DNA from: Ignavibacteriota bacterium
Lineage (GTDB): Bacteria; Bacteroidota; Ignavibacteria; Ignavibacteriales; Melioribacteraceae
Assembly: GCA_002698995.1 (NCBI GenBank)
Contig: PAAX01000010.1
Coordinates: forward strand, 62,001-126,000
DNA: 64,000 bases
Reading direction: 5' to 3'
This document shows positions 1 to 64,000 of this stretch, piece after piece. Numbering within the stretch: position 1 is the stretch's first letter; each line of letters opens with the position of its first letter. A model generated the notes under the pieces. The model did not search any database. It saw only the letters and a program-made list of their open reading frames with translations, and was not told where the DNA came from. The translations under genes and the position numbers were made by a program.

Positions 1-211
1 TAATTATAAGTCCGGTTATATTTTTTCTTTACAGGATCAAGCAATGATGGCAGATTATCTAAACAACTATAACTGCAACCTTAACGAACCGAATTCATTT
101 TTATATGATTTGAATAGATATAACAAGCTTAATACTGAAGATGTAAGATTTAATGCAGAAAAATACTTATCTAAAAATTTTGTTGAATTAAGAATAATAC
201 CGAAGAAATAA
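1..211 (+). CDS. M16 family zinc peptidase, C-terminal fragment (runs off window start)
   Basis: An open frame enters the window at base 2 and ends with TAA at 209-211, giving about 69 C-terminal residues. The text (LQDQAMMADYLNN, then a helix-rich stretch ending VELRIIPKK) has the look of the last helices of an insulinase/mitochondrial-processing-peptidase-like (M16) subunit. The next gene, an M16 protein lacking the zinc motif, starts two bases after this stop, so this is probably the catalytic partner; its HXXEH motif would lie outside the window. The family call rests largely on the neighbour and on general resemblance, since the fragment has no catalytic residues. Confidence 0.6.
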   Translation, partial: NYKSGYIFSLQDQAMMADYLNNYNCNLNEPNSFLYDLNRYNKLNTEDVRFNAEKYLSKNFVELRIIPKK

Positions 212-213
212 TT

Positions 214-1554
214 ATGATAAACAGAAGCGAAAAACCGAAAGCTGTAAAAGATATTTATTTTGAACTCCCGGAGATAAAAGAATTCAGATTAAAAAACAAT
301 TTAAGAGTTCTATTTGTTCATAAAAATAATCTTCCAATTCTTCAGCTAAATTTAATTACTGAATCGGGAAGTAAATTCGATCCAACCGGTAAAAAGGGTT
401 TGGCTTATTTAACCGCACAGCTAATTGATGAAGGTGCCGGAAAATATAATGCACTGGAATTGGATGAAGAATTTGATCTTCTTGGAACGGCTTTTAATAC
501 ATCCCTTGATAATGATAATGTTCTGCTGAATCTTTTAACCCTTCAAGAAAATTTTGAAAGATCATTGGAATTACTTTCGTTAATAATTACAGAACCTAAC
601 TTTAGTGATGAAGATTTTATTAGAGAGCATGCAAAACTAATTACTAAATTAATTCAATCCAAAACCCAGCCGGCAGTTCAAGCAAATAAAGCTTTTGACA
701 AAATTATTTATCAGCAGAATCCTTATTCATTCCCTACTTCCGGATTAGAAAATGATGTAAAACTTATTTCAAATGATGATGTCAAATCATTTTATAATAA
801 ATATTATTCGCCTAATAATAGTTGTTTGATTGTGGTTGGAAATATTAATGAAAACGATTTGTTATATAATCTAAATAAACATCTTTCCAATTGGAATTCA
901 ACTTCTAATTTTGATGTGGAAATATCAATTCCACAAAAAGAGAAAACCAAAGTTTACATTGTTGATAAAAAAGATTCACCTCAAACCGAGATTAGAATTG
1001 GGCATTTAAGTACAAAAAGGAAAACTAAAGATTACTACGCAAAAGTAATTATGAATACAATTCTTGGCGGACAGTTTTCAAGTAGAATAAACTTAAATCT
1101 GCGTGAAGATAAAGGCTATACATACGGAGCTCATTCCGGTTTTTCATACAATAAAGTGACAAGTCATTTTATAGTTTCTACAAGTGTTGAAACTAAATTC
1201 ACAAAAAATTCCGTTGACGAAATTCTGAAAGAATTAAAAGCAATTAAAGTTACTATTAGTGACGAAGAAATTGAATTTGCTAAATCTTATTTGACAAAAA
1301 GATTTCCCGCTATGTTTGAGACTTTCAATAATGTCGCCAGAAATCTTTCTACTTTGGTAATTCATGATTTGCCGTTTGAATACTACAACAACTACTTATC
1401 CAATTTATCTTCGGTTACCAGAAAGGAAGTTGAAGAAGCGGCAGCAAATAATATTTTTGAAGATAATTGTGCTATTATTCTTGTTGGGGATGAAAAGTCA
1501 ATTAGAGATCAGTTTAATGATTACGGTTATGAAATAGAATCATTTAAATTGTAG
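214..1554 (+). CDS. M16 family peptidase subunit without zinc-binding motif
   Basis: A 446-residue protein of the M16 (pitrilysin/processing peptidase) family, with two repeated alpha/beta domains. Where active subunits carry HXXEH, this one reads GLAYLTAQLIDEG (about residues 60-72), so the zinc ligands and catalytic Glu are missing. The second half keeps the conserved Arg...Tyr region (RINLNLREDKGYTYG, around residues 295-309) that completes the active site of the partner in heterodimeric M16 enzymes. No signal peptide is evident, although some M16 pairs in this phylum are envelope-associated. It starts with ATG two bases after the stop of the upstream M16 fragment, so the two are probably co-translated subunits of one peptidase. 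The gene ends six bases before a convergent gene. Confidence 0.88.
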   Translation: MINRSEKPKAVKDIYFELPEIKEFRLKNNLRVLFVHKNNLPILQLNLITESGSKFDPTGKKGLAYLTAQLIDEGAGKYNALELDEEFDLLGTAFNTSLDNDNVLLNLLTLQENFERSLELLSLIITEPNFSDEDFIREHAKLITKLIQSKTQPAVQANKAFDKIIYQQNPYSFPTSGLENDVKLISNDDVKSFYNKYYSPNNSCLIVVGNINENDLLYNLNKHLSNWNSTSNFDVEISIPQKEKTKVYIVDKKDSPQTEIRIGHLSTKRKTKDYYAKVIMNTILGGQFSSRINLNLREDKGYTYGAHSGFSYNKVTSHFIVSTSVETKFTKNSVDEILKELKAIKVTISDEEIEFAKSYLTKRFPAMFETFNNVARNLSTLVIHDLPFEYYNNYLSNLSSVTRKEVEEAAANNIFEDNCAIILVGDEKSIRDQFNDYGYEIESFKL

Positions 1555-1560
1555 TTAGTT

Positions 1561-2574
1561 TTATTCCGAAAAAATTAACTCAGATGGATTTACAAGTTTA
1601 TTTCCCTTTTTCTGGAACTGTTTAATCAAAAGTAGTAACTCATCCAATCCAATTGAATTTACCAAAAATATTTTTGTTTTAGTCTTTTGATCTTCACAAT
1701 AGAATTTAAAGAGAGACTTTAAATCATTCCCTTCTTTATTTCTCAGATCAATAAAATTTTCATAACTGTGTAATCTTATTTTTCTTTTAAGCAGTTCATC
1801 CCTAATAAAATTATAAGATGTAGATGAATAGAGTTCCGATGATTTATCAATCATACAAAAAATTGAACTGCTGAAATCACTCACAATAGAAATGATAGAT
1901 GACTTTAATCTTGTTTTAGAGAGGGAGGGATCGAGTTCATACTTTGAATCAGAGACATCATCATTAATTATAAAGTAATTCTCTTTCTTAAATTGATTTA
2001 TCTTCTGAATCAGATCAAGTCCAAAATCGGAAGGAATTAATCCGACAGCAAAATTAAACTGATTTTGAAAAAGCTGATCAATTTCAGCCGAACTTAAATC
2101 GTGAAAGTCATCAATCAAAAAAGCAAATTTGAATTTTTCCCTTGTAATTGATTTATCATAATTTAGATATGCTTGAAACTTCAGATGCTCGTTTGAAGAA
2201 ATTCTAATTGTACTGCTTCCATTATCTTTTCTTTCTTCAGAAATTATATCTACAGGTTGGCCAACAAATTTTGATTCTAATTCTTTTAGAAAAATAGGAA
2301 TGCTTAAATCAGTTGGGACTTTTAGATTATAGACTTTCTTAAGTGAATCATAATTTTTATTATTTATATTCTTTACAGAAATCCAATCATTCTCAAAACC
2401 AAACTCATTCAATGTTTCCGAGAATTTCTCTTCTATCTTTACAATTTGGATTTCATATTTTTTTTCTTCTGCTTCTGCGGTATTAACAAAATCAATAATT
2501 ACATTTGTTATCATCAGAAGAATTGAAAAACCAATGAAGAAATAAATAATTTTTTTCTTAAAGATATCTGTCAT
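1561..2574 (-). CDS. Membrane-anchored divergent polysaccharide deacetylase-like (YibQ-type) protein
   Basis: The start chosen is ATG at 2574 (MTDIFKKK), because the longer frame runs back into the coding sequence of the upstream enoyl-CoA hydratase. That gives 337 residues. An N-terminal transmembrane helix (about residues 8-26, IIYFFIGFSILLMITNVII) is followed by a coiled-coil-like stretch and a C-terminal domain from about residue 145. The segment FAFLIDDFHDLSSAEID then FAVGLIPSD resembles the IDDLG...FAVLPF signature of the divergent polysaccharide deacetylase family (YibQ, PF04748). The His-containing motif that usually follows is replaced by IINDDVSD, so metal binding and catalysis are doubtful. 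It sits last in a tight operon, 16 bases after the hydratase. The function could be envelope-related; the family call is moderate. Confidence 0.55.
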   Translation of the reverse strand: MTDIFKKKIIYFFIGFSILLMITNVIIDFVNTAEAEEKKYEIQIVKIEEKFSETLNEFGFENDWISVKNINNKNYDSLKKVYNLKVPTDLSIPIFLKELESKFVGQPVDIISEERKDNGSSTIRISSNEHLKFQAYLNYDKSITREKFKFAFLIDDFHDLSSAEIDQLFQNQFNFAVGLIPSDFGLDLIQKINQFKKENYFIINDDVSDSKYELDPSLSKTRLKSSIISIVSDFSSSIFCMIDKSSELYSSTSYNFIRDELLKRKIRLHSYENFIDLRNKEGNDLKSLFKFYCEDQKTKTKIFLVNSIGLDELLLLIKQFQKKGNKLVNPSELIFSE

Positions 2575-2590
2575 TTTCTGAAGTACTAAT

Positions 2591-3373
2591 TTATTTACCG
2601 GTAAAGTTTGGTTTACGTTTTTCCAGGAATGCAGAAGTGCCTTCTTTGAAATCATTAGTACCGCAGCATAATCCAAAAAGAGAAGCTTCATAAGAAAGAC
2701 CATCTTTCTCTGAAAGTTCATCCGAAGCTGTAATTCCCTTTACAGACATTTGAACTGCAAATCCTCCTTTTGAATTTATTTTATCAGCAATTTCTTTTGC
2801 TTTCGTTAGTAACTCATTTTGAGTATAAACATGATTTACTAGTTTTATTCTATATGCTTCAGAAGAATCTATCATATCACCGGTTAAAATCAGCTCGGTG
2901 GCTAATCCGATTCCAACTATTCTTGATAATCTTTGTGTACCGCCGTAACCGGGTAAAATTCCTAAGTTAACTTCCGGTTGACCAAATTTTGCATTTTCGG
3001 AAGCAACTCTAAAATGACAAGCCATTGCAAGCTCGCAGCCTCCTCCAAGTGCAAATCCGTTTACTGCTGCAATTACTGGTTTGCCAAGATTTTCAATTTT
3101 GTTAAAAACTGATTGACCAAATTCGGCAAATTCAATTCCTGTTATTGCATTTAGTTGATTAAGTTCATTTATATCAGCACCGGCAACAAAAGCTTTTTCT
3201 CCGGCTCCGGTTAGAATTACAACTCCCACTTCATCATTAAATTTTAATTTAGAAAATAAGTCGTCAAGTTCTTCTAAAGTTTTTTTATTCAATGCATTTA
3301 GTTTATCGGGGCGGTTAATTGTTACAACTGCAGTTCTGTTATTTATTTCTATTAATAAATTATTATAGTTCAT
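2591..3373 (-). CDS. Enoyl-CoA hydratase/isomerase (crotonase family)
   Basis: A 260-residue crotonase-fold protein of usual length for a stand-alone enoyl-CoA hydratase. The oxyanion-hole segment AGADI (residues 64-68) and the second one GGGCE (110-114) are present. The two catalytic glutamates expected of a true hydratase are E114 (in GGGCELAMA) and E134 (in GQPEVNLG), 20 residues apart as in the rat mitochondrial enzyme. It should hydrate trans-2-enoyl-CoA, for example crotonyl-CoA, in the cytosol. The preferred chain length cannot be read from sequence. The start codon follows an AGGA ribosome site (GGAGGAAAA before ATG). It lies in a minus-strand operon 9 bases after a barrel protein; a co-transcribed SDR reductase upstream may relate to fatty acid metabolism. 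Confidence 0.92.
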   Translation of the reverse strand: MNYNNLLIEINNRTAVVTINRPDKLNALNKKTLEELDDLFSKLKFNDEVGVVILTGAGEKAFVAGADINELNQLNAITGIEFAEFGQSVFNKIENLGKPVIAAVNGFALGGGCELAMACHFRVASENAKFGQPEVNLGILPGYGGTQRLSRIVGIGLATELILTGDMIDSSEAYRIKLVNHVYTQNELLTKAKEIADKINSKGGFAVQMSVKGITASDELSEKDGLSYEASLFGLCCGTNDFKEGTSAFLEKRKPNFTGK

Positions 3374-3382
3374 TTTTCCTCC

Positions 3383-3970
3383 TTAAAAAATCACGTAGAT
3401 TGGAATTCTAATCTTAAGATCAAACGAAACATATTGATTATTATGGAGATAGTGATAATTCATCATAACATCCATTAAAAACATTGAAACACCAATACCG
3501 CCATGAAAACCGGTCTTTGTAACTTCTTCAACAAAATTTCTTTTATTTCTATCAAGTTTGAATTGATGATATTTTTCAAAAAGTGCAAATGTTAAGCCAC
3601 CTTCAATAACCGGCATCAACAATACAACATTTTCAATTAAAGGGGGAAGATAAAATCTGATTCCGGGACTTATAGACAATGAATTACTAGAAAAGCTGGA
3701 GTAGTCAGATTTTTTATAAAAATCTTGTCTTCCCGGAAAATGTTGAAACTCAGAAGAAACATACAAAAATACCGGCAAGTAGTTATTGTCCGTATAAGAA
3801 AAAGTCAAATTAAATCCAACTCCGATATTTTGATTTTCCGAAAAATCACCTACCGGAATTCGTGGACCAACACCAAAGGACATAAATAATCCTCTTGCTT
3901 CACCAAACTGCGGAAACTGTGCAGAAATTATAGATACAAATAATAGGAATGTAAAAAGATGCTTATTCAT
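3383..3970 (-). CDS. Outer-membrane beta-barrel protein
   Basis: A 195-residue protein with a clear signal peptide (MNKHLFTFLLFVSIISAQ, cleavage near residue 18). It has alternating hydrophobic/polar strands typical of a small outer-membrane barrel: GLFMSFGVGPRIPVGDF, a glycine-rich strand, then LKIRIPIYVIF at the C-terminus ending in Phe. The opening GVGPRIPVGDFSE recalls the PorT/OmpA-like barrel families of Bacteroidota, but no specific family can be assigned. It overlaps the DUF2231 gene by 8 bases, so the two are translationally coupled. The function is unknown. Confidence 0.7.
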   Translation of the reverse strand: MNKHLFTFLLFVSIISAQFPQFGEARGLFMSFGVGPRIPVGDFSENQNIGVGFNLTFSYTDNNYLPVFLYVSSEFQHFPGRQDFYKKSDYSSFSSNSLSISPGIRFYLPPLIENVVLLMPVIEGGLTFALFEKYHQFKLDRNKRNFVEEVTKTGFHGGIGVSMFLMDVMMNYHYLHNNQYVSFDLKIRIPIYVIF

Positions 3971-4439
3971 TTAAGTATTTTTCCTTAAATAATTCGGTAC
4001 CAACACCATGCCTATAAACTAATTCTCCACCGTATTCACCGGCTTCAAAAATCAAATATCCTCCAATTGCGGCTAACAATAAAAGAATAACTTGAGTTTT
4101 TTTCGTCATTTTCTTTTTCAGTAAAATATAAGTCCGAAATACGGCAATAGCAGCAAATAACCATAAAACTAATGTACCGTATTCTTCATGTTCTTCCAAT
4201 ACTTCTTTGACATGAGCTGCTTTATTTTCAATAATCTCTATTACAGATTTCTCGGCTTGATTTCCAGTTAGTACTGTTCCAATTGTTAAAAATATTCCGA
4301 GTATAAGAATTAGATGAACCGTTTTATTTAACCATTCTTTAGAATAAAAGAAATAAAAATATTCCAATAAAATGTAGATAGAAAACAAGGCAATACTAAA
4401 ATGAACAAACTTTGGATGAAGATTTGCAAAAAATTCCAT
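3963..4439 (-). CDS. DUF2231 family membrane protein
   Basis: A 158-residue integral membrane protein with four predicted helices (about residues 12-30, 40-58, 87-105, 115-133). The opening LHPKFVHFSIALF is the characteristic start of DUF2231 (PF09990), where the His following LHP is conserved. A charged segment (AAHVKEVLEEHEEYG, residues 74-88) sits between helices 2 and 3 and contains conserved His/Glu residues of the family. The molecular function of DUF2231 is not established; members often sit with cytochrome or redox membrane genes. It overlaps the SRPBCC gene by one base upstream and the barrel gene by 8 bases downstream, so it belongs to the same operon. Confidence 0.82.
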   Translation of the reverse strand: MEFFANLHPKFVHFSIALFSIYILLEYFYFFYSKEWLNKTVHLILILGIFLTIGTVLTGNQAEKSVIEIIENKAAHVKEVLEEHEEYGTLVLWLFAAIAVFRTYILLKKKMTKKTQVILLLLAAIGGYLIFEAGEYGGELVYRHGVGTELFKEKYLNE

Positions 4440-4906
4440 TACAAATTTACCTCAAAAATTTTCTTTGTCATTTTATGTCTGAAGTTGAACATTGAATTTA
4501 ACTGTAATTTAATTAATGAATTAAGCAATCGTCCAATTATTCCGAATGGTGGAATATATTCAACTTTATCGGTCATTTTAACTTTCTGATCAACGAATTC
4601 AAATATATGATAATGATGCCAATAATTAAATAATCCCTTTACTTGATAATCCGAAATCAAATGAGGGAATTCATAATTTTTTATTTTTATCTGCCAATCT
4701 TTATGAATGAAAAACTTACTTAACCTAATTGTAATTTCAGAATTTAACTTTAATGGTTTATCGGACATAAAAATAATCTCGGCTTTAATTCCCGGAGGAG
4801 AAATCTTAGGAAGGTTATTAGTATCGCAATGAAAATTGAATAATTCCTCAATTTCACAATCAATAAGAATTGACTTTTCAAAAAGATACTTTTCAGTTAA
4901 CTGCAA
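4439..4906 (-). CDS. SRPBCC-fold ligand-binding protein
   Basis: A 155-residue soluble protein. Its pattern (YLFEKSILIDCEIEELFNFHCDTNNLPKI near the N-terminus, then GLFNYWHHYHIFEFVDQKVKMTDKVEYIPPFG) matches the SRPBCC/START-like superfamily: an N-terminal strand, a helix with F..H.D...L..I.P, and a long C-terminal helix. Such proteins bind hydrophobic ligands or act as cyclases/dehydratases; no catalytic residues can be named here. It overlaps the SDR reductase by 10 bases and the DUF2231 gene by one. In many genomes SRPBCC proteins of this type neighbour SDR or epimerase genes, so action on a common substrate is possible but is inference. Confidence 0.75.
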   Translation of the reverse strand: MQLTEKYLFEKSILIDCEIEELFNFHCDTNNLPKISPPGIKAEIIFMSDKPLKLNSEITIRLSKFFIHKDWQIKIKNYEFPHLISDYQVKGLFNYWHHYHIFEFVDQKVKMTDKVEYIPPFGIIGRLLNSLIKLQLNSMFNFRHKMTKKIFEVNL

Positions 4907-5652
4907 AGTACACTTCCGCCGTTTACATTAAGAATTTCACCATTGATATGTTTTGCAAGATCACTTGCCAAAAATAAACATGGACCAGCAATATCTTCAG
5001 CATCGGCAATTCTTTTTAGTGGAATTTTTTGAATTTCATTCTTCTCATAATCCTTATCATCAAAAACCGTTTTGGTCATTTCTGAATAAACCCAGCCGGG
5101 AGCGACTGAATTTGTAGTAATATTATATTCACCTAATTCTGCTGCAAGTGACTTTGTAAATGAAATCATTCCCCCTTTTGATGCGGCATAATTTGAATAA
5201 TTAGCTTCTCCTCTTTGTCCCGCCGTTGATGAAATATTAATTATCCTTCCAAATTTATTCTTCTTCATTATAGGAACAACTTCTTTTGCAACTAAAAACA
5301 TACTTGTAAGATTTGTTTCAATAGTTCTATTCCAATTCTCTAATGAAGTGTCATCAATTGGACCCGGTTCCCAAATACCGGCATTGTTAATAAGAATATC
5401 AATTTTACCAAAGTCTTCCAAAACATTTTCAATTAGTTGTTCAACTTCCTTTTCATTTGCAACATTTGCATTATAGGCTTTTATTTTTCCTTTACCGTTA
5501 AGTAATTCTTCAAGTTGTTCGGATTCTTTCTTACCGGAATAATAAGTAAATGCAACATCTGCATTCGCTCTGTAAAAAAGTTTAACGCATGCTTTACCAA
5601 TTCCTTTTGAACCTCCGGTTATTAAAACTACTTTTCCATTTAGATTGATCAT
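4897..5652 (-). CDS. SDR family oxidoreductase, FabG-like 3-oxoacyl-ACP reductase
   Basis: A 251-residue classical short-chain dehydrogenase/reductase with every signature intact. The cofactor motif is TGGSKGIG (residues 12-19), NNAG is at 89-92, N114 is present, and the catalytic triad is S142, Y155 and K159 (YSNYAASKGG). The basic/hydrophobic surroundings after the first strand do not decide NADPH versus NADH. Length and overall text are those of FabG-like reductases, which reduce 3-oxoacyl-ACP or related ketones; many paralogues act on other substrates. The gene follows truA with no intervening base and overlaps the next gene by 10 bases. The exact substrate is not assignable. Confidence 0.9.
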   Translation of the reverse strand: MINLNGKVVLITGGSKGIGKACVKLFYRANADVAFTYYSGKKESEQLEELLNGKGKIKAYNANVANEKEVEQLIENVLEDFGKIDILINNAGIWEPGPIDDTSLENWNRTIETNLTSMFLVAKEVVPIMKKNKFGRIINISSTAGQRGEANYSNYAASKGGMISFTKSLAAELGEYNITTNSVAPGWVYSEMTKTVFDDKDYEKNEIQKIPLKRIADAEDIAGPCLFLASDLAKHINGEILNVNGGSVLCS

Positions 5653-6387
5653 TTAATACCTCACTTTATAAAGAAACAATCCCCTTGCCGGAACAGCTTC
5701 ACCGGCAGTTTCTCTATCTTTATTTTCAATTATATTTTTTATTAATTCTTCATCATAATTATTTTTTGCTGCTAATAGTACTGTTCCAATAAGTGTTCTA
5801 ACCATACCATGTAAAAACCTGTTTGCTTCAACATAAATAAATATTTTGTCTCCGAATTTTTTCCATCTGAATTCCTTCAAATCACAAATTTTATTTTCTA
5901 CATCGGAGTTCTTTCTACAAAACGAAGTAAAATCTTTTTTCCCGATAAAGATTTTTGACAGTAGATTAATTTTACTTAGATCATAATTTTTGAACCAATT
6001 TATTTCCCATGAATATTTATAATAAAACGGGTTTTTACTAGTTGTAATTATGTAAATGTAACTTCTGCTTACTGCATCAAATCTTGAGTTAAAATTTTTG
6101 TGCACTGATTCAATATCTAGAATGGAAATATCATGTGGAATAACAGAATTGAGCGAGTGCAGAAATTTCCCTTTGTCAATTACTTTACTTAAATGAAAAT
6201 TTGCTGTCTGACCAATAGCATGTACACCTGAATCTGTTCTTCCTGATCCTAAAAGATTAACTTCTTCACCTGTAATCTGTTCAATTCCAGTTTTAATTTT
6301 CTCTTGAACGGAAATACTGTTCTGCTGAATTTGCCAGCCTGAATAATTTGTACCGTCGTATGCTATTTTAATTTTATAATTGAACAT
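5653..6387 (-). CDS. truA: tRNA pseudouridine(38-40) synthase TruA
   Basis: A 244-residue protein matching TruA in length and motifs. The N-terminal IAYDGTNYSGWQIQ is followed by GSGRTDSGVHA with the catalytic Asp at residue 52, and the C-terminal part carries FLHGMVRTLIGT and AVPARGLFLYKVRY. It isomerises uridines 38-40 in the anticodon arm of many tRNAs. It is the first gene of a minus-strand operon that runs to about 1561, with a 68-base gap separating it from the upstream DUF58 gene; a promoter in that gap is likely but no clear consensus is visible. Confidence 0.97.
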   Translation of the reverse strand: MFNYKIKIAYDGTNYSGWQIQQNSISVQEKIKTGIEQITGEEVNLLGSGRTDSGVHAIGQTANFHLSKVIDKGKFLHSLNSVIPHDISILDIESVHKNFNSRFDAVSRSYIYIITTSKNPFYYKYSWEINWFKNYDLSKINLLSKIFIGKKDFTSFCRKNSDVENKICDLKEFRWKKFGDKIFIYVEANRFLHGMVRTLIGTVLLAAKNNYDEELIKNIIENKDRETAGEAVPARGLFLYKVRY

Positions 6388-6455
6388 CTAACAAAATTAC
6401 TAAAATTAAAATTCGGTTAAAATGCCGGTTAAAAATATTTTATAGAAGAAATGAT

Positions 6456-7364
6456 TTAGTGAAGTTTTACACGTTTCTTAAAGTAACTTAAAAGTGCAGT
6501 ATCAAAATTTTGAGATGTGTCAATTAGATTGTACTCAATTCCGTTATTCAAACATTCTGAACTAAGTTTTTGCAGATACTCTGAAAAAGTTTTTTGGTAC
6601 TCTTTCTGGATTTGTACCGATTGAGTTGTTAATTCTTCACCGGTTTCCAAATCAACAAAAATTGCATCTTTGTTAAATGCAAAATTTCTTTCAACCGGAT
6701 CGAGAATTTGAAAAACAATTACTTCATTTTTTTTGTATCTAAATCTCTTTACTGAATTGAGAACCATTTCCAGATCATCAAAAAAATCGGAAATAATAAT
6801 TACTAATCCTCTTTTTTTTATTCTTTCTGAAACAACATCCAAACATTTTGACGTGTTAGTTTTATGAATCGATTCAATATCATTTAATGAGGAGAGAATT
6901 CGATTTAAATAAATTCTTGATGCTTTAGGCTGAAGTTCATTTTCTATTTTATCATCAAACAAAGTTAAGCCAACAGCATCCTGCTGTTTAATCATTAAGT
7001 ACGAAAGTGAAGCAGCCAGTATCTTCCCATATTCAAGTTTGGAAAGCTTTCCTTCATTTTTATAAATCATTGATTTGCTGGTATCTAAAATAATATTGCA
7101 GATAAGATTGGTTTCTTCTTCATATCTTTTAGTGAAGAATTTTTCTTTTCTACCGTACACTTTCCAATCAATATTCTTAATAGAATCACCTTGAAAATAA
7201 GGGCGATGTTCGCTGAATTCAACGCTGAATCCATGATACGGACTTTTATGATAACCGACCATAAAGCCTTCAACAACTGTTCTGGCTTTTAGTTCGAGCG
7301 AATTTAGTTTTGAAATAACCGAAGGATCTAAATACTTTCTATAATCTTGACCTTGTGCCTGCAC
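6456..7364 (-). CDS. DUF58 domain-containing protein (VWA-like)
   Basis: A 302-residue protein with the DUF58 core: RAYFQGDS-like text HRPYFQGDSIKNIDWKVYGR (about residues 53-72), followed by a von Willebrand A-like fold beginning IILDTSKSM (DxSxS metal site, about residues 91-99). No transmembrane helix is seen, so this is the soluble short form. DUF58 proteins are usually encoded beside a MoxR AAA+ ATPase and VWA-domain membrane proteins and are thought to take part in assembly or chaperoning. No MoxR gene is adjacent here; it may be elsewhere. The start is GTG, sharing one base with the stop of the upstream TPR lipoprotein gene, so the two are coupled. Confidence 0.87.
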   Translation of the reverse strand: MQAQGQDYRKYLDPSVISKLNSLELKARTVVEGFMVGYHKSPYHGFSVEFSEHRPYFQGDSIKNIDWKVYGRKEKFFTKRYEEETNLICNIILDTSKSMIYKNEGKLSKLEYGKILAASLSYLMIKQQDAVGLTLFDDKIENELQPKASRIYLNRILSSLNDIESIHKTNTSKCLDVVSERIKKRGLVIIISDFFDDLEMVLNSVKRFRYKKNEVIVFQILDPVERNFAFNKDAIFVDLETGEELTTQSVQIQKEYQKTFSEYLQKLSSECLNNGIEYNLIDTSQNFDTALLSYFKKRVKLH

Positions 7365-7876
7365 TAATTTTCAGTCGCAATTTTTTTCTTTAAAATTTCT
7401 TCCGGAGGAATTCCAAGGTTTTCTAATTCAATTTTTGCTGATTCAGCAAGCTGGTTATCCGGATATTTTTCAATAAATAGTTTGTAACTCGCTTCGGCTC
7501 TTTTGAAATCTTTAATTTCATTAGCAAGCACAAAGGAAGCCATAAACAATGCTTCTGGAGCTTTTACATGTTGAGGGAAATCAGTTTGAAGCAAATTGTA
7601 ATATTCAACAGCTTTTTCAAATGCTTCATTGTCAGTCAATGCAGTATCAATTTTTCCATGATACAATTTGCCGGTTTCAAAAATCGCTTCTGCTGTATAC
7701 TGGCCATCCGGATACTCATTTAATAATTCTCTAAAATTTACCAAAGCCTCATAATACATTTGATTTTCAAGAGATTTTTTTGCCGTGTTATAAAGTTCAG
7801 TCTCATCTTTTTTTGCTGAACAAGCTGCAATAAAAATAACCGAAATTACCAACATAAATAAAAAACTGTTTTTCAT
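7364..7876 (-). CDS. TPR-containing lipoprotein (BamD/YbgF-like)
   Basis: A 170-residue lipoprotein with a lipobox ending IAAC at Cys19, followed by tetratricopeptide-type helices. There are at least three repeats of the YxxAxxxFxxLLxxYPdg type (AVNFRELLNEYPDGQYTAEA-like, AVEYYNLLQTDFPQHVKAPEA-like, AEASYKLFIEKYPDNQLAESA-like). The pattern is that of BamD/YbgF/outer-membrane assembly lipoproteins, but it is shorter than BamD (about 240 residues), so a scaffold role in the envelope is as far as the sequence goes. It shares one base with the downstream DUF58 gene. An ATG start sits behind a GGGTAGTAA region. Confidence 0.8.
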   Translation of the reverse strand: MKNSFLFMLVISVIFIAACSAKKDETELYNTAKKSLENQMYYEALVNFRELLNEYPDGQYTAEAIFETGKLYHGKIDTALTDNEAFEKAVEYYNLLQTDFPQHVKAPEALFMASFVLANEIKDFKRAEASYKLFIEKYPDNQLAESAKIELENLGIPPEEILKKKIATEN

Positions 7877-7956
7877 TTACTACCCTGAGATTTAATCAAT
7901 GAATCAAAATTGAATTGAAAATATAGCATTAACAATTTTCTATAACAAACTACTTT

Positions 7957-9012
7957 TTATTGACCGTCGTAATTTACTTTGTTGACGTTGAGTGAATTCC
8001 CTTGAGAAGTTAGTACTTTTTTACTGATGGCTTCTATTCTTTGCTGAAGCGATATTGCAGAATGGATTGGCTGCTCTGTTATTCCTCTTTTGTTTTTATA
8101 ACTTTGAAAATTTTCTCTATATGGCTGAGGAGTAAAATTAATCATTACAACATTGGCGCCAACATTTAATCCTTTTTCTCTTCCGTAAGGATCAATGGAA
8201 TCAAGAGCATTAGTAGATAGGATGTTTACTTTCTTCAAGTATAATCTTGCAATTGCAATTGTTTTCAAAGAAAGAATAACATTACCTGATTGTTTATTTT
8301 GATAGGGAGTAAAAGCTGCCGGAACAAAAGGTGAAAAGGCGGCTAAATCTGTTCCTAAGTTTTTCACTAAAATTAAATCATTAACCAAATCATCTATACT
8401 TTGAGAAGGTAATCCGATTAAATTGCCGGTTCCAATTTCGTATCCTAATCTCCTTAAATATTTAATGTGGTTAATCCTATCAGATAAATTTTCATCAGGA
8501 TGATGAATTGAGTACTGCATTGAATTTGATGTTTCGAATTTCATTAGATATCTATCGGCACCGGAAATTTTCCAGGCTCTGTATTCATCAAATCCTCTTT
8601 CACCTAAAGCTAAAGTTACTGCAGTTTCCGAACTTTGCTTAATAGTGTAAATTATATAAGAAATTATATCGGTATCATAATAAGTATCATCACCCGATTT
8701 AAGAACAATTGTTTTAATTCCCACATTATTTATTGTTCTTGCCGTTTCAATAATTTCTTCTGCCGTCATTCTATATCTTTTTAAAGAAAAATTGTCTTCT
8801 CTTAAACCACAGTAATTGCAGTGAGCTTCGCAGAAATTTGAAAATTCTATTAATCCTCTAAGAACAACATCATCACCACAGTTTTCTCGTCTGACTTCAT
8901 CAGCTCTTTCAAAAAGTTGATCAAGTTCATACATTTCCGAAATGTTGAACAAATAAATTAAATCATCCCGAGAGAGATTTTCCTTATACAATATTTCTTT
9001 TAATTTCATCAT
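7957..9012 (-). CDS. hydE: [FeFe]-hydrogenase H-cluster radical SAM maturase HydE
   Basis: A 351-residue radical SAM protein. The 4Fe-4S/SAM motif CxxxCxxC is C61, C65 and C68 (NFCEAHCNYCGL) with the preceding LRGLIEFSN typical of HydE. The region VLKSGDDTYYDTD matches the HydE segment after the second strand. The BATS-like C-terminal part includes LGANVVMINFTPQPYRENF-type text. HydE acts in the cytosol in building the diiron subcluster of [FeFe] hydrogenases, with HydG and HydF. The gene starts within the last base of hydG (TAATG), so both are translated from one message. PylB (methylornithine synthase) is the nearest alternative, but the neighbour hydG decides for HydE. Confidence 0.93.
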   Translation of the reverse strand: MMKLKEILYKENLSRDDLIYLFNISEMYELDQLFERADEVRRENCGDDVVLRGLIEFSNFCEAHCNYCGLREDNFSLKRYRMTAEEIIETARTINNVGIKTIVLKSGDDTYYDTDIISYIIYTIKQSSETAVTLALGERGFDEYRAWKISGADRYLMKFETSNSMQYSIHHPDENLSDRINHIKYLRRLGYEIGTGNLIGLPSQSIDDLVNDLILVKNLGTDLAAFSPFVPAAFTPYQNKQSGNVILSLKTIAIARLYLKKVNILSTNALDSIDPYGREKGLNVGANVVMINFTPQPYRENFQSYKNKRGITEQPIHSAISLQQRIEAISKKVLTSQGNSLNVNKVNYDGQ

Positions 9013-10406
9013 TAGAAAAATACATCTCTATCGCCGGAATCAACTCTTTCCAGCATTTTAATTACTTTATTTTTTGTTGATTTATTTCTTAATCCGTCAA
9101 TTTCTTTCGAAATAAAATCTTTTCCGATGCTTTTTGTCTCTTCTGAAGCAAAATCATTTAGATATTCTTCAAATGTAGAAATTGCATTTGGAACACAAAT
9201 TTTTCCGATGTTGCCGGTTTTTGCTAATTCCATAAATCGATCACCTGTTCTATCGGAACGATAACATGCAGTACAAAAACTTGGCATATAACCTAATTTT
9301 GTGCAATCTTTTACCACTTCCTCTAAAGTTCTGTGGTCACCTAATTGAAACTGTTCCATTTCATGTTCATGAAGACTTTCTTGCGATTCTTTGTATGCAC
9401 CGGGAGAAGTTCTGCTGCCAGCACTAATTTGTGAAATTCCTAATTCAAATAATTCTCTTCTTAGTTCAGCTCGTTCTCTAGTAGAGAGAATAATTCCAGT
9501 ATAAGGAACTGCTAGGCGTATAACAGCAATTATATTTTTAAATTCTTCGTCACTAACGGCAAAAGGAGGTTTTTCTGCCGCAGGTGCGTTAAAAGCAGGT
9601 TCTAATCTAGGTACTGAAATAGTGTGAGGACCAATTCCATATTTTTCATCCAGATTAAAAGCATGGCTTAAAAGCGCAAGTGTTTCAAATTTATAATCGG
9701 TTAAACCGAACAATGCTCCAATTCCAACATCATCAATACCGGCTTGTAAAGCTCTATCCATTGCATAAAGTCTCCAGCCATAATCTCTTTTGGGTCCATC
9801 GGGATGCATTTTTTTATATGTGCTGTAGTGATAAGTTTCTTGAAAACATTGATAAGTTCCAATACCAAAACTTTTCATAACTTTAAAGCCGTCAACAGTC
9901 ATTGGCGCACTATTAACATTCAATCTTCTGATATTATTTCCATTAAAATTTACGTTGTAAATAGTATTTATTGCCTCACCAATAAAGTTTATATCAGATT
10001 TTTTGGGATGTTCTCCGGCAACCAAAAGAATTCTTTTTTGTCCTTGTTTGACTAAAAACTCAGTTTCAGCTTTAATTTCATCAATTGTTAGAGATTTTCT
10101 CTTTAGATCTTTATTATCTCTTCTGAAGGCACAGTAAAGACAATTATTTACACATAAATTAGTAATATAAAGAGGGGCAAATAAAACTAATCTATTACCA
10201 TATATTTTTTCTTTAACTTCTTTAGCAGTTTGATGTAATTCGGAAATTAACTCAGGATCAGAAATACTTAATAATGCGGCACTTTCTTTTAATGATAAAC
10301 CTTTTGCATTTCTAGCTTTTACTAAAACTTCGGATTGATATTCACTATTTTTTAGAGAATTATCGTTTATTAAGTTAAAAATATAATCTTCATTAATAAA
10401 TTCCAT
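9012..10406 (-). CDS. hydG: [FeFe]-hydrogenase H-cluster radical SAM maturase HydG
   Basis: A 464-residue tyrosine lyase of usual HydG length. The N-terminal radical SAM cluster motif is C85, C89 and C92 (TNLCVNNCLYCAF). The C-terminal auxiliary cluster site CTACYRSDRTGDRF, followed about 22 residues later by GKICVPN, supplies the CxxC...C ligands that separate HydG from ThiH. HydG cleaves tyrosine to give the CO and cyanide ligands and an Fe(CO)2CN synthon for the H-cluster. The start is ATG at 10406 behind AAGGTAC. It is first in a two-gene unit with hydE; neither hydF nor a hydrogenase structural gene is present in the window. Confidence 0.96.
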   Translation of the reverse strand: MEFINEDYIFNLINDNSLKNSEYQSEVLVKARNAKGLSLKESAALLSISDPELISELHQTAKEVKEKIYGNRLVLFAPLYITNLCVNNCLYCAFRRDNKDLKRKSLTIDEIKAETEFLVKQGQKRILLVAGEHPKKSDINFIGEAINTIYNVNFNGNNIRRLNVNSAPMTVDGFKVMKSFGIGTYQCFQETYHYSTYKKMHPDGPKRDYGWRLYAMDRALQAGIDDVGIGALFGLTDYKFETLALLSHAFNLDEKYGIGPHTISVPRLEPAFNAPAAEKPPFAVSDEEFKNIIAVIRLAVPYTGIILSTRERAELRRELFELGISQISAGSRTSPGAYKESQESLHEHEMEQFQLGDHRTLEEVVKDCTKLGYMPSFCTACYRSDRTGDRFMELAKTGNIGKICVPNAISTFEEYLNDFASEETKSIGKDFISKEIDGLRNKSTKNKVIKMLERVDSGDRDVFF

Positions 10407-10563
10407 AAAAGTACCTTGGTCTTTTCTGTAGATTTAGTTTCAATAAACATACCAAGCACTTTTTTATCTTTATTTTAACGAAAATCGAAATCTTTTCTTA
10501 AAAAAGAGAAATTATTAAAGTTTGGATTCTTTGTATTAAGCAATATGAGATAGGTTGTATGAA

Positions 10564-10593
10564 ATAAAAAAGCCGGACTTTTTCAGTCCGGCT
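10564..10593 (-). terminator. Intrinsic terminator after the T9SS cleaved-adhesin-like gene
   Basis: A perfect 9-base stem (AGCCGGACT / AGTCCGGCT) with a five-base loop. On the minus strand it is followed by a run of six T then ATTTC. It lies 23 bases past the stop of the minus-strand gene ending at 10616 and upstream of hydG, insulating the two. Confidence 0.88.
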
Positions 10594-10615
10594 CTATTAA
10601 AAATACTATTGGAAA

Positions 10616-12634
10616 TTACTTTAGAAGCATCATTTTCTTTGTTGCAACAAAATTGTTTCCGTCAATTCCGTTTGCTTCTACAGTATAAAGATAAACACCA
10701 CTTGTTAAATTAGATGCATTAAATTCAACTGAATGTCTTCCTGCATCAAAAGCAGCATTTAAAATTTGAGCGACCTGCTGACCTAATGTATTATATAATT
10801 TAATAGTTACATTAGCTTGAGTAGGCACAGCAAATTTAATTGTTGTTGATGGGTTGAATGGATTTGGATAGTTTTGCTCTAAAGCAAATTCTGTCGGAGT
10901 AATAACTTCAACTTCAACTACATTTGAATATTCAAATGAACCATCAAAATCTACTTGTTTTAATCTGTAGAAATATGTTCCATTATCAACATTTCCATCA
11001 ACATAAGAATATTCAGCTTTTTCTGAGGTTGTACCTTTACCTTCAACAAAAGCTATTCTTTGGAAAGTTTTGTTATCAGCACTTCTTTCAATTTCAAAAC
11101 CGGAGTTGTTAACTTCAGTTGCAGTTGCCCAATCTAGTAATACACCTTCTGCATTTGAAGTAGCAGCAAAACTTGTTAACTCAACTGGAATAACTTCGCC
11201 TGCAGTTAACATAACATCATCAATTGCAATTCTCCACATATCAGCTGCAGAATACGCATAGAAGCCGATATAATATGTACCGGTAGCTGTAACAGTAAAA
11301 TCGTCATCAGCAGCTTCATAAGCAGTATTTGTATTTCCTGCATGATCTGATAACATTGCAATCGGATTTCCTTCTGAATCATATACATGAACGCTAAAAT
11401 CTTCCGGATATGTACCAGATGCAACTCTATAATTGTAAGCAAAGTTATAAGTTGTTCCAGCATTAAATGTAAATGGACCGAACATTGCATGGTCATCTTT
11501 TGGTGCAGATCCGTTATAAGAAATATTTAACGAATTTGAACCTGATAACGGATAACTTGCAGAAACATTCCAAGTAACTCCATCATTATTAACATCAACA
11601 ACTGTTAAATCAGTTGGAGCAGTTTCAAAATCCCAAATACCTAAAATTGCAGCAGGATCATAAGCCAATCCTGTTGCTTCATTTGAAGGATCTGATTCGC
11701 TAGAACCTTCAACAGATGTTACAGTATAAGTATGTTCAACACCATATGACATACCATCATCAACAAATGACATATCTGCTGTATTACCGATTAAAGAACC
11801 ATTTCTGTATACATTATAACTATCAACTGCTTTCGCAACAGAAACATCAAAAGAATATTTGTCTACTCTTTGTTTGTATGAATCTGATGATTCGCTTTCA
11901 ACTCTTTTTAATGGATGTAAAGTAGTTCTTCCTGCTCTAAATCCTTGTAAATCTTTTGGATCGTCAAAAGAAACAACCCAATCAGAACCTGTTGCTAATC
12001 CAGTTACAGCAAAATCATCAAATGTAATATTGAATTGATCTGTAGAACCATTGTGAACAACAGCTATGTAAACAGATTGATTTGCGTAAGCAGATAAATC
12101 AACTGATCTTCCGACAAACGCACCCCAAGCTGGTGCAGGTAAAGTTTCAGAAAAAACTTCTGTAAAACTGGCAGGCGAAGCATCTGTAGTAGAAACCATA
12201 ACCTTATAAGTCTCCTTTGCCCAATCAGCATCGGAACCACCCACATTAAATGTAAAGTCAGGATTTGCTCCGAGACTTAATTGTGGAGTAATTAACCAGT
12301 TATCCGGAGTTAATGCGGAGAAAGTAGCATTATCATAAGAAAAACTTACAACAGCATAATCACCGCCGGTAACAAAATCCCATGCATCCGGTGCACCTAA
12401 AACAAACCAAGTATGACCGTCAGAGTCATTATCAATATTCTGCCAGGTACCTGGAATTGCACCACTTTCAAAACCTTCATTAAAACCACTTGGATCTAAT
12501 GGAGCCGACCAAGATAGTCCTACTTCACCTATACCACCATAAGTTGCCTGTAAATTAGTTGGCGGATATGGTTGTGCTTGAGTTGTAATAGCTATTAAAC
12601 CAACTATTACCAAAATGGAAAAAAGTCTCCTCAT
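10616..12634 (-). CDS. T9SS-exported choice-of-anchor J / cleaved-adhesin-like protein
   Basis: A 672-residue secreted protein. The signal peptide is MRRLFSILVIVGLIAITTQAQ. It is followed by a fibronectin III-like start (PPTNLQATYGGIGEVGLSWSAP), a cleaved-adhesin/choice-of-anchor J domain (about residues 50-210, with WLITPQLSL and AYANQSVYIAVVHNG), a second FnIII-like stretch around 260-325, and another jellyroll-like lectin-type domain (about 330-480). After a linker PVELTSFAATS comes a T9SS type A sorting domain (EQNYPNPFNPSTTIKF, about 580-672, ending KKMMLLK). It should be exported by the type IX system and anchored at the cell surface. The start is well supported by AAGGAGGTC just before ATG. 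A TATAAT-like box at 12688-12693 could serve as its own promoter. The ligand is unknown. Confidence 0.88.
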   Translation of the reverse strand: MRRLFSILVIVGLIAITTQAQPYPPTNLQATYGGIGEVGLSWSAPLDPSGFNEGFESGAIPGTWQNIDNDSDGHTWFVLGAPDAWDFVTGGDYAVVSFSYDNATFSALTPDNWLITPQLSLGANPDFTFNVGGSDADWAKETYKVMVSTTDASPASFTEVFSETLPAPAWGAFVGRSVDLSAYANQSVYIAVVHNGSTDQFNITFDDFAVTGLATGSDWVVSFDDPKDLQGFRAGRTTLHPLKRVESESSDSYKQRVDKYSFDVSVAKAVDSYNVYRNGSLIGNTADMSFVDDGMSYGVEHTYTVTSVEGSSESDPSNEATGLAYDPAAILGIWDFETAPTDLTVVDVNNDGVTWNVSASYPLSGSNSLNISYNGSAPKDDHAMFGPFTFNAGTTYNFAYNYRVASGTYPEDFSVHVYDSEGNPIAMLSDHAGNTNTAYEAADDDFTVTATGTYYIGFYAYSAADMWRIAIDDVMLTAGEVIPVELTSFAATSNAEGVLLDWATATEVNNSGFEIERSADNKTFQRIAFVEGKGTTSEKAEYSYVDGNVDNGTYFYRLKQVDFDGSFEYSNVVEVEVITPTEFALEQNYPNPFNPSTTIKFAVPTQANVTIKLYNTLGQQVAQILNAAFDAGRHSVEFNASNLTSGVYLYTVEANGIDGNNFVATKKMMLLK

Positions 12635-12697
12635 AAGACCTCCTTATGTTAAGTTATTGTGTATGTGATTGTGAAACTAATTAAGCTATTATACTAA

Positions 12698-13642
12698 CTA
12701 ACTTAATACGTTTTCTGTAATCTCAACAAAACCTCTTGATGCATTAATTTTAGTATTAGCACCAATAGGCACGGTTAATGTATCAGGAACATGCCCATGA
12801 ATAAAATTATACATTACCGGAATTTTCAAATCATCAAAATAGTCTGCAATTACTTCATTTAGTGTAAGTGATTTTTTTTCTGTGTCTGTTTCATAACAAT
12901 CAACAAATCTTCCTAATAATACACCTTGTAAATTTTTAAATACGCCTGCTATTCTTAACTGATTTAACATTCGATCAACTCTGTAAGGAGATTCACCAAT
13001 TTCTTCAATAAATAGAATGGAATTTTTAAATGATGGGACATAAGTTGATCCAAATAAAGAAGCTAAAACTGCTAAATTACCACCGAGCAGTTTACCCTCT
13101 CCTCTTCCTTTATTTAGAACAAATAATTTTTCGCTGTTAGGATTTAATAACTTTCCTACTTTTCTGTTATTGGTAAGCATTTCCCAAAAATTTGCTTCAG
13201 CAAATTCATTAATTTTATCACCGCCAAAATCAACTGCTACCATTGGACCGGCAAAAGTTATTAATCCGGTTTTACTGAAAATTGCATTTTGAAGTGCAGT
13301 TATATCACTATAACCAACAAATATTTTAGGATTTTTTTTGATTAGATTGTAGTTAAGCTTTTCTAATAATCTACCGGAGCCGTATCCTCCTCGTATTGCA
13401 AAAACGGCTTTAACTTCTTTATCTGAAAACATATCATGAATATCAGATAATCTTTCTTCATCGGTTCCTGCTAAATAACCTCTAAATTTGCCTACATTTT
13501 TGCCGACTTTTACTCTAAACCCACATTTTTCAAGATATTCAATTCCCTTATTAATTCTTGAAAGATCGGATGGTAAAGATGAAGGTGATAAAACACCTAT
13601 AAGATCATTATTATTAAGCTTTTTTGGTTTAACTACTTTCAT
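12698..13642 (-). CDS. LD-carboxypeptidase, peptidase family S66
   Basis: The start chosen is ATG at 13642 (MKVVKPKKL), preceded by GAGGGTA; the longer frame adds an unlikely 20-residue extension. The 314-residue product has LIGVLSPSS at the N-terminus, AIRGGYGSGRLL, the nucleophile-elbow VGYSDITAL (Ser about residue 115), LFIEEIGE with the conserved Glu, and HGHVPD with the catalytic His of the Ser-Glu-His triad. Family S66 members such as LdcA cleave the L,D bond of murein tetrapeptides during cell-wall recycling. Some act on microcin C7 (MccF); a housekeeping muramoyltetrapeptide carboxypeptidase is the likelier role. No signal peptide, so cytosolic. A 63-base gap precedes the next minus-strand gene. 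Confidence 0.92.
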   Translation of the reverse strand: MKVVKPKKLNNNDLIGVLSPSSLPSDLSRINKGIEYLEKCGFRVKVGKNVGKFRGYLAGTDEERLSDIHDMFSDKEVKAVFAIRGGYGSGRLLEKLNYNLIKKNPKIFVGYSDITALQNAIFSKTGLITFAGPMVAVDFGGDKINEFAEANFWEMLTNNRKVGKLLNPNSEKLFVLNKGRGEGKLLGGNLAVLASLFGSTYVPSFKNSILFIEEIGESPYRVDRMLNQLRIAGVFKNLQGVLLGRFVDCYETDTEKKSLTLNEVIADYFDDLKIPVMYNFIHGHVPDTLTVPIGANTKINASRGFVEITENVLS

Positions 13643-13771
13643 TACCCTCAGATGTTTACTTTCCTCAATTTTTAATATAATACAAAACCAACTCGTTTGC
13701 AAAATTTTTATAGATAATTTATATCAAAATTTGGAAAGAATATTTTTATTTACATAATTATTCTTATTTAA

Positions 13772-13795
13772 AATAAAAAGGCGCCTTTCGGCGCC
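13772..13795 (-). terminator. Intrinsic terminator after the TonB receptor / T9SS partner operon
   Basis: On the minus strand it reads GGCGCC-GAAA-GGCGCC followed by TTTTTATTTT: a six-base all-GC stem with a GNRA tetraloop and a T tract. It lies 34 bases beyond the stop at 13829, so it ends the two-gene unit 18430-13829. Confidence 0.9.
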
Positions 13796-13828
13796 GCAGG
13801 ATATGGAAAGAGAGAAACTATTATTTCT

Positions 13829-15496
13829 TTATTTCAATAAAGTCATTTTTTTTGTGATAATTTGATTACCCGCTTCTAACCTATATAGGTAAATTCCGCT
13901 TGAGAGATTTGAAGCATTCCAATTAACATTGTATGTTCCAGCAGATCTGAAATCGTTAACCAACTCTGCAATCTGCTGCCCCAACACATTATAAACAACT
14001 ATTTTAACTTGTGAAGCTTGAGGTAATGAAAACTGAATTTTTGTAGTTGGGTTAAAAGGATTAGGATAGTTTTGAGCTAATGAAAAAGTAGAAGGAAGAA
14101 CATTCACAGTTTCATTATTTACATCAACTGTTGTTGTTAATGTAAACCCATTTTGTGATAACGCTGACCAGCCCTCAGTCCATAATCCATTATTTGGATC
14201 AAAAGCACCGTTATATGATGTGGTTACAAAGAAATTATCATCAATACTTTTTGCTCCTGCTGATGCCGGACTACTAACTTCCGGGCGAGGATCCAGACTT
14301 GAATTTTGCTCTCTAGAAATAGCTCTTAACATAGGATCAACAATAAAGTTATCATTGGCAGCTAAATATGTCTGTACAAAATCTTGAGTAGCTACTGAAC
14401 CAATTGTATTACTTGATCCTATATTCCACCAGTAATTATTCTCTAATGCTAAATCACCACCCTCTAATCTTGATCTACTATCTTCTCCATCTATATCTTC
14501 TACTGTTACTCCACTGCTGCTTGCTACATATTCTGTAAATATACTATTATAGTATTTTCCTCCAGCATTATCTCTGAAGTATAATACTCTATCATTTCCA
14601 TCTCCACCTACTCCTGCTGCATCTTTTCCTGATCCAATATATGTCGCATTGGCTATCATTGGTATTGCATATGGTGTACCTGTCTCGTTATCATCTCCAC
14701 CATCATGTTCTCCTCCTCTGCCTGCTTCATCTGTTCCTTGGATTACAAACCAAAACTGATTCTTGCCTCTCCAGCCTTGATCATAATCAAATGCATCATC
14801 TCCACAAAATGCTGCTACTAAATATTTTGTGTTTACTGTTCCACCAAACCACTCATATCCATCATCAAAGTTTGCAAATACTTCTACATATTCTATTGTA
14901 GTTCCGCTTCCTACTGCGCCCATTGTTAATCCATTTATCTCATCACCAGGAACACCGCTTATTGAAAATCCACCATGTCTGATTGAGATATATCTTAAGA
15001 TTCCTGAATTATCCGAATCATCATTTCCGCCATATCTTGCATATGTTGCCGGTTCGTTTGGGATGCCTTCTATTTGATTAGCTGTGGTTGGCTGATTTGT
15101 TGTTGCTCTTCCCAACAATATTACGCCGCCCCACAATCCTCTATCTTCACTTGTTAAATCATCTGCTAAAGTTACATCATCTAATTCACTTGTAAAAATT
15201 ATTGGTGATTCAAGAGTGCCGGAAGCAATTAATTTTGCTCCTCTTCTTACTATCAACGCACTTGCTCCATCTCCGGTTGTTATATTTGACTGCTCTTTAC
15301 CTTTGATTACTGTTCCAGGTTCTATTGTCAATGTTACAAGTGAATCAACAAATATTAATCCATCTAACATATATACATTGTTTGATGTCCATGTTGTATT
15401 ACTTGTTATGTTTTCTGTTACGTTAACTTCTGACTGCGCAATCAAACTTCCTGCAATCAGTATTGCAAAAATAAATGAGAAGAATACCTTCTTCAT
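13829..15496 (-). CDS. T9SS-exported right-handed beta-helix-like protein, TonB receptor partner
   Basis: The ATG at 15496 is chosen over the in-frame TTG one codon earlier; AGGAGG stands just upstream. The product is about 555 residues: signal peptide (KKVFFSFIFAILIAGSLIAQ), then a body rich in Gly, Asp and Asn with VTLTIEPGTVIKGKE, GLWGGVILLGRA, ISIRHGGFSI and FDDGYEWFGGTVN, suggesting a solenoid/beta-helix surface protein. It ends in a T9SS type A sorting domain (LAQNYPNPFNPTTKIQF, terminal KKMTLLK). It lies 21 bases after the stop of the TonB-dependent receptor gene, so it is probably the exported extracellular partner of that receptor. Similar receptor-plus-secreted-protein pairs are frequent in Bacteroidota; the bound substrate is not evident. 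Confidence 0.85.
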   Translation of the reverse strand: MKKVFFSFIFAILIAGSLIAQSEVNVTENITSNTTWTSNNVYMLDGLIFVDSLVTLTIEPGTVIKGKEQSNITTGDGASALIVRRGAKLIASGTLESPIIFTSELDDVTLADDLTSEDRGLWGGVILLGRATTNQPTTANQIEGIPNEPATYARYGGNDDSDNSGILRYISIRHGGFSISGVPGDEINGLTMGAVGSGTTIEYVEVFANFDDGYEWFGGTVNTKYLVAAFCGDDAFDYDQGWRGKNQFWFVIQGTDEAGRGGEHDGGDDNETGTPYAIPMIANATYIGSGKDAAGVGGDGNDRVLYFRDNAGGKYYNSIFTEYVASSSGVTVEDIDGEDSRSRLEGGDLALENNYWWNIGSSNTIGSVATQDFVQTYLAANDNFIVDPMLRAISREQNSSLDPRPEVSSPASAGAKSIDDNFFVTTSYNGAFDPNNGLWTEGWSALSQNGFTLTTTVDVNNETVNVLPSTFSLAQNYPNPFNPTTKIQFSLPQASQVKIVVYNVLGQQIAELVNDFRSAGTYNVNWNASNLSSGIYLYRLEAGNQIITKKMTLLK

Positions 15497-15517
15497 CAAT
15501 CCTCCTATTTGTTGTTA

Positions 15518-18430
15518 TTATATTTTATAGCTAATTCCCATCGAAAATCTTACACCCTTTTTGTATTCATAATAGGTGTAGTCATTTCCTTTATATCTGT
15601 AAATTTCTTTATAACTTGAGTTCAATATGTTTTTTGCGGAAAAGCTGAATGTGAAACTATTCCAAATCTGCTGAGATAAAATAAAATCAAGCTGAATATC
15701 CGGTTGTTCATAAACATCAGGACTAACACCGGCTGATACTTTTGATAGTCTTTCACTAAAAGTATTTAATTGTAGGCTTGCTGTTGTTCCAATTTCATTA
15801 TAATAACTTAAATCCATGTTAAGAATAACATTAGATTGACCTTGTAATTCTCTGGTTGAGTTTGATGTAGAATCAATTGCTAATCTCTGTTGACGTTCAA
15901 AATCGGGTATGTCAATTTTTGAATCAACTAATGACAAATTAGATCCGAATGAGAAATTACTTAATCCATCTAAAAGAAGATCTAATCCAAGTCTTACTTC
16001 AAATTCAGCTCCTATTATTCTAGCTGCATCAACATTTTGATAAGTTACAATCTGATTAGATAAAGAAGATCCCGGAGCATATGCCAACTCAATAGGATTT
16101 TTCATGTTTTTATAAAATGCGCTTACCGCAATTATTTCACCTGGACGCGAATACCATTCCCATCTTAAATCATAATTATCAATAAGTGTTCTTTTTAATG
16201 AAGGATTACCTTGTAATTCAACATCATTAACAAATTCTTTGCTTGAATATGGTGCAATCTCTCTGAAATTGGGTCTTGCTAAAGTTTGAGTAGCAGCAAA
16301 TCTTATATTCATATCATCACTCAATTGATATATAAGATTTAACGAAGGTAGAATATCATTTTCCTTAATTGAACCGGGAGCAATAGTTTCATCTTTAGAA
16401 ACAACGTTCATTGATGTAGTCTCGTAACGTGCCCCACCAATAAATTTCAAATTTCTTAAAAGTGGTAGTTCAAGCATAAGGTAAGCAGCTGAGATTTCTT
16501 GATTTCCGCTGTAAACATTTCTTAGTTTAGAGTTATCTCTTATAGTATTACCAAAGTTATATCTGATTCTTCCATTAGATAATGTATCAACTTCAATAAT
16601 ACCATTGTTCTCTGCACTGAAAAACTTTGTGATATCACCATCAAGATTATTGTAAACTCTATTATCTGTTGCATAAGAAAAGATTCTTTCATTAAAATCT
16701 CTTTCCATCTTTTGATAAGCACCGCCAAATTTAAACTTACCGGCAAAGTAAGACCCGAAATTAATCGGAACTGCAAAGTTCAAATTGAATGAGGAGGATT
16801 TGTCATTCAGTGTTCTAAAATATCTTGACGGATCATCAAAGTTTCCACCGGAAATAGTATAGCTGGTATCGTCATTAATTAATCTTTCGAAAGAAGCAAT
16901 TAATCTTAAGTCAGGTTCATTTTGAGACGTTTCCGAAAATGAAGCGTTCCAATCTGCTTTAGTGTCTAACAGCCAATCTAAATTATGTTCACCACGCACT
17001 TGATATGTTAATAAATCTCTTTCTCTAAATCCTAGTACTCTGTTATAAAATGTAGAAGTTGTATCATCAATTCCAAATTCTTGCGGCCATCTTCCTTGTT
17101 GAAAACGAGTTGTTGTAATTCCGCTTCTTGAGTAAAATACATTACCGCCAATTTGATGAAATGAGTTTATATTAAAATTTGTCGTAAATAAAGCACCCCA
17201 ATTAGCTTCTGAAGTCGCTTTAGAATCATTCATTAATAATTGCGGATTAAGTTCATTAGAATTAAGATCTGTTAGAATGTATCTTCCAATTTTTCCATCA
17301 TTATAAAATGAATTTTCTCTACTGTATGTTAAGCTTGCCAAATATCCTAAAGATGAAACATCGCCAAACTTGTAATTGTCACCTAAGGACATTGAAAAAT
17401 TACCATTCATCGCCGGAACTTCTCTTTTGAAATCCATAACTCCATTGAAAGATTTTGAATAGGCATCTAATTGTTCTGCCTTCTCACTATCAAATCTAGC
17501 TTGCACAGGAATTGGAATGTCTAATTCTGAATTTTCTAATAATGAAGGTATTGATCTTGTACCATCATCATATCCTAACCAGTCTTTACTTCCGCCATCA
17601 TAAGATAAGAATGCACTGCTTCCGTCAACCTGTGAGTTGTATGAAGAAGAAGCTGAAATTTTCATGTTAAATGAAGAAGGAAATGTTCTTGTACCAATAT
17701 CAACAATTCCACCCGAGAAATTTCCCGGTTTATCAGGAGTAAATGTTTTAATAGTAACTATATTATCTAAAAGGTTAGAAGGAATTAAATCCAATTGAAA
17801 AGCTTTTTTATTTGGATCGGAACTTGGAAGTTCTGTGCCGTTTAATTGAGTTGAACTGTATCTATCACCTAAACCGCGGATATAAACATATTTTCCATCA
17901 ACAACTGAAGCACCAACAACTTTCTTAACCGCTGCAGCTGCATCGCTTGAACCTGATCGTGAAATAGCTTCTGCCGATATTGCATCACTTACGGAATTTG
18001 ATTTTTGTCTTTTAATTAATAAACCGGCATCATTGTTTTCTAAAGCTTTAGCAGTAATTACAACTTCATCTGTTTGAAATGATTCTGAATTTAAAGCGAT
18101 ATCAATTTTGGTAACTTCACCCGGTTTAACTTCAACATTAGTTACAGAACTTTTAGCATAACCAATCATTGAAAATATAACTGTGTGTTTTCCTACCGGA
18201 ATAGAATTTATAATAAAATTCCCATCAATATCTGCAGCTGCACCAAAATTTGTGCCTTCAACTAGAATGTTAGCTCCAATTAAAGCTTCACCGTTTTGTG
18301 CATCTACAACTTTACCGGAAATTTTACCGCTTTGCTGTGCAGAAATCTGACTTGTAATTAAAAATCCGATTAAAATTATTTTGATAAAATACTTTATCAA
18401 AAAGGAATTCTCCTTTTTTAAGTTGTGCAT
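15518..18430 (-). CDS. TonB-dependent receptor with carboxypeptidase-like regulatory domain
   Basis: The start is set at ATG 18430 (MHNLKKENS), which has GGAGGAGAG nine bases upstream; the longer frame lacks such a site. The protein has about 970 residues: signal peptide (residues about 12-32, IILIGFLITSQISAQ), then a carboxypeptidase-D regulatory-like beta domain (GKISGKVVDAQNGEALIGA through TKIDIAL), then a plug domain (DEVVITAKAL, VDGKYVYIRGLGDRY, TFTPDKPGNFSGG), then a long 22-strand barrel ending FSMGISYKI. It should import a ligand across the outer membrane with TonB/ExbBD energy. There is no SusD neighbour; the second gene is a T9SS-exported protein instead. Substrate unknown. Confidence 0.93.
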   Translation of the reverse strand: MHNLKKENSFLIKYFIKIILIGFLITSQISAQQSGKISGKVVDAQNGEALIGANILVEGTNFGAAADIDGNFIINSIPVGKHTVIFSMIGYAKSSVTNVEVKPGEVTKIDIALNSESFQTDEVVITAKALENNDAGLLIKRQKSNSVSDAISAEAISRSGSSDAAAAVKKVVGASVVDGKYVYIRGLGDRYSSTQLNGTELPSSDPNKKAFQLDLIPSNLLDNIVTIKTFTPDKPGNFSGGIVDIGTRTFPSSFNMKISASSSYNSQVDGSSAFLSYDGGSKDWLGYDDGTRSIPSLLENSELDIPIPVQARFDSEKAEQLDAYSKSFNGVMDFKREVPAMNGNFSMSLGDNYKFGDVSSLGYLASLTYSRENSFYNDGKIGRYILTDLNSNELNPQLLMNDSKATSEANWGALFTTNFNINSFHQIGGNVFYSRSGITTTRFQQGRWPQEFGIDDTTSTFYNRVLGFRERDLLTYQVRGEHNLDWLLDTKADWNASFSETSQNEPDLRLIASFERLINDDTSYTISGGNFDDPSRYFRTLNDKSSSFNLNFAVPINFGSYFAGKFKFGGAYQKMERDFNERIFSYATDNRVYNNLDGDITKFFSAENNGIIEVDTLSNGRIRYNFGNTIRDNSKLRNVYSGNQEISAAYLMLELPLLRNLKFIGGARYETTSMNVVSKDETIAPGSIKENDILPSLNLIYQLSDDMNIRFAATQTLARPNFREIAPYSSKEFVNDVELQGNPSLKRTLIDNYDLRWEWYSRPGEIIAVSAFYKNMKNPIELAYAPGSSLSNQIVTYQNVDAARIIGAEFEVRLGLDLLLDGLSNFSFGSNLSLVDSKIDIPDFERQQRLAIDSTSNSTRELQGQSNVILNMDLSYYNEIGTTASLQLNTFSERLSKVSAGVSPDVYEQPDIQLDFILSQQIWNSFTFSFSAKNILNSSYKEIYRYKGNDYTYYEYKKGVRFSMGISYKI

Positions 18431-18545
18431 GGTTCTCTCCTCCCATATGAAAAAAAATTTTATGCACAATTTTAAAGGAGCAATGTTAATTGAATATTAT
18501 GGAGATGTTATGGAAATGTTAAGTTTGATTTAAGATTATTAAAAA

Positions 18546-19349
18546 TCACCTGATGTAGTCTTCTTTTCCCCATTCCTTAAATTTATTGGAAATGTAATTT
18601 ATTACCTGTTGATGTTCCTCTGTTCCGCTGCCAGTAATTGAAATAGGTTTTCCAAATGATAAATAAACCGGTTCTTTAGGATCAATTTTACCAAAATCTT
18701 TAATTAACTTTCCTGTTCCCCACGCTTTTGTATAGATTGCAGTAGGTATTACCGGTACATTATTTCTTTTAGCAAGCTTAATTCCCAATGAATTAAATTC
18801 GTTTGGTTTGAAAAAGTAACTTCTTGTTTTTTGAGGAAAGATAATTACAGATCTTCCCATTTGTAAATTTTGAGAACCTTCATTCATTACAATTTGCAAA
18901 TCTTCTCTCGGGTTCTCGCGCCCCACAATAATCGGATGTCTAGCACTGGCTATTGGACCGAATAAAGGATAGGTTGCCAATTCCTTTTTAATTACATAAA
19001 CAACCGGTTTCTGTGGCTGGATAAATGAAGGAAAAAGAAAAGTTTCTAAAGTACTCATATGATTTGATGCAAAAACAGCCGGACCTTCAAACGAATTTAT
19101 ATTTTTTATTCCTTCTACTTTTACTTTTACTCCTGCCCTTTCAATCGAATGTAAAATATCCAATGAAGATGCAACCCAGTTATATCTGTTATATATTTTT
19201 CTTTTCGCGTGATAATTAGAGTATAAAACTATTCTTAAACAGTTTGCATAAAACTTTAGTCCAGATAGAAAAGGACTTCCTAATTTATCAGCCGGTGTTT
19301 CGTATAAATCTTCATGTATTAAATATTCTGGATAATCTTTATAGTTCAT
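18546..19349 (-). CDS. 1-acyl-sn-glycerol-3-phosphate acyltransferase family (PlsC-like)
   Basis: ATG at 19349 (MNYKDYPEY) is preferred; an upstream in-frame TTG would add nine residues. The 267-residue product shows the acyltransferase motif I NHMSTLE (the Hx4D/E type with Glu), ELATYPLFGPIASA, a motif III FPQKTRSY in place of the common FPEGTR, and VPVIPTAIYT (motif IV). It should transfer acyl groups to a lysophospholipid or a related acceptor at the inner membrane. Divergence in motif I (HxxxxE instead of HxxxxD) and motif III makes the specific acceptor uncertain. It stands alone between the TonB receptor operon and the tRNA cluster. Confidence 0.82.
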   Translation of the reverse strand: MNYKDYPEYLIHEDLYETPADKLGSPFLSGLKFYANCLRIVLYSNYHAKRKIYNRYNWVASSLDILHSIERAGVKVKVEGIKNINSFEGPAVFASNHMSTLETFLFPSFIQPQKPVVYVIKKELATYPLFGPIASARHPIIVGRENPREDLQIVMNEGSQNLQMGRSVIIFPQKTRSYFFKPNEFNSLGIKLAKRNNVPVIPTAIYTKAWGTGKLIKDFGKIDPKEPVYLSFGKPISITGSGTEEHQQVINYISNKFKEWGKEDYIR

Positions 19350-19543
19350 TATTTCTTTGATTTTAATTGTGTGCAAATATAATGATTTTTCCGAAAATTG
19401 AAGTGTAAGGGAATTATTATATAAAGAGATTAAATATGATTAAGGAATTTTACCCAAGTATTATAAAGTAAAATGATTATTTACAAACTACTGAATGAGA
19501 TGAAAAAATATCAAGAAGAAAATTGAAGTAGGGTTAGAAAGTG

Positions 19544-19615
19544 TGACCCCAAGGGGATTCGAACCCCTATTGCCGCCGTGAAAGGGCGGTGTCCTAACCA
19601 TTAGACGATGGGGCC
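19544..19615 (-). tRNA. tRNA-Glu (TTC), copy 2
   Basis: 72 bases on the minus strand starting GGCCCCATCG. The anticodon loop CTTTCAC gives TTC. A complete T-arm (GGTTCGAATCC) and acceptor pairing GGCCCCA/TGGGGTC are present, with discriminator A; CCA is not encoded. It is identical to the copy at 19676-19747 but lies beyond the hairpin at 19645-19674. Confidence 0.97.
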
Positions 19616-19644
19616 AATAAATAAAAAACAATCAAAACTAGAGC

Positions 19645-19674
19645 AAAAAAATCCCGGAATTAGACCGGGATTTT
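19645..19674 (-). terminator. Intrinsic terminator between the two tRNA-Glu copies
   Basis: A perfect ten-base stem (AAAATCCCGG / CCGGGATTTT) with a seven-base loop. The minus strand ends in six or more T. It would terminate the tRNA operon after the first tRNA-Glu, yet a second identical tRNA-Glu follows 29 bases later, so either read-through or a separate promoter must serve the last copy. Confidence 0.8.
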
Positions 19675-19675
19675 G

Positions 19676-19747
19676 TGACCCCAAGGGGATTCGAACCCCT
19701 ATTGCCGCCGTGAAAGGGCGGTGTCCTAACCATTAGACGATGGGGCC
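19676..19747 (-). tRNA. tRNA-Glu (TTC), copy 1
   Basis: 72 bases, identical to the copy at 19544-19615, including short flanks (GTG after the 3' end and TTATT before the 5' end in transcript sense). The anticodon TTC lies in loop CTTTCAC. CCA is not encoded. It follows tRNA-His in a Pro-Arg-His-Glu-Glu series. Confidence 0.97.
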
Positions 19748-19774
19748 AATAAAAAAATACTTATTTTATTGGTG

Positions 19775-19849
19775 GGTGAGCGATGGGAATTGAACCCACG
19801 ACCTTCTGGGCCACAACCAGACGCTCTAACCAACTGAGCTACGCCCACC
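19775..19849 (-). tRNA. tRNA-His (GTG)
   Basis: 75 bases including the extra 5' G (G-1) opposite the C73 discriminator, the identity element of tRNA-His. The anticodon loop TTGTGGC gives GTG. Acceptor stem GTGGGCG/CGCTCAC with one G-U pair. CCA is not encoded. Confidence 0.96.
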
Positions 19850-19915
19850 ATCTATAATTTCATAATCAATTTATATATTTTAAGAAAGATTAGGAAATTA
19901 CAGATAATCATTATG

Positions 19916-19989
<74 letters not shown>

Positions 19990-20028
19990 ATCTTTCTATT
20001 TGCATAATGCAAATTAAAAATCGATTTG

Positions 20029-20103
20029 TCGGGGCGGCAGGATTCGAACCTGCGACCTCCTGCTCCCAAAGCAGGCGCGCTAACCGGACTACGCTACGCC
20101 CCG
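20029..20103 (-). tRNA. tRNA-Pro (TGG)
   Basis: 75 bases. The anticodon loop TTTGGGA gives TGG. Acceptor CGGGGCG/CGCCCCG, T-arm GGTTCGAATCC, discriminator A. It is the first gene of the tRNA cluster, with a promoter-like sequence 49 bases upstream. Confidence 0.97.
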
Positions 20104-20151
20104 ATAAATTCACTAATTCAAATAACAAATACCATTCAAAAATGACTTACT

Positions 20152-20180
20152 AAAATATAGGATAGGACTTACAAAGTCAA
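20152..20180 (-). promoter_or_regulatory. Predicted promoter of the tRNA cluster
   Basis: On the minus strand, TTGACT (20180-20175) is followed after 17 bases by TATTTT (20157-20152); the overlapping TATATT gives a 15-base spacing. This is a near-consensus housekeeping promoter in the divergent gap between tRNA-Pro and the lolC-like gene. Whether the primary sigma factor here uses the canonical or the Bacteroidota-type consensus is not known. Confidence 0.5.
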
Positions 20181-20233
20181 TTATTTGTGCTATTTTTTTA
20201 TTAAAATTGTTATTCAAATAATTATAATTAGTC

Positions 20234-21445
20234 GTGAAAATAATATTATTTCTTCTTAATAAAATAATTGCAGATAAATCTTCAAATGCTGCATTTTCTG
20301 TTGTCTCACTTATTTCTATTACCGGAATTGCTCTTGGGGTTGCGGTTCTTATTATTTCACTTACTATTCTTGATGGTTTTGAGAGAATTATTGAAGAAAA
20401 AGTTACCAATCTTAATTCTCATATTATTGTCTCTGGTTTTGGTGGCAGAGACCTCCCATTAGAAAGTAATTTTGATGATATTTTATATGATGCTGCCGAT
20501 ACAAATCTTTCTTCCTTCTCCCCTTTTCTATCTCGATTTGTACTAATCTCTAAAGGAAACAAAACTAAAGGGGCAACTTTAACCGGCATTCAAGAAAAGA
20601 ATAATCTGAATTTGGAAAAGCTAGTAATTGCCGGCAGTGTTGATTTTCATAATGGAAGTTTAATTTTAGGTAAAATTATTGCAGATAATCTAAATATTAA
20701 TATTGGGGATAGTATAATTGTAATTTTTTCAAATCAGCCGGATAAATTAAGTTTTCTAAATCCACCTCAAATTTATAAACAAAAGGTAGCTGGTATTTTT
20801 GAAAGCGGGATGGCACAATATGATGAAGTATTTATTTATACCGATCTTAGTTTTGTTCAAAATTTAATTAATGATAAACATTCAATCTCCGGATTTAATA
20901 TCAGGTTAAATTCACTTGCCGGCATTGAAGAAATTGTATCTCAACTTCAGCAGAAACTTTCTTATCCGTATTATGCAAGATCAATTTTTACTGAACATAA
21001 AAATATTTTTACTTGGATTGAACTTCAAAAAAAACCAATCCCAATTGTACTTGGATTAATTACTTTAGTGGCAGTTTTTAATATAATCGGCACACTTTTA
21101 ATGATAATTCTAGAAAGGACAAAATTTATTGGAATTATAAGATCACTCGGAGGTAAGCGAAGAGATTTAATTTTACTATTCACATTAAATGGAGTTTATC
21201 TTTCATCAATTGGAATTATATTGGGAAATCTTTTAGCACTGATTCTATCGCTAATTCAATTACATTTTGATCTAATAACTCTTCCGTCAACTATTTATTT
21301 TATTTCTAAAGTCCCCATAATAATTGATCCTTTAAATTATTTAATAGTTTCGTTGACTGCTTTTGCAGCAGCAGTTACCGCATCTTTTATTCCAAGTTTT
21401 ATAGCTTCCAGATTTAATATAATAAACGCAGTAAGGTTTGAATAA
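20234..21445 (+). CDS. Lipoprotein-releasing ABC transporter permease (LolC/LolE family), first copy
   Basis: A 403-residue FtsX/MacB-type permease: one N-terminal transmembrane helix (VSLISITGIALGVAVLIISL, about residues 23-42), a large periplasmic domain (about 50-265), and three C-terminal helices (PIPIVLGLITLVAVFNIIGT, NGVYLSSIGIILGNLLALIL and a last one near 375). The motif RSLGGKRRDLI between helices 2 and 3 is the usual coupling-helix contact to the ATPase. The start is GTG (VKIILFLLNK). It heads a three-gene operon with a second permease (one-base overlap) and LolD-type ATPase. Such complexes extract outer-membrane lipoproteins from the inner membrane. Confidence 0.9.
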   Translation: MKIILFLLNKIIADKSSNAAFSVVSLISITGIALGVAVLIISLTILDGFERIIEEKVTNLNSHIIVSGFGGRDLPLESNFDDILYDAADTNLSSFSPFLSRFVLISKGNKTKGATLTGIQEKNNLNLEKLVIAGSVDFHNGSLILGKIIADNLNINIGDSIIVIFSNQPDKLSFLNPPQIYKQKVAGIFESGMAQYDEVFIYTDLSFVQNLINDKHSISGFNIRLNSLAGIEEIVSQLQQKLSYPYYARSIFTEHKNIFTWIELQKKPIPIVLGLITLVAVFNIIGTLLMIILERTKFIGIIRSLGGKRRDLILLFTLNGVYLSSIGIILGNLLALILSLIQLHFDLITLPSTIYFISKVPIIIDPLNYLIVSLTAFAAAVTASFIPSFIASRFNIINAVRFE

Positions 21446-22656
21446 TGCTTGAATTTTTTATTGCAAGAAGATATTTGAAAAGTAAACACAAGACTAATTT
21501 GATATCGGTTATATCAATTATTTCTGCAATTGGCATCACTATTGGAGTAGCAGCATTGGTGATTGTAATTTCTGTTTTTAATGGATTCGGTTCATTGGTT
21601 ACTTCAATCCTTGTAAATTTTGATCCACATGTTAAAGTTAATCTTACTGAACAAATAACGAATGATAAAATTATTGAGATTGAGGATTATATAAACAAAA
21701 AATATAAACCGGAAAATATAAGCCAATCTTTAGAGACAAAAATTTTTGTTACAAATGGAAGAAATGTTCAAGTAGTTAAACTAATCGGAATTGAGAATAA
21801 AAATCTAAGCAGAATTGAAAGCAGAATAATTTCCGGTAGAGATTATTTAAATGTGGAAGATAATTTTTTTATAATTGGTTTTCCTTTGGCATTAAGACTT
21901 TCAGCAAGAGTTGGCGATACTTTAACTATAAATTCTCTTAATAATTTGGCTTCTTCGGTTTTCAATTATTCATTCCCTTCCTCAAAAAAAATGATGGTAA
22001 ATGGAATATTTGAAACAAACAATAAAGATTATGATAATTCATTAGTGTTTGCTGATTTAACTTCTGTTCAGAATCTTATTAAAAAGAAACAAATCACTTC
22101 TCTTAATGTTGTTTTGGAAAATATAAATGATGCAGAGAAATTAAAATCAGATTTAGCCGATAATTTTGGAGCGGAAATAGAAAGTGTTGAATCATGGTTT
22201 GATCTTCATAAAGAACTTTATTCAGTTATGCAGATTGAACGATGGGGTGCTTTCTTGCTCCTCAGTTTAATTATTGCAGTCGCTTCTTTCAATACTTTAG
22301 GCTCAATCACAATGACGGTTATTGAGAAGAAGAAAGATATTGCAATTCTTAAAGTAATGGGATTAAAAGATAATTCAATTAAAAAAGTTTTTATGTTTGA
22401 AGGAATGCTTATAGGTTTAATAGGTACAATTTCCGGATTAATAATCGGTTTGATTGTTTGTTATACGCAGATACATTTCAATTTTTATCCTCTTGATCCA
22501 AGAAAATATATTATCGATTCGATGCCGGTAAAAATTCAACTTTTCGATTTGTTTATGATAACTGTAGTTTCGCTTTTACTTGCATTTGTCTCTTCTAAAT
22601 ATCCGGCAAACAAAGCATTAAAAACAAATACAATTGATGCTATAAAATGGGAATAG
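21445..22656 (+). CDS. Lipoprotein-releasing ABC transporter permease (LolC/LolE family), second copy
   Basis: A second 403-residue FtsX-type permease, starting in the last base of the previous gene (TAATG). It opens MLEFFIARRYLKSKHKTNLIS, followed by ISAIGITIGVAALVIVISVFNGF, a classic LolC/E start. The periplasmic domain spans about residues 50-265 and three C-terminal helices follow; KVMGLKDNSIKKVF is the coupling segment. Two different permeases imply a LolCE-type heterodimer rather than the LolF homodimer of some phyla. Six bases separate it from lolD. Confidence 0.92.
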   Translation: MLEFFIARRYLKSKHKTNLISVISIISAIGITIGVAALVIVISVFNGFGSLVTSILVNFDPHVKVNLTEQITNDKIIEIEDYINKKYKPENISQSLETKIFVTNGRNVQVVKLIGIENKNLSRIESRIISGRDYLNVEDNFFIIGFPLALRLSARVGDTLTINSLNNLASSVFNYSFPSSKKMMVNGIFETNNKDYDNSLVFADLTSVQNLIKKKQITSLNVVLENINDAEKLKSDLADNFGAEIESVESWFDLHKELYSVMQIERWGAFLLLSLIIAVASFNTLGSITMTVIEKKKDIAILKVMGLKDNSIKKVFMFEGMLIGLIGTISGLIIGLIVCYTQIHFNFYPLDPRKYIIDSMPVKIQLFDLFMITVVSLLLAFVSSKYPANKALKTNTIDAIKWE

Positions 22657-22662
22657 CAATTT

Positions 22663-23340
22663 ATGAATAACTCAATTTTATCATGTAAAGGAATCAGTAA
22701 GTCTTTCAGAAAGTCCGAAAATGTAATTTTAGAAATTGTAAAAGATGTTGATCTGCAAATAGAAAAAAATAAAATTACCGTAATAGTTGGAGCTTCCGGT
22801 GCCGGTAAAAGTACACTTCTACATATTTTAGGTGGAATAGATAAACCTGATAAAGGTGAAGTAATTATTGAAGAAGTAAATCTTTATAAACTAACCGACA
22901 ATAAACTATCGGATTTTAGAAATAAAAACCTTGGTTTTGTTTTTCAATTTCATCATTTGCTGCCCGAATTTACTGCAAATGAGAATGTCGCTATTCCTGC
23001 AATGATTAATGGTCAGTCAAAAATAAAAGCAATAGAAGAAGCAGATATTCTTTTAAGTCAACTAGGATTAGGAGAAAGACTGGAACACAAACCAGCAGAA
23101 TTATCAGGAGGAGAGCAGCAAAGAGTTGCAATTGCCAGAGCATTAATCAACAAACCAAAAATTATTTTTGCGGATGAACCTACAGGAAATCTTGATTCAA
23201 AAAATAGTGCAATAGTTCATGAAACATTCTTGAAATTAAAAAATGATTTTAATCAGACTTTATTAATTGTTACTCACAACAAAGATCTCGTTGAATTAGC
23301 AGATACCGTCTTTGAAATGAAAGATGGAAAATTGGTTTAA
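22663..23340 (+). CDS. lolD: Lipoprotein-releasing ABC transporter ATP-binding protein LolD
   Basis: A 225-residue ABC ATPase of LolD/MacB length. Walker A is GASGAGKST (about residues 43-51), the Q-loop [16 protein letters not shown] has the LLPEFTA text seen in LolD, the signature is LSGGEQQR (about 143-150), Walker B is [13 protein letters not shown], and the switch His lies in VTHNKDL. It powers lipoprotein release by the two permeases encoded immediately upstream. It is the last gene of the operon; a weak inverted repeat follows but is not convincing as a terminator. Confidence 0.94.
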
Positions 23341-23433
23341 GCAATTCCTTGTTCCAAGCTTAGGAAATTGAGAATATAATTCTGATTAAAAGATTACTTT
23401 CTTTCAATTGAAATAAAGAATCCCCAATTATGA

Positions 23434-24912
23434 TCAGCTATTTTCTAAATAATCTATCATTAATCTAACCCCCCATCCGGTATGATATTTTTTAGTATAA
23501 TTCGTTAAGTCATTACTCAAAGCAGTTCCGGCAATATCTAAATGAGCATAAGGAATTTTCTTATCAACAAAATGCTCTAAAAATTTACCAGCAGTTATTG
23601 AACCACCCCATCTTGGTCCTAAGTTACTTATATCTGCTACATCACTTTCAAGTAATTTATTATATTCATCACCGAATGGCAGCCGCCAAACTTTTTCAAA
23701 AGTCTTCTCAGAGCTTTTAATTAGATTATTAACAAGATCATCATTTTTACTCATTAATCCCGCTGAATATAGTCCAAGAGCAACTGCTACAGCCCCGGTT
23801 AAAGTAGCAAAATCAATAATTACATCCGGTTTTAACTTTGAAGCATAATGCAAAGCATCCGCTAAGATTAATCTTCCTTCTGCATCAGTGTCTTTTACTT
23901 CTATAGTTTTTCCTGAAGAACTTTTTATAATATCACCCGGCTTAAATGAATTTCCCGCAAGCATATTTTCCACAGCCGGAACAATACAGAATATTTCTTT
24001 ATCAGAATTTAATAAAGAGGCCGCAGCTATAGTCCCAATTGCAGCAGCACCGCCAGCCATATCAGCATTCATTTGAAGCATTCCTGCTGTAGGTTTAATC
24101 GAAAGTCCGCCCGAATCGTATGTAACTCCCTTCCCTACTAAAGCAATGTTCTTTGCAGCTTTTCTTTTCGGTTTGTAATGAGCAACAATCATACATGGTT
24201 CATTAGAACTTGCTGATCCAACTGCTAAAATTGCTCCCATTTTATTTTTCTTTAATTGTTCTTTATTCCAGACAGATACATTAATTCCGAGTTGACTTAA
24301 TTTCTTTCTAGTTCTATTTGCCAACTCCTTAGGTGTTAATGTAACAGCAGGTTCATTTACTAAATCTTTAGTGAAGTTTACCGCTTCAATTATTTTTTCT
24401 GTCTTAGAGAGAATCTTTTTCAGTGAATTTAATTTTTCTGCTTCAACAAATACTTCCAGCTTATTAAGCTTTTTTTTCTCTTTATATTGATTAAAGCTGT
24501 AGTTCCCAAGATGAAAACCTTCAAATATTGTTTGATATAAATAATCCACACTGCCAAATTTATTTTCGATTGTTTCCGATAATTCAATCGAAATAAAAAT
24601 TTTCTTGTATGAATTTATATCATGATTTTGAATTAAACCTGAACATTCATTTCTAAAAAAATCATTTGTGATTTTTTCATCATACTTAATAATATTAAGG
24701 GATGAAGATTCACCTAAATTTATTCTTATTTTTTTAGCATCATTATCTTTTATCTTTTTTTGAAATGCTGAAATGTTTTTCAAATTATATTTTGCCGCAA
24801 TTGATTTTACTTTTTCATCTTCAATTTTAGAAGGGAGAAAATGGTAAAATAATGTTTCATCTTTTTGTGAATTAATTTCTTGAATCAAATTAAGTTTTAT
24901 ATCAAATAGCAT
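23434..24912 (-). CDS. pepA: Leucyl aminopeptidase, family M17
   Basis: A 492-residue cytosolic aminopeptidase with the M17 two-metal site. GKGVTYDSGGLSIKP supplies Lys and Asp ligands, MNADMAGGAA supplies the next Asp, and DTDAEGRLILADAL is the NTDAEGR-type signature with Asp, Glu and the catalytic Arg. The family normally has N in front of TDAEGR; here it is D. The N-terminal half (residues 1-170) is divergent and Lys-rich as usual for the regulatory domain. It removes N-terminal residues, especially Leu, from peptides. It is monocistronic, convergent with lolD and divergent from the EamA gene. Confidence 0.93.
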   Translation of the reverse strand: MLFDIKLNLIQEINSQKDETLFYHFLPSKIEDEKVKSIAAKYNLKNISAFQKKIKDNDAKKIRINLGESSSLNIIKYDEKITNDFFRNECSGLIQNHDINSYKKIFISIELSETIENKFGSVDYLYQTIFEGFHLGNYSFNQYKEKKKLNKLEVFVEAEKLNSLKKILSKTEKIIEAVNFTKDLVNEPAVTLTPKELANRTRKKLSQLGINVSVWNKEQLKKNKMGAILAVGSASSNEPCMIVAHYKPKRKAAKNIALVGKGVTYDSGGLSIKPTAGMLQMNADMAGGAAAIGTIAAASLLNSDKEIFCIVPAVENMLAGNSFKPGDIIKSSSGKTIEVKDTDAEGRLILADALHYASKLKPDVIIDFATLTGAVAVALGLYSAGLMSKNDDLVNNLIKSSEKTFEKVWRLPFGDEYNKLLESDVADISNLGPRWGGSITAGKFLEHFVDKKIPYAHLDIAGTALSNDLTNYTKKYHTGWGVRLMIDYLENS

Positions 24913-25082
24913 TTCTATTCCTTTTATAATTTCTATAACAACATGTTAAAAATAGTTATATAAATATAACAGAATTTCCGTTGTGAAATAATTTCATAAA
25001 ATTTTATAATATGATGCAATAATTCTGATTGCAATACTGGATTGTGCATTTTATATTGGACAACAAATTTTTAAGCCGGTTA

Positions 25083-25985
25083 ATGATCAGCAAAAATTCA
25101 TCTCATCTTAGGTCAATTCTACAAGCTCTGTTTGTAACGTTTCTATGGTCAACTTCCTTTATCATTATTAAATGGGGTTTGATTGAAATTCCTCCAATTA
25201 CTTATGCAGGACTTAGATATTTACTGGCTTTTATCTGCTTCTTCCCTTTTATAATGAAGAAAAAATATCTAAATGAGATAAAGAATCTAAAAGCTGTACA
25301 TTGGAAGAAACTAATACTTCTTGGAATTATCTTTTACGCATTTACTCAAGGATCTCAATTTTTAGGATTATCACTGCTTCCTTCCGTTACTGTTAGTCTA
25401 ATGCTTAATTTTACACCAATAGTTGTTGCCGTAATGGGAATCTTTATATTAAGTGAAAAACCGACAAAGTTACAATGGATTGGATCGATACTTTTTATAG
25501 TGGGAATTTTAATTTATTTCTTTCCGGTTAACCTGTTAGAAAATCAAATACTTGGATTGAGTATAATGTTGTTTGGAGTTTTATCAAATGCTGCTTCTGC
25601 AATTCTCGGAAGGGATATCAATAGGAATAAAGAAATTAGTCCTTTAGTAATTACATTCATTAGCATGGGAATTGGTTCAATAATTCTATTGTCATCAGGA
25701 CTTTATTTGAATGGTTTTCCAACAATCAGCAATACAACTTTAATTTATCTTTTGTGGCTTGCAATTGTAAATACAGCATTTGCATTTACAATTTGGAATC
25801 TTACTCTTAGAACATTAACCGCAATGGAATCGAGTATTATTAACGGAACTATGCTCATACAAATTGCTATTTTAGCTTGGGTGTTTCTGGGTGAATCTAT
25901 CAATTTGCAAGAAGGAATTGGAATGCTAATCGCCGGAATTGGAGCATTATTCGTTCAACTAAAAAGAGTATCAAAAGTAAAGTAA
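25083..25985 (+). CDS. EamA/DMT-family transporter
   Basis: ATG at 25083 (MISKNSSHL) is chosen; an in-frame TTG 54 bases earlier would add an improbable leader. The 300-residue protein has ten predicted transmembrane helices in two EamA repeats, the first opening LFVTFLWSTSFIIIKWGL and each ending in the G(L/I)LIxxG type text (IGSILFIVGILIYF, GMLIAGIGALFV). Members export metabolites such as amino acids or take up nucleotide sugars; no substrate can be read. It is followed 37 bases later by a DUF3574 gene, perhaps co-transcribed. Confidence 0.88.
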   Translation: MISKNSSHLRSILQALFVTFLWSTSFIIIKWGLIEIPPITYAGLRYLLAFICFFPFIMKKKYLNEIKNLKAVHWKKLILLGIIFYAFTQGSQFLGLSLLPSVTVSLMLNFTPIVVAVMGIFILSEKPTKLQWIGSILFIVGILIYFFPVNLLENQILGLSIMLFGVLSNAASAILGRDINRNKEISPLVITFISMGIGSIILLSSGLYLNGFPTISNTTLIYLLWLAIVNTAFAFTIWNLTLRTLTAMESSIINGTMLIQIAILAWVFLGESINLQEGIGMLIAGIGALFVQLKRVSKVK

Positions 25986-26022
25986 TAGCTGATTTATTTA
26001 CTAAACTAAAATAGGAATAAAA

Positions 26023-26430
26023 GTGAGAAAAATATTTATCCTATTAATGAGTATGTTAATATTTATTTCAGCCTGCCAGAGTAAAATTATAAATGATTGT
26101 CCGGATGGATTAACAAAGTTCAGCAAAGTAAGTCTTTACTTTGGTACATCAACCAATGAAGGAATAATTACTAATGAAGAATGGAGTAATTTTTTGGATG
26201 AAATTGTAACTCCTAATTTTCCTGAAGGAATGACAATACATGATACATACGGTCAATGGAAAAGACCGGATGGAGGCATTGTAAAAGAACCGGGAAAAGT
26301 AATAGTTCACATTTATGATATTAATGAAGATAAATCAGAAAATATAAAAGCTATCATTAACGGATTTAAGGAGAGATTTAAAGCTCAATCGGTTATTTGG
26401 GAAGCAGATATAATCTGCGGTTCTTTTTAA
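26023..26430 (+). CDS. DUF3574 domain lipoprotein
   Basis: A 135-residue lipoprotein starting with GTG, with a lipobox ending ISAC at about residue 18. The remainder matches DUF3574 (PF12098): KVSLYFGTS, then EEWSNFLDEIVTPNFPEG, then TYGQWKRPDGG and EPGKVIVHIY. The fold is expected to be a small alpha/beta domain in the periplasm; no function is established for the family. It ends directly against the convergent nrnA gene with no base between them. Cysteines near the start (after C18) and near the end could pair. Confidence 0.85.
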   Translation: MRKIFILLMSMLIFISACQSKIINDCPDGLTKFSKVSLYFGTSTNEGIITNEEWSNFLDEIVTPNFPEGMTIHDTYGQWKRPDGGIVKEPGKVIVHIYDINEDKSENIKAIINGFKERFKAQSVIWEADIICGSF

Positions 26431-27420
26431 TTAATTCTGCTTCAAATATTTTTTTGCGGCAGACAATATTTTTGGAATGTAATCATCAAGAGTTCCATCA
26501 ATTATCCTAGCACCTGCGGCATAAATATGTCCCCCGCCGCCAAACTCAGCAGCAAGTTTATTTATATAACTATTATCTCTTGAACGAAAACTGATTTTAA
26601 TTCCATGTTTTACTTCATAAAACAGCAATCCTATTTTTACTCCTTCAATCGATAAGGTATAATTTATAAATCCTTCAGTATCATTATCCTTAGCACCGGT
26701 TTTTTCAAACATTTCTCTTGTTACTTTCATGTAACAGATTTGATCATTTTCAATAAGAGTAAGCGTATTTAAAATTTCTCCCAGAAGTTTAATCTTACTG
26801 ATCTTAGATTTTTCATAAATCATTTCGCAAACATAATTAGGATCAACATCTGCAGACAACAGCTCTGCAGCCATATAATGGGTTTCCGGAGTTGTTCTTT
26901 CATATCTAAATCCACCGGTATCTGTATAAACCGCGGCATAAATTGGAAGTGCAATTGATTTATCAAGTTCAACCAAGTTTAATTCTTTATTCATTTTAAA
27001 AATGATAGAACCTGTGGATGAATAATCAATTCCCCCATAATGATGAGGAGTAAAATCTTCGGGATCTTGATGATGATCTATGCAAATAATCGGTTTAGTC
27101 AGCGATCTTAAAATTCTTTCCATGCTAACTGTTCTGTTCAATCTATTCAAATCCAGTATAAACACAACATCCACAGAATTCATAATTTGATCGTGAATAT
27201 CAGGATTATATTGTTCTATAATTTTATCTTCATCAAGAAAAATTAAATTGTCCGGAGTTTCACTATGGTTTATAACAAACACTTTCTTATTTAGTTTTTT
27301 TAGAATCTGATAAAGAGCAATCTCGGAGCCAATAGCATCAGCATCGGGATTAACATGAGTGGTTAAAAGAAATGAATTATTATTTTTGATAACTTCGTAT
27401 ATAAAATTGAATGTCTGCAT
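26431..27420 (-). CDS. Bifunctional oligoribonuclease / PAP phosphatase NrnA-like (DHH-DHHA1)
   Basis: A 329-residue DHH-family phosphoesterase. Metal motifs are TTHVNPDADAIGSE (motif I, residues about 20-33), VFILDLNRLNR (motif II, Asp), CIDHHQDP (DHH motif III) and VYTDTGGFRYE (motif IV). The C-terminal DHHA1 domain ends with the GGGH substrate-binding motif (FGGGGHIYAAGA). It should degrade nanoRNA and/or 3'-phosphoadenosine 5'-phosphate in the cytosol. It is a single gene, convergent with the DUF3574 gene. Length and motif order are standard. Confidence 0.93.
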   Translation of the reverse strand: MQTFNFIYEVIKNNNSFLLTTHVNPDADAIGSEIALYQILKKLNKKVFVINHSETPDNLIFLDEDKIIEQYNPDIHDQIMNSVDVVFILDLNRLNRTVSMERILRSLTKPIICIDHHQDPEDFTPHHYGGIDYSSTGSIIFKMNKELNLVELDKSIALPIYAAVYTDTGGFRYERTTPETHYMAAELLSADVDPNYVCEMIYEKSKISKIKLLGEILNTLTLIENDQICYMKVTREMFEKTGAKDNDTEGFINYTLSIEGVKIGLLFYEVKHGIKISFRSRDNSYINKLAAEFGGGGHIYAAGARIIDGTLDDYIPKILSAAKKYLKQN

Positions 27421-27504
27421 AGTCTTTAAATTTTAAGAGAGGAAAATAAGCAAAACTTAGGAATGTAAATAGTAAAGAAATTCTTATCAGTTAAATTTTT
27501 ATTT

Positions 27505-27540
27505 AAAAAAAAAACGGAGAACCGATTATGATTCTCCGTT
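27505..27540 (-). terminator. Intrinsic terminator after korAB
   Basis: A nine-base perfect stem (AACGGAGAA / TTCTCCGTT) with a ten-base loop. On the minus strand it runs into ten T. It lies 21 bases past the korB stop. Confidence 0.9.
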
Positions 27541-27561
27541 AAATTCTAAAAATAATATTGT

Positions 27562-28599
27562 TTATTCAACTTCCCAAGTATTTGCATTATAAAGAAGCTG
27601 ATGTAATGTCCCTTTACCTTTTTTCTGAGTAACTGCTTTTATCTGATTTTCAACTCCATCATCGTATGTTTCTTTTATTACTTGTCTAAAAACTCCAATC
27701 GGGGTTGGAAGATCAGTACTATCAGTTAAGTGAGCAAGAATAAAAGCACGAATTGGATTTTCATCTTTTTCATCATGAACCCATAAATCATTGATTGAAT
27801 GTTTACCATCATTTAAGTCAACAACTACAGGACTAAATCCATCTAACTTTATTCCCTTGTTCTTTTCTTTACCAAATACCATTGGTTGTCCATGTTCAAG
27901 CACAATTACGTTATCCAGCTTAACATCTTTATCGGTTAAAGGTGCATAAGCTCCATCATTAAAAATGTTGCAGTTTTGAAAAACTTCAAGGAAAGCAATT
28001 CCTTTATGTTCGGCAGCTCTTTTAATCATTTCCTGCATATGTTTAGGTTCTCTATCGATACTTCTTGCCACAAAAGTAGCTTCTGCACCTAAAGCAAGTG
28101 AAGGAGGGTTAAAAGGATAATCAACACTGCCAAAAGGAGTACTCTTTGTAACCTTACCTTTTTCGGAAGTAGGTGAATATTGACCTTTTGTTAATCCATA
28201 AATTCTATTGTTAAAAAGAATAATTTTGAGATCGATATTTTTTCTGCATGCATGAATAAAATGATTTCCGCCGATACTCATTAAATCGCCGTCACCTGTT
28301 GCAACCCAAACGGATAAATTAGGATGAGCAACTTTTAGACCTGTAGCAATAGCAGGAGCTCTTCCGTGAATACCATGAAATCCGTATGTATCCATATAAT
28401 AAGGGAAACGGCTTGAACATCCAATTCCGGAAATCCATACAATATCTTCTTTCTTTTTTCCCATATCAGGAAAAACTCTTTGAACTTGGGCAAGAATAGA
28501 ATAATCACCACAGCCCGGACACCATCTTACATCCTGATCTGATTGAAAATCTTTTGCCGTTAATTTTGCAACATCTATTTTTACTTCATTATTTGCCAT
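27562..28599 (-). CDS. korB: 2-oxoacid:ferredoxin oxidoreductase, beta subunit (KorB)
   Basis: The start is ATG at 28599 (MANNEVKID), directly behind TTGGAGGAAGTA; the upstream in-frame GTG is less likely. The 345-residue beta subunit binds thiamine diphosphate: WCPGCGDYSIL at the N-terminus supplies two cluster cysteines, WISGIGCSSRF a third, and the ThDP motif is GDGDLMSIGGNH...NNRIYGLTKGQ. With KorA it carries out oxidative decarboxylation of a 2-oxoacid to acyl-CoA with ferredoxin reduction, or the reverse. The 2-oxoglutarate type is most likely given the KorAB two-subunit arrangement, but pyruvate cannot be excluded. It overlaps korA by 11 bases. Confidence 0.92.
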   Translation of the reverse strand: MANNEVKIDVAKLTAKDFQSDQDVRWCPGCGDYSILAQVQRVFPDMGKKKEDIVWISGIGCSSRFPYYMDTYGFHGIHGRAPAIATGLKVAHPNLSVWVATGDGDLMSIGGNHFIHACRKNIDLKIILFNNRIYGLTKGQYSPTSEKGKVTKSTPFGSVDYPFNPPSLALGAEATFVARSIDREPKHMQEMIKRAAEHKGIAFLEVFQNCNIFNDGAYAPLTDKDVKLDNVIVLEHGQPMVFGKEKNKGIKLDGFSPVVVDLNDGKHSINDLWVHDEKDENPIRAFILAHLTDSTDLPTPIGVFRQVIKETYDDGVENQIKAVTQKKGKGTLHQLLYNANTWEVE

Positions 28600-30442
28600 T
28601 ACTTCCTCCAAGGATTTCACTTATTTTGGATTCTACTTCCATTGATTTAAAAGGTAACCCTTTAATCTTGGTAAGAGAAACAACTTCCCTTAAATATGTA
28701 GCTCTAATAACTGTTGCTAATTGTCCTAAATTTAATTCAGGAATAAGAATAGTTTTGAATCTACTTAAAACATCACCTAAATTTTTAGGGAATGGATTTA
28801 AGTATTTAAGATGAGCTTGAGAAACATTCATGCCATTAGCAAGAATTCTATCTACAGCTTCAGTAATAGCGCCGTAAGTTCCACCCCATCCTAAAACTAA
28901 AAGTTCACCTTCTTGATCTCCTCTAACTTCAAGATCAGGAACATCCTTAACAATTTCAGCAACTTTCTGCGCTCTTAATCTCACCATAAAATCATGGTTA
29001 TCAGGATCATAGCTAACGTTTCCGGTAATATGATGCTTTTCCAATCCGCCTATTCTATGCTCAAGTCCTGGAGTTCCGGGAACAGCCCAAGGTCTTGCAA
29101 GATTTTCATCTCTATCATAAGAATTAAAATTTTCTACTTCAGTTCTGAATTCCTTATGGAATGTTTCTAATTCATCAACGTTTGGTAATTTCCAAGGTTC
29201 GGATCCGTTAGCAATATAACCATCACTTAGAAGCATAACCGGAGTCATATACTTTAAAGCTATTTTTGCAGCTTCAATTGAAAGATAGAAACAATCGCTA
29301 GGAGTTGAAGTTGCAATAACCGGAATTGGAGCCTCACCATTTCTACCGTAAATAGCTTGGAATAAATCAGCCTGCTCTGTTTTTGTAGGAAGACCTGTAC
29401 TAGGACCACCACGCTGGATATTTATGATAACTAATGGAAGTTCGGTCATTACAGCTAATCCCATTGCCTCAGTTTTTAATGCAACACCAGGACCAGAAGT
29501 AGTTGTAATAGCAAGCGAACCGCCGAATGCAGCACCAATTGCAGATGCTATACCGGCAATTTCATCTTCCGCTTGAAAGGTTTTTACGCCATAATTTTTA
29601 TATTTACTTAAATAATGTAAAATATCAGAAGCAGGTGTAATTGGATATGAACCTAAAAATAAAGGGAGATTGCTTAACTCGGCAGCAGCAACAAAACCTA
29701 ATGCAATAGCTTCATTACCCGATACGTTTCTATAAGTACCTTTTGGTAATTTAGCCGGGTCTACTGTAAATCTAGTTGTAAATATTTCTGTTTGCTCGCC
29801 GAAATAGTAACCGCTCTTAAGAGCTTTTTGGTTAGCCCAAATTAAATCTTCATTTCCTTTAAACTTGCTTTCAATCCATTCCAATGTTGGTTCTATTGGG
29901 CGACTGAACATCCAGTACATCATGCCCAAAGCAAAAAAGTTTTTACATCTTTGAACTTCTTTAGTACCAAGTTTACTTTCTTTTAAAGCAGTTTGTGTTA
30001 AAGTAGTAATTGGAACTTGATGTACTTTATAACCGGTTAAAGATTCGTCATCTAAAGGATTTACGCTGTAACCAGCCATCTTTAGATTTTTAGAATCGAA
30101 TGAATCTTCATTAACTATTACTACTCCGCCCTGTTTGAGATCTTTCAAATTTATTTTTAATGCTGCAGGATTCATTGCAACTAAAACATCTGGAGTATCA
30201 CCAGGAGTATGAATATCGTTAGAACTAAAATGTAATTGAAATCCGCTCACTCCGTAAAGAGTTCCTGCAGGGGCGCGAATTTCAGCAGGATAATCAGGTA
30301 GTGTACTTAAATCATTTCCAACAAGAGCTGTAGTATCACTAAATTGGGAACCGGTAAGCTGCATACCATCGCCAGAGTCGCCGGCAAATCTAACAGTTAC
30401 TTCGCTTAGTGATTTTACTTCTTTTCCGTTTACTTGTGCCAT
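28589..30442 (-). CDS. korA: 2-oxoacid:ferredoxin oxidoreductase, fused gamma-alpha subunit (KorA)
   Basis: A 617-residue subunit in which the gamma domain (residues 1-200, VRFAGDSGDGMQLTGSQF at the start) is fused ahead of the alpha domain (from about 215, GNEAIALGFVAA). The pyrimidine-binding region AEDEIAGIASAIGA, TTTSGPGVALKTEAMG and QRGGPSTGLPTKTEQ are conserved. The C-terminal part ends with a transketolase C-like domain (LVLGWGGTYGAITEA). It binds the 2-oxoacid and CoA with KorB. The fused form is common in Bacteroidota and Actinobacteria. In Chlorobi-group bacteria KOR can run in the reductive direction (reverse TCA). First gene of the operon. Confidence 0.93.
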   Translation of the reverse strand: MAQVNGKEVKSLSEVTVRFAGDSGDGMQLTGSQFSDTTALVGNDLSTLPDYPAEIRAPAGTLYGVSGFQLHFSSNDIHTPGDTPDVLVAMNPAALKINLKDLKQGGVVIVNEDSFDSKNLKMAGYSVNPLDDESLTGYKVHQVPITTLTQTALKESKLGTKEVQRCKNFFALGMMYWMFSRPIEPTLEWIESKFKGNEDLIWANQKALKSGYYFGEQTEIFTTRFTVDPAKLPKGTYRNVSGNEAIALGFVAAAELSNLPLFLGSYPITPASDILHYLSKYKNYGVKTFQAEDEIAGIASAIGAAFGGSLAITTTSGPGVALKTEAMGLAVMTELPLVIINIQRGGPSTGLPTKTEQADLFQAIYGRNGEAPIPVIATSTPSDCFYLSIEAAKIALKYMTPVMLLSDGYIANGSEPWKLPNVDELETFHKEFRTEVENFNSYDRDENLARPWAVPGTPGLEHRIGGLEKHHITGNVSYDPDNHDFMVRLRAQKVAEIVKDVPDLEVRGDQEGELLVLGWGGTYGAITEAVDRILANGMNVSQAHLKYLNPFPKNLGDVLSRFKTILIPELNLGQLATVIRATYLREVVSLTKIKGLPFKSMEVESKISEILGGSNGK

Positions 30443-30518
30443 TTTTTTTAACTCGTTTATTTATTTATAACTAATCTGTTTGTGATCATCTGAAAATAAA
30501 AAAAATATCTAAATAATT

Positions 30519-32282
30519 TTATTTAACTGCATTCATTAACTTAAGAAATTCATCTGCATTTACAAATCCAGTTAACCTTTCTATTTCATTTCCTTTTGAA
30601 TCAATCAATAAAACTGTCGGCATTCCTAGTATTTTAAATTTATTTCTGATTTGTTCAGTTCTTTCAGACATTGTTTTTGTCATATCAACTTTGAATGATA
30701 CAAATTCTTTAGATTTTTCTATTACTCTTTCATCCGAAAAAGTTAATGCATCTAATTCTTTACAGGGAATACACCAATCCGCATAAAAATCTATCATAAT
30801 TTTTTGATTATTATCTAATGCCGATTGATATGCGTCATCAGAATATTCCTGCCAGTCTGGAGATATTTTTTCAGAAGGCCAAATGAAATAAACTGCAGCA
30901 GCAAAAATTAAAATTGATAGGACTGATTTAAATATCTTAAATCCTTTTACACCCGCAGCAGATTTATCAAAAAACATAATATAAACCGAAGCAATAATCA
31001 TGAAAGCAGGGAGTAAATATGTACTTAGAACATCAGGCAAAATTGGATTTAAGAAATAGATTGCCATTCCAAGTAAAATGAATCCGAAAATGTGCTTAAC
31101 TGCTTCCATCCACATTCCTGCTCTAGGAAGACTTTTAATCTTACCGGAAAATAAAGCTAAAACTAAGTAAGGAGCTCCAAGTCCCAAAGCCATAACAAAG
31201 AAAATCATAAATCCGAAATAAGGATCACCTTTAGCAGCCACATAAGTAACCAATCCAATTACAAAAGGACCGATACAAGGAGCTGCAACAATTCCCATTG
31301 TTAAGCCCATAAAGAAAGCACCAAAAGCACCGGATTTAGCTCCACCAGCTTTCTGAACCCAAGAATCGGGCATTTTAAATTCATAAACACCAAACATACT
31401 TAAGGAAAGTGCAATAAAGATTCCGGCTATAACTAAAATCACTATTGGATTTTGAAGAAGTGCTCCAAAAACAGCTCCGGATAATGCTGTAATAACTCCA
31501 ACTACTGAATAAGTTAAAGCCATTCCTAGAACATAAAGCAATCCAAGTAGAAAAAGTTTGCTAGTACGACCTTCACTTTGTCCACCGAAATATCCTACAG
31601 TAATAGGAATTAAAGGATAAACACAAGGAGTTAGATTAAGAGCTAAGCCCCCTAAAAAGACAAAAATTAATCCAAGTATAATTCCATTCGATTCTAAAAT
31701 TCCTTCAATAGCTGAATCATTTTCTTCAACTGTTTCTGCTTGGGTATATGATAAATCTATATTCGAAAATATTTCGGAATTGATCTCATTAATTTGTGTT
31801 TGATTATCAACAATGGTAATTTCTAGAGTATCTACAATACTGTTCGGCGGCATACATGTTACATCATTACAAGCTTGATAAGTAAAAACAATCGGAATGA
31901 TATAGGAATTTATCTGTGCATCTTCCGGAATCTTAATTATGCCGGCTATTGTAATTTCTCCTTCATAAACTGCAACCGGTTTATCTGAAAAACCAAATTG
32001 ATATTCTTTTACTTTAGGATAAACAACATTTTCCAGCTTAAAATCATTATGCTGTAATTCAACAGTTGTAGGGATAAGAAAATCATCATTGGGCTTGTTT
32101 GAGTTTATATGCCATGTATCCGAGACTTTACCTTTTAATGCAAACTTAAGTTCGGAACCGGCATGAACTTTATCGAAAGAGAGATAGGATTTTACAGCTA
32201 CTAATTCTTCATCAAAATTAGGTTGTGCCGAAATCGAAATAATAAAACTTAAAAAAAGTAATAATTTTGCAAAAACTTTCAT
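30519..32282 (-). CDS. dsbD: DsbD-type thiol:disulfide interchange protein
   Basis: A 587-residue protein with a signal peptide (MKVFAKLLLFLSFIISISAQ), an N-terminal DsbD alpha-like immunoglobulin domain (about 25-150, with the pair ACNDVTC), and a central eight-helix CcdA/DsbD membrane domain. The membrane domain has the two key cysteines in NLTPCVYPLIP and VAAPCIGPF. A C-terminal thioredoxin domain has WCIPC (C504, C507) and MPTVLLID. It passes reducing power from cytosolic thioredoxin across the inner membrane to periplasmic proteins. It is preceded 12 bases earlier by nadE on the same strand. Confidence 0.93.
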   Translation of the reverse strand: MKVFAKLLLFLSFIISISAQPNFDEELVAVKSYLSFDKVHAGSELKFALKGKVSDTWHINSNKPNDDFLIPTTVELQHNDFKLENVVYPKVKEYQFGFSDKPVAVYEGEITIAGIIKIPEDAQINSYIIPIVFTYQACNDVTCMPPNSIVDTLEITIVDNQTQINEINSEIFSNIDLSYTQAETVEENDSAIEGILESNGIILGLIFVFLGGLALNLTPCVYPLIPITVGYFGGQSEGRTSKLFLLGLLYVLGMALTYSVVGVITALSGAVFGALLQNPIVILVIAGIFIALSLSMFGVYEFKMPDSWVQKAGGAKSGAFGAFFMGLTMGIVAAPCIGPFVIGLVTYVAAKGDPYFGFMIFFVMALGLGAPYLVLALFSGKIKSLPRAGMWMEAVKHIFGFILLGMAIYFLNPILPDVLSTYLLPAFMIIASVYIMFFDKSAAGVKGFKIFKSVLSILIFAAAVYFIWPSEKISPDWQEYSDDAYQSALDNNQKIMIDFYADWCIPCKELDALTFSDERVIEKSKEFVSFKVDMTKTMSERTEQIRNKFKILGMPTVLLIDSKGNEIERLTGFVNADEFLKLMNAVK

Positions 32283-32294
32283 TATAAAACTCCG

Positions 32295-33941
32295 TTAAAA
32301 ATTTCTATTCCATTTTTGAACGATTGGAAATCTTCTGCCGTAACCGAATGCTTTTGTTGAAACACGCAAAACCGGGGCAGCTTGTTTTCTCTTAAATTCG
32401 TTCATGTCAACTAATCTTAGAACCTTTCTTACAGTGGCTTCATCTTTCAGTTCCTCTGTAATTTCACTTAATTCTTTATACTCTTCCAAGTACATTTGGA
32501 GAATTTTGTCCAATAAATCATAAGGAGGAAGAGAATCCTGATCCTTTTGATTCGGCCTTAATTCAGCTGAAGGTTCTTTATCAATTATTTGTTTTGGAAT
32601 GATTTCTTCTTCTCTGTTGATGAATTCGGCTAATCTGTAAACATCTGTTTTATAAACATCTCCAATTACAGCAAGGGCGCCCGACATATCACCGTATAGA
32701 GTTGCATAGCCAACAGCCATTTCAGATTTATTACCTGTAGTTAACAGCATATAATTAAATTTATTTGATATTGCCATTAAGTATAATCCACGGATTCTGG
32801 ACTGAATATTTTCTTCGGCAATATTTTCTTTTGTTCCTTCAAAAACCGGATTAAGCATTTTAAGAACTTCATCAAATACAGGCTGAATAGAAATCATTTC
32901 TGATGAGATGCCGAGATTGGAAATTAGCTTCTCAGAATCTTTAATACTTCCTTCACTTGAATATTTGGAGGGCATCATTACAACAAAAACATTTTCTTTA
33001 CCAAATGCCTTTACAGCTAAGTAAGTTACAATTGCTGAATCAATTCCACCGCTTAATCCAACTAAAGCTTTTGTGAAACCGGTTTTAGAGGCATAATCTT
33101 TTATTCCAAGAATAAGAGAATCTAATAACTCAGCTTCAAATGATCTTTCTACGGATGCTATTTCTTCATAATTTTCTTCTGTATCAAATAAGATTAAATC
33201 TTCCTCAAAATATTTTCCGATTTTGACTAAATCTCCATTTGAATTAAAGCACATACTTCCACCGTCAAATATAAGATCAGTCTGAGCACCCACACAGCAG
33301 ACATAAGCCAAAGGAATTCTTTCAGAAGCAGTTAACGTAGAAAGCATTTCATATCTTTCTTCTCTTCTGCCGAATGCGTAAGGGCTTGCGGAAATATTAA
33401 TCAAAATCTCAGCTCCCTTTTTAACTAATTTTTTTACAGGATCAATTGGGTATCTTCTATTTTTCCAGTAGTCATCATCATTCCAAATATCCTCACAAAT
33501 GGAAATTCCTAACTTTTGACCTTTGAATTCATGAATAAAAACATCCTTTGCTGGTTCAAAATATCTTACTTCATCAAAAACATCATAATTTGGCAACAGG
33601 GTTTTATTCTGAATAAATTGAATTCTTCCTTTATAGCATAGGACTGCGGAGTTATAAATTCCGGTACCAATATTATCTTCATAATCTTCAGTGATTGAAC
33701 CGAATAATAGTCCTGTTTCACCTGTAATTTCTGCAATTTGATTTGAGGCTTCAGATAAGGCTATTCGAAATTCTTCTTTTTCAACAAGATCTAAGGGAGG
33801 ATAGCCGCATAAGGAAAGTTCGGGGAATATAACTAAATCAGCATCTAGCTCAACTCCTCGTTTATATCCATTTATAATTTTATCTTTGTTCCCCTTTATA
33901 TCTCCAATTATTGGATTAATCTGGCAAAGGGCAATCTTCAT
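32295..33941 (-). CDS. nadE: Glutamine-dependent NAD+ synthetase
   Basis: A 548-residue two-domain enzyme. The N-terminal nitrilase-type glutaminase carries the triad E41 (FPELSLCGYPP), K113 (NKTLLPNYDVFDE) and C149 (ISICEDIWND). The C-terminal synthetase has the PP-loop LSGGIDSA (about residues 296-303), LTTGNKSEMAVGYATLYGD and DKEPSAELRP. It makes NAD+ from deamido-NAD+, ATP and glutamine. Start ATG at 33941. It is divergent from the esterase gene at 34084, with a 142-base AT-rich gap that probably contains both promoters. Confidence 0.96.
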   Translation of the reverse strand: MKIALCQINPIIGDIKGNKDKIINGYKRGVELDADLVIFPELSLCGYPPLDLVEKEEFRIALSEASNQIAEITGETGLLFGSITEDYEDNIGTGIYNSAVLCYKGRIQFIQNKTLLPNYDVFDEVRYFEPAKDVFIHEFKGQKLGISICEDIWNDDDYWKNRRYPIDPVKKLVKKGAEILINISASPYAFGRREERYEMLSTLTASERIPLAYVCCVGAQTDLIFDGGSMCFNSNGDLVKIGKYFEEDLILFDTEENYEEIASVERSFEAELLDSLILGIKDYASKTGFTKALVGLSGGIDSAIVTYLAVKAFGKENVFVVMMPSKYSSEGSIKDSEKLISNLGISSEMISIQPVFDEVLKMLNPVFEGTKENIAEENIQSRIRGLYLMAISNKFNYMLLTTGNKSEMAVGYATLYGDMSGALAVIGDVYKTDVYRLAEFINREEEIIPKQIIDKEPSAELRPNQKDQDSLPPYDLLDKILQMYLEEYKELSEITEELKDEATVRKVLRLVDMNEFKRKQAAPVLRVSTKAFGYGRRFPIVQKWNRNF

Positions 33942-34083
33942 ACTTCTGTATCATTTTTAGTAATTTTAATTAAGTAAAATAGTTAAGTTAATTAGTAGAT
34001 TCAATAAATAAGTTACCTGCAAATTTGGGATTTGGAATTAGAAATTTGAAATTGAAAAAGCATACTATTGGGAGATTAAAAAA

Positions 34084-34869
34084 ATGAAAGTCTTTTGGGG
34101 ATTAATACTATTAGCAACAGTTTTATCGGCACAAACATTAGAAATAATTAACAGCGAATTTCTACCTTCCGCTGATACAACTTTAGTATTTTCACCTAAT
34201 TCTGAAGTGACAAATGAGAAATTACCTTTAGTTATTCTGCTGCATGGCTGGTCCGGAAATTATAAACAATGGAGCAGCAATGTTGATCTTCAAAAATTTT
34301 CAGATGTTTATAATTTTATAATTGCTTGTCCCGATGGTTTTTATGATTCGTGGTACATAAACAATCCAAATAAAAATAATCTGATGTATGAAGATTTTTT
34401 CATCAATGATTTTCTTCCCTATATAATTAAGAAATACAATGTGGATGAGAAAAATGTTTTTATAAGCGGTTTAAGTATGGGGGGACATGGAGCAATCACA
34501 TTTTTATTGAAATACCCTGAGAAATTTAAAAGTGCAGGAAGTACAAGCGGAGTGCTGGATTTGACTATGTATCCGGATAGATGGACAATTAAGGAAGGAA
34601 TTGGAGAATACACAGAGAACAAAGATTTATGGAAGAATAATTCAGCCTACTATTTACTTGAATCCATTGCCGGAACCGACAAAGAGATAATTTTTGACTG
34701 CGGCATTGATGATTTTATTTATCAATCAAATTTTAGATTTTTCGAAAAGACATTGAATCTAAAAATAAAAGCAACATTCATATCTCAGCCGGGTAATCAT
34801 AGTCATGCCTATTGGAAAAAATCTATTCCGGCACATTTTGACTTCTTTAAAAGAATTTCAATGGAGTGA
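34084..34869 (+). CDS. Secreted alpha/beta-hydrolase esterase (esterase D/FrmB-like)
   Basis: A 261-residue exported esterase: signal peptide MKVFWGLILLATVLSAQ, oxyanion segment LLHGWSGNYKQW, nucleophile elbow SGLSMGGHGA (Ser about residue 134), acid region FDCGIDDF and the catalytic His in PGNHSHAYW near the C-terminus. This type includes acetylxylan, feruloyl and S-formylglutathione esterases (putative esterase family PF00756). With a signal peptide and a neighbouring glucan locus, removal of acyl groups from polysaccharides is plausible but inferred. It is transcribed towards the glycoside hydrolase operon and shares the hairpin terminator at 34898-34937 with it. Confidence 0.87.
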   Translation: MKVFWGLILLATVLSAQTLEIINSEFLPSADTTLVFSPNSEVTNEKLPLVILLHGWSGNYKQWSSNVDLQKFSDVYNFIIACPDGFYDSWYINNPNKNNLMYEDFFINDFLPYIIKKYNVDEKNVFISGLSMGGHGAITFLLKYPEKFKSAGSTSGVLDLTMYPDRWTIKEGIGEYTENKDLWKNNSAYYLLESIAGTDKEIIFDCGIDDFIYQSNFRFFEKTLNLKIKATFISQPGNHSHAYWKKSIPAHFDFFKRISME

Positions 34870-34897
34870 TTGTAAAGATTGGCTTAATTAGAATAAA

Positions 34898-34937
34898 CGC
34901 TGAAACTTCTGATTTGATAAATCAGAAGTCTTCAGCG
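34898..34937. terminator. Bidirectional hairpin terminator closing the glucan operon and the esterase gene
   Basis: An 18-base arm (CGCTGAAACTTCTGATTT) pairs with its complement across a three-base loop, with a single bulged base. It lies between two convergent genes (stops at 34869 and 35002). AT-rich tails follow on both sides, but no strong T run. Confidence 0.72.
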
Positions 34938-35001
34938 CTTCATAAAAAATAATTGTTAATCAATATTGATTGTTAACTAAATCTTAAAGTGAATAATCAG
35001 C

Positions 35002-35943
35002 CTACCAAGGGATTTTCAATCCCTCAACCTCGTTAAAATAAAACTCAATAAGTTTTGCTTTTTCTTCTTCCGTAACTTGATGATCGAGACTAGCCACATT
35101 TTTTAATAACTGTGATATACTTTTATTACCCGGAATGACGGTACTTACAGCATCAAAGCTGAAGCAGAATGAAATAGATTTTTCTATGATTCTTTCATCA
35201 CTTCCTAATATTTGTTTTACTGATTCTACTAATTTTGCTCTTTGTTCAATATCACTTTTGCTCCATCTCTTTCTGATATCACTGAAAGTACTTTCGGCAT
35301 TATATTTACCAGAAAGCCATCCTGAATCCAAAGGAATTTTAACAATAATCCCAACTCCTTTTTCCTTAGCCATTTCAAAAGCTCTGGATGAATCTTGATG
35401 AAGAATATTAAAAAATGCTTCTATAACTTTACCGTTAGTGGTTTCCATAAAGAGTTTCATATCATCATAAGTATCAAGTGATGCGCCGTACTCTTTAATT
35501 TTACCTTCCGTTTGAAGTCTTTCTAAAATCTCATAATGATCGGTTATTCTTCCATCTAAATATTTAGTAGGAGGATTATGAATGATCAATGCGTCAACGT
35601 AATCTGTCCCTAATCTTTTCAAACTCCCTTCAAGGGATTCTCTTATATGAGAAGATTCAAAATTGACTCCCCCTGTACTTGGGTGTCCAAATTTAGTATT
35701 AATAACAATTTCTTCCCTTTTCACATTTTTCAGAGCATTGCCAAGTCTGGTTTCACTGGTTCCATAGCCATAATTAGGAGCAGTATCAAAAAAGTTTATT
35801 CCAAGTTGTAAAGATTTCTGAATAAGTTCTTCGGATTCTTTATCGGTCATACTTTCCCAATCTTTACTTTCACCAAGCTGCCAAGCTCCAATACCAATAA
35901 CAGAAACATCCGGTGCATCGTTTATAAATTTTCTGTATTCCAT
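35002..35943 (-). CDS. Aldo/keto reductase
   Basis: A 313-residue AKR-superfamily protein. The catalytic tetrad is visible: Asp and Tyr in FFDTAPNYGYGTSE, Lys in VINTKFGHP and His in ALIIHNPP. The C-terminal cofactor region VSTVIPGNKSISQL resembles the IPGT/NADPH-binding loop. It reduces aldehydes or ketones, perhaps sugars, in the cytosol (no signal peptide). It is the last gene of the long glycan operon, 13 bases after a GH5 gene. The link to sugar metabolism is by position only. Confidence 0.9.
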   Translation of the reverse strand: MEYRKFINDAPDVSVIGIGAWQLGESKDWESMTDKESEELIQKSLQLGINFFDTAPNYGYGTSETRLGNALKNVKREEIVINTKFGHPSTGGVNFESSHIRESLEGSLKRLGTDYVDALIIHNPPTKYLDGRITDHYEILERLQTEGKIKEYGASLDTYDDMKLFMETTNGKVIEAFFNILHQDSSRAFEMAKEKGVGIIVKIPLDSGWLSGKYNAESTFSDIRKRWSKSDIEQRAKLVESVKQILGSDERIIEKSISFCFSFDAVSTVIPGNKSISQLLKNVASLDHQVTEEEKAKLIEFYFNEVEGLKIPW

Positions 35944-35956
35944 ATTCTATAATCCT

Positions 35957-37897
35957 TTATTTAATTAAAGTCAGTTTCTTTGTTAGGATTTTGTTATTAC
36001 TTATAAGTCGATAAAAATATATTCCTGAAGTGAGATGCTGAGCATTAAAATCAATTCTGTAATTTCCGGATTGTTTGTATTCGTTAACTAGACTTGCTAC
36101 TTCATTTCCAAGAATATCAAAAACTTGAAGAGTTACGAAAGAACTGTTTCCAATTGAATATTGGATAGTTGTTGATGGATTAAAGGGATTAGGATAGTTT
36201 TGATACAATAAAAAATCATCAGCAAGAATTTCATCTTCAACATTTGTAGAAGAATCAGGATTAAAAATTCTTATATCATCAAAAAATATTTTTGTGTTTT
36301 TTAACTTATCGAACTCATTTACAATTTCGAAACTGCTAATCAATTTCCAGTCAAACTTCCCTTCAGGGTTATACCAATTATTATTATCCCAAGAACCGGT
36401 TTCAAAAAACTGACTTAAAGGAATAGAGACATAATTCCATTCATTATTGAAAACCGCAGTTGTAAAATCAATATCATAACTCATGCGCCAAGGACGATCT
36501 TCTGCATTTTCTTTCGTATCTACAAATCTTAGTTGAAATTCAGCATTAGGATTATTTCCCTTAAACCAGAAGCCAATATGATAGTTTGATGATTTTAAGA
36601 AAGACAAATCCTTTTCATAAATAAACCTGAATCCTATTAAGCTGTACTGTGAAGGGTTTTCCCATGAAATTGAGAACAGACCATTCTTTGAATCTTCATT
36701 ATAGTAATTAAGAGTTCCACCAGAATATCCTGACTTAACAATACCGGTTTCTATGAAATCTTCATAAATAGAAAATTCGGTAGAATCGGGAGTTAACTCA
36801 TACTCAAATTGAGGAAGAATATAAAATCCCAATGCAGCAAGAAGATAAGTATCTAAATCATGTTCGAATAATCCATAATCAGAATCTTCAAACAATCCGA
36901 AACCACCATGATAATCCCAAGAAGTCCAAGGAATATCATGATATTCAAAATAGGTCCGAACAATGTTATACCAAAGCAGTCTATGATTATTTAGAGAATT
37001 AGGTTTATAAACTCCAAATTCACCGCAGAAAATATTAACATTATATGTTTCCTTGAAATCAACTGCTTTATCAATTTCTCCTCTTACATAAGAGATAGAA
37101 CCGGTATTAGAATAATCTTGAAGAGCCCATTGAACCCAAGTATTCATAAGATCATCCGGTACACTCGGCATTATTGAAGCATCGTATGGAAATGGAACAC
37201 CGCCAAGAGAAACTAATGATGGATCAGTCCAGCTTGCCCCTTGATGTGTAAACAAAAAAGGATCATAAAAATGAAATGTATAAATTAAATTTTCATCTTC
37301 ATAAGGAGTAAGATACTGCAGATTGTTATAACTATTAAATCCTGATGCACCAACAATTATAGTATGAGAAGTATCAATCAATCTAATTTCATCTATAACT
37401 TCCCCTTGAATTGATCTCCATAATGAATCGGAAATTCCATGCGGTTCATTTAAAATTTCGTAATAGATTAATCCTGATCTGTTCTTGAAATGTTGAGCCA
37501 TATTTTTCCAGACAGGAATTAATATTTCCCCAATATTTGGATCTGTAGGTTTTGCCGGATCAAATGTATGGTTATCCAATATCAAACTGATATTTAATTC
37601 TTCTGCCCAATTTACTGCTTCATCCAAAAAATTAAGAAAGAGATCATTAAGTTTATAGTTTGGAGGTCCGTCAGTCATTGAGTGTAAATTAATCGGCAGT
37701 CTAATTACATCTGCGCCAAGACTTTTAATATTTTCAAAATCTTTCTTAGTGTATTTCTTAAAATGAATTTCAGTCGGAGAACTTTCCTGGAACCAGCCTG
37801 ATAAATTTATTCCTTTATTAAAATGGTTAGTTTGACCATAGACCTGGAAAGAAACAAATATTATTAAGAAAACGAAAGCAGCTAATTTCTTTATCAT
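35957..37897 (-). CDS. T9SS-exported GH5 endoglucanase with carbohydrate-binding-like domain
   Basis: A 646-residue modular enzyme with a signal peptide (to about residue 21). The GH5 catalytic domain (about 25-345) has acid/base E151 in YYEILNEPHG and nucleophile E293 in IFCGEFGVYKP. A jellyroll domain like CIA30/CBM11 follows (about 375-545, ending KNTKIFFDDIRIF). The C-terminus is a T9SS type A sorting domain (YQNYPNPFNPSTTIQY, terminal KKLTLIK). It should cut beta-1,4 or mixed-linkage glucans or mannans at the cell surface; the exact GH5 subfamily cannot be fixed from reading. It overlaps the upstream lipoprotein GH5 by four bases (ATGA), so the two are co-translated. Confidence 0.92.
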   Translation of the reverse strand: MIKKLAAFVFLIIFVSFQVYGQTNHFNKGINLSGWFQESSPTEIHFKKYTKKDFENIKSLGADVIRLPINLHSMTDGPPNYKLNDLFLNFLDEAVNWAEELNISLILDNHTFDPAKPTDPNIGEILIPVWKNMAQHFKNRSGLIYYEILNEPHGISDSLWRSIQGEVIDEIRLIDTSHTIIVGASGFNSYNNLQYLTPYEDENLIYTFHFYDPFLFTHQGASWTDPSLVSLGGVPFPYDASIMPSVPDDLMNTWVQWALQDYSNTGSISYVRGEIDKAVDFKETYNVNIFCGEFGVYKPNSLNNHRLLWYNIVRTYFEYHDIPWTSWDYHGGFGLFEDSDYGLFEHDLDTYLLAALGFYILPQFEYELTPDSTEFSIYEDFIETGIVKSGYSGGTLNYYNEDSKNGLFSISWENPSQYSLIGFRFIYEKDLSFLKSSNYHIGFWFKGNNPNAEFQLRFVDTKENAEDRPWRMSYDIDFTTAVFNNEWNYVSIPLSQFFETGSWDNNNWYNPEGKFDWKLISSFEIVNEFDKLKNTKIFFDDIRIFNPDSSTNVEDEILADDFLLYQNYPNPFNPSTTIQYSIGNSSFVTLQVFDILGNEVASLVNEYKQSGNYRIDFNAQHLTSGIYFYRLISNNKILTKKLTLIK

Positions 37898-38919
37898 TTA
37901 GTAAGCTCGTCAAAAATTTGTGAATTTTTTCTGATTAAATAATCTCTAATTATCTTTCCCGATTCACTTAATTCATTTTCATTCCACTCACTTAATTTTT
38001 GATTTGAAGGAAGAAGTGCTGCGGAAGTTTCATCTTTATTAGTTATTGACCAATTACACCAGCTTAAATTATAATTTTCCAAAAAATCAGACCATTCGTT
38101 TAAGGCAACCATGTCAATAATTCCATTTCCGGTAGCTTCGCTCATTCCCCATTCGGTAACAAAAATTGGGATACCGGCATTGATTGCTTTTTCAGCTTTA
38201 TCCATTAAGTCTTTTTTGTGAGTGCTGGAATAGAAGTGAAAACTGTAAGCAATATTTTCTGAATCAATTTTGTTGTTTATAACCAAATCAACATCCTGCG
38301 ACCAATTAGAAGTACCAACAACTATTAAATTATCTGGATCATTTGCTCGGATCACATTTATAATTTCTTCCGAATAAGGCTTAAGAACTGAATTCCATGA
38401 AACATTAAGAGGTTCATTATAAATCTCATAAATTATATTCGGATGAGATCCATATTCAGCAGAGATTGAATTAAAGAAACTCTTTGCTTCTTCAAGATGG
38501 TCTTCAGCATGATGATCATGCCAATCAACAATAACATAAATTCCCAGTTCGATGCAAGCATCAATAACTGTTTTTACTTTTTCCAACTCATAAGATGGAT
38601 TTTCTAAATAGCCTCCATTCTCAATTCCCATTGCGGCTCTAACAATAGCACATTTCCAGTCATCTCTAAGCCATTCAATTGTTTCAGCATTATAGTAATT
38701 TCCTCCCCATTGGCTCCAAAAGAGACTCATTCCTCTAAGTGAAACAGAGTTCCCGTTTTTATCTACAATCTGGGAACCGTTAACTTTTAGTGCTCCATAT
38801 TTTTCAACTATTGTTTCAGATTGTTCGTTAGTTGTTTGAACCGGATTATCATTCTTGCTGCATCCAAAAATGAGATGGGATGAAATGATAAAAATCGATA
38901 TAAAAAAATATTTTCTCAA
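37894..38919 (-). CDS. GH5 (subfamily 2-like) endoglucanase lipoprotein
   Basis: A 341-residue lipoprotein: lipobox LIFGC with Cys20, then a GH5 domain from about residue 40. It has GALKVNGSQIVDKNGNSVSLRG and MSLFWSQWGG, typical of GH5_2 cellulases. The acid/base is E169 (IIYEIYNEPLN) and the nucleophile is E256 (IFVTEWGMS). Anchorage by lipid suggests periplasm-facing or surface retention, in contrast to the T9SS-exported GH5 next to it. It should hydrolyse beta-1,4-glucan or lichenin-type chains. The gene lies between a DUF418 gene (21-base gap) and the second GH5 (four-base overlap). Confidence 0.94.
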   Translation of the reverse strand: MRKYFFISIFIISSHLIFGCSKNDNPVQTTNEQSETIVEKYGALKVNGSQIVDKNGNSVSLRGMSLFWSQWGGNYYNAETIEWLRDDWKCAIVRAAMGIENGGYLENPSYELEKVKTVIDACIELGIYVIVDWHDHHAEDHLEEAKSFFNSISAEYGSHPNIIYEIYNEPLNVSWNSVLKPYSEEIINVIRANDPDNLIVVGTSNWSQDVDLVINNKIDSENIAYSFHFYSSTHKKDLMDKAEKAINAGIPIFVTEWGMSEATGNGIIDMVALNEWSDFLENYNLSWCNWSITNKDETSAALLPSNQKLSEWNENELSESGKIIRDYLIRKNSQIFDELTK

Positions 38920-38940
38920 CGTTCACCTTCTATAATTAAA

Positions 38941-40131
38941 TTAAATAACTGCCTTTACTGTATCTGCCTTGATGTCTTTATTTTCCTTTTTGAATTTGAT
39001 ACTAAATGTCAAGTATGTTAATGATCTCCATAACCATTCCATTGGTCCAAATTGATATTTCCTGAACCAAATATTTGCATAGTACATTTGAATAGCCCAA
39101 AATATAAGTCCTAGATAAAAACTATTTGCTTGTCCAATAAACTGATAAGCTCCCAATCCAAAACCATAAAAGAATGGAACGAAAATAAGGGACTGTAAAA
39201 TGTATATTGTTAAACTCATTTTACCGCAAGGGGCAAGATAGTTTAGAAATTTAGTCCCTATAGATAAGTTATAAAGTTTTATGAATATTAGAAACTGAGT
39301 AAACGTAATTAGCAAATCACTGATGCTGTTATAAATTGAATTTTGAATCCAGTTAAAATCTAATGTTAACGCTTCTTTAAATATCATCATCAGCGCTGCA
39401 GATAAGAATGATAAAGGAAGAAAGATGTTAATAATTTTAGAAAATTTATTCGGATTCTTAAAAAATTGTATCTTACCGAGAAATAATCCTAAGAAGGACA
39501 TTCCCAAAATTGTAAAGAGTCTTCCACTTTCAAACATAAATGCCCATTTAGCAATTTGAGAATTCCATAAAGTTGTTTGAATTAATTCAAAAAAACTTCC
39601 TTCAGCATATACAGGTAATATATTACCAAACAATTCCCAATGCCACGGATTCTGAAGAGAAGATGAATCGACAAATAAATTGAGATAGATTATAGAGGGG
39701 ATTTGAAATAGAAAAAATAAAGAAAGAGTTAGTAGAATTTTGTTAGGAACATTAAAAAATGGAATTAGAATAAAGCCGGCAGCGGCTAAAACAACTAAAA
39801 TATCACCGCCGTAAAGCAAACCGTGTAAAAAACCAAATAAAAGGAGAAGTGTTAATCTCCAGACAAATTTAGGTCTAAAATCAATTCCCCTCTTTAATTG
39901 ATTATTAATTATTATAAAAAAACTAAAACCAAAAAGAAGGGCAAAAAGAGCATAGGCTTTACCGGCAAATAAAAAGAATATAATATCATGGTAAATGCTA
40001 TTCTCAGGATTAAACCAGTATAGTTCAAAGTACTCAAGCATATGAACGAAGAATAAACCGAGTAAGGCAAATCCTCGCAAAGAATCAACTAACAGAATCC
40101 GATTGGATTTCTCATAATTTGATGATGTCAT
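38941..40131 (-). CDS. DUF418 (YeiB-family) polytopic membrane protein
   Basis: A 396-residue protein with about ten transmembrane helices. The opening RILLVDSLRGFALLGLFFVHM is the family start (D-x-x-RG...L), followed by FLFAGKAYALFALLFGFSFFI; the C-terminal DUF418 core has GKMSLTIYILQSLI and GPMEWLWRSLTY. YeiB/DUF418 proteins belong with membrane acyltransferase-like folds (related to HGSNAT-type enzymes); their biochemical role is mostly unknown. Its place between a GH16 and two GH5 genes, with 40- and 21-base gaps, makes it part of the glucan operon. Acylation or transport of a glucan product is a possibility only. Confidence 0.87.
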   Translation of the reverse strand: MTSSNYEKSNRILLVDSLRGFALLGLFFVHMLEYFELYWFNPENSIYHDIIFFLFAGKAYALFALLFGFSFFIIINNQLKRGIDFRPKFVWRLTLLLLFGFLHGLLYGGDILVVLAAAGFILIPFFNVPNKILLTLSLFFLFQIPSIIYLNLFVDSSSLQNPWHWELFGNILPVYAEGSFFELIQTTLWNSQIAKWAFMFESGRLFTILGMSFLGLFLGKIQFFKNPNKFSKIINIFLPLSFLSAALMMIFKEALTLDFNWIQNSIYNSISDLLITFTQFLIFIKLYNLSIGTKFLNYLAPCGKMSLTIYILQSLIFVPFFYGFGLGAYQFIGQANSFYLGLIFWAIQMYYANIWFRKYQFGPMEWLWRSLTYLTFSIKFKKENKDIKADTVKAVI

Positions 40132-40171
40132 TTATTTATATTAAAAATTATTATCAGCAAAAGAATAAATT

Positions 40172-42340
40172 CTATTTCACCAGCATCATCTTACGAATCT
40201 GACTAAAACTTCCCGCCTGTATTTTATAGATATACATTCCGGTTGAAAGACCTGAAGCATCAAATGTTACTTCATAATTACCGGCAGATTTTTGTTCATT
40301 AACCAATGTAGCAACTTCGTTACCGAGAATATCATATACTTTTAAAGTAACATTAACATCGTCATTTCGAGAAGACGAAGTCGATGAGAAATCTTGAAGA
40401 TTTCTCCCTACAGTCGAAATGACAGATGGAATTGAATATTTTATTGTTGTTGTCGGATTAAAAGGATTTGGATAATTCTGTTCAAGACTAAAATTATGAA
40501 CTGTTATATCATCTTCTACATCAACAGTAGGAGATATAGTAAAAAATCCATCGCTGGTATCTCTTATACTAAAGTTTGATTCATCAAGAATCAGAATTAA
40601 ACATTCATCAGAATCAATATTTGGAGTATTCCATCTATAAACACCAAATTGAGATTCAGCAGATTGAGTAACAAAACCCCAGCTACTGCCGCCGTCAGTG
40701 CTGTATCCAATTCTAACCGATTGTACTTTTTGTGAATTCCATTTTATACTAAATCCAGCTTCTGATGTTATTGTTTCCCCGCCATTAGGAGAAATTATTG
40801 CAATACTTGGCTGAGAGTTAGGATGATAAATATCAAGACGATTAAGATTAAAATTGCCCGCTTCAATAAAAAGTCTTAAAGTATGAACTCCTGCTGAAAG
40901 ATTGAAATCAGAGGAAGTAACAGTTTCCCAAGTCTGCCATCCGCCGGTATTGGGAACATTGATGGTTGTTGAAAGATCATTACCGTCAAGCATTAACTTG
41001 AAAGCACCGGTTGTAACTTCTGAAGCAACTCTAGCTTCTAAATTGTAAATACCGGTTTCTTTTACATCAATTATATAATCAAGCCATTCTCCGGCTTCAG
41101 TCCAGCCAATATTAAAACCTTCTCCAAAATCTTCACATTGTTGAATGCCAACATCATCATTAACTCTGTATACTCCTCCCTCATTGATAGAAGTATTATC
41201 AAAATATGCTTCGCCATTTGCACCTTGATTAAAATTTTCGGCTTCAATTACACCTGGAATATATGATGGATGTCCGGTATATGGAGAGACAACACAATCA
41301 CTACCTGCTTTAACAACAACATTAAACGAAGTTCCTGTATAACCATCAGCGGTATATGCTTTAGCAGTAATATTATAGCATCCCGGATTAACATTTTCCC
41401 AAATCATTTCATAAGGCTCGGCATAAGCAATTCCAATTTTAGCTCCACCTTGGTAAAATTCAACCTTTTCAATTTCACCATCGTAATTGACTGAAGCACT
41501 AATCGGAATATCACTATACGGAGTAACTATTCCGTTATTAATTGGAGTTGTAATTGCAACATCAGGAATAACTGTAGCATCTTTATAAACTCTAACATAA
41601 TCAACATACATTTTTTGAGGAAATACTGTAGTTCCATCCGGGAATCCGGGCCAATTTCCACCAACTGCAACATTAAGAAGAAGAAATTGCTCTTTGTGCA
41701 ATTCACTTAATTCAGCAGGAGTAATATCAATTTGATGATATCGCAAATTATCTACGTACCATTCTATTTTAGTTGGTGTCCATACAACTGAAAAGGTATG
41801 AAAATCTGCATCAAATGTTGAACCGCTTAAAGTATAGCTTCCGCCAAATTTAGCATGAGTTCCATTATTAGACCAATGAACTGTACCATATGCAACATTT
41901 GGCTGATGACCAAGAAGTTCTAAAATATCTATTTCACCACAAGCCGGCCAGCCAACCGAATTAATATTTTCACCCAAAGTCCAAAATGCCGGCCATATCC
42001 CTTGTCCATATGGAGTTTTTATTCTTGCTTCAATTTTGCCATAAAGAAACGATTTCTTTCCTTTGGTTATTAATCTTGCAGAAGTATAACTTCTTCCGCC
42101 AAAATTTTCTTTTAGTGCTTGAATAACCAAATTTCCATTTTCAATATAAGCATTGGTATCTCTATCGGTATAAAACTGCAGCTCATTATTTCCCCATCCT
42201 CCGCCGCCAGTTTCTCTCGTCCAAACTGAAGGATCTAAAACATCTCCATTAAACTCATCCGACCAAAGCAATTGATATGTTTGAGATAATAATGGTGAGG
42301 TTAATAATAATAAAACAAATATTACGCTTAATCTTTTCAT
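40172..42340 (-). CDS. T9SS-exported GH16 beta-1,3-glucanase (laminarinase) with Ig-like and CBM6 domains
   Basis: A 722-residue modular enzyme: signal peptide (MKRLSVIFVLLLLTSPLLSQ), then GH16 (about 22-255) with the catalytic EIDILE at residues 136-141 (nucleophile E136, acid/base E141), preceded by WPAFW. An Ig-like domain of the glycanase linker type (about 258-345, VEFYQGGAKIG) and a CBM6 (about 360-480, IPGVIEAENF, NLNRLDIY) follow, then another beta domain (about 485-600) and the sorting domain (EQNYPNPFNPTTTIKY, terminal KMMLVK). The sequence fits GH16_3 endo-beta-1,3-glucanases. The sorting domain carries a 63-base palindromic insertion (see separate feature) adding 21 residues. Surface-exported first attack on laminarin-like glucan is likely. 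Confidence 0.94.
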   Translation of the reverse strand: MKRLSVIFVLLLLTSPLLSQTYQLLWSDEFNGDVLDPSVWTRETGGGGWGNNELQFYTDRDTNAYIENGNLVIQALKENFGGRSYTSARLITKGKKSFLYGKIEARIKTPYGQGIWPAFWTLGENINSVGWPACGEIDILELLGHQPNVAYGTVHWSNNGTHAKFGGSYTLSGSTFDADFHTFSVVWTPTKIEWYVDNLRYHQIDITPAELSELHKEQFLLLNVAVGGNWPGFPDGTTVFPQKMYVDYVRVYKDATVIPDVAITTPINNGIVTPYSDIPISASVNYDGEIEKVEFYQGGAKIGIAYAEPYEMIWENVNPGCYNITAKAYTADGYTGTSFNVVVKAGSDCVVSPYTGHPSYIPGVIEAENFNQGANGEAYFDNTSINEGGVYRVNDDVGIQQCEDFGEGFNIGWTEAGEWLDYIIDVKETGIYNLEARVASEVTTGAFKLMLDGNDLSTTINVPNTGGWQTWETVTSSDFNLSAGVHTLRLFIEAGNFNLNRLDIYHPNSQPSIAIISPNGGETITSEAGFSIKWNSQKVQSVRIGYSTDGGSSWGFVTQSAESQFGVYRWNTPNIDSDECLILILDESNFSIRDTSDGFFTISPTVDVEDDITVHNFSLEQNYPNPFNPTTTIKYSIPSVISTVGRNLQDFSSTSSSRNDDVNVTLKVYDILGNEVATLVNEQKSAGNYEVTFDASGLSTGMYIYKIQAGSFSQIRKMMLVK
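40361..40423. repeat. Palindromic repeat element (63 bp) inserted in frame in the GH16 sorting domain
   Basis: A 63-base unit with perfect ten-base terminal inverted repeats (GTCATTTCGA at 40361-40370, TCGAAATGAC at 40414-40423) and an inner near-palindrome around AGAAATCTTGAAGATTTCT. It resembles the GTCATTTCGA-ended intergenic repeats scattered through many Bacteroidota genomes (from general knowledge, not searched). Here it lies in coding sequence; 63 is a multiple of three and the element begins and ends on codon boundaries of the GH16 gene. Confidence 0.85.
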
Positions 42341-42350
42341 TGCTTCCTTT

Positions 42351-45149
42351 CTATTTGATTAGCATCATCTTTTTGATTTCTCTATAACTTCCGGCAGTCA
42401 GCTTGTAGAAATAGGTCCCGCTTGGAAATCTTTCAGCATTAAATTCAACATGATAATTTCCTTGAGGTTTATGTTCATTTACTAATTCTGCAATTTCATT
42501 CCCAAGAATATCATAAACTTTAAGTCTCACATACTCACTACTCGGTACTGTGTACTCAATACTAGTAGAAGGATTAAAAGGATTTGGGAAATTCTGTTCG
42601 AGTTTGAAACTTATGTTGTTGTCATTATTTTCATCAACATTAACTAATAGATCAAAAGAGAACCAGTTTATATTAAAGCCCCCTGTAACTGCCTTTAAGG
42701 TATATTCTGTTTCACCTTTTTGTAAATCAACTATTGTTGATACGGTACGCCAACTTTGCCAATCTCCGGTAACAGGGAGCAAAGTTGTTGACAAAACATT
42801 TGATCCTTCACTAAATTCTATTATACCGGCTTGAGACTGTGAAGCTATTCTATAATTTAACTGATAGGTTCCATGAGTTTGAACGTTTATTTTATAAGTC
42901 AACCAATCATCATTATCAATCCAACCGACATTAGTTCCTCCGCCAACATCAGAAGTATTTTCAGTTTGGATTCCACTCATTGCATAATAATCTTCTGCTT
43001 CTATCTTACCCGGAATTGTATGAATATCAGCTTTAGAGGAAGAATTATAAACTACTTTATTTTCGAACGGAATTAATAGTCCGCCATCAATAGATTTAAT
43101 AGAACCACTAACGTATTCAAGAGAAAGTTTTATATCAGTTTCCACATATTCGTCAAAAGTAATTAAGATTGAATTTGAGTCCAAACTCCCATCAACAGAT
43201 GTTGAATTAGAAATAAAATTGTTTTCACCTAATAAAGTAAAAGAAGAATTTGCAATTGAATTGAAATCAATTTGCTTATTAAAAGTAACCACAACTCTAT
43301 TTTTTTCTTTATCAACATTAGCGGAATAAAATAAAGGGGATGAACCAAATTGTGAATTACCAACAGAAATTAAACCAAATCCATATTCATAAAGAGGATC
43401 ATATTCAGCGTCACCAATATTAAGTGGAATTTGATCCATATATTTTGGCCATGAATGTGGTAAAAGTCCTTTAGGTTGAAAATCACCAAATAATATATCT
43501 GCTATTCCATCAGCTTCAGTTCCAGGAAGCCAAGCAGCAACAACAGCATCGCTGTATTGAAGAATAGGATTGATAATCATTGGTCTGCCTGAATACAAAA
43601 TTACAACTGTTTTTAACCCGGCTTCTTTTGCTTTTTTAACTAACTCAACATCTGAATCCGGAATAGTTAAATCTTCTTTAAAACCTTCGAATTCAGCATA
43701 AGGTTCTTCTGCAATAACTATAACAGCAATATCGGTATCAGATAAATCTTCACCATTTTCTGAAAAAATTACATTTGAATGATCGGTATTCTTTTTTACC
43801 GCTTCAAGAAGAGTTGTTCCTTCAGTTATATCACCGAGTCCACCTTGCCAATAGATTGTCCAGCCGCCGCATTGCAAACCTATATCATCTGCTCCTTTAC
43901 CAATCAAAGCAATCTTTTGATTTTCCTTTCTTAGAGGTAAAACATTATCTTTTTTTTGAAGTATAACAATGGATTCCCTTACACACTCTCTTGCTATATT
44001 CCTGTGTTCTTGAGATCCTACTAAATTGAGTAACGATCTATCTGTTAATGGATTTTCAAATAGACCTAACTCGAATTTAATTTTTAAAATTCTTTTAACA
44101 GCATCATCAATTCTTTCAATACTAACTTGATTTTCATTAACAAGTTCTTTTAGAAATGTAATAAACTCTACATATCTATCCGGAACCATAACCATATCAA
44201 CGCCGGCATTTATTGATTCTTTAATATCGTTTTTATAATCACCTGGAAGTTGGTCTATACCAGCCCAATCGGAAACAATAAAACCATCAAATCCTAACTC
44301 TTCTTTAAGGAGTGTTGTAAGTAAATAATAATGACCATGCAGTTTCTGACCATTCCAACTGCTGTAAGATGCCATTACTGTTCCAACGCCCGCTTCAATA
44401 GCTTTTAAATAACCCGGTAGATGAATAGCTCTTAATTCTTCTTCGCTTATTTCAGTATTTCCTTGGTCAATTCCTCCGGTTGTTCCGCCGTCACCAATAA
44501 AATGTTTTGCACATGCGGCAATTGTTTTCTGCTCATTTAAGCTGTCTCCTTGATATCCATAAATAGCAGCAACTGCGGCTAGTTCGGCTAATTCCGGAGT
44601 TTCACCAAAACCTTCATATGTTCTTCCCCATTTTTCATCGCGAGGAACAGCTATACAAGGTGCAAAAGTCCAATCTATTCCTGTTGCAGCGACTTCAACT
44701 GCAGTTACTTCTGCAGCATTCCTAATTAAATCCGGGTTTCTAGTAGCTCCTAATCCAATATTGTGTGGAAAGATAACCGCATCCTTAACATTATTATGAC
44801 CATGCACAGCATCAATTCCATAAATAAGCGGTATTTTTAATCGAGTGCTTAAAGCTTGATTCTGATATGAATCATACATATTAGCCCAAGATTCTGCGGT
44901 GTTTGGATTTGGTGAAGAACCGCCGCCACTTAACAATGATCCTAAGAAATAATCTCTAATATCATTTTCACTATTTAAGAAAGATCGTCCTGCTTGAGTC
45001 ATTTGCCCGACTTTTTCTTCGAGAGTCATTCTAGAAATTAAATCATCAACTCTTTCTTCAACAGTTGCATTTGGATCTAAATATATCTGTGCTTTTAATG
45101 ATACAATAAAGAGAAAGAATAAAAATATTTTTAAGGTGACAAATTTCAT
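42351..45149 (-). CDS. T9SS-exported GH3 beta-glucosidase/exo-glucanase with CBM6
   Basis: A 932-residue modular enzyme. Signal peptide to about residue 20; GH3 N domain with MTLEEKVGQMTQAG, IPLIYGIDAVHGHNN, KHFIGDGGTTGGIDQG and nucleophile D294 (FIVSDWAGID). The C domain (about 390-600) follows, resembling barley exoglucanase ExoI-type GH3 enzymes, which release glucose from beta-1,3/1,4-glucans. A beta domain (about 615-715, VVVTFNKQIDF), a CBM6 (about 715-840, IPGKIEAEDYY, GWIDNDDWL) and a T9SS sorting domain (EQNFPNPFNPSTSIEY, terminal KKMMLIK) complete it. The start codon follows the upstream GH16 stop with no spacer. Unlike the other three GH3 genes here, this one is surface-targeted. 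Confidence 0.93.
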   Translation of the reverse strand: MKFVTLKIFLFFLFIVSLKAQIYLDPNATVEERVDDLISRMTLEEKVGQMTQAGRSFLNSENDIRDYFLGSLLSGGGSSPNPNTAESWANMYDSYQNQALSTRLKIPLIYGIDAVHGHNNVKDAVIFPHNIGLGATRNPDLIRNAAEVTAVEVAATGIDWTFAPCIAVPRDEKWGRTYEGFGETPELAELAAVAAIYGYQGDSLNEQKTIAACAKHFIGDGGTTGGIDQGNTEISEEELRAIHLPGYLKAIEAGVGTVMASYSSWNGQKLHGHYYLLTTLLKEELGFDGFIVSDWAGIDQLPGDYKNDIKESINAGVDMVMVPDRYVEFITFLKELVNENQVSIERIDDAVKRILKIKFELGLFENPLTDRSLLNLVGSQEHRNIARECVRESIVILQKKDNVLPLRKENQKIALIGKGADDIGLQCGGWTIYWQGGLGDITEGTTLLEAVKKNTDHSNVIFSENGEDLSDTDIAVIVIAEEPYAEFEGFKEDLTIPDSDVELVKKAKEAGLKTVVILYSGRPMIINPILQYSDAVVAAWLPGTEADGIADILFGDFQPKGLLPHSWPKYMDQIPLNIGDAEYDPLYEYGFGLISVGNSQFGSSPLFYSANVDKEKNRVVVTFNKQIDFNSIANSSFTLLGENNFISNSTSVDGSLDSNSILITFDEYVETDIKLSLEYVSGSIKSIDGGLLIPFENKVVYNSSSKADIHTIPGKIEAEDYYAMSGIQTENTSDVGGGTNVGWIDNDDWLTYKINVQTHGTYQLNYRIASQSQAGIIEFSEGSNVLSTTLLPVTGDWQSWRTVSTIVDLQKGETEYTLKAVTGGFNINWFSFDLLVNVDENNDNNISFKLEQNFPNPFNPSTSIEYTVPSSEYVRLKVYDILGNEIAELVNEHKPQGNYHVEFNAERFPSGTYFYKLTAGSYREIKKMMLIK

Positions 45150-46001
45150 CTAATTAGTTTTTTCATAAACTTTTACATAATCAATAATCATTTCGCTTGG
45201 GAATACCGTATCCGGAGTAGGATTTCCAGGCCAGCTGCCGCCAACAGCAACATTAAGAATTAAGTGAAATCTTTTATCAAAAGGCCATGTCTTGTAGTTA
45301 CCTTGTTTATCATTTAGAAAAGTATAATAAACTTGATCATCAACCATAAAGTCAATTTTATCTTCATTCCAAGTAACCGAGTAAACATGGAAATTAACTG
45401 ATGCATCTTGAACAGCTATTTTACCGGTTTTCTGAGTTCCGATTTTATGGTTGTAAGATTCAGTGTGTACAGAACCATGTATATAGATTTCTTCATTTAC
45501 ATGCTCCATAATATCAATTTCACCAGAAGTTGGCCATCCACCGTACTCCCAATCTGTAGGAAGCATCCAAATTGCCGGCCATAGTCCTTGTCCAGCCGGA
45601 ATTATAGCTTTTACATCTATTCTTCCGTATTTCCAATCTCCTTTATTTGCGCTTCTTAATCTAGCTGATGTATAATAACGAGTTCCATCTTCTGCTGTAT
45701 ATTCTTCCCTTAATGCAGCAATATGCAGATTTCCATCTTTAACGTATGAATTTTCATTTCTTGCGGTATAATATTGGAGTTCATTATTGCCTCCTCCATT
45801 TCCGTTAACTTCATGTTCCCATTTAGTCTGATCGATACTAGAACCATCAAATTCATCACTCCAAACAAGAGTATATCCGGGTAATTCATTATTGTTATCT
45901 GTTGAATCAGAAGGATTAGTCCCCTTATCTTTTGAACAAGCAGATAATGAAATTGATAGAAGCATAAACACAATTAATACTAATTTTTTATGTAATCTCA
46001 T
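45150..46001 (-). CDS. GH16 beta-glucanase lipoprotein
   Basis: ATG at 46001 (MRLHKKLVL) is chosen, with GGTGAG just upstream that also contains the stop of the symporter gene; longer TTG/GTG starts overlap that gene. The 283-residue lipoprotein has lipobox LSAC (Cys22), a low-complexity Asn/Asp linker, then a complete GH16 domain: YTLVWSDEFDGSSID, YTSARLRS, GLWPAIWMLP and catalytic EIDIME at 161-166. It ends with LNVAVGGSWPG and VFPSEMIIDYVKVYEK. It should cleave beta-1,3 or mixed-linkage glucan. It is the lipid-anchored counterpart of the T9SS-exported GH16 at 40172-42340. Confidence 0.94.
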   Translation of the reverse strand: MRLHKKLVLIVFMLLSISLSACSKDKGTNPSDSTDNNNELPGYTLVWSDEFDGSSIDQTKWEHEVNGNGGGNNELQYYTARNENSYVKDGNLHIAALREEYTAEDGTRYYTSARLRSANKGDWKYGRIDVKAIIPAGQGLWPAIWMLPTDWEYGGWPTSGEIDIMEHVNEEIYIHGSVHTESYNHKIGTQKTGKIAVQDASVNFHVYSVTWNEDKIDFMVDDQVYYTFLNDKQGNYKTWPFDKRFHLILNVAVGGSWPGNPTPDTVFPSEMIIDYVKVYEKTN

Positions 46002-46006
46002 TTTTC

Positions 46007-47644
46007 TCACCAAAATATTGTATAAAGAACTGCTAAAATTAATACTATAACATAAGATGCTATGTTAAATGATTTATCGGTTGTAAATAACTTCTTGGTT
46101 ATCTTAAATCCTTTAGGATCATCATCATTTTCGTTTGTTGCTAAGCTTATCATTCCTGCAATTACAATTGTAATAATAAATGTATATAACATTTGATCCA
46201 TAAAAGGAAGACCTAAAGCATCAATCTTTAAGAGAAGTGCTACAGGAATTGACAAAACTGCTCCCCAGATTGCTCCTCTAGTTGTAACTTTTTTCCAGAA
46301 GAGACCCATCATAGAAACCGCAAGAACGCCAGGACTCACAATGCCGGTATATTCTTGAATATACTGAAAAGCCTGTGGAATGCTGCTTAATAAAGGAGCA
46401 ACAAAACATGCAACAATTAATGCTACAAATGCTGTAATTCTACCTGTACTTACAAGTTTACCTTCAACAGCAGTTTTATTAATGTATGGTTTATAAATAT
46501 CCATTGTAAATATTGTGGAAATTGAATTAAGCATTGAAGCAAGAGAAGAAACTATAGCAGCAGTTAAAGCCGCAACAACAACTCCTTTTAGTCCAACTGG
46601 TACAAAATTTCCAATCAACCAAGGATAAGCCTTATCATAATTAATTGAGCCGTCTGCTTTTGTAAATGCATCTTGGGCATTTGCTATAACTGCAGTTCCT
46701 TCCGGTTGAGCGTACATTACATAAGCAATAATTCCGGGAATAACTACAATTAAAGGAATTATTAATTTAAGAAAGGCAGCAAATGCAATTCCTTTTTGAG
46801 CTTCACGCAAAGATTTTGCAGCTAATGTTCTTTGAATGATGTATTGATTAAATCCCCAGTAATAAAGGTTTGCAATCCACATTCCACCTATTAAAATTGC
46901 AATTCCGGGAAGATTGTCAAACTCGGGATGCCCTTTTTCAAGTATCATATGAAATTTTTCACCGGCCGCATTATAGATATGAGAAAAACCGTTTATAATA
47001 CCACCGTCCGGGGTAACATTATTCAATGCAATTATGGTAGTTATAATACCTCCTAAAACAAGAAGAATTACTTGTATTATATCAGTCCATGCTACTGCTG
47101 CTAATCCTCCATACAGCGAATAAGCTGCAGCTATAAATGCTAATGCAATAATTCCGTAAATAATTAGACTTCCGTCGCCAACTCCCATTATTGTATCTAA
47201 TGCTTTGGCACCAAGAAATAAGACTGAAGTCAAATTGACAAAGACAAAAAGAAAAATCCAAAATATTGCTAAGATTGTCTTTAAAGTTGTGTTATATCTT
47301 TGTTCTATAAATTCGGGAATTGTGTAAAGTTTTTTTTCAATAAATATTGGAAGGAAAAACTTACCAACAATTATAAGAGTAAGAGCAGCCATCCATTCAT
47401 AAGATGCAATTGCTAAACCAATTGCAAAGCCTGAACCTGACATACCGATAATCTGCTCGGCTGAAATATTTGCAGCTATTAAAGATGCTCCGATTGCCCA
47501 CCAAGTTAAAGAGTTGCCAGCTAAGAAATAATCTTTTGAATCTTTCTTGTGTCCTTTCTTATCTCTTGAAACAAATAAACCTAATGCAACAATTCCTACT
47601 ATATAAAGCAGAAATATTGTTAAATCAATTGTTGAAAACCTCAT
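46007..47644 (-). CDS. Sodium/solute symporter (SSS family, SGLT-like sugar transporter)
   Basis: A 545-residue membrane protein with about 14 helices. Its text is close to the vSGLT group: GSLIAANISAEQIIGMSGSGFAIG-type segment near residue 53-75, FVNLTSVLFLGAKALD, SLYGGLAAVAWTDIIQ (SSS signature) and SSLASMLNSISTIFTMDIYK. Such proteins import glucose, galactose or related sugars with Na+. With a glucan-degrading operon around it, uptake of glucose or a short oligosaccharide is the likely job. It lies 16 bases after the 1150-residue phosphorylase-like gene and 5 bases before the GH16 lipoprotein gene. Confidence 0.93.
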   Translation of the reverse strand: MRFSTIDLTIFLLYIVGIVALGLFVSRDKKGHKKDSKDYFLAGNSLTWWAIGASLIAANISAEQIIGMSGSGFAIGLAIASYEWMAALTLIIVGKFFLPIFIEKKLYTIPEFIEQRYNTTLKTILAIFWIFLFVFVNLTSVLFLGAKALDTIMGVGDGSLIIYGIIALAFIAAAYSLYGGLAAVAWTDIIQVILLVLGGIITTIIALNNVTPDGGIINGFSHIYNAAGEKFHMILEKGHPEFDNLPGIAILIGGMWIANLYYWGFNQYIIQRTLAAKSLREAQKGIAFAAFLKLIIPLIVVIPGIIAYVMYAQPEGTAVIANAQDAFTKADGSINYDKAYPWLIGNFVPVGLKGVVVAALTAAIVSSLASMLNSISTIFTMDIYKPYINKTAVEGKLVSTGRITAFVALIVACFVAPLLSSIPQAFQYIQEYTGIVSPGVLAVSMMGLFWKKVTTRGAIWGAVLSIPVALLLKIDALGLPFMDQMLYTFIITIVIAGMISLATNENDDDPKGFKITKKLFTTDKSFNIASYVIVLILAVLYTIFW

Positions 47645-47660
47645 GGTTACCTCAATGTTC

Positions 47661-50600
47661 TTAAGAATGGTAATTAAAATAAACTTTTATACTTTTTACA
47701 TTGTCATTCTTCCAAAAAATGTCACTGCTCAATTCTTTGGATATTTTCATTTTATTTATCTCTAACGTTTCTTCTTTAGTATTAATAATAATTTTATTCT
47801 TATCAGATTTATGATAAACAACCGGCACCTGGCAGTATGTAAAGGCAATAGAACCAATCGGCAATTCAATTGAGTCTTTTATTCCGTTAACATTATAGAA
47901 ATTGAATGTTTCCGGTACCGAAGTGAATTCTATTTCATTTAATAAATTATTTTGGAAATTAATTTCTCCGTTAATTACAATAATTCCAAGTTCTCCAAAT
48001 CTTGAAATAACATCTTCCTTTACCTGACCGGTCATCCCAGGCTGCTGCACACCGGTAAAACTTGGAGTATGAGAATATGGATCAGTTGGAAAAGCACCAT
48101 AATCAGCCGGTGATTTATGAACACCGATTCCCTCTTTAATTTCATAATAAAAACTGTTTATTTTTTTGAGATTAGATTCATCATCTTTATTAAGTGATGA
48201 TATAAATGATTCTTGTACAGCTAAAGCAAGCTTTGAAACCATGTGCCAGTATATTGAACCCAATCCTTCATATTTGTAGAACGTACCCGATCTTCCAGTA
48301 AATGATTTATGATTGAATATATTTTCATATATATCTAGCACTTTTTTAACTTCATTCTCAATAATATTAATGCCTTCTTGATCAAAAGCCTTTTTCAGCT
48401 TCTCTTTTAGAACTGCTGAATTTTTTATCTCGCCATTAAAATGATAATTACCAAGCACATCTTTGCTGATAACATCGGAATTATTTTTATTAATTAATTC
48501 CATTAGAAGTTTAGTAGATTCAACATCAGAAGCGGGAATTATGTTTTTATCCTTAAACTTGGTTAAAACTCTATTTGGATAGAGTATATAGCTATTTTGA
48601 TCTTCTCTGTAGAGACTACTTTGGCGCAAGGATTTAAGTAGTTCCAAAGTCTGATCAGAATTTAAGTAACCTGAACTAAGAACAGCAACCTGTCCTTCAA
48701 GCATTTCATAGAGATAAGTAATTTGGATTTCATCATCTTTAACAGACATTAAATTATATGAATGATATAACCCGTCTTCTCTTTTATTCGCATCTATTGT
48801 ATGTTCAATATATTTTTGAACAACTGAAAGAAAATCAATCAATTCATTAATTGAGATATTTTCTTTATTAAATGATAATCCCTCTGAATAAATCTTTTGT
48901 CTAAACTCTGAGCCGGCTTTTCCTAGTCCATCCAAAATTAATTTTCTTTGTTTATCACTTAATTGATTCTTTAGAAGATCAACATTTGATTGAAATACTT
49001 TATTTAGCTGATCAAAGAAATCTTTAACTTCTTCAGATATTTTAGTTCCCTTTACCTCATCAGAGTTAAGTATCTTTATCATAAAATCAACATACCTTCT
49101 CATGTAATAAAGAGTAACCATCGATACACCGTAACCAACAAGTGCGTTGTTAGCATCATTCCACTCCGGACGCTGTGTGTTCATCCATATTCCCCCGCCG
49201 GGAATAAAATTACTTAACTTTGAAAGCAACGGAACGATTAATTTTTCAAGCAGATTAACTTGATAAGGAATGTTTTCTTTAGTAAGTATATTTTTTCCAT
49301 CTGCTCCAAGCTTTTCGCATAGATTTTGAATTTGCTGATCCAGTTTGAAGTCATAATCTATAGTATCATGAGGATCATGTAAAAGATTTTCATAATTTTT
49401 AATTCTATATGGAACATTTAGATATGTAAAAGTTTCTTTGTTCAGTATAGATAAAATCTTTTCAGAGTTGTGGTTGACTGAAAACTCTAACAGTTTAAGC
49501 AAATAAATAATTTGATGATCACCCCAATAACCAATATTTGCCCAAGGTTGATCGGGTTCAGGAGCTTCCCATTCAAATCCATCTCTAGTAACCCTATAAG
49601 GATTATATCCATCAACTGTGGAGCCATTTAGAAATTTAGTTATCATTGATTCAATATAGCAAGGATGAGATTCGGCAAGAGCTTCCCAATTCTGGAAAAT
49701 ATCTCTCCAGTTTCCTTGGTAATTAAGAATCTTATTATTTTTTTTATCTTTTAATTCTATTGAGAATCTATTCCACGGTCTGCTTGGATCTCCATGTCTT
49801 CTGCTGAATGTAAGAGGGAGATATTCATTAGTAATTCTGTTTAACTGATTATCATTAATCTCACTAACCAAGAAAAACAAATCATTTAGAAATACTTTTT
49901 CTTCAAGAGTATATATTTTTTCTTTGTACTTATCATAAAGAGTACGATTAATTGTTTTAATAAACTCTAAAAAATCATTTCTGTCAATTTCATAAGAGTT
50001 ATCAAAAATTCCGCCACGCATTATATTAAAGAGTGTATTTGCAAAGTGTCTTGATGTAACCAACTTATCACTTGATAACTGCAGTCCATCCGCTGTTCCA
50101 ACTAGTTTAATTAAAGTCTCTGTACCTTCTTGAACATTCTTCAAAACATCATCTTTCAAGGATGAATTGCTTTTTATTTCATTACAAAGAAAAGCTAAGT
50201 CGGATGAATCTTGATTAATTTCTGCTGTAAAAATCCAATCTTTTTTCTCACCTGAATTTAGTTTTATTTCCGAACTAATAAAGTAAGCACCGCGATTTCC
50301 TTTTATATCATCTTCATTTATTAAATCAAATCCTTTTCTGAAGTTATCCAACTGGATAGAAGAAAGAAGATAATTACCAGCTTTAAGTCCATAACTCCAA
50401 ACTGTTGCTGCTTTTAATGATTCACTTGGTTCCGCTTTGTCAGAAGGAATTGAACTCAATGAAAAGATTCCAATACCAAACTCTTTTATAAGTTCACTCC
50501 TTTTATAACCATCGGCAAGAGTACTATATTCATTTTGAAATTTTTGATCAATTCCAAATGGAAGAATATTTTGAATTCCGTCAAGTACTTCTATTTCTTT

Positions 50601-51113
50601 AATTGAACTATTATTATTGGTTAATACGGATTTCTTAATAAACCCGTATTTCTCACTATTAAGCCAACTGTATGAAAAGGTTAAACCGAGATCCAAATTA
50701 ATCTCTTCAAAGATTAATTTATTGCCGGGAATATTTTTATAAATGTTACGTTTGATTTGATAAGCATTCAAATATCTATCAGAAAAGGGTTCCCATAAAT
50801 GGAATCCTTTATCGGACTTAATTCTAAAAATAGTTTTTGAGCCGGTATAATCAGCAGAATCATGAATCTTATCATCGGTGTAATATGGGAAAAGTGCATT
50901 ATCCGGATTTCTTCTGCCGGCAGTAAGACTTCCTCTGCTGGAGACAAACATCCAATGATCAGAATTACTTACAATGCTCATAAAGAAAGGATTCATCTTA
51001 TCGTAATTTGTTATCTTGTAGAAATCCTCGCCATCTATTTTTACATAAGTACCTGATGATTCTTCCTTATTTAAATTTATCTTTTGATTATTTATAAAAA
51101 TATCTTTCACCAT
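47661..51113 (-). CDS. Large cytosolic glycoside phosphorylase-like protein (clan GH-Q type, possible beta-1,3-glucan phosphorylase)
   Basis: A 1150-residue protein without signal peptide or membrane helix, the only cytosolic candidate carbohydrase in the operon. The N-terminal region (SSRGSLTAGRRNPDNALF at residues 58-75, then SKTIFRIKSDKGFHLWEPFS) and the middle beta-rich domain (KSVLTNNNSSIKEIEVLDG) look like the beta-sandwich of GH94-like phosphorylases. A helical barrel seems to span about 350-950, with NYQGNWRDIFQNWEALA (464-480), GYWGDHQIIYLLKLLE (528-543) and WMNTQRPEWNDANNALVG (643-660); the WND triplet recalls the catalytic DWND of GH94. The length of about 1150 suits GH149/GH161 beta-1,3-glucan phosphorylases rather than GH94 (about 800). 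The assignment is from memory of these families, not from a search. Start ATG behind AGAGAAGAG. Confidence 0.5.
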   Translation of the reverse strand: MVKDIFINNQKINLNKEESSGTYVKIDGEDFYKITNYDKMNPFFMSIVSNSDHWMFVSSRGSLTAGRRNPDNALFPYYTDDKIHDSADYTGSKTIFRIKSDKGFHLWEPFSDRYLNAYQIKRNIYKNIPGNKLIFEEINLDLGLTFSYSWLNSEKYGFIKKSVLTNNNSSIKEIEVLDGIQNILPFGIDQKFQNEYSTLADGYKRSELIKEFGIGIFSLSSIPSDKAEPSESLKAATVWSYGLKAGNYLLSSIQLDNFRKGFDLINEDDIKGNRGAYFISSEIKLNSGEKKDWIFTAEINQDSSDLAFLCNEIKSNSSLKDDVLKNVQEGTETLIKLVGTADGLQLSSDKLVTSRHFANTLFNIMRGGIFDNSYEIDRNDFLEFIKTINRTLYDKYKEKIYTLEEKVFLNDLFFLVSEINDNQLNRITNEYLPLTFSRRHGDPSRPWNRFSIELKDKKNNKILNYQGNWRDIFQNWEALAESHPCYIESMITKFLNGSTVDGYNPYRVTRDGFEWEAPEPDQPWANIGYWGDHQIIYLLKLLEFSVNHNSEKILSILNKETFTYLNVPYRIKNYENLLHDPHDTIDYDFKLDQQIQNLCEKLGADGKNILTKENIPYQVNLLEKLIVPLLSKLSNFIPGGGIWMNTQRPEWNDANNALVGYGVSMVTLYYMRRYVDFMIKILNSDEVKGTKISEEVKDFFDQLNKVFQSNVDLLKNQLSDKQRKLILDGLGKAGSEFRQKIYSEGLSFNKENISINELIDFLSVVQKYIEHTIDANKREDGLYHSYNLMSVKDDEIQITYLYEMLEGQVAVLSSGYLNSDQTLELLKSLRQSSLYREDQNSYILYPNRVLTKFKDKNIIPASDVESTKLLMELINKNNSDVISKDVLGNYHFNGEIKNSAVLKEKLKKAFDQEGINIIENEVKKVLDIYENIFNHKSFTGRSGTFYKYEGLGSIYWHMVSKLALAVQESFISSLNKDDESNLKKINSFYYEIKEGIGVHKSPADYGAFPTDPYSHTPSFTGVQQPGMTGQVKEDVISRFGELGIIVINGEINFQNNLLNEIEFTSVPETFNFYNVNGIKDSIELPIGSIAFTYCQVPVVYHKSDKNKIIINTKEETLEINKMKISKELSSDIFWKNDNVKSIKVYFNYHS

Positions 51114-51139
51114 TCTCTTCTCTAAAATTGGATTAAAAA

Positions 51140-52201
51140 TTACTTCATTAATTCCGGATATAATTTTTGCATAACTTTTTTAGGAGTTCTGTCAACTTTG
51201 AATAAACCCCAATATTTCTCTGCACCAATAGGATTTGATGGATCGCCTTTCCATGGCTCATCAAATGCTTCAAAGAAAAACAGAGTATAATTCATTTCAT
51301 CAGCCCAATTCATAATTTCATTGTAGTATCTTTCTTGTTTTTCCTCACTTGCTCGTTCACCAAATTCAGATGCTGTAGTTGCCCATCCGGCTTCCGTTAT
51401 TACAATTCTTGCTTCAGGAAGTGAATCTTTAACTTCTTGAATATTATCGATAGAATATGAAAGTCCGGTTTCAATATCCTGTCCTTCCCAAACGGGATAG
51501 ACATGAATTGATATGAAATCAACTTCTGCAGACAATTCCTTTCCATCCAAAGCCCACCATTTGAAATTATCTGCAACAGTTACTTCCTGTTCAACTTCGT
51601 CTTTAACTTTTCTTACGTATTCAATAATCTTTTCCACGGTAACCATATGGTCATTCCATTCAACAAGAGCTTCATTACCTACTGCAACGGCAACAATGAT
51701 ATCATTATATTCATTTGCCAATCTTATTCCACTTTCAATTTCTTTCATATTATCAATTATATTTTGATCTAAAATCTCTTGTGGAATTGGTTCGGTTAAC
51801 CAAGGGCATCCTTCATGATTACTGATTTCAGCTTTAAGCCAAATGCCAAGCATCATTTTTATATTCAGATTATTTTCTTTTATTACTCTTAGGATGGTCT
51901 GAGTATTTTCGCCCGAATCATAAACTCTTATTAAATTGAAGTTAGAATTCTTTGATAAAATTTGAAGATCTTCAAGTGTTTCTTCGTAAGAAGGATTTAC
52001 AGCACCATCACCTCTATCGGGATGCTGTCCTTCTCTAAAACCGGAATAGCAAATAGCTCTTGTAACTCCGATTAATAAATCATCTTTTGACTGTTTTAAT
52101 CTATCACCTTCATTATTCATTACGGTTGAATTAACTGATATTGATGTAATTAATATCATTATAAAAATTATAATCGTTTTTTTTCTATTTAGTAGACTCA
52201 T
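51140..52201 (-). CDS. GH17 beta-1,3-glucanase-like protein
   Basis: A 353-residue protein with an N-terminal hydrophobic segment (IIIFIMILITSISVNS, about 10-25) acting as signal or anchor. The body is a GH17-like TIM barrel: LIGVTRAICYSGFREGQHP, NLIRVYDSG, the acid/base E177 in VAVGNEALVEWN, ISIHVYPVW and the nucleophile E270 in VITEAGWAT. Bacterial GH17 enzymes act on beta-1,3-glucan as endo- or exo-glucanases or as transglycosylases, so hydrolysis versus transfer is open. It ends 26 bases before the phosphorylase-like gene. No lipobox and no T9SS domain, so a periplasmic location is likely. Confidence 0.9.
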   Translation of the reverse strand: MSLLNRKKTIIIFIMILITSISVNSTVMNNEGDRLKQSKDDLLIGVTRAICYSGFREGQHPDRGDGAVNPSYEETLEDLQILSKNSNFNLIRVYDSGENTQTILRVIKENNLNIKMMLGIWLKAEISNHEGCPWLTEPIPQEILDQNIIDNMKEIESGIRLANEYNDIIVAVAVGNEALVEWNDHMVTVEKIIEYVRKVKDEVEQEVTVADNFKWWALDGKELSAEVDFISIHVYPVWEGQDIETGLSYSIDNIQEVKDSLPEARIVITEAGWATTASEFGERASEEKQERYYNEIMNWADEMNYTLFFFEAFDEPWKGDPSNPIGAEKYWGLFKVDRTPKKVMQKLYPELMK

Positions 52202-52215
52202 ATTTCTTCTTTTAT

Positions 52216-54591
52216 TTATGGATTATATGTTATTGAACTGCAAGCTTTTACAAATTTCATAACTCCTTCATGATCAACTTCACCATTAGTCATGTAAGGA
52301 AGTTTAATCACCGGATGATCAATAAAGAATTCATTAAATACTGCTTCATCCATTGATTTACCTTCCGGTACAAAACTGCTTATCCAATTAGGAATCAGCT
52401 TTTTCAATAATTCTCTTGTATCCGGGTTTTCCCAATATTCTCTAATAAATGTATATTCATTATAATTAAGTGAGATTTGCTGAGTAGATTTTAAGGTTAC
52501 TTTTTCAGAAAGTCTGATATCTCTTGAAGAAGAGCCGACTAAAATTTCAAACTCGCCACTTTCTGCTATCCACGTTTCTCTATTTGAATCATAATATGAA
52601 AAATCTCTTGAACTTAGATTGAAAGTAACTTCTCTGGTTTCATTCGGATTTAATTCTACTTTAACAAATTTTTTGAGCTCTTTTTCCGGTCTTACTAATG
52701 AGCTATTAAAATCTTTTACATACAACTGAATTACTTCTTTTCCTTTATAGTCACCGCTGTTTCTAATTTTTACTTTTACTTCCAATCCTTCTTTATCATT
52801 AAATTGAGAATTTGAAACTGATAAATCTGAGTAAGCAAAAGTGGTGTAAGATAAACCATGCCCGAATGGAAAGAGAGGTTTAATATTTTTTTTGTCGTAA
52901 TATCTATAACCGACAAACAATCTTTCACCGTAAAGAACATTTCCTTCTTCACCGGGAAAATTCAAGAATGCAGGAGTATCTTCTAATCTTACTGGAAAAG
53001 TTTCGGCAAGTTTTCCGGAAGGATTTACATTACCAAATAAAACATCAACAACTCCGGCTGCCCCAGCCTGACCACCAAGCCAAGTTTCTAAAATTGTATG
53101 AACTCTATTTGCCCAAGGCATTGCAACTGCGCTGCCATTGGTTAAAACTACAACCGTTCTTTCATTTATCAATGATAATTCTTCAATTAATTTATTATGA
53201 GACTGAGGCATATCTATATGTTTTCTATCAATACCTTCAGATTCATAGTGAAGTGGTAATCCGGCAAAAATTAAAACAACATCAGAATTTGCTGCTAAAT
53301 GTTTTGCATCATCAATTAGTGAAAAATCATTATCATCTTTTAAATTATATCCTTGAGAATATTCAATTTCAAAAGAACCACCAAACTCATTTTTTATAAG
53401 ATCAAGAGCATTATCAAGTTTTGTAGGTTTTACTTCTGAGCTTCCGTTGCCTTGAAATCGAGGATTAACAGCAAATTCACCAATCACGGCAATTCTTTGA
53501 AACTTATCTTTATTTATCGGTAAAGTTTTTGTGTCATTTTTTAATAGAGTTATCGATTCAGCAGAGACTTTTCCGGCAAATTCATGATGAGCATCAATAT
53601 CAAATTCTGCTTTTTCTTTTTGCAGTGATTTAGCTTTGAAAACAATTTTAAGAATTTCTTTGACTAAGGCATCTAATTTAGTTTCATCAAGAGTTCCGTT
53701 CTTAACTGCTTCAACAATAAGCTTATCATTATATTTATGAACTCCAGGCATTTCAATATGAAGACCGGCTTCAATTCCTTTAACACGATCAACAACCGCA
53801 AACCAGTCAGAAATTACAATACCTTCAAAACCCCATTCTTCTTTTAATGTTTTGGTAAGAAGTTCAAATGATTGAGTTCCATATTCTTCTTGAACCCTAT
53901 TGTAACATGCCATTATTGTCCAAGGCTGAGCTTTTTTGACAGCTATTTCAAATGGAGTTAGATAAATCTCATTTAACGTTCTTGAGTCGACATCAGAATT
54001 AGCATGCATTCTTCTTGTTTCTACATTATTAGCTGTAAAATGCTTTAATGAAGTTCCTACTCCTCTGCTTTGAACGCCATTAATGAATGCAGCCCCAATT
54101 TCACCGGCTAAAACCGGATCTTCAGAAAAGTATTCAAAATTTCTTCCCCCTAATACTGATCTTTTAATATTTACGCCGGGACCGAGCAGCACATTTACAC
54201 CTAAAGCTTGACATTCATCTCCTAATGCTTCACCAACTTTATGTATCAAGTCAACATCCCAAGTAGCAGCAAGAGCTGAAGCAGTTGGGAAACAAGTAGC
54301 AGGGTGCTGATCACCATATCCAGGTTTATTTGTAGCTGGCGCGCGTCTTACACCATGAGGTCCATCTGCAACCCAAATCCATGGAATGTCCAATCTTTCA
54401 ATTGATTGGGTGCTCCAGTCATCTCTGCCTGAACAAAGTGATGCTTTTTCTTCTAATGTCATTTTCGTTATTAGCAAATCAATTTTAGATTCAATATCAT
54501 TCATATTCTGCGCTTTCAATCCGAAGTTCATAATTAAAAATAGTAAGAGTGCTAAATTTGTTATTTTCATTTTTATATAAGTTTTATTCAT
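52216..54591 (-). CDS. GH3 beta-glucosidase with fibronectin III-like C-terminus
   Basis: A 791-residue enzyme of the BglB type, exported (signal region up to about residue 28). It has the GH3 N domain with SLCSGRDDW, WVADGPHGVRR, GPGVNIKRSVLGGRNFEYF, KHFTANN and nucleophile D262 (GIVISDWFAV). Its C domain has the acid/base region YESEGIDRKHI, and GLSYTTFAYSDL leads to the FnIII-like domain (about 590-700, EVIQLYVKD). An extra 70 residues (about 720-791, WENPDTRELLKKLIPNWISS) follow the FnIII-like domain. M1 is supported by AGGAAG just before ATG; an internal Met8 would give a cleaner signal peptide. The short ORF upstream overlaps its start by 8 bases. Confidence 0.92.
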   Translation of the reverse strand: MNKTYIKMKITNLALLLFLIMNFGLKAQNMNDIESKIDLLITKMTLEEKASLCSGRDDWSTQSIERLDIPWIWVADGPHGVRRAPATNKPGYGDQHPATCFPTASALAATWDVDLIHKVGEALGDECQALGVNVLLGPGVNIKRSVLGGRNFEYFSEDPVLAGEIGAAFINGVQSRGVGTSLKHFTANNVETRRMHANSDVDSRTLNEIYLTPFEIAVKKAQPWTIMACYNRVQEEYGTQSFELLTKTLKEEWGFEGIVISDWFAVVDRVKGIEAGLHIEMPGVHKYNDKLIVEAVKNGTLDETKLDALVKEILKIVFKAKSLQKEKAEFDIDAHHEFAGKVSAESITLLKNDTKTLPINKDKFQRIAVIGEFAVNPRFQGNGSSEVKPTKLDNALDLIKNEFGGSFEIEYSQGYNLKDDNDFSLIDDAKHLAANSDVVLIFAGLPLHYESEGIDRKHIDMPQSHNKLIEELSLINERTVVVLTNGSAVAMPWANRVHTILETWLGGQAGAAGVVDVLFGNVNPSGKLAETFPVRLEDTPAFLNFPGEEGNVLYGERLFVGYRYYDKKNIKPLFPFGHGLSYTTFAYSDLSVSNSQFNDKEGLEVKVKIRNSGDYKGKEVIQLYVKDFNSSLVRPEKELKKFVKVELNPNETREVTFNLSSRDFSYYDSNRETWIAESGEFEILVGSSSRDIRLSEKVTLKSTQQISLNYNEYTFIREYWENPDTRELLKKLIPNWISSFVPEGKSMDEAVFNEFFIDHPVIKLPYMTNGEVDHEGVMKFVKACSSITYNP

Positions 54592-54703
54592 AACTTCCTG
54601 AATTTGGTATATTGGTTTTTACATCAGTATAAATCCCATGCATAAAATGTTTAGCTTTTAGTCCAACCATTAAAGGAAGAATTGCTATTTCCAAATTATG
54701 CAT
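54584..54703 (-). CDS. Possible 39-residue protein overlapping the GPH symporter and GH3 genes
   Basis: A 40-codon ORF (MHNLEIAILPLM... to ...NIPNSGSYE) starts with ATG at 54703 inside the last codons of the symporter gene, with AGGAAG seven bases upstream, and stops at 54584 inside the first codons of the GH3 gene. Eight-base overlaps at both ends fill an otherwise 104-base gap that would be the longest in the operon. No domain or motif is recognised; LEIAILPLMVG is mildly hydrophobic. It may be a real translationally coupled small protein or only an open spacer. Confidence 0.35.
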   Translation of the reverse strand: MHNLEIAILPLMVGLKAKHFMHGIYTDVKTNIPNSGSYE

Positions 54704-56045
54704 TACCAATCTTCCTTCTAGCAGATAACTCAATTTGGATTTTCTCCATAGTTGATTCAGTAAGATCATAAAAGAATAAAAGCCCGGCAGAAAGAATCAT
54801 TAAAATTCCGGGAATTATACTCAGCATTAATTTAATTCCAAGGATAGTGTCAGATGATTGAACTTCATTCGGTACATAATTAAATATAGCCAGCAGCCAT
54901 CCAGTAATTGCACCACCTACACCCCAGCCGAACTTCTGTCCAAAAGTTGCAGCAGAAAAAACTATTCCGGTAGCTCTTCTTCCAAACTTCCATTCCGAAT
55001 AATCAGCGGTATCAGCATACATTGCCCAAAGAATTGGAACACCGGGACCATTGAAAAATCCTACTAAAGCAGAAATGATATACGCGTAAATATATTCATC
55101 AGGTGAAGGAATAAATAAAGCAAGAACACCAATTCCACTTAGAATATTACTTGCTATATATGTATTTCTTTTACCGAATTTTTTAGTCAGCGGTTTTGAA
55201 AGAGGAATACCTATTATTAAACCAATCGTTCCAAGTACTGCAAACATTGAGAATAAACTTTCATCACCTACATAATATTGGAAATAATATAATCCGACTG
55301 CAATTCTTAGCGACAAGAAAATAAATGTAACGAGACCCATTACAAATAAAATCACCCATGGTTTGTTACTAAATAAATCCTTTAAATCATCTTTAAGAGG
55401 AGTTGCTTCTGTCTGTACCGGTTCAATTCTTTCTTTTGTAGAATAGAAAGTGACATAAAACATTCCGATTGCAATAATTGCGAAAAGTCCCATAGTCATT
55501 TGATAACCGGCGGCTTTATTTCCGGCACCAAAAAACGCAATTAAAGGAAGGGTTAATGCCTGCACCATTAATGCAGCACTTTGCCCTAAAACAAATCGAT
55601 ATGAATTCAGACTGGTTCTTTCAACAGAATCAGCTGTCATAACACCTGATAAAGCACCATAAGGAATATTATTAGCAGTATAAATCATCATCATGCCGAT
55701 ATATGTGATATAAGCATAAATGATTTTTCCTTGAACACTGAAATCGGGAGTTGTAAACATTAGAACCGCCATAATTCCAAAAGGAATTGCCGTCCATTTA
55801 ACCCATGGTCTAAACTTACCGTATTTGGATTTAGTTCTATCGGCAACTGCTCCCATCATAGGATCATTAATTGCATCCCAAATTCTTGATACTAAAAATA
55901 ATGTTCCAACAGCAGCAGCTGGAATTCCAAATATATCAGTGTAGTAGTACATTAAAAATATCATAACTGTTTGGAATACTATGTTTGCTGCAAAGTCCCC
56001 TAAACCGTAACCGACTTTCTCTTTTATTGATAATTTCTGTTCCAT
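54696..56045 (-). CDS. GPH-family (MelB-like) sugar:cation symporter
   Basis: A 449-residue major-facilitator protein with 12 helices. The N-terminus KEKVGYGLGDFAANIVFQ and loop WDAINDPMMGAVADRTKSKYGKFRPW (the D-P-x-x-G...D-R motif with the RPW ending) are diagnostic of the glycoside-pentoside-hexuronide:cation symporter family (TC 2.A.2). It should import mono- or disaccharides, here probably products of beta-glucan breakdown, with Na+ or H+. It follows a GH3 gene by 22 bases and precedes the short ORF and another GH3. A second, unrelated symporter (SSS) lies in the same operon. Confidence 0.93.
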   Translation of the reverse strand: MEQKLSIKEKVGYGLGDFAANIVFQTVMIFLMYYYTDIFGIPAAAVGTLFLVSRIWDAINDPMMGAVADRTKSKYGKFRPWVKWTAIPFGIMAVLMFTTPDFSVQGKIIYAYITYIGMMMIYTANNIPYGALSGVMTADSVERTSLNSYRFVLGQSAALMVQALTLPLIAFFGAGNKAAGYQMTMGLFAIIAIGMFYVTFYSTKERIEPVQTEATPLKDDLKDLFSNKPWVILFVMGLVTFIFLSLRIAVGLYYFQYYVGDESLFSMFAVLGTIGLIIGIPLSKPLTKKFGKRNTYIASNILSGIGVLALFIPSPDEYIYAYIISALVGFFNGPGVPILWAMYADTADYSEWKFGRRATGIVFSAATFGQKFGWGVGGAITGWLLAIFNYVPNEVQSSDTILGIKLMLSIIPGILMILSAGLLFFYDLTESTMEKIQIELSARRKIGNA

Positions 56046-56067
56046 GAGTTTTCCTGTAATTAAAGTA

Positions 56068-58245
56068 TTAATCTGTAAGTATGAACTCTTTTTTCTGCTT
56101 TATATCTTTTGATGATGTTCCGATTAAAGCAGTAAACTTTCCATGCTCAGCTTTGAACTTTCTTGTTTCTATATCATAAAAAGAAAGCTGTTTTGTATTA
56201 ATTCTGAATTCAACTTTTTTGCTTTCTCCAGGGGCAAGACTTACTTTCTCAAATCCCTTAAGTTCTTTATTCGGTCTTTCTACAGAAGATTCAACATCAT
56301 TTATATACAGCTGAACAACTTCTTTTCCGGCAGATTTACCGGTATTCTTAACATTCACTTCCAAAACTATTTCTTCATCAATTTGCAATTTATCATTGCT
56401 CAGTTTTAAATCGCTAATTTCAAATTCAGTGTAAGATAATCCATGTCCAAATGGGAAAAGAGGTTCTACATTGAAACTGTCGTAATAACGGTATCCGACA
56501 AATACACCTTCCTTGTATTCAACTTCTAATCCATCACCAGGAATATCACCAAACTTAAAAGCCGGGGTATCTTCAAGCTTTTTAGGGAATGTGAATGGAA
56601 GTTTGCCAGATGGATTAACATCACCGAATAAAATATCTGCGAAAACATTTCCTGCTTCCGAACCTGAATACCAGCCTTGAATTACAGCAGGTGTATTGTT
56701 TATCCACTCATTCATTTCAACTGGCTGACCACTTATTAAAACTACTATCACGTTTTTATTAACTTCAAGAATACCTTTTATTAAAGCATCCTGCTCATAA
56801 GGTAAAGTCATTTCAGTTCTGTCAACACTCTCCATATCAAAATCATGATTAAGTCCCATAAACATAATTACATAGTCAGAATTCTTAGCTGTTTCAACTG
56901 CTTCATCTCTTAATCTTTTTACGTAATCTGCATCAGATTTACCGGTATCAATTCTACCATCAGACCAGTTAAATAGAGTAGTAGATTTATAACCTTGAGC
57001 ATAATTGATATTTACAGAACCACCCAATTTATTCTTTAATCCTTCAAGAGGTGTAATTTCGTATTTTGCTTTAATAGCAGAACTACCTCCTCCATAAGCA
57101 TGTTTGCGGTCTGCATTTTCTCCAATAACTGCAATTGATTTAATTTGCGTTTTATTTAGCGGAAGAATTGAGTTTTCATTTTTTAATAACACAACCGCTT
57201 CTTCAGCAATTTTTCTTGCAGATTCAAAATTTCTATCAGATACGAATTCACCAGTTGATCGGTCTTTGTTAAAGACGTTTGTACGATACATTACAGTTAA
57301 TATTCTTCTTACTTTATCGTTGATTATTTCTTCAGCAACTTCTCCATTTTCAACTGCTTCCTTAAGGGCATCGGCAAAATAATAGTCATTATAAGAACTT
57401 TTATTAGTCCCCATTTCCAAATCCAAACCGGCTTTAGCAGCTTTAACAGTTGAATGAGTGCCATCCCAATCAGAAATAACAACGCCTTCAAATCCCCATT
57501 CATTTTTCAAAATATCTGTAAGTAGATATTCGTTTTCACTGCACCAATCACCACGGAATTTATTGTAAGCTGACATAACGGTTAATGATTTACCTTCAAT
57601 AAAAGCAGCTTCAAATCCGGGTAAGTAAATTTCTCTAAGTGTTCTTTCATCAACTTCTACATTTACTCTAAATCTTTCGTACTCTTGATTATTCAAAGCA
57701 AAATGTTTGACACAAGCAGCAACATCCTGGCTTTGAACTCCTTGAATGTAAGGAACAGCTAACTTTGAAATAAGTAATGGATCTTCAGACATATACTCAA
57801 AATTTCTACCGCAAAGTGGAGTTCTATGAATATTTATTCCTGGTCCAAGAATAACATCTTTTCCCCTGCCTCTTGCTTCTCTTCCTAAAACCTGACCAAA
57901 TTCCAATGCCAAATCGGGATTCCAAGTTGCGGCTAATGCAGTTCCAACCGGAAGATAAGTTGCAAAATCATTATCCAATCCTGCAGGATCCCAATCATCT
58001 CTATTTATTTCTTCCCTAACTCCATGCGGTCCATCAGATAATTTCCATTCGGGAATATTCAATCTCTCAACGCCTGCACTTGTAAATTTAGAATTAGCAT
58101 GTATCATTGATATTTTTTCATCAAGAGTCATTTGATTAATCAGATTATTAATAAATTTTGTTTCATCTGATGTCTGTGCATTTATTTGTGTCATTTTCAT
58201 AAATATGAATAGAGTTAGTAATATTGTTAGCTTTTTATTTTTCAT
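56068..58245 (-). CDS. GH3 beta-glucosidase with fibronectin III-like C-terminus
   Basis: A 725-residue exported GH3 enzyme of the BglB type: signal peptide (TILLTLFIFMKMTQINAQ), WKLSDGPHGVREE, ILGPGINIHRTPLCGRNFEYMS, KHFALNNQEYE and nucleophile D259 (GVVISDWDGTHS). The acid/base region DFDMESVDRTEM, C domain and FnIII-like domain (from about 600, EIVLEVNVKNTG, KEVVQLYIND) end without a sorting domain. It is likely periplasmic and hydrolyses terminal glucose from beta-linked oligoglucosides. It is close in type to the GH3 at 52216-54591 but lacks that protein's extra C-terminal helices. It lies 7 bases after the next GH3 gene upstream. Confidence 0.93.
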   Translation of the reverse strand: MKNKKLTILLTLFIFMKMTQINAQTSDETKFINNLINQMTLDEKISMIHANSKFTSAGVERLNIPEWKLSDGPHGVREEINRDDWDPAGLDNDFATYLPVGTALAATWNPDLALEFGQVLGREARGRGKDVILGPGINIHRTPLCGRNFEYMSEDPLLISKLAVPYIQGVQSQDVAACVKHFALNNQEYERFRVNVEVDERTLREIYLPGFEAAFIEGKSLTVMSAYNKFRGDWCSENEYLLTDILKNEWGFEGVVISDWDGTHSTVKAAKAGLDLEMGTNKSSYNDYYFADALKEAVENGEVAEEIINDKVRRILTVMYRTNVFNKDRSTGEFVSDRNFESARKIAEEAVVLLKNENSILPLNKTQIKSIAVIGENADRKHAYGGGSSAIKAKYEITPLEGLKNKLGGSVNINYAQGYKSTTLFNWSDGRIDTGKSDADYVKRLRDEAVETAKNSDYVIMFMGLNHDFDMESVDRTEMTLPYEQDALIKGILEVNKNVIVVLISGQPVEMNEWINNTPAVIQGWYSGSEAGNVFADILFGDVNPSGKLPFTFPKKLEDTPAFKFGDIPGDGLEVEYKEGVFVGYRYYDSFNVEPLFPFGHGLSYTEFEISDLKLSNDKLQIDEEIVLEVNVKNTGKSAGKEVVQLYINDVESSVERPNKELKGFEKVSLAPGESKKVEFRINTKQLSFYDIETRKFKAEHGKFTALIGTSSKDIKQKKEFILTD

Positions 58246-58252
58246 ATTATTT

Positions 58253-60490
58253 TCAATTAAGAATGATTTTTTGAGTTAGATTTTCAATCATTATCCAGAA
58301 TTCACCGGGTTCAATAGTTTTGATATTTTCTCTATTATGAAACGACAATTGATCCGGGGTTAAAATAAAATTAACAGTCTTCTTTTCTCCTGGTTTCAGA
58401 TCAATTTTCTGAAATCCCTTTAACTGTTTTACAGGTCTGCTTACACTGCCGTAAACATCTCTTATATACAATTCAACTATTTCTTTCCCTTCACGATCTC
58501 CTGTATTAGAAACTTCAACAGATACTTTTATTGTATCATTAATTGAATCAGCATTTGAGACTTCAAGATTTTCATAACTGTAAGAAGTATAACTTAATCC
58601 ATATCCAAAATTCCATTGCGGAAAAGACCATACATCTTCATAGGCTTCAATTGGTTTATGATCGTATGTTGTATTACCAGCAGGATATTTAGGATATGTA
58701 AAAGGAAGTTTAGCAGAAGGATTAACTTTACCTGAAATAATATCAACAGTTGCATCTGCTCCTTCTAATCCGGGGAGCATACCTAGAACAACGGCATCTA
58801 CTTTATCAACAATTTTACTTATTAGTCGAGGTCTTCCTTGATATAAAACAAGAACAATTGGTTTACCAGTTTTGGATAATTCATCAATAAGTTTTAATTG
58901 AGCTTCATCAAGTGTTAGATCTTTAATATTACCCGGAGTTTCACAATATGGTTCTTCGCCAAGTGAGGCAATAATAACATCAGCCTTTTCTGCTGCTTTT
59001 ACTGCTTCATCAATATCAATAATGCTGTTTGTTGTAACACCTTCAACATATTCAACATTATCGTTTCCGTATTGCAGCTGCAAGGCTTCATATAAAGTAT
59101 TTTTTTCTTGAGGATAAAGTTCTTCTTTGTTCCCCTGCCAAACATAAGACCATCCGCCGTTTAAATACATAAGTTTATTTGCAGTCGGTCCTGTTAATAA
59201 TATTTTTAAATTATTCTTAAGAGGTAAAATCGATTCTTCGTTTTTAAGCAGCACAATTGATTCTTGAGCAGCTTTTCTGCTGAATTGAGCCGATTCTTCA
59301 GAAGAGAATTCTTGAATAAGAGATTTATCGGGATAAGGATTATCAAATAATCCTACAATGTATTTCACTCTTAATATTCTTCTAACAGCATCGTCTATTC
59401 TAGAAATCGGGACTTCACCTTCTTCGGCAAGTTCTTTTAATAGAACTGCAAAGCTTACATCCAGTGGAACCATACTCATGTCAATTCCAGCCATCACCGC
59501 AATCTTTACTGCTTCTTTGGGAGTACTTGCAATTCCATCACGAGTATGAAGTCTTTTAACATCAAGCCAATCCGATACAACAAATCCTTTGAATCCCAAT
59601 TCATCCTTTAAAACTTTTGTTAAAAGATTATAATCGGAGTGAACAGGAATGCCGTTAATTTCTGACGAATTAACCATTACAGTTAAAGCTCCGGCTTCAA
59701 CACCTTTAGCAAAGGGCGGAAGAAGCAGATCTCTTAATTTTCTTTCCGGAATCCAAGCCGGGGTTCTATCTTGTCCGTTATTAGGAATGCTGTAGCCGAT
59801 ATAATGTTTTATGCATGCTGCGCCTGAAGTTCTTGCTGAAGGATCATTTCCTTGAATACCTAAAACATATTCGTACCCAAATTGAGAAGCGAGATATGAA
59901 TCTTCACCAAAAGTTTCCCAGAATCTTGGCCAATAAGGTTCTCTTCCCAATCCTAAAACCGGATTGAAGTTCCAAGGAATTCCGGATGCTTTCATTTCCA
60001 ATGCTGTTATTTCTGCCGACTTTCTAACAAGTTCTTTATTTCTAGAAGCAGCTAATGAAATACTTTGTGGAAAGAGAGTTGCGTTTAAAGTGTAATTAGC
60101 TCCATGAATAGCATCAATTCCATATATTATAGGAATTTTAAGTCTGCTCTCTTCAAGAGCAATATCTTGAAGCTGAGTTATAACTTCATGCCATTTATCA
60201 ATAGAGTTTGCAGCTTCGCCGGTATTAAGAATAGAACCAACTTTATACTTTAAAATCAGTTCTCTGGTTTTGGCAAGATCAAGATGAATTGGTTCGGTAA
60301 CAATTCTATTTCTACCTTCTTCAGTTATTGCTTCTAATGACACTTGAGTCATTTGACCGACTTTTTCTTCAAGTGTCATTATTGCAATTAAACTATCAAT
60401 TTTATTTTCAAATTCATCTGAAATTATGTACTGTGAATACAATTGTGTACACACGGATAATAAAAGTATAACAGTATATCTTAATTTCAT
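58253..60490 (-). CDS. GH3 beta-glucosidase (BglX-like)
   Basis: A 745-residue exported enzyme: signal peptide to about residue 20, MTLEEKVGQMTQVS, IPIIYGIDAIHGANY, GLGREPYWPRFWETFGEDS, KHYIGYSIP and nucleophile D307 (GFVVSDWLDVK). The C domain carries YCETPGNIKDL, and the FnIII-like domain (from about 640, EIVELYIRDVYGSV) closes the protein without a sorting domain. The HGxN and FxxTFGED text places it nearer BglX/ExoI-type GH3 and the T9SS-exported GH3 at 42351-45149 than the two BglB-type enzymes in this operon. Periplasmic exo-hydrolysis of glucan oligomers is likely. It lies 33 bases after the PorV-like gene. Confidence 0.93.
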   Translation of the reverse strand: MKLRYTVILLLSVCTQLYSQYIISDEFENKIDSLIAIMTLEEKVGQMTQVSLEAITEEGRNRIVTEPIHLDLAKTRELILKYKVGSILNTGEAANSIDKWHEVITQLQDIALEESRLKIPIIYGIDAIHGANYTLNATLFPQSISLAASRNKELVRKSAEITALEMKASGIPWNFNPVLGLGREPYWPRFWETFGEDSYLASQFGYEYVLGIQGNDPSARTSGAACIKHYIGYSIPNNGQDRTPAWIPERKLRDLLLPPFAKGVEAGALTVMVNSSEINGIPVHSDYNLLTKVLKDELGFKGFVVSDWLDVKRLHTRDGIASTPKEAVKIAVMAGIDMSMVPLDVSFAVLLKELAEEGEVPISRIDDAVRRILRVKYIVGLFDNPYPDKSLIQEFSSEESAQFSRKAAQESIVLLKNEESILPLKNNLKILLTGPTANKLMYLNGGWSYVWQGNKEELYPQEKNTLYEALQLQYGNDNVEYVEGVTTNSIIDIDEAVKAAEKADVIIASLGEEPYCETPGNIKDLTLDEAQLKLIDELSKTGKPIVLVLYQGRPRLISKIVDKVDAVVLGMLPGLEGADATVDIISGKVNPSAKLPFTYPKYPAGNTTYDHKPIEAYEDVWSFPQWNFGYGLSYTSYSYENLEVSNADSINDTIKVSVEVSNTGDREGKEIVELYIRDVYGSVSRPVKQLKGFQKIDLKPGEKKTVNFILTPDQLSFHNRENIKTIEPGEFWIMIENLTQKIILN

Positions 60491-60523
60491 TCAATTCAAT
60501 CGTTTAGTTATTTTATTCAGTAA

Positions 60524-61564
60524 TTAGAAATTAATTCCTATAGTAAACTTCTGTACTTCACTTAACAATCCGAATTCAGAGTATGAGTAATTAAAAGTAA
60601 TATTCACATTACCAAATAAATTTTGAGAAAGACCGGCTCCAATAGTAAATGATTCTTCGCTATCGGCTAGGAATAAAGATTTGTAGCCTCCTCTTATAGA
60701 AAATATTTGATTAAACGTGTACTCACCGCCAATATTAACACTTTCATAATCGTTGTTAGGATGTGATGCATCAACGGCGAACATTAAACTATGATTTTCA
60801 CTTTCTACAGCTTTGTATGATAAGCCGACCTTAAATCCTAGTGGAAGATCCCACTTATCTGTTTGAAGTACGGTTGGAATTCTATCATTATTACCGGTTG
60901 TAGATTCATCCGGATCGTATAAAACTACTCCTGTATTTCCGGTTAATGACATTTTATCACCAAAGTTGGTAATAGCCATTCCGAGTGTAATTCCATCAAA
61001 TGGAGTATTGTATAATACTCCCATGTCAATAGCAAAAGCATAATCAGACATGTTCCAAATACTTTGATAAATTACTTTCGGATTAAAACCGATTGAAAAA
61101 TTATCGGTAATGTTAAAAGACCATGCTATACTGAATGCTAAATCTTTAACAGAAAAAGTTTCTCCGGTACCATTCGGCTCTTCAATTGTAGTAACATTCA
61201 TTTCACCGTAATCGGAGTTAATAAAACTAACCCCGATTGTACCGAATTCACCAACATTAACGGACGCAGCTATAAAATTATATCTTAAATCTGCAATCCA
61301 TAATGTATGATCGACCATAAAACCATTTTTACTTAATCTTGATAATCCGGCAGGATTCCAGAATATAGCAGAGGGATCATCTGCAACCGCAACAAATGCA
61401 CTTCCCATTGCAGTGGCTCTTGCTCCTTGACTAATATTCATAAAAGGAGCTGCAGTTGTTCCTCTCTTAGAAACATTTGATTCGAAATTTGTCTGCTGAG
61501 CAAACAACACTAGATTTATAAGAATTAAGCAAATTACTATTTTTGAAATTCTTGCAATGAACAT
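60524..61564 (-). CDS. PorV/PorQ-family outer-membrane barrel protein
   Basis: ATG at 61564 (MFIARISK) follows AAGGAAA; a TTG two codons earlier is less likely. The 346-residue product has a signal peptide (ISKIVICLILINLVLFAQ) and the family signature APFMNISQGARATAMG, FVAVADDPSAIFWNPAGLS, then repeated barrel strands ending KFTIGINF. PorV and PorQ are T9SS components that hand sorted proteins to the surface-attachment machinery; many paralogues in Ignavibacteria sit next to a large surface protein, as here. It lies 11 bases after the Asp-rich surface protein and 33 bases before a GH3, so it belongs to the glycan operon. Confidence 0.88.
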   Translation of the reverse strand: MFIARISKIVICLILINLVLFAQQTNFESNVSKRGTTAAPFMNISQGARATAMGSAFVAVADDPSAIFWNPAGLSRLSKNGFMVDHTLWIADLRYNFIAASVNVGEFGTIGVSFINSDYGEMNVTTIEEPNGTGETFSVKDLAFSIAWSFNITDNFSIGFNPKVIYQSIWNMSDYAFAIDMGVLYNTPFDGITLGMAITNFGDKMSLTGNTGVVLYDPDESTTGNNDRIPTVLQTDKWDLPLGFKVGLSYKAVESENHSLMFAVDASHPNNDYESVNIGGEYTFNQIFSIRGGYKSLFLADSEESFTIGAGLSQNLFGNVNITFNYSYSEFGLLSEVQKFTIGINF

Positions 61565-61575
61565 TGTCAATTTCC

Positions 61576-64000
61576 TTATTTGATTATCGCAAATTTGCCA
61601 ATGTGAGTACCAACTCTTGGTGCATCAACATGGTATATATAGAGTCCATAAGCTACATCCATACCATCATCAGTAACTAAATTCCATGAAACCGAACCGT
61701 CATTAGGAGATGAATCTTTGTAAAGAGTTTTTACCAATTGACCCGCAACCGTATATATCTTTATAGTACATTCGGCAGGAAGATTTATAAAATCAATTCT
61801 TCTTTCACCTCTGCCTGTTTGATTTAAGTTTCTCTTTTCCCACTTTGCTGCTGCAATGTATGGATTAGGAACTACTGAAATATCCTTCAGCTCATTTTGC
61901 GCTTTAGAATTATCTACAGAAGCAGATTTAGTGGAGAATGTGAAATAATCATTTGACTTAAACGGTTTTGTAGTTTTAATCTGATATATATCACCAGGCT
62001 GAGGATATCTAGGTTGATAACCAATTCCAGCCGGTTGATTATAGGTAATCTTCCATGTTAATCTGAATGCATTATTTACATACTCTATCAATGTTATATG
62101 ATCACCAATAGATAATTTACCGTCACCATTTGTATCAAATACTTCGGCTTGAGTAGTATCATTAGTAGTTTTATTAAATACTAAGAAATTAACCGGAATA
62201 TTAAAGAATGGCGTTGTTGTTACATCGGAATCATAAAATTTAATTTCATAATCAGAAGGCCATTTAACATTTCTTGCAGGAGAACTACTGTCGGGTATTA
62301 CATTCATAGTTAAATTGCTTTCGCCTATCAACCAACCTGTTGATGTATCTATTATACTTATCTCAGTTGAATTATTTATCGAAACAGTCATACCATCAAA
62401 AGGTGTACTGAATTTACCTGTACCAATATTTGATGAATCCTGAGTAACCAAAGTATCCAATGAAGATTCGAATGTTCTTATAATATTGAACTGAGTTGTT
62501 TTGTAACTTGGGAAATCCCCGTCTGAAACAAATTCTACTTTATAGCTGGCACCTTCTTTTATTTCACTAGGATTAAGAATTGCAACTGTAAGAGAACCGG
62601 TTCCAACACCTTCCTTTACTTCAGTAGTACTTCCTAAAATATCAGGAGGTAAATAACCAGCCGCCGGTGCATTTGGAGTAACAACAGCACAGTTAATATC
62701 TATAAACTGAATATTACCGCTGAAATCTTCTGTAATAGTTTTTGTACATTCCGAAGGTGTTAATCCTTTTGTTCCAAAAGTAGGATCACCTTGATCATAT
62801 GATACAACTGCATAATAATACTGCACACCGTTTTCAACATCTTCATCTACAAAAGAGTGCTGCAAACCTGTGTCGTTTCCTCTCCAGAAACTTGCACCGT
62901 TAATTCCAACAGGATCGGGACCAGAAATTCCATTCTTTAAGTCAAACTGAGCTATCGGTTTATAAAATTTTGGTTCCCCTTTAGAGTCAGTAATAATTTT
63001 TATATCATTAAATTCAGGTTCTGTACTTCTATAAATTACATATCCCTCAAAGTCTTTCTTATAGCCTAAAGTCGGATCATTCTGTTCATAACCCAAGAAA
63101 GGATCTCTTGATTCTTCAGCAATTGCATCCCAATATAAGAATACTTTACCGTCACCGGGAATAGCTTTAACTGTAGGCTTTAGCGGAGGTTTAGAGAAAT
63201 TATAGTTAGCATTGTAAATCTGCTGAACAGTTTCTTTATTGAATACCAAATCTTCAAGATTGCTTCCGAATACCAAAGCCATTGAAAATCTTTCACGTAA
63301 GTTTTTATCAAGCGGGAAAGTACCGGATGCAAAAACCATACTAATATTAGCTCTCTGTAAAGAGGTATCAAAGTTAGCTTTCTGCATTCTTAACCACATC
63401 GCTTCATCATCTTTAGGCCAGCCGCCGCCTGTACCGCCGTCACCTAATCTATAAATTGAAAGACTTGTTAAACCAATTTGATCAGATTCATCTTTGTCTG
63501 TTCTGTCAAAGTTCGGCTCACCGTCAGTTGGTATTCCATCACCTTCACCTTGGTCGGGACTAACATAATTAATATCAAAAGGACCAATACCATCTTGTCC
63601 AACGTCATTGTTCAACGGTTCATTTTCATCTGCATCCCATTGACCGTTATTATTTATATCGAGATAACCAACCCAGTCATTATCATTATCAACATTATCA
63701 TCTCTTCTTTCATCTACCATTCCATCCCCGTCATCATCAATTCCGTTGGTACCATTGCCAGGACTTTCCAAATAGGCATAACCGTAATAACCGGTTTCCC
63801 AGGCGCCCGGAGCTCCTTTACCATCATTATCATATGCATAAGCCAAGTCAAGTAAAACATCATAAGAAGCGTTATCATCTGCATTATCACCCGATCCGCC
63901 AACACCGGTATCGGTATAGAATCCAAAGAATGTCTTTTTATAATCAAAATCAGATATGTTTACTATGTCATAATGCCAGAAAATGATATCTTCGGCAAGA
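61576..64000 (-). CDS. Large Asp-rich surface protein with FnIII-like and FlgD/T9SS-like C-terminus (5' end outside window)
   Basis: The frame stays open to the window edge, so at least 807 residues are present and the start is not seen. A TTG inside the frame at 63846 is an internal Leu. Visible parts are an Asp/Asn/Gly-rich stretch (NGIDDDGDGMVDERRDDN, DINNNGQWDADENEP) of calcium-binding or thrombospondin type-3 style, a FnIII-like domain (VKAIPGDGKVFLYWDA to YYYAVVSYDQGDP), and an EF-hand/dockerin-like loop (DTNGDGKLSIGDH). The C-terminus (VVPNPYIAAAKWEK, CTIKIYTVAGQLVKTLY, AYGLYIYHVDAP) is like FlgD-Ig/T9SS sorting domains, though without the NPFNP motif. Together with the PorV-like protein 11 bases downstream it is probably exported and surface-attached. 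Its role in the glucan locus is unknown; binding glucan is a guess. Confidence 0.8.
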   Translation of the reverse strand, partial: LAEDIIFWHYDIVNISDFDYKKTFFGFYTDTGVGGSGDNADDNASYDVLLDLAYAYDNDGKGAPGAWETGYYGYAYLESPGNGTNGIDDDGDGMVDERRDDNVDNDNDWVGYLDINNNGQWDADENEPLNNDVGQDGIGPFDINYVSPDQGEGDGIPTDGEPNFDRTDKDESDQIGLTSLSIYRLGDGGTGGGWPKDDEAMWLRMQKANFDTSLQRANISMVFASGTFPLDKNLRERFSMALVFGSNLEDLVFNKETVQQIYNANYNFSKPPLKPTVKAIPGDGKVFLYWDAIAEESRDPFLGYEQNDPTLGYKKDFEGYVIYRSTEPEFNDIKIITDSKGEPKFYKPIAQFDLKNGISGPDPVGINGASFWRGNDTGLQHSFVDEDVENGVQYYYAVVSYDQGDPTFGTKGLTPSECTKTITEDFSGNIQFIDINCAVVTPNAPAAGYLPPDILGSTTEVKEGVGTGSLTVAILNPSEIKEGASYKVEFVSDGDFPSYKTTQFNIIRTFESSLDTLVTQDSSNIGTGKFSTPFDGMTVSINNSTEISIIDTSTGWLIGESNLTMNVIPDSSSPARNVKWPSDYEIKFYDSDVTTTPFFNIPVNFLVFNKTTNDTTQAEVFDTNGDGKLSIGDHITLIEYVNNAFRLTWKITYNQPAGIGYQPRYPQPGDIYQIKTTKPFKSNDYFTFSTKSASVDNSKAQNELKDISVVPNPYIAAAKWEKRNLNQTGRGERRIDFINLPAECTIKIYTVAGQLVKTLYKDSSPNDGSVSWNLVTDDGMDVAYGLYIYHVDAPRVGTHIGKFAIIK

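Follow-up and report, generated by a model that had tools for sequence, protein, structure and literature searches.

How does a short palindromic DNA element come to lie in frame inside the secretion signal of a bacterial glycosidase, and is such a position exceptional? The question is raised by a gene for a secreted GH16 family protein in the window, i.e. the whole stretch of 64,000 nucleotides from an Ignavibacteriota bacterium that was analysed here, in which a 63-bp unit lies within the T9SS sorting domain (Table 1). A previous sequence-only reading of the window had described a unit with 10-base perfect terminal inverted repeats and an inner palindrome, which replaces nothing and adds exactly 21 codons, and both descriptions were borne out. 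The terminal repeats GTCATTTCGA and TCGAAATGAC show a complementarity of 100%, as do the arms of the inner 10+1+10 palindrome, GAGAAATCTT (40386-40395) and AAGATTTCTC (40397-40406). The unit is in phase with the open reading frame at 40172..42340 (minus strand) and yields the product VISTVGRNLQDFSSTSSSRND; one of its six frames is free of stop codons, and this is the frame in use. The loop consists of S + 21 residues + DVN, compared with four residues in canonical loops, which corresponds to a net gain of 21 codons. The element ends may resemble the native SIP codons (GTCATTCCG vs TCAATTCCA).

Table 1. Positions in the window of the host gene, its sorting domain, the palindromic element and the other sorting domains
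Feature	Position	Strand	Basis
GH16 family secreted glycosidase gene, 722 aa (GH16, Big_7, CBM6/35, T9SS sorting domain)	40172..42340	-	Pfam PF00722, PF17957, PF03422, PF18962; TIGR04183
T9SS type A sorting domain with insert	40184..40474	-	PF18962 match aa 623-719; seven-strand Ig-like model
Beta3 strand and following turn (VTLKVYDILGNEV)	40313..40351	-	sequence; motif match to L-beta3-beta4 of P. gingivalis CTDs (PMC11285876); model strands E52-59, E65-74
Native loop residues 2-4 (Asp-Val-Asn)	40352..40360	-	element end 9 nt before Val codon of VTLKVYD
In-frame CGTC-type palindromic repeat, 63 bp, encodes VISTVGRNLQDFSSTSSSRND	40361..40423	-	repeat, frame and folding analyses; model loop
Terminal inverted repeat arm 1, GTCATTTCGA	40361..40370	.
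Inner palindrome GAGAAATCTT-G-AAGATTTCTC	40386..40406	.
Terminal inverted repeat arm 2, TCGAAATGAC	40414..40423	.
Native loop residue 1 (Ser), left flank of insert	40424..40426	-	comparison with canonical 4-residue loops
Other sorting domain, canonical loop, no insert	10619..10870	-
Other sorting domain, canonical loop	13832..14068	-
Other sorting domain, canonical loop	35960..36196	-
Other sorting domain (neighbouring gene), canonical loop	42354..42590	-

With regard to its type, the element carries the tag of the CGTC repeats, with CGTCATTTCGA at one end (C at 40360) and TGTCATTTCGA at the other; TGTC is a permitted variant of this tag (PMC3733652). In overall layout, the terminal arms together with the inner palindrome fit a dimer; the published CGTC unit has a stem of 8-9 bp, a loop of 4-5 nt and a CCA tail, with dimers arranged head to head (PMC3733652). 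As its ends read GTCAT, the element does not belong to the GTAG-tagged REPs that are mobilised by RAYT.

Copies of the element were sought by blast in the source genome (4.23 Mb, 36 contigs). A second full copy lies at C17:16341-16415, in the sorting domain of an unrelated protein, where it occupies the same loop and is read in the same frame, and a sister element of the GTCATTGC type occupies a third sorting domain. Partial copies also exist, several of them outside convincing ORFs, for example directly upstream of an apparent pheS. The element thus belongs to a family of palindromic repeats dispersed in the genome, as had been proposed. Its abundance is unlike that of CGTC-type REPs, which are high-copy and mostly extragenic: about 8 copies are recognisable in 4.23 Mb, three of them in sorting domains. 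The element is missing from the loops of GH16 homologues in four other genera (identity 50-54% over the full length), which indicates that the site was empty before the insertion; this comparison is one between genera, and at 50-54% identity the sorting domains are perhaps not strictly orthologous. The gene is uninterrupted in these homologues, and the insert is in frame, as with rickettsial palindromic elements (RPEs). One homologue (G036) has a different short insert of its own.

These comparisons bear on whether the 21 residues could be an ancient protein segment, i.e. the conserved linker of a sub-family that is palindromic by chance. Peptides such as RNLxDFSS..PRND do occur in the sorting domains of several genera. 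Nevertheless, the DNA is shared as well as the peptide, and it is palindromic: the families TTTCGA/TCGAAA and TTGCGA/TCGCAA differ in both arms jointly, as read by eye from the sequences, given that the MAFFT alignment of the elements misplaces the left arms and yields no pair counts. Diverged DNA under the same residues, or a lack of further copies, had been named in advance as grounds for abandoning the mobile-element reading; instead, distant sorting domains with related residues have near-identical palindromic DNA, and other copies exist, including copies outside ORFs. With homologues that lack the segment, this reading is already contradicted, and we regard it as extremely improbable.

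The sorting domain that carries the insert scores above the cut-offs of both family models (TIGR04183, 31.3 vs 23 bits; PF18962, 42.5 vs 27 bits), and the TIGR04183 match begins only past the insert. A structure model built from nine window and related sequences predicts a seven-strand sandwich, in which the insert is disordered and links strand 2 to strand 3: residues 32-45 mostly have a pLDDT < 50, and the next strand is at about 92. The predicted arrangement, a disordered loop between confident strands, resembles that of RPEs, whose peptides are exposed at the surface and leave the fold undisturbed. Among the Ig-like fold matches of the model were the T9SS CTD structures 8qb1 and 8glk, none of the matches being at E <= 0.001.

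By its motif, the segment VYDILGNEV, which follows the insert, is the counterpart of L-beta3-beta4 in P. gingivalis CTDs, an essential motif that in RgpB reads I-FDMNGRR-V (PMC11285876); the insert therefore lies just ahead of the motif and leaves it untouched. RgpB tolerates a gain of 8 residues in another CTD loop, L-beta5-beta6 (PMC11285876), and the CTD is removed by PorU on export in P. gingivalis (PMC4804311). By analogy, the sorting domain with the insert would still direct export, and in the Ignavibacteriota host it would likewise be cut off afterwards. The proposal that the element has been domesticated, in the sense of acquiring a function, finds no support.

Elsewhere in the window, four more sorting domains all have the canonical loop without the element, as stated in the sequence-only reading, which considered a palindrome in this position unusual. 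This is true for genes in general but not for the beta2-beta3 loop, as a census of the source genome, which has roughly 140 sorting domains, shows. The sequences of nearly all of these domains were taken and 114 were fully parsed; the spacing is canonical in 94 of the 114, most having exactly four residues between '..SIP' and 'VTLKVYD'. CGTC-type or GTAG-type palindromes, intact or decayed, are present in about 15 of the roughly 140 domains, all of them at the beta2-beta3 loop: five are of the CGTC type (one heavily decayed) and ten of the GTAG type (six from one paralogous family and four others). The long domains gain their length at profile positions 16-19 of 79, or split at about 17/18, and the REP-encoded peptides begin 16-18 residues past PNP and nowhere else within the domain.

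Two further observations concern regions upstream of sorting domains in this genome. GTAG palindromes of two subtypes occur in frame at one place of an upstream domain, in the context NNYGFEIQR-..VGTTHELSLQ..-WEKIGFVEG (L225, L226, L235 and L184; G000:C21:32049, C24:194063, C36:109, C1:568), which constitutes a second recurrent site. GTAG-derived peptides, VEMLRATS and VESLRATN, are also found between 'FEYSETIT' and 'LPTEFAL', just ahead of the sorting domain (L102 and L131; G000:C1:358, C24:193.8k).

The survey of the class Ignavibacteria, which comprised pattern searches of 391 genomes and 35 chosen genomes, showed that the window element is no lone oddity and exemplifies a phenomenon that recurs at the same loop across the class. 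At least ten families of repeats lie in frame in the beta2-beta3 loop, in genomes from seven families of the class (f1, f2, f3, f8, f13, f14 and f19). They include CGTC repeats of several subtypes, GTAG repeats, CCCCTC..GAGGGG and CCCCTTAAT.. hairpins and AACCTTGCAGG..CCTGCAAGGTT, and tandem GGAAAAT and GGTCGGA heptamers also fill the loop (G247, G205). The same or unrelated loop repeats occur in G046, G053, G002, G034, G230, G306, G001, G205, G247, G186, G231 and others; within the family of the source genome, G013 has 13 inserted domains, G046 has two, and the others have one or a few.

Several of these loci show additional features. Four domains that carry a loop repeat (L045, L178, L209 and L247) have another insert within the NPFNP motif (NPYGEAIPSGNPTT, SEAIPNGNLSTT, NPFSASGGSAFGGNPSTT and NPFSKRTGGNPTT), and in L209 (G064) two different palindromes, GTCATCCTTCGACAGGCTCAGGATGAC and GTCATGGTGAGC..ACCATGAC, lie in tandem in a single loop. 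At four G013 loci (L330, L331, L333 and L338), tandem 'AATTCTC'-type heptamers occur in another loop, before LPSGVYFY (FSIRNSQLPSG, WRIENSELPSG). One inserted sorting domain (L074 / L265, G013:C64) has a TGA stop within the element, and its cargo has probably lost export.

The diversity of loop fillers is relevant to the possibility that the palindrome is retained for a role in RNA or DNA, for example as a hairpin near the 3' end that acts on mRNA stability or translation, with the peptide as a by-product. The coding strand of the 63-bp unit does fold strongly (-20.8 kcal/mol, z = -3.3; 0 of 200 shuffles fold equally well), and REPs have been proposed as mRNA stabilisers in other bacteria (PMC3733652). 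Nevertheless, the hairpins have decayed in several loops (L156 and L120, z about 0; L044, -1.3), the window palindrome has no T run and is therefore not a terminator, an Rfam search of the region gave no credible match and none above threshold, and tandem heptamers occupy the same loop. Selection for the hairpin itself is accordingly very unlikely.

The positions of the element ends were compared across the class. Of 64 pattern matches, 23 (22-23, from f1 and f2) have the right end of the element exactly 9 nt ahead of the Val codon of VTLKVYD. A distance of 3 nt was seen in 19 cases, for the most part in f8. A single universal insertion position was rejected because the 3-nt peak is largely due to another hairpin family (f8), which is reversed. 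These preferred ends could be taken to suggest that the loop is an insertion target and not only a refuge, with a transposase or a single-strand process favouring its DNA (e.g. after ATTCC). The source genome encodes four Y1 transposases, and one RAYT-like ORF (NF047646, 64.4 bits, below the cut-off of 80) has GTAG REPs on both sides. This ORF (L219, G000:C31:260700-262100) is flanked by identical GTAGGGACAACTCATGAGTTGTCCCTAC palindromes, a third copy of which lies in frame in its own coding sequence (VGTTHELSLQ). Intact GTAG sites number 41 in the genome. The expectation of a RayT/TnpA-like REP transposase thus held in that a RAYT is present, and failed in that its associated repeats are of the GTAG type and not of the CGTC type of the window element, so that a Y1 transposase is available for the GTAG copies only. 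CGTC repeats have no known transposase (PMC3733652), the GTAG copies in the loop have variable ends, many unrelated kinds of repeat share the site, and copying between domains can also yield identical flanks. A true site preference therefore appears unlikely.

If the loop is not targeted, tolerance alone might suffice: repeats would insert at random everywhere and be visible here, given that the loop of a very numerous domain tolerates them. This would agree with the sharing of the site by unrelated families, tandem repeats included, and with the predicted disorder of the insert. The size of the excess was estimated in G230, a complete single-contig relative, from an evenly spaced, unbiased 1.2-Mb sample. 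The loop was canonical in 61 of 75 parsed domains, and all 12 domains with >=6 extra residues contained recognisable repeats. Loops, with 900 nt of native sequence, contained 12 repeats of the families concerned, and non-ORF DNA, where insertions are fully tolerated, contained 9 in 115.6 kb, a far higher density in loops that is biased by the choice of the families from loops; elsewhere in the sorting domains of the sample these families were absent. When repeat families were instead defined de novo, the loops showed a modest excess relative to non-ORF DNA, with four vs 0.87 expected (about five-fold, P = 0.012); the first such count is noisy, as the ORF mask and AT-rich k-mers inflate both classes. 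In G013, about 13 of about 15 element copies lie in the beta2-beta3 loop, a proportion to be read with the assembly in mind, which breaks at repeats, so that intergenic copies are perhaps missing. Simple tolerance fits poorly because other loops of the domain in the source genome (profile positions 52-55 and 66-68) vary by 3-8 residues yet hold no palindromes. That tolerance matters is certain, and an excess beyond it is likely, while true insertion targeting is unproven. As a complete account, we hold tolerance to be somewhat improbable.

The excess may be explained in large part by copying between domains, and not only by fresh insertion. Two G013 domains, L330 and L334, are 100% identical from inside the element rightwards (51 nt available) and only 63% identical on the left side, which places the joint inside the element and points to recombination between sorting domains. 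The CGTC-inserted domains of the source genome show a right-side similarity of 0.70-0.87, compared with an average of 0.66 plus or minus 0.09. Fresh insertion and copying thus probably both contribute.

Taken as a whole, the explanation that we favour, and consider probable, is that REP-like elements settle in a permissive loop of an export signal present in many copies, after which they are copied from domain to domain. A dimer-like CGTC-type palindrome, related to REPs and to the rickettsial RPE-4/6/7, would have been inserted without loss into the four-residue beta2-beta3 loop, in its one stop-free frame. Many repeat families would enter sorting domains, which number tens to hundreds per genome, and would persist where the added peptide does no more than extend a disordered loop on the surface, immediately ahead of the essential beta3/L-beta3-beta4 region, in a domain that in other species is cut off after export. 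The copies would subsequently spread among sorting domains via duplication and recombination. We infer the mechanism of insertion; the identity and frame of the repeat, the empty loops of the homologues, the recurrence at one loop, the disorder of the loop in the model and the one clear mosaic are direct results. Counting against this explanation, tandem heptamers share the loop with palindromes in G247 and G205, and a REP-specific mechanism is therefore not the whole story. A bolder version, in which the loop is a class-wide capture site where unrelated repeats are preferentially integrated or amplified beyond tolerance and serve as recombination joints that shuffle sorting-domain halves between cargo genes, is at present tentative and rather unlikely.

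These results imply that part of a protein export signal has repeatedly been built from repeat DNA. The loop amounts to a naturally replicated experiment in the conversion of selfish DNA into protein, and it marks a position in the T9SS export signal where 7 to about 30 extra residues are apparently accepted. They also explain one source of odd segments in sorting-domain proteins, which can mislead annotation and HMM scores, as in the TIGR04183 match of the GH16 protein.

In-frame palindromes as such are already known, as RPEs, WPEs and intragenic REPs (PMC3767692 and PMC3733652). We found no earlier description, in the literature searched, of one homologous export-signal loop that collects unrelated repeat families across a class, and the searches, most subscription journals being outside their scope, returned no REPs or palindromes linked to sorting domains or to the T9SS. 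Like the window element, the CGTC-tagged REPs (Di Nocera et al. 2013, PMC3733652) are GTCAT...ATGAC palindromes with no dedicated transposase, some of them intragenic; they are mostly head-to-head dimers, a layout that the window element may share. They differ in being reported mainly from intergenic DNA and diverse genes, with mostly alpha-proteobacterial families, and no recurrent site in a secretion signal was seen in the part of that article available. The GTAG-tagged REPs with RAYT (PMC3733652) have counterparts in the GTAG...CTAC palindromes and the flanked RAYT of the source genome, some of these palindromes lying in frame in the same loop, whereas the window element is of the CGTC type and is not mobilised by a known RAYT. 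With regard to T9SS CTDs, loop length is also known to vary, as in L-beta5-beta6 of RgpB (PMC11285876); the loop concerned here is L-beta2-beta3, and the available part of that article reports no repeat-derived loops.

The closest parallel is provided by Rickettsia RPE-4/6/7 (Ogata et al. 2000; PMC3767692), which are likewise short palindromes with ATGAC ends, lie in frame in genes, encode surface-exposed peptides and can be represented by different families at the same site of orthologues. For the latter situation in R. japonica, a hot spot and a common origin were considered not separable (PMC3767692); in the present case, the families that share the site are clearly different in sequence. 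The debate of hot spots versus one ancient insertion can thus be revisited in a single loop that is present in up to hundreds of copies per genome, with different families at the same place. Whereas RPEs occur in many unrelated genes, the repeats described here, from unrelated families, occupy one homologous loop of a multi-copy domain, both within a single genome and throughout the class.

Follow-up and report, generated by a model that had tools for sequence, protein, structure and literature searches.

A predicted cytosolic beta-1,3-glucan phosphorylase of family GH149 in a probable laminarin-type utilisation cluster of an Ignavibacteriota bacterium

The gene of a 1150-residue phosphorylase of family GH149 is located on the minus strand at positions 47661..51113 of the window (the whole stretch of 64,000 nucleotides that was analysed), in a run of tightly packed genes that share its orientation and include exported GH3 enzymes and a GH16-CBM6 protein with T9SS sorting tail. 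Adjacent upstream, a GH17-like exported glucanase with a hydrophobic N-terminus is encoded (51140..52201), separated by a 26-base gap from the GH149 gene and by a 14-base gap from the gene before it; its match to PF00332 is weak (24.6 bits, E 2.3e-5) and stays below the curated cut-off of 28.2 bits, and an orthologue of 68-76% identity adjoins the GH149 gene in three other loci (L001, L082 and L085). Adjacent downstream, after a 16-base gap, follows a sodium/solute symporter of the SSS family (46007..47644; PF00474, E 5e-69; TIGR00813, 371.9 bits), so that the position between GH17 and SSS symporter given in the original prediction was recovered with Pfam. The remaining upstream part of the run comprises three exported GH3 enzymes (52216..54591, 56068..58245 and 58253..60490; Pfam, each with a hydrophobic N-terminus) and a GPH/MFS_2 sugar:cation symporter, a probable oligosaccharide importer (54696..56045; PF13347, 370.8 bits; TIGR00792, 455 bits). 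Downstream of the SSS gene are located a GH16 lipoprotein, a putative endo-beta-1,3-glucanase (45150..46013; PF00722, E 3.7e-21; lipobox-like N-terminus LLSISLSAC), and two proteins that carry T9SS sorting tails according to Pfam, a GH3-CBM6 (42351..45149) and the aforementioned GH16-CBM6 (40172..42340); all of these genes are on the minus strand. Beyond the latter, a DUF418 gene and then a pair of GH5 genes (35957-38919) belong to the same run.

The glucan cluster may extend beyond the window end on contig C15 (L091, 2727-15923): upstream of the cluster are encoded a TonB-dependent receptor, a CBM9 protein and a GH5-CBM6 protein that both carry T9SS tails, a further SSF symporter, a GDSL lipase, and a histidine kinase together with a sigma-54 response regulator. 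PF07980, the sole SusD model used, matched nowhere in the whole genome, despite its many T9SS-tailed CAZymes.

The phosphorylase gene is one unbroken, ATG-started open reading frame, in exact agreement with the predicted position and length (the strand had been left unstated), whereas the plus strand across the same interval is crowded with stops. The sequence blocks quoted in that prediction are present in the protein: GNWRDIFQNWE starts at G467, GYWGDHQIIYLLKLLE at G528, and WMNTQRPEWNDANN corresponds to residues 643-656. The protein has no hydrophobic N-terminus: within its first 45 residues the maximal Kyte-Doolittle mean over 11 residues is -0.12, compared with 2.1-3.4 for every GH3, GH5, GH16 and GH17 gene of the cluster. 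Judged by this N-terminal hydropathy rather than by SignalP, it is the only glycoside-hydrolase-like product of the cluster devoid of an export signal, as had been proposed.

The family question is settled. The NCBIfam model NF058639.1, an equivalog named "1,3-beta-D-glucan phosphorylase, GH149 family", matched residues 16-1146 with 1681.9 bits (cut-off 1150) and was covered from position 2 to 1133 of its 1134 positions; because this match spans the full length, a chance open reading frame is excluded. In the PDB sequence search the only strong relative was the GH149 enzyme Pro_7066 (6HQ6/6HQ8; 1271.6 bits, about 50% identity), followed by two GH161 sequences at about 59-60 bits. The protein is 47-62% identical to 87 homologues, and in the tree it nests among GH149 homologues. 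Membership in the GH149 beta-1,3-glucan/oligoglucan phosphorylases of clan GH-Q is thus established, and the proposed likeness to GH149 rather than GH94 was borne out. The reading as a GH161 or GH94 phosphorylase, or as a separate new GH-Q family, could draw on the common clan fold (Z 34.6 for GH161 and 26.8 for GH94 laminaribiose phosphorylase, see below), but it is rendered virtually impossible by the full-length equivalog match above cut-off, by 1271 bits to Pro_7066 versus about 59 bits to GH161, and by the identities to Pro_7066 and to the 87 homologues. The suggestion of a separate branch or new family therefore had to be abandoned in view of the NF058639 and 6HQ6 scores, the homologue identities and the nesting in the tree; GH161 and GH94 were likewise ruled out by the PDB bit scores and, for GH94, by Pfam. 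Indeed, no Pfam model matched the 1150-residue protein even at E 1, that of GH94 (PF17167) included, and the lack of any Pfam family for this protein could mislead an annotation resting on Pfam only. A second GH149 copy was not found in the genome. Its only GH94 phosphorylase-type protein (801 residues; contig C9, L090 8541-10946) has a mannosylglycerate-hydrolase-like gene on one side and a T9SS-tailed NAGPA-domain gene on the other.

The fold was assessed with an AlphaFold2 model built from 20 own-locus sequences (mean pLDDT 81.5, pTM 0.82). Using VIA-align 2, residues 18-1150 of the model were superposed on 6HQ6 as the first-ranking structure (Z 49.6, rmsd 2.7, 1092 aligned residues, 49% identity), followed by GH161 9GY9 (Z 34.6, 18% identity in the structural alignment), whereas GH94 entries reached Z values of about 27 and below; Foldseek agreed with TM-scores of 0.92-0.93 to 6HQ6/6HQ8. 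Compared with 6HQ6, the model displays the GH149 architecture of beta-sandwich, helical linker, (alpha/alpha)6 barrel and C-terminal jelly roll, and Dom 1 and Dom 2 of the GH149 barrel fall inside the aligned range; the (alpha/alpha)6 barrel expected from the sequence blocks is thus reproduced at the level of the predicted structure. The catalytic loops (434-472, 648-656 and 939-952) are of low confidence in the model, with a pLDDT under 50 for residues 648-656, and the assignment of active-site residues rests for this reason on the sequence alignment.

For Pro_7066, the published active-site residues are R470, D471, W651-N652-D653, E951 and the phosphate-site H959, with D653 of the WND motif as the catalytic aspartate (PMC6771811); with an offset of 19 residues between chain and publication numbering, the expected letter was found at each published position read. 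The aligned equivalents in the window protein are the donor-site residues R470 and D471, the WND motif at 651-653, E949 (E951 in Pro_7066) and H957 (H959), and all seven are invariant across 88 sequences. Whether D653 or E650 occupies the general-acid position had been left to be decided: D653 corresponds to the published catalytic D653 and never varies, whereas E650 is replaced by Asp in 1 of the 88 sequences. On the basis of this alignment D653 is assigned as the general acid and E650 is ruled out.

Homologues number in the hundreds and come for the most part from beta-glucan loci of Bacteroidota in which GH17 and MFS_2 genes are neighbours; a scan with one genome per species gave at least 586 stretches encoding relatives. 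Of the 89 loci that contain a complete GH149 gene, two being those of the window itself, a GH17 homologue was present near GH149 in 70 and an MFS_2 homologue in 62, GH3 in 21, GH16 in 16 and an SSS homologue in only 7; these counts refer to the fetched DNA and are minima, since some loci are short. The tight order GH17-GH149-SSS is common to the window, L001, L082 and L085, whose GH149 proteins (identical in L001 and L085) are grouped together in the tree at an SH-aLRT support of 99%; the window GH17 has its closer relatives in this small clade, the copies from Flavobacteriia being more distant. The adjacent SSS symporter is the only local peculiarity, and one that is common to a small clade of close relatives, whereas the MFS_2/GPH transporter is the commoner GH149 neighbour. 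In the taxonomic family of the window organism, GH149 was detected in 14 of 79 genomes (13 over cut-off).

That GH149 genes of Bacteroidetes lie in PULs and CAZyme clusters has been known from the literature since 2018 (PMC5827456), and a 2026 paper describes the same for Muricauda (PMC13188888). For Ignavibacteria, a search of the literature on GH149-type phosphorylases yielded background papers only. The Bacteroidetes laminarin PULs (Formosa, Muricauda/Allomuricauda) resemble the window locus in the clustering of GH149 with GH16, GH17, GH3 and an MFS transporter; the window locus differs by the SSS symporter beside GH149 and by the lack of a SusD gene. With Pro_7066, a beta-1,3-oligosaccharide phosphorylase, the window protein shares a full-length sequence match, the fold, all published active-site residues and the missing export signal, but differs in about half of its residues and in being known from sequence, whereas Pro_7066 has been characterised biochemically. 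GH161 (9GY9, 9QQK) agrees in clan fold and reaction type and differs by the low score and identity given above; the GH94 enzyme PsLBP (6GGY, 6GH3) agrees in clan fold and catalytic aspartate, but comprises about 900 residues and is 12-13% identical in the structural alignment. The description of GH149 dates from 2018 and that of its structure from 2019, so that the enzyme class itself is not new: the window protein adds a sequence to a known family of solved structure, and its kind of locus has already been described.

We assign a probability of roughly 95% to the reading that the protein is a cytosolic GH149 beta-1,3-glucan/oligoglucan phosphorylase serving a laminarin-type beta-1,3-glucan utilisation cluster. 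For its activity, substrate length, direction in vivo, transporter and mutase, we infer the following route. The exported GH16, GH17 and GH3 enzymes would shorten beta-1,3-glucan outside the inner membrane, and short beta-1,3-gluco-oligosaccharides would be imported by cation symporters, most plausibly by the GPH/MFS_2 and possibly by the SSS protein. The phosphorylase would then release the glucose at the non-reducing end in an inverting phosphorolysis, in which D653 would protonate the glycosidic oxygen and phosphate attack C1; the products would be alpha-glucose-1-phosphate and a chain shorter by that residue. Glucose-1-phosphate would be channelled into glycolysis by a hexose-phosphate mutase, with one ATP saved per glucose; the candidates in the genome are three PF02878 proteins, all of them GlmM/ManB-like, none of which exceeded the cut-off of a phosphoglucomutase equivalog. 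By analogy with the characterised relatives, phosphorolysis of imported laminari-oligosaccharides to glucose-1-phosphate is the likely role; the annotated beta-glucan metabolism of this organism would thereby gain a phosphorolytic step that saves energy. Pro_7066 breaks laminaritriose down as far as glucose (PMC6484121), and the substrates of the window enzyme are therefore probably beta-1,3-gluco-oligosaccharides from the disaccharide up. On the other hand, much of the oligosaccharide may already be split into glucose by the several exported GH3 enzymes prior to import, and the SSS protein could just as well take up the glucose thus freed.

That the enzyme would act mainly synthetically in vivo and use glucose-1-phosphate to build beta-1,3-glucan, possibly the case in Euglena, appears improbable: the reversibility of the reaction and the oligomer synthesis by characterised GH149 enzymes in vitro (PMC5827456) speak for it, but the gene is surrounded by symporters, GH3 enzymes and exported beta-glucanases, a degradative setting that is repeated in most homologous loci. 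Similarly slight is the chance of a shifted linkage or chain-length preference, e.g. for mixed-linkage beta-glucan oligomers. The nearby GH5 genes would fit substrates with mixed or beta-1,4 linkages; the active-site residues, however, are identical to those of beta-1,3-specific homologues, and the characterised GH149 enzymes EgP1 and Pro_7066 are beta-1,3-specific (PMC5827456, PMC6771811). Within the preferred reading of laminari-oligosaccharide phosphorolysis, a SusD-less layout may be considered tentatively, in which T9SS-secreted and exported glucanases would feed GH149 via symporters of the GPH and SSS types; the SSS gene would have been added to GH17-GH149 a single time in this lineage, and its product would import laminari-oligosaccharides. 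We regard this as rather doubtful.

A complete GH149 gene (1692 bits; L003, 10001-13399) in a MAG labelled Candidatus Brockarchaeota groups with an Acidobacteria-labelled one; HdrA- and sulfhydrogenase-like genes on the same 93-kb contig are compatible with an archaeal contig, but are no proof against mis-binning. The GH149 gene of a MAG labelled Rhodobacteraceae (L022, 10001-13441) is nested among Flavobacteriaceae near Formosa, and its contig is probably mis-binned.
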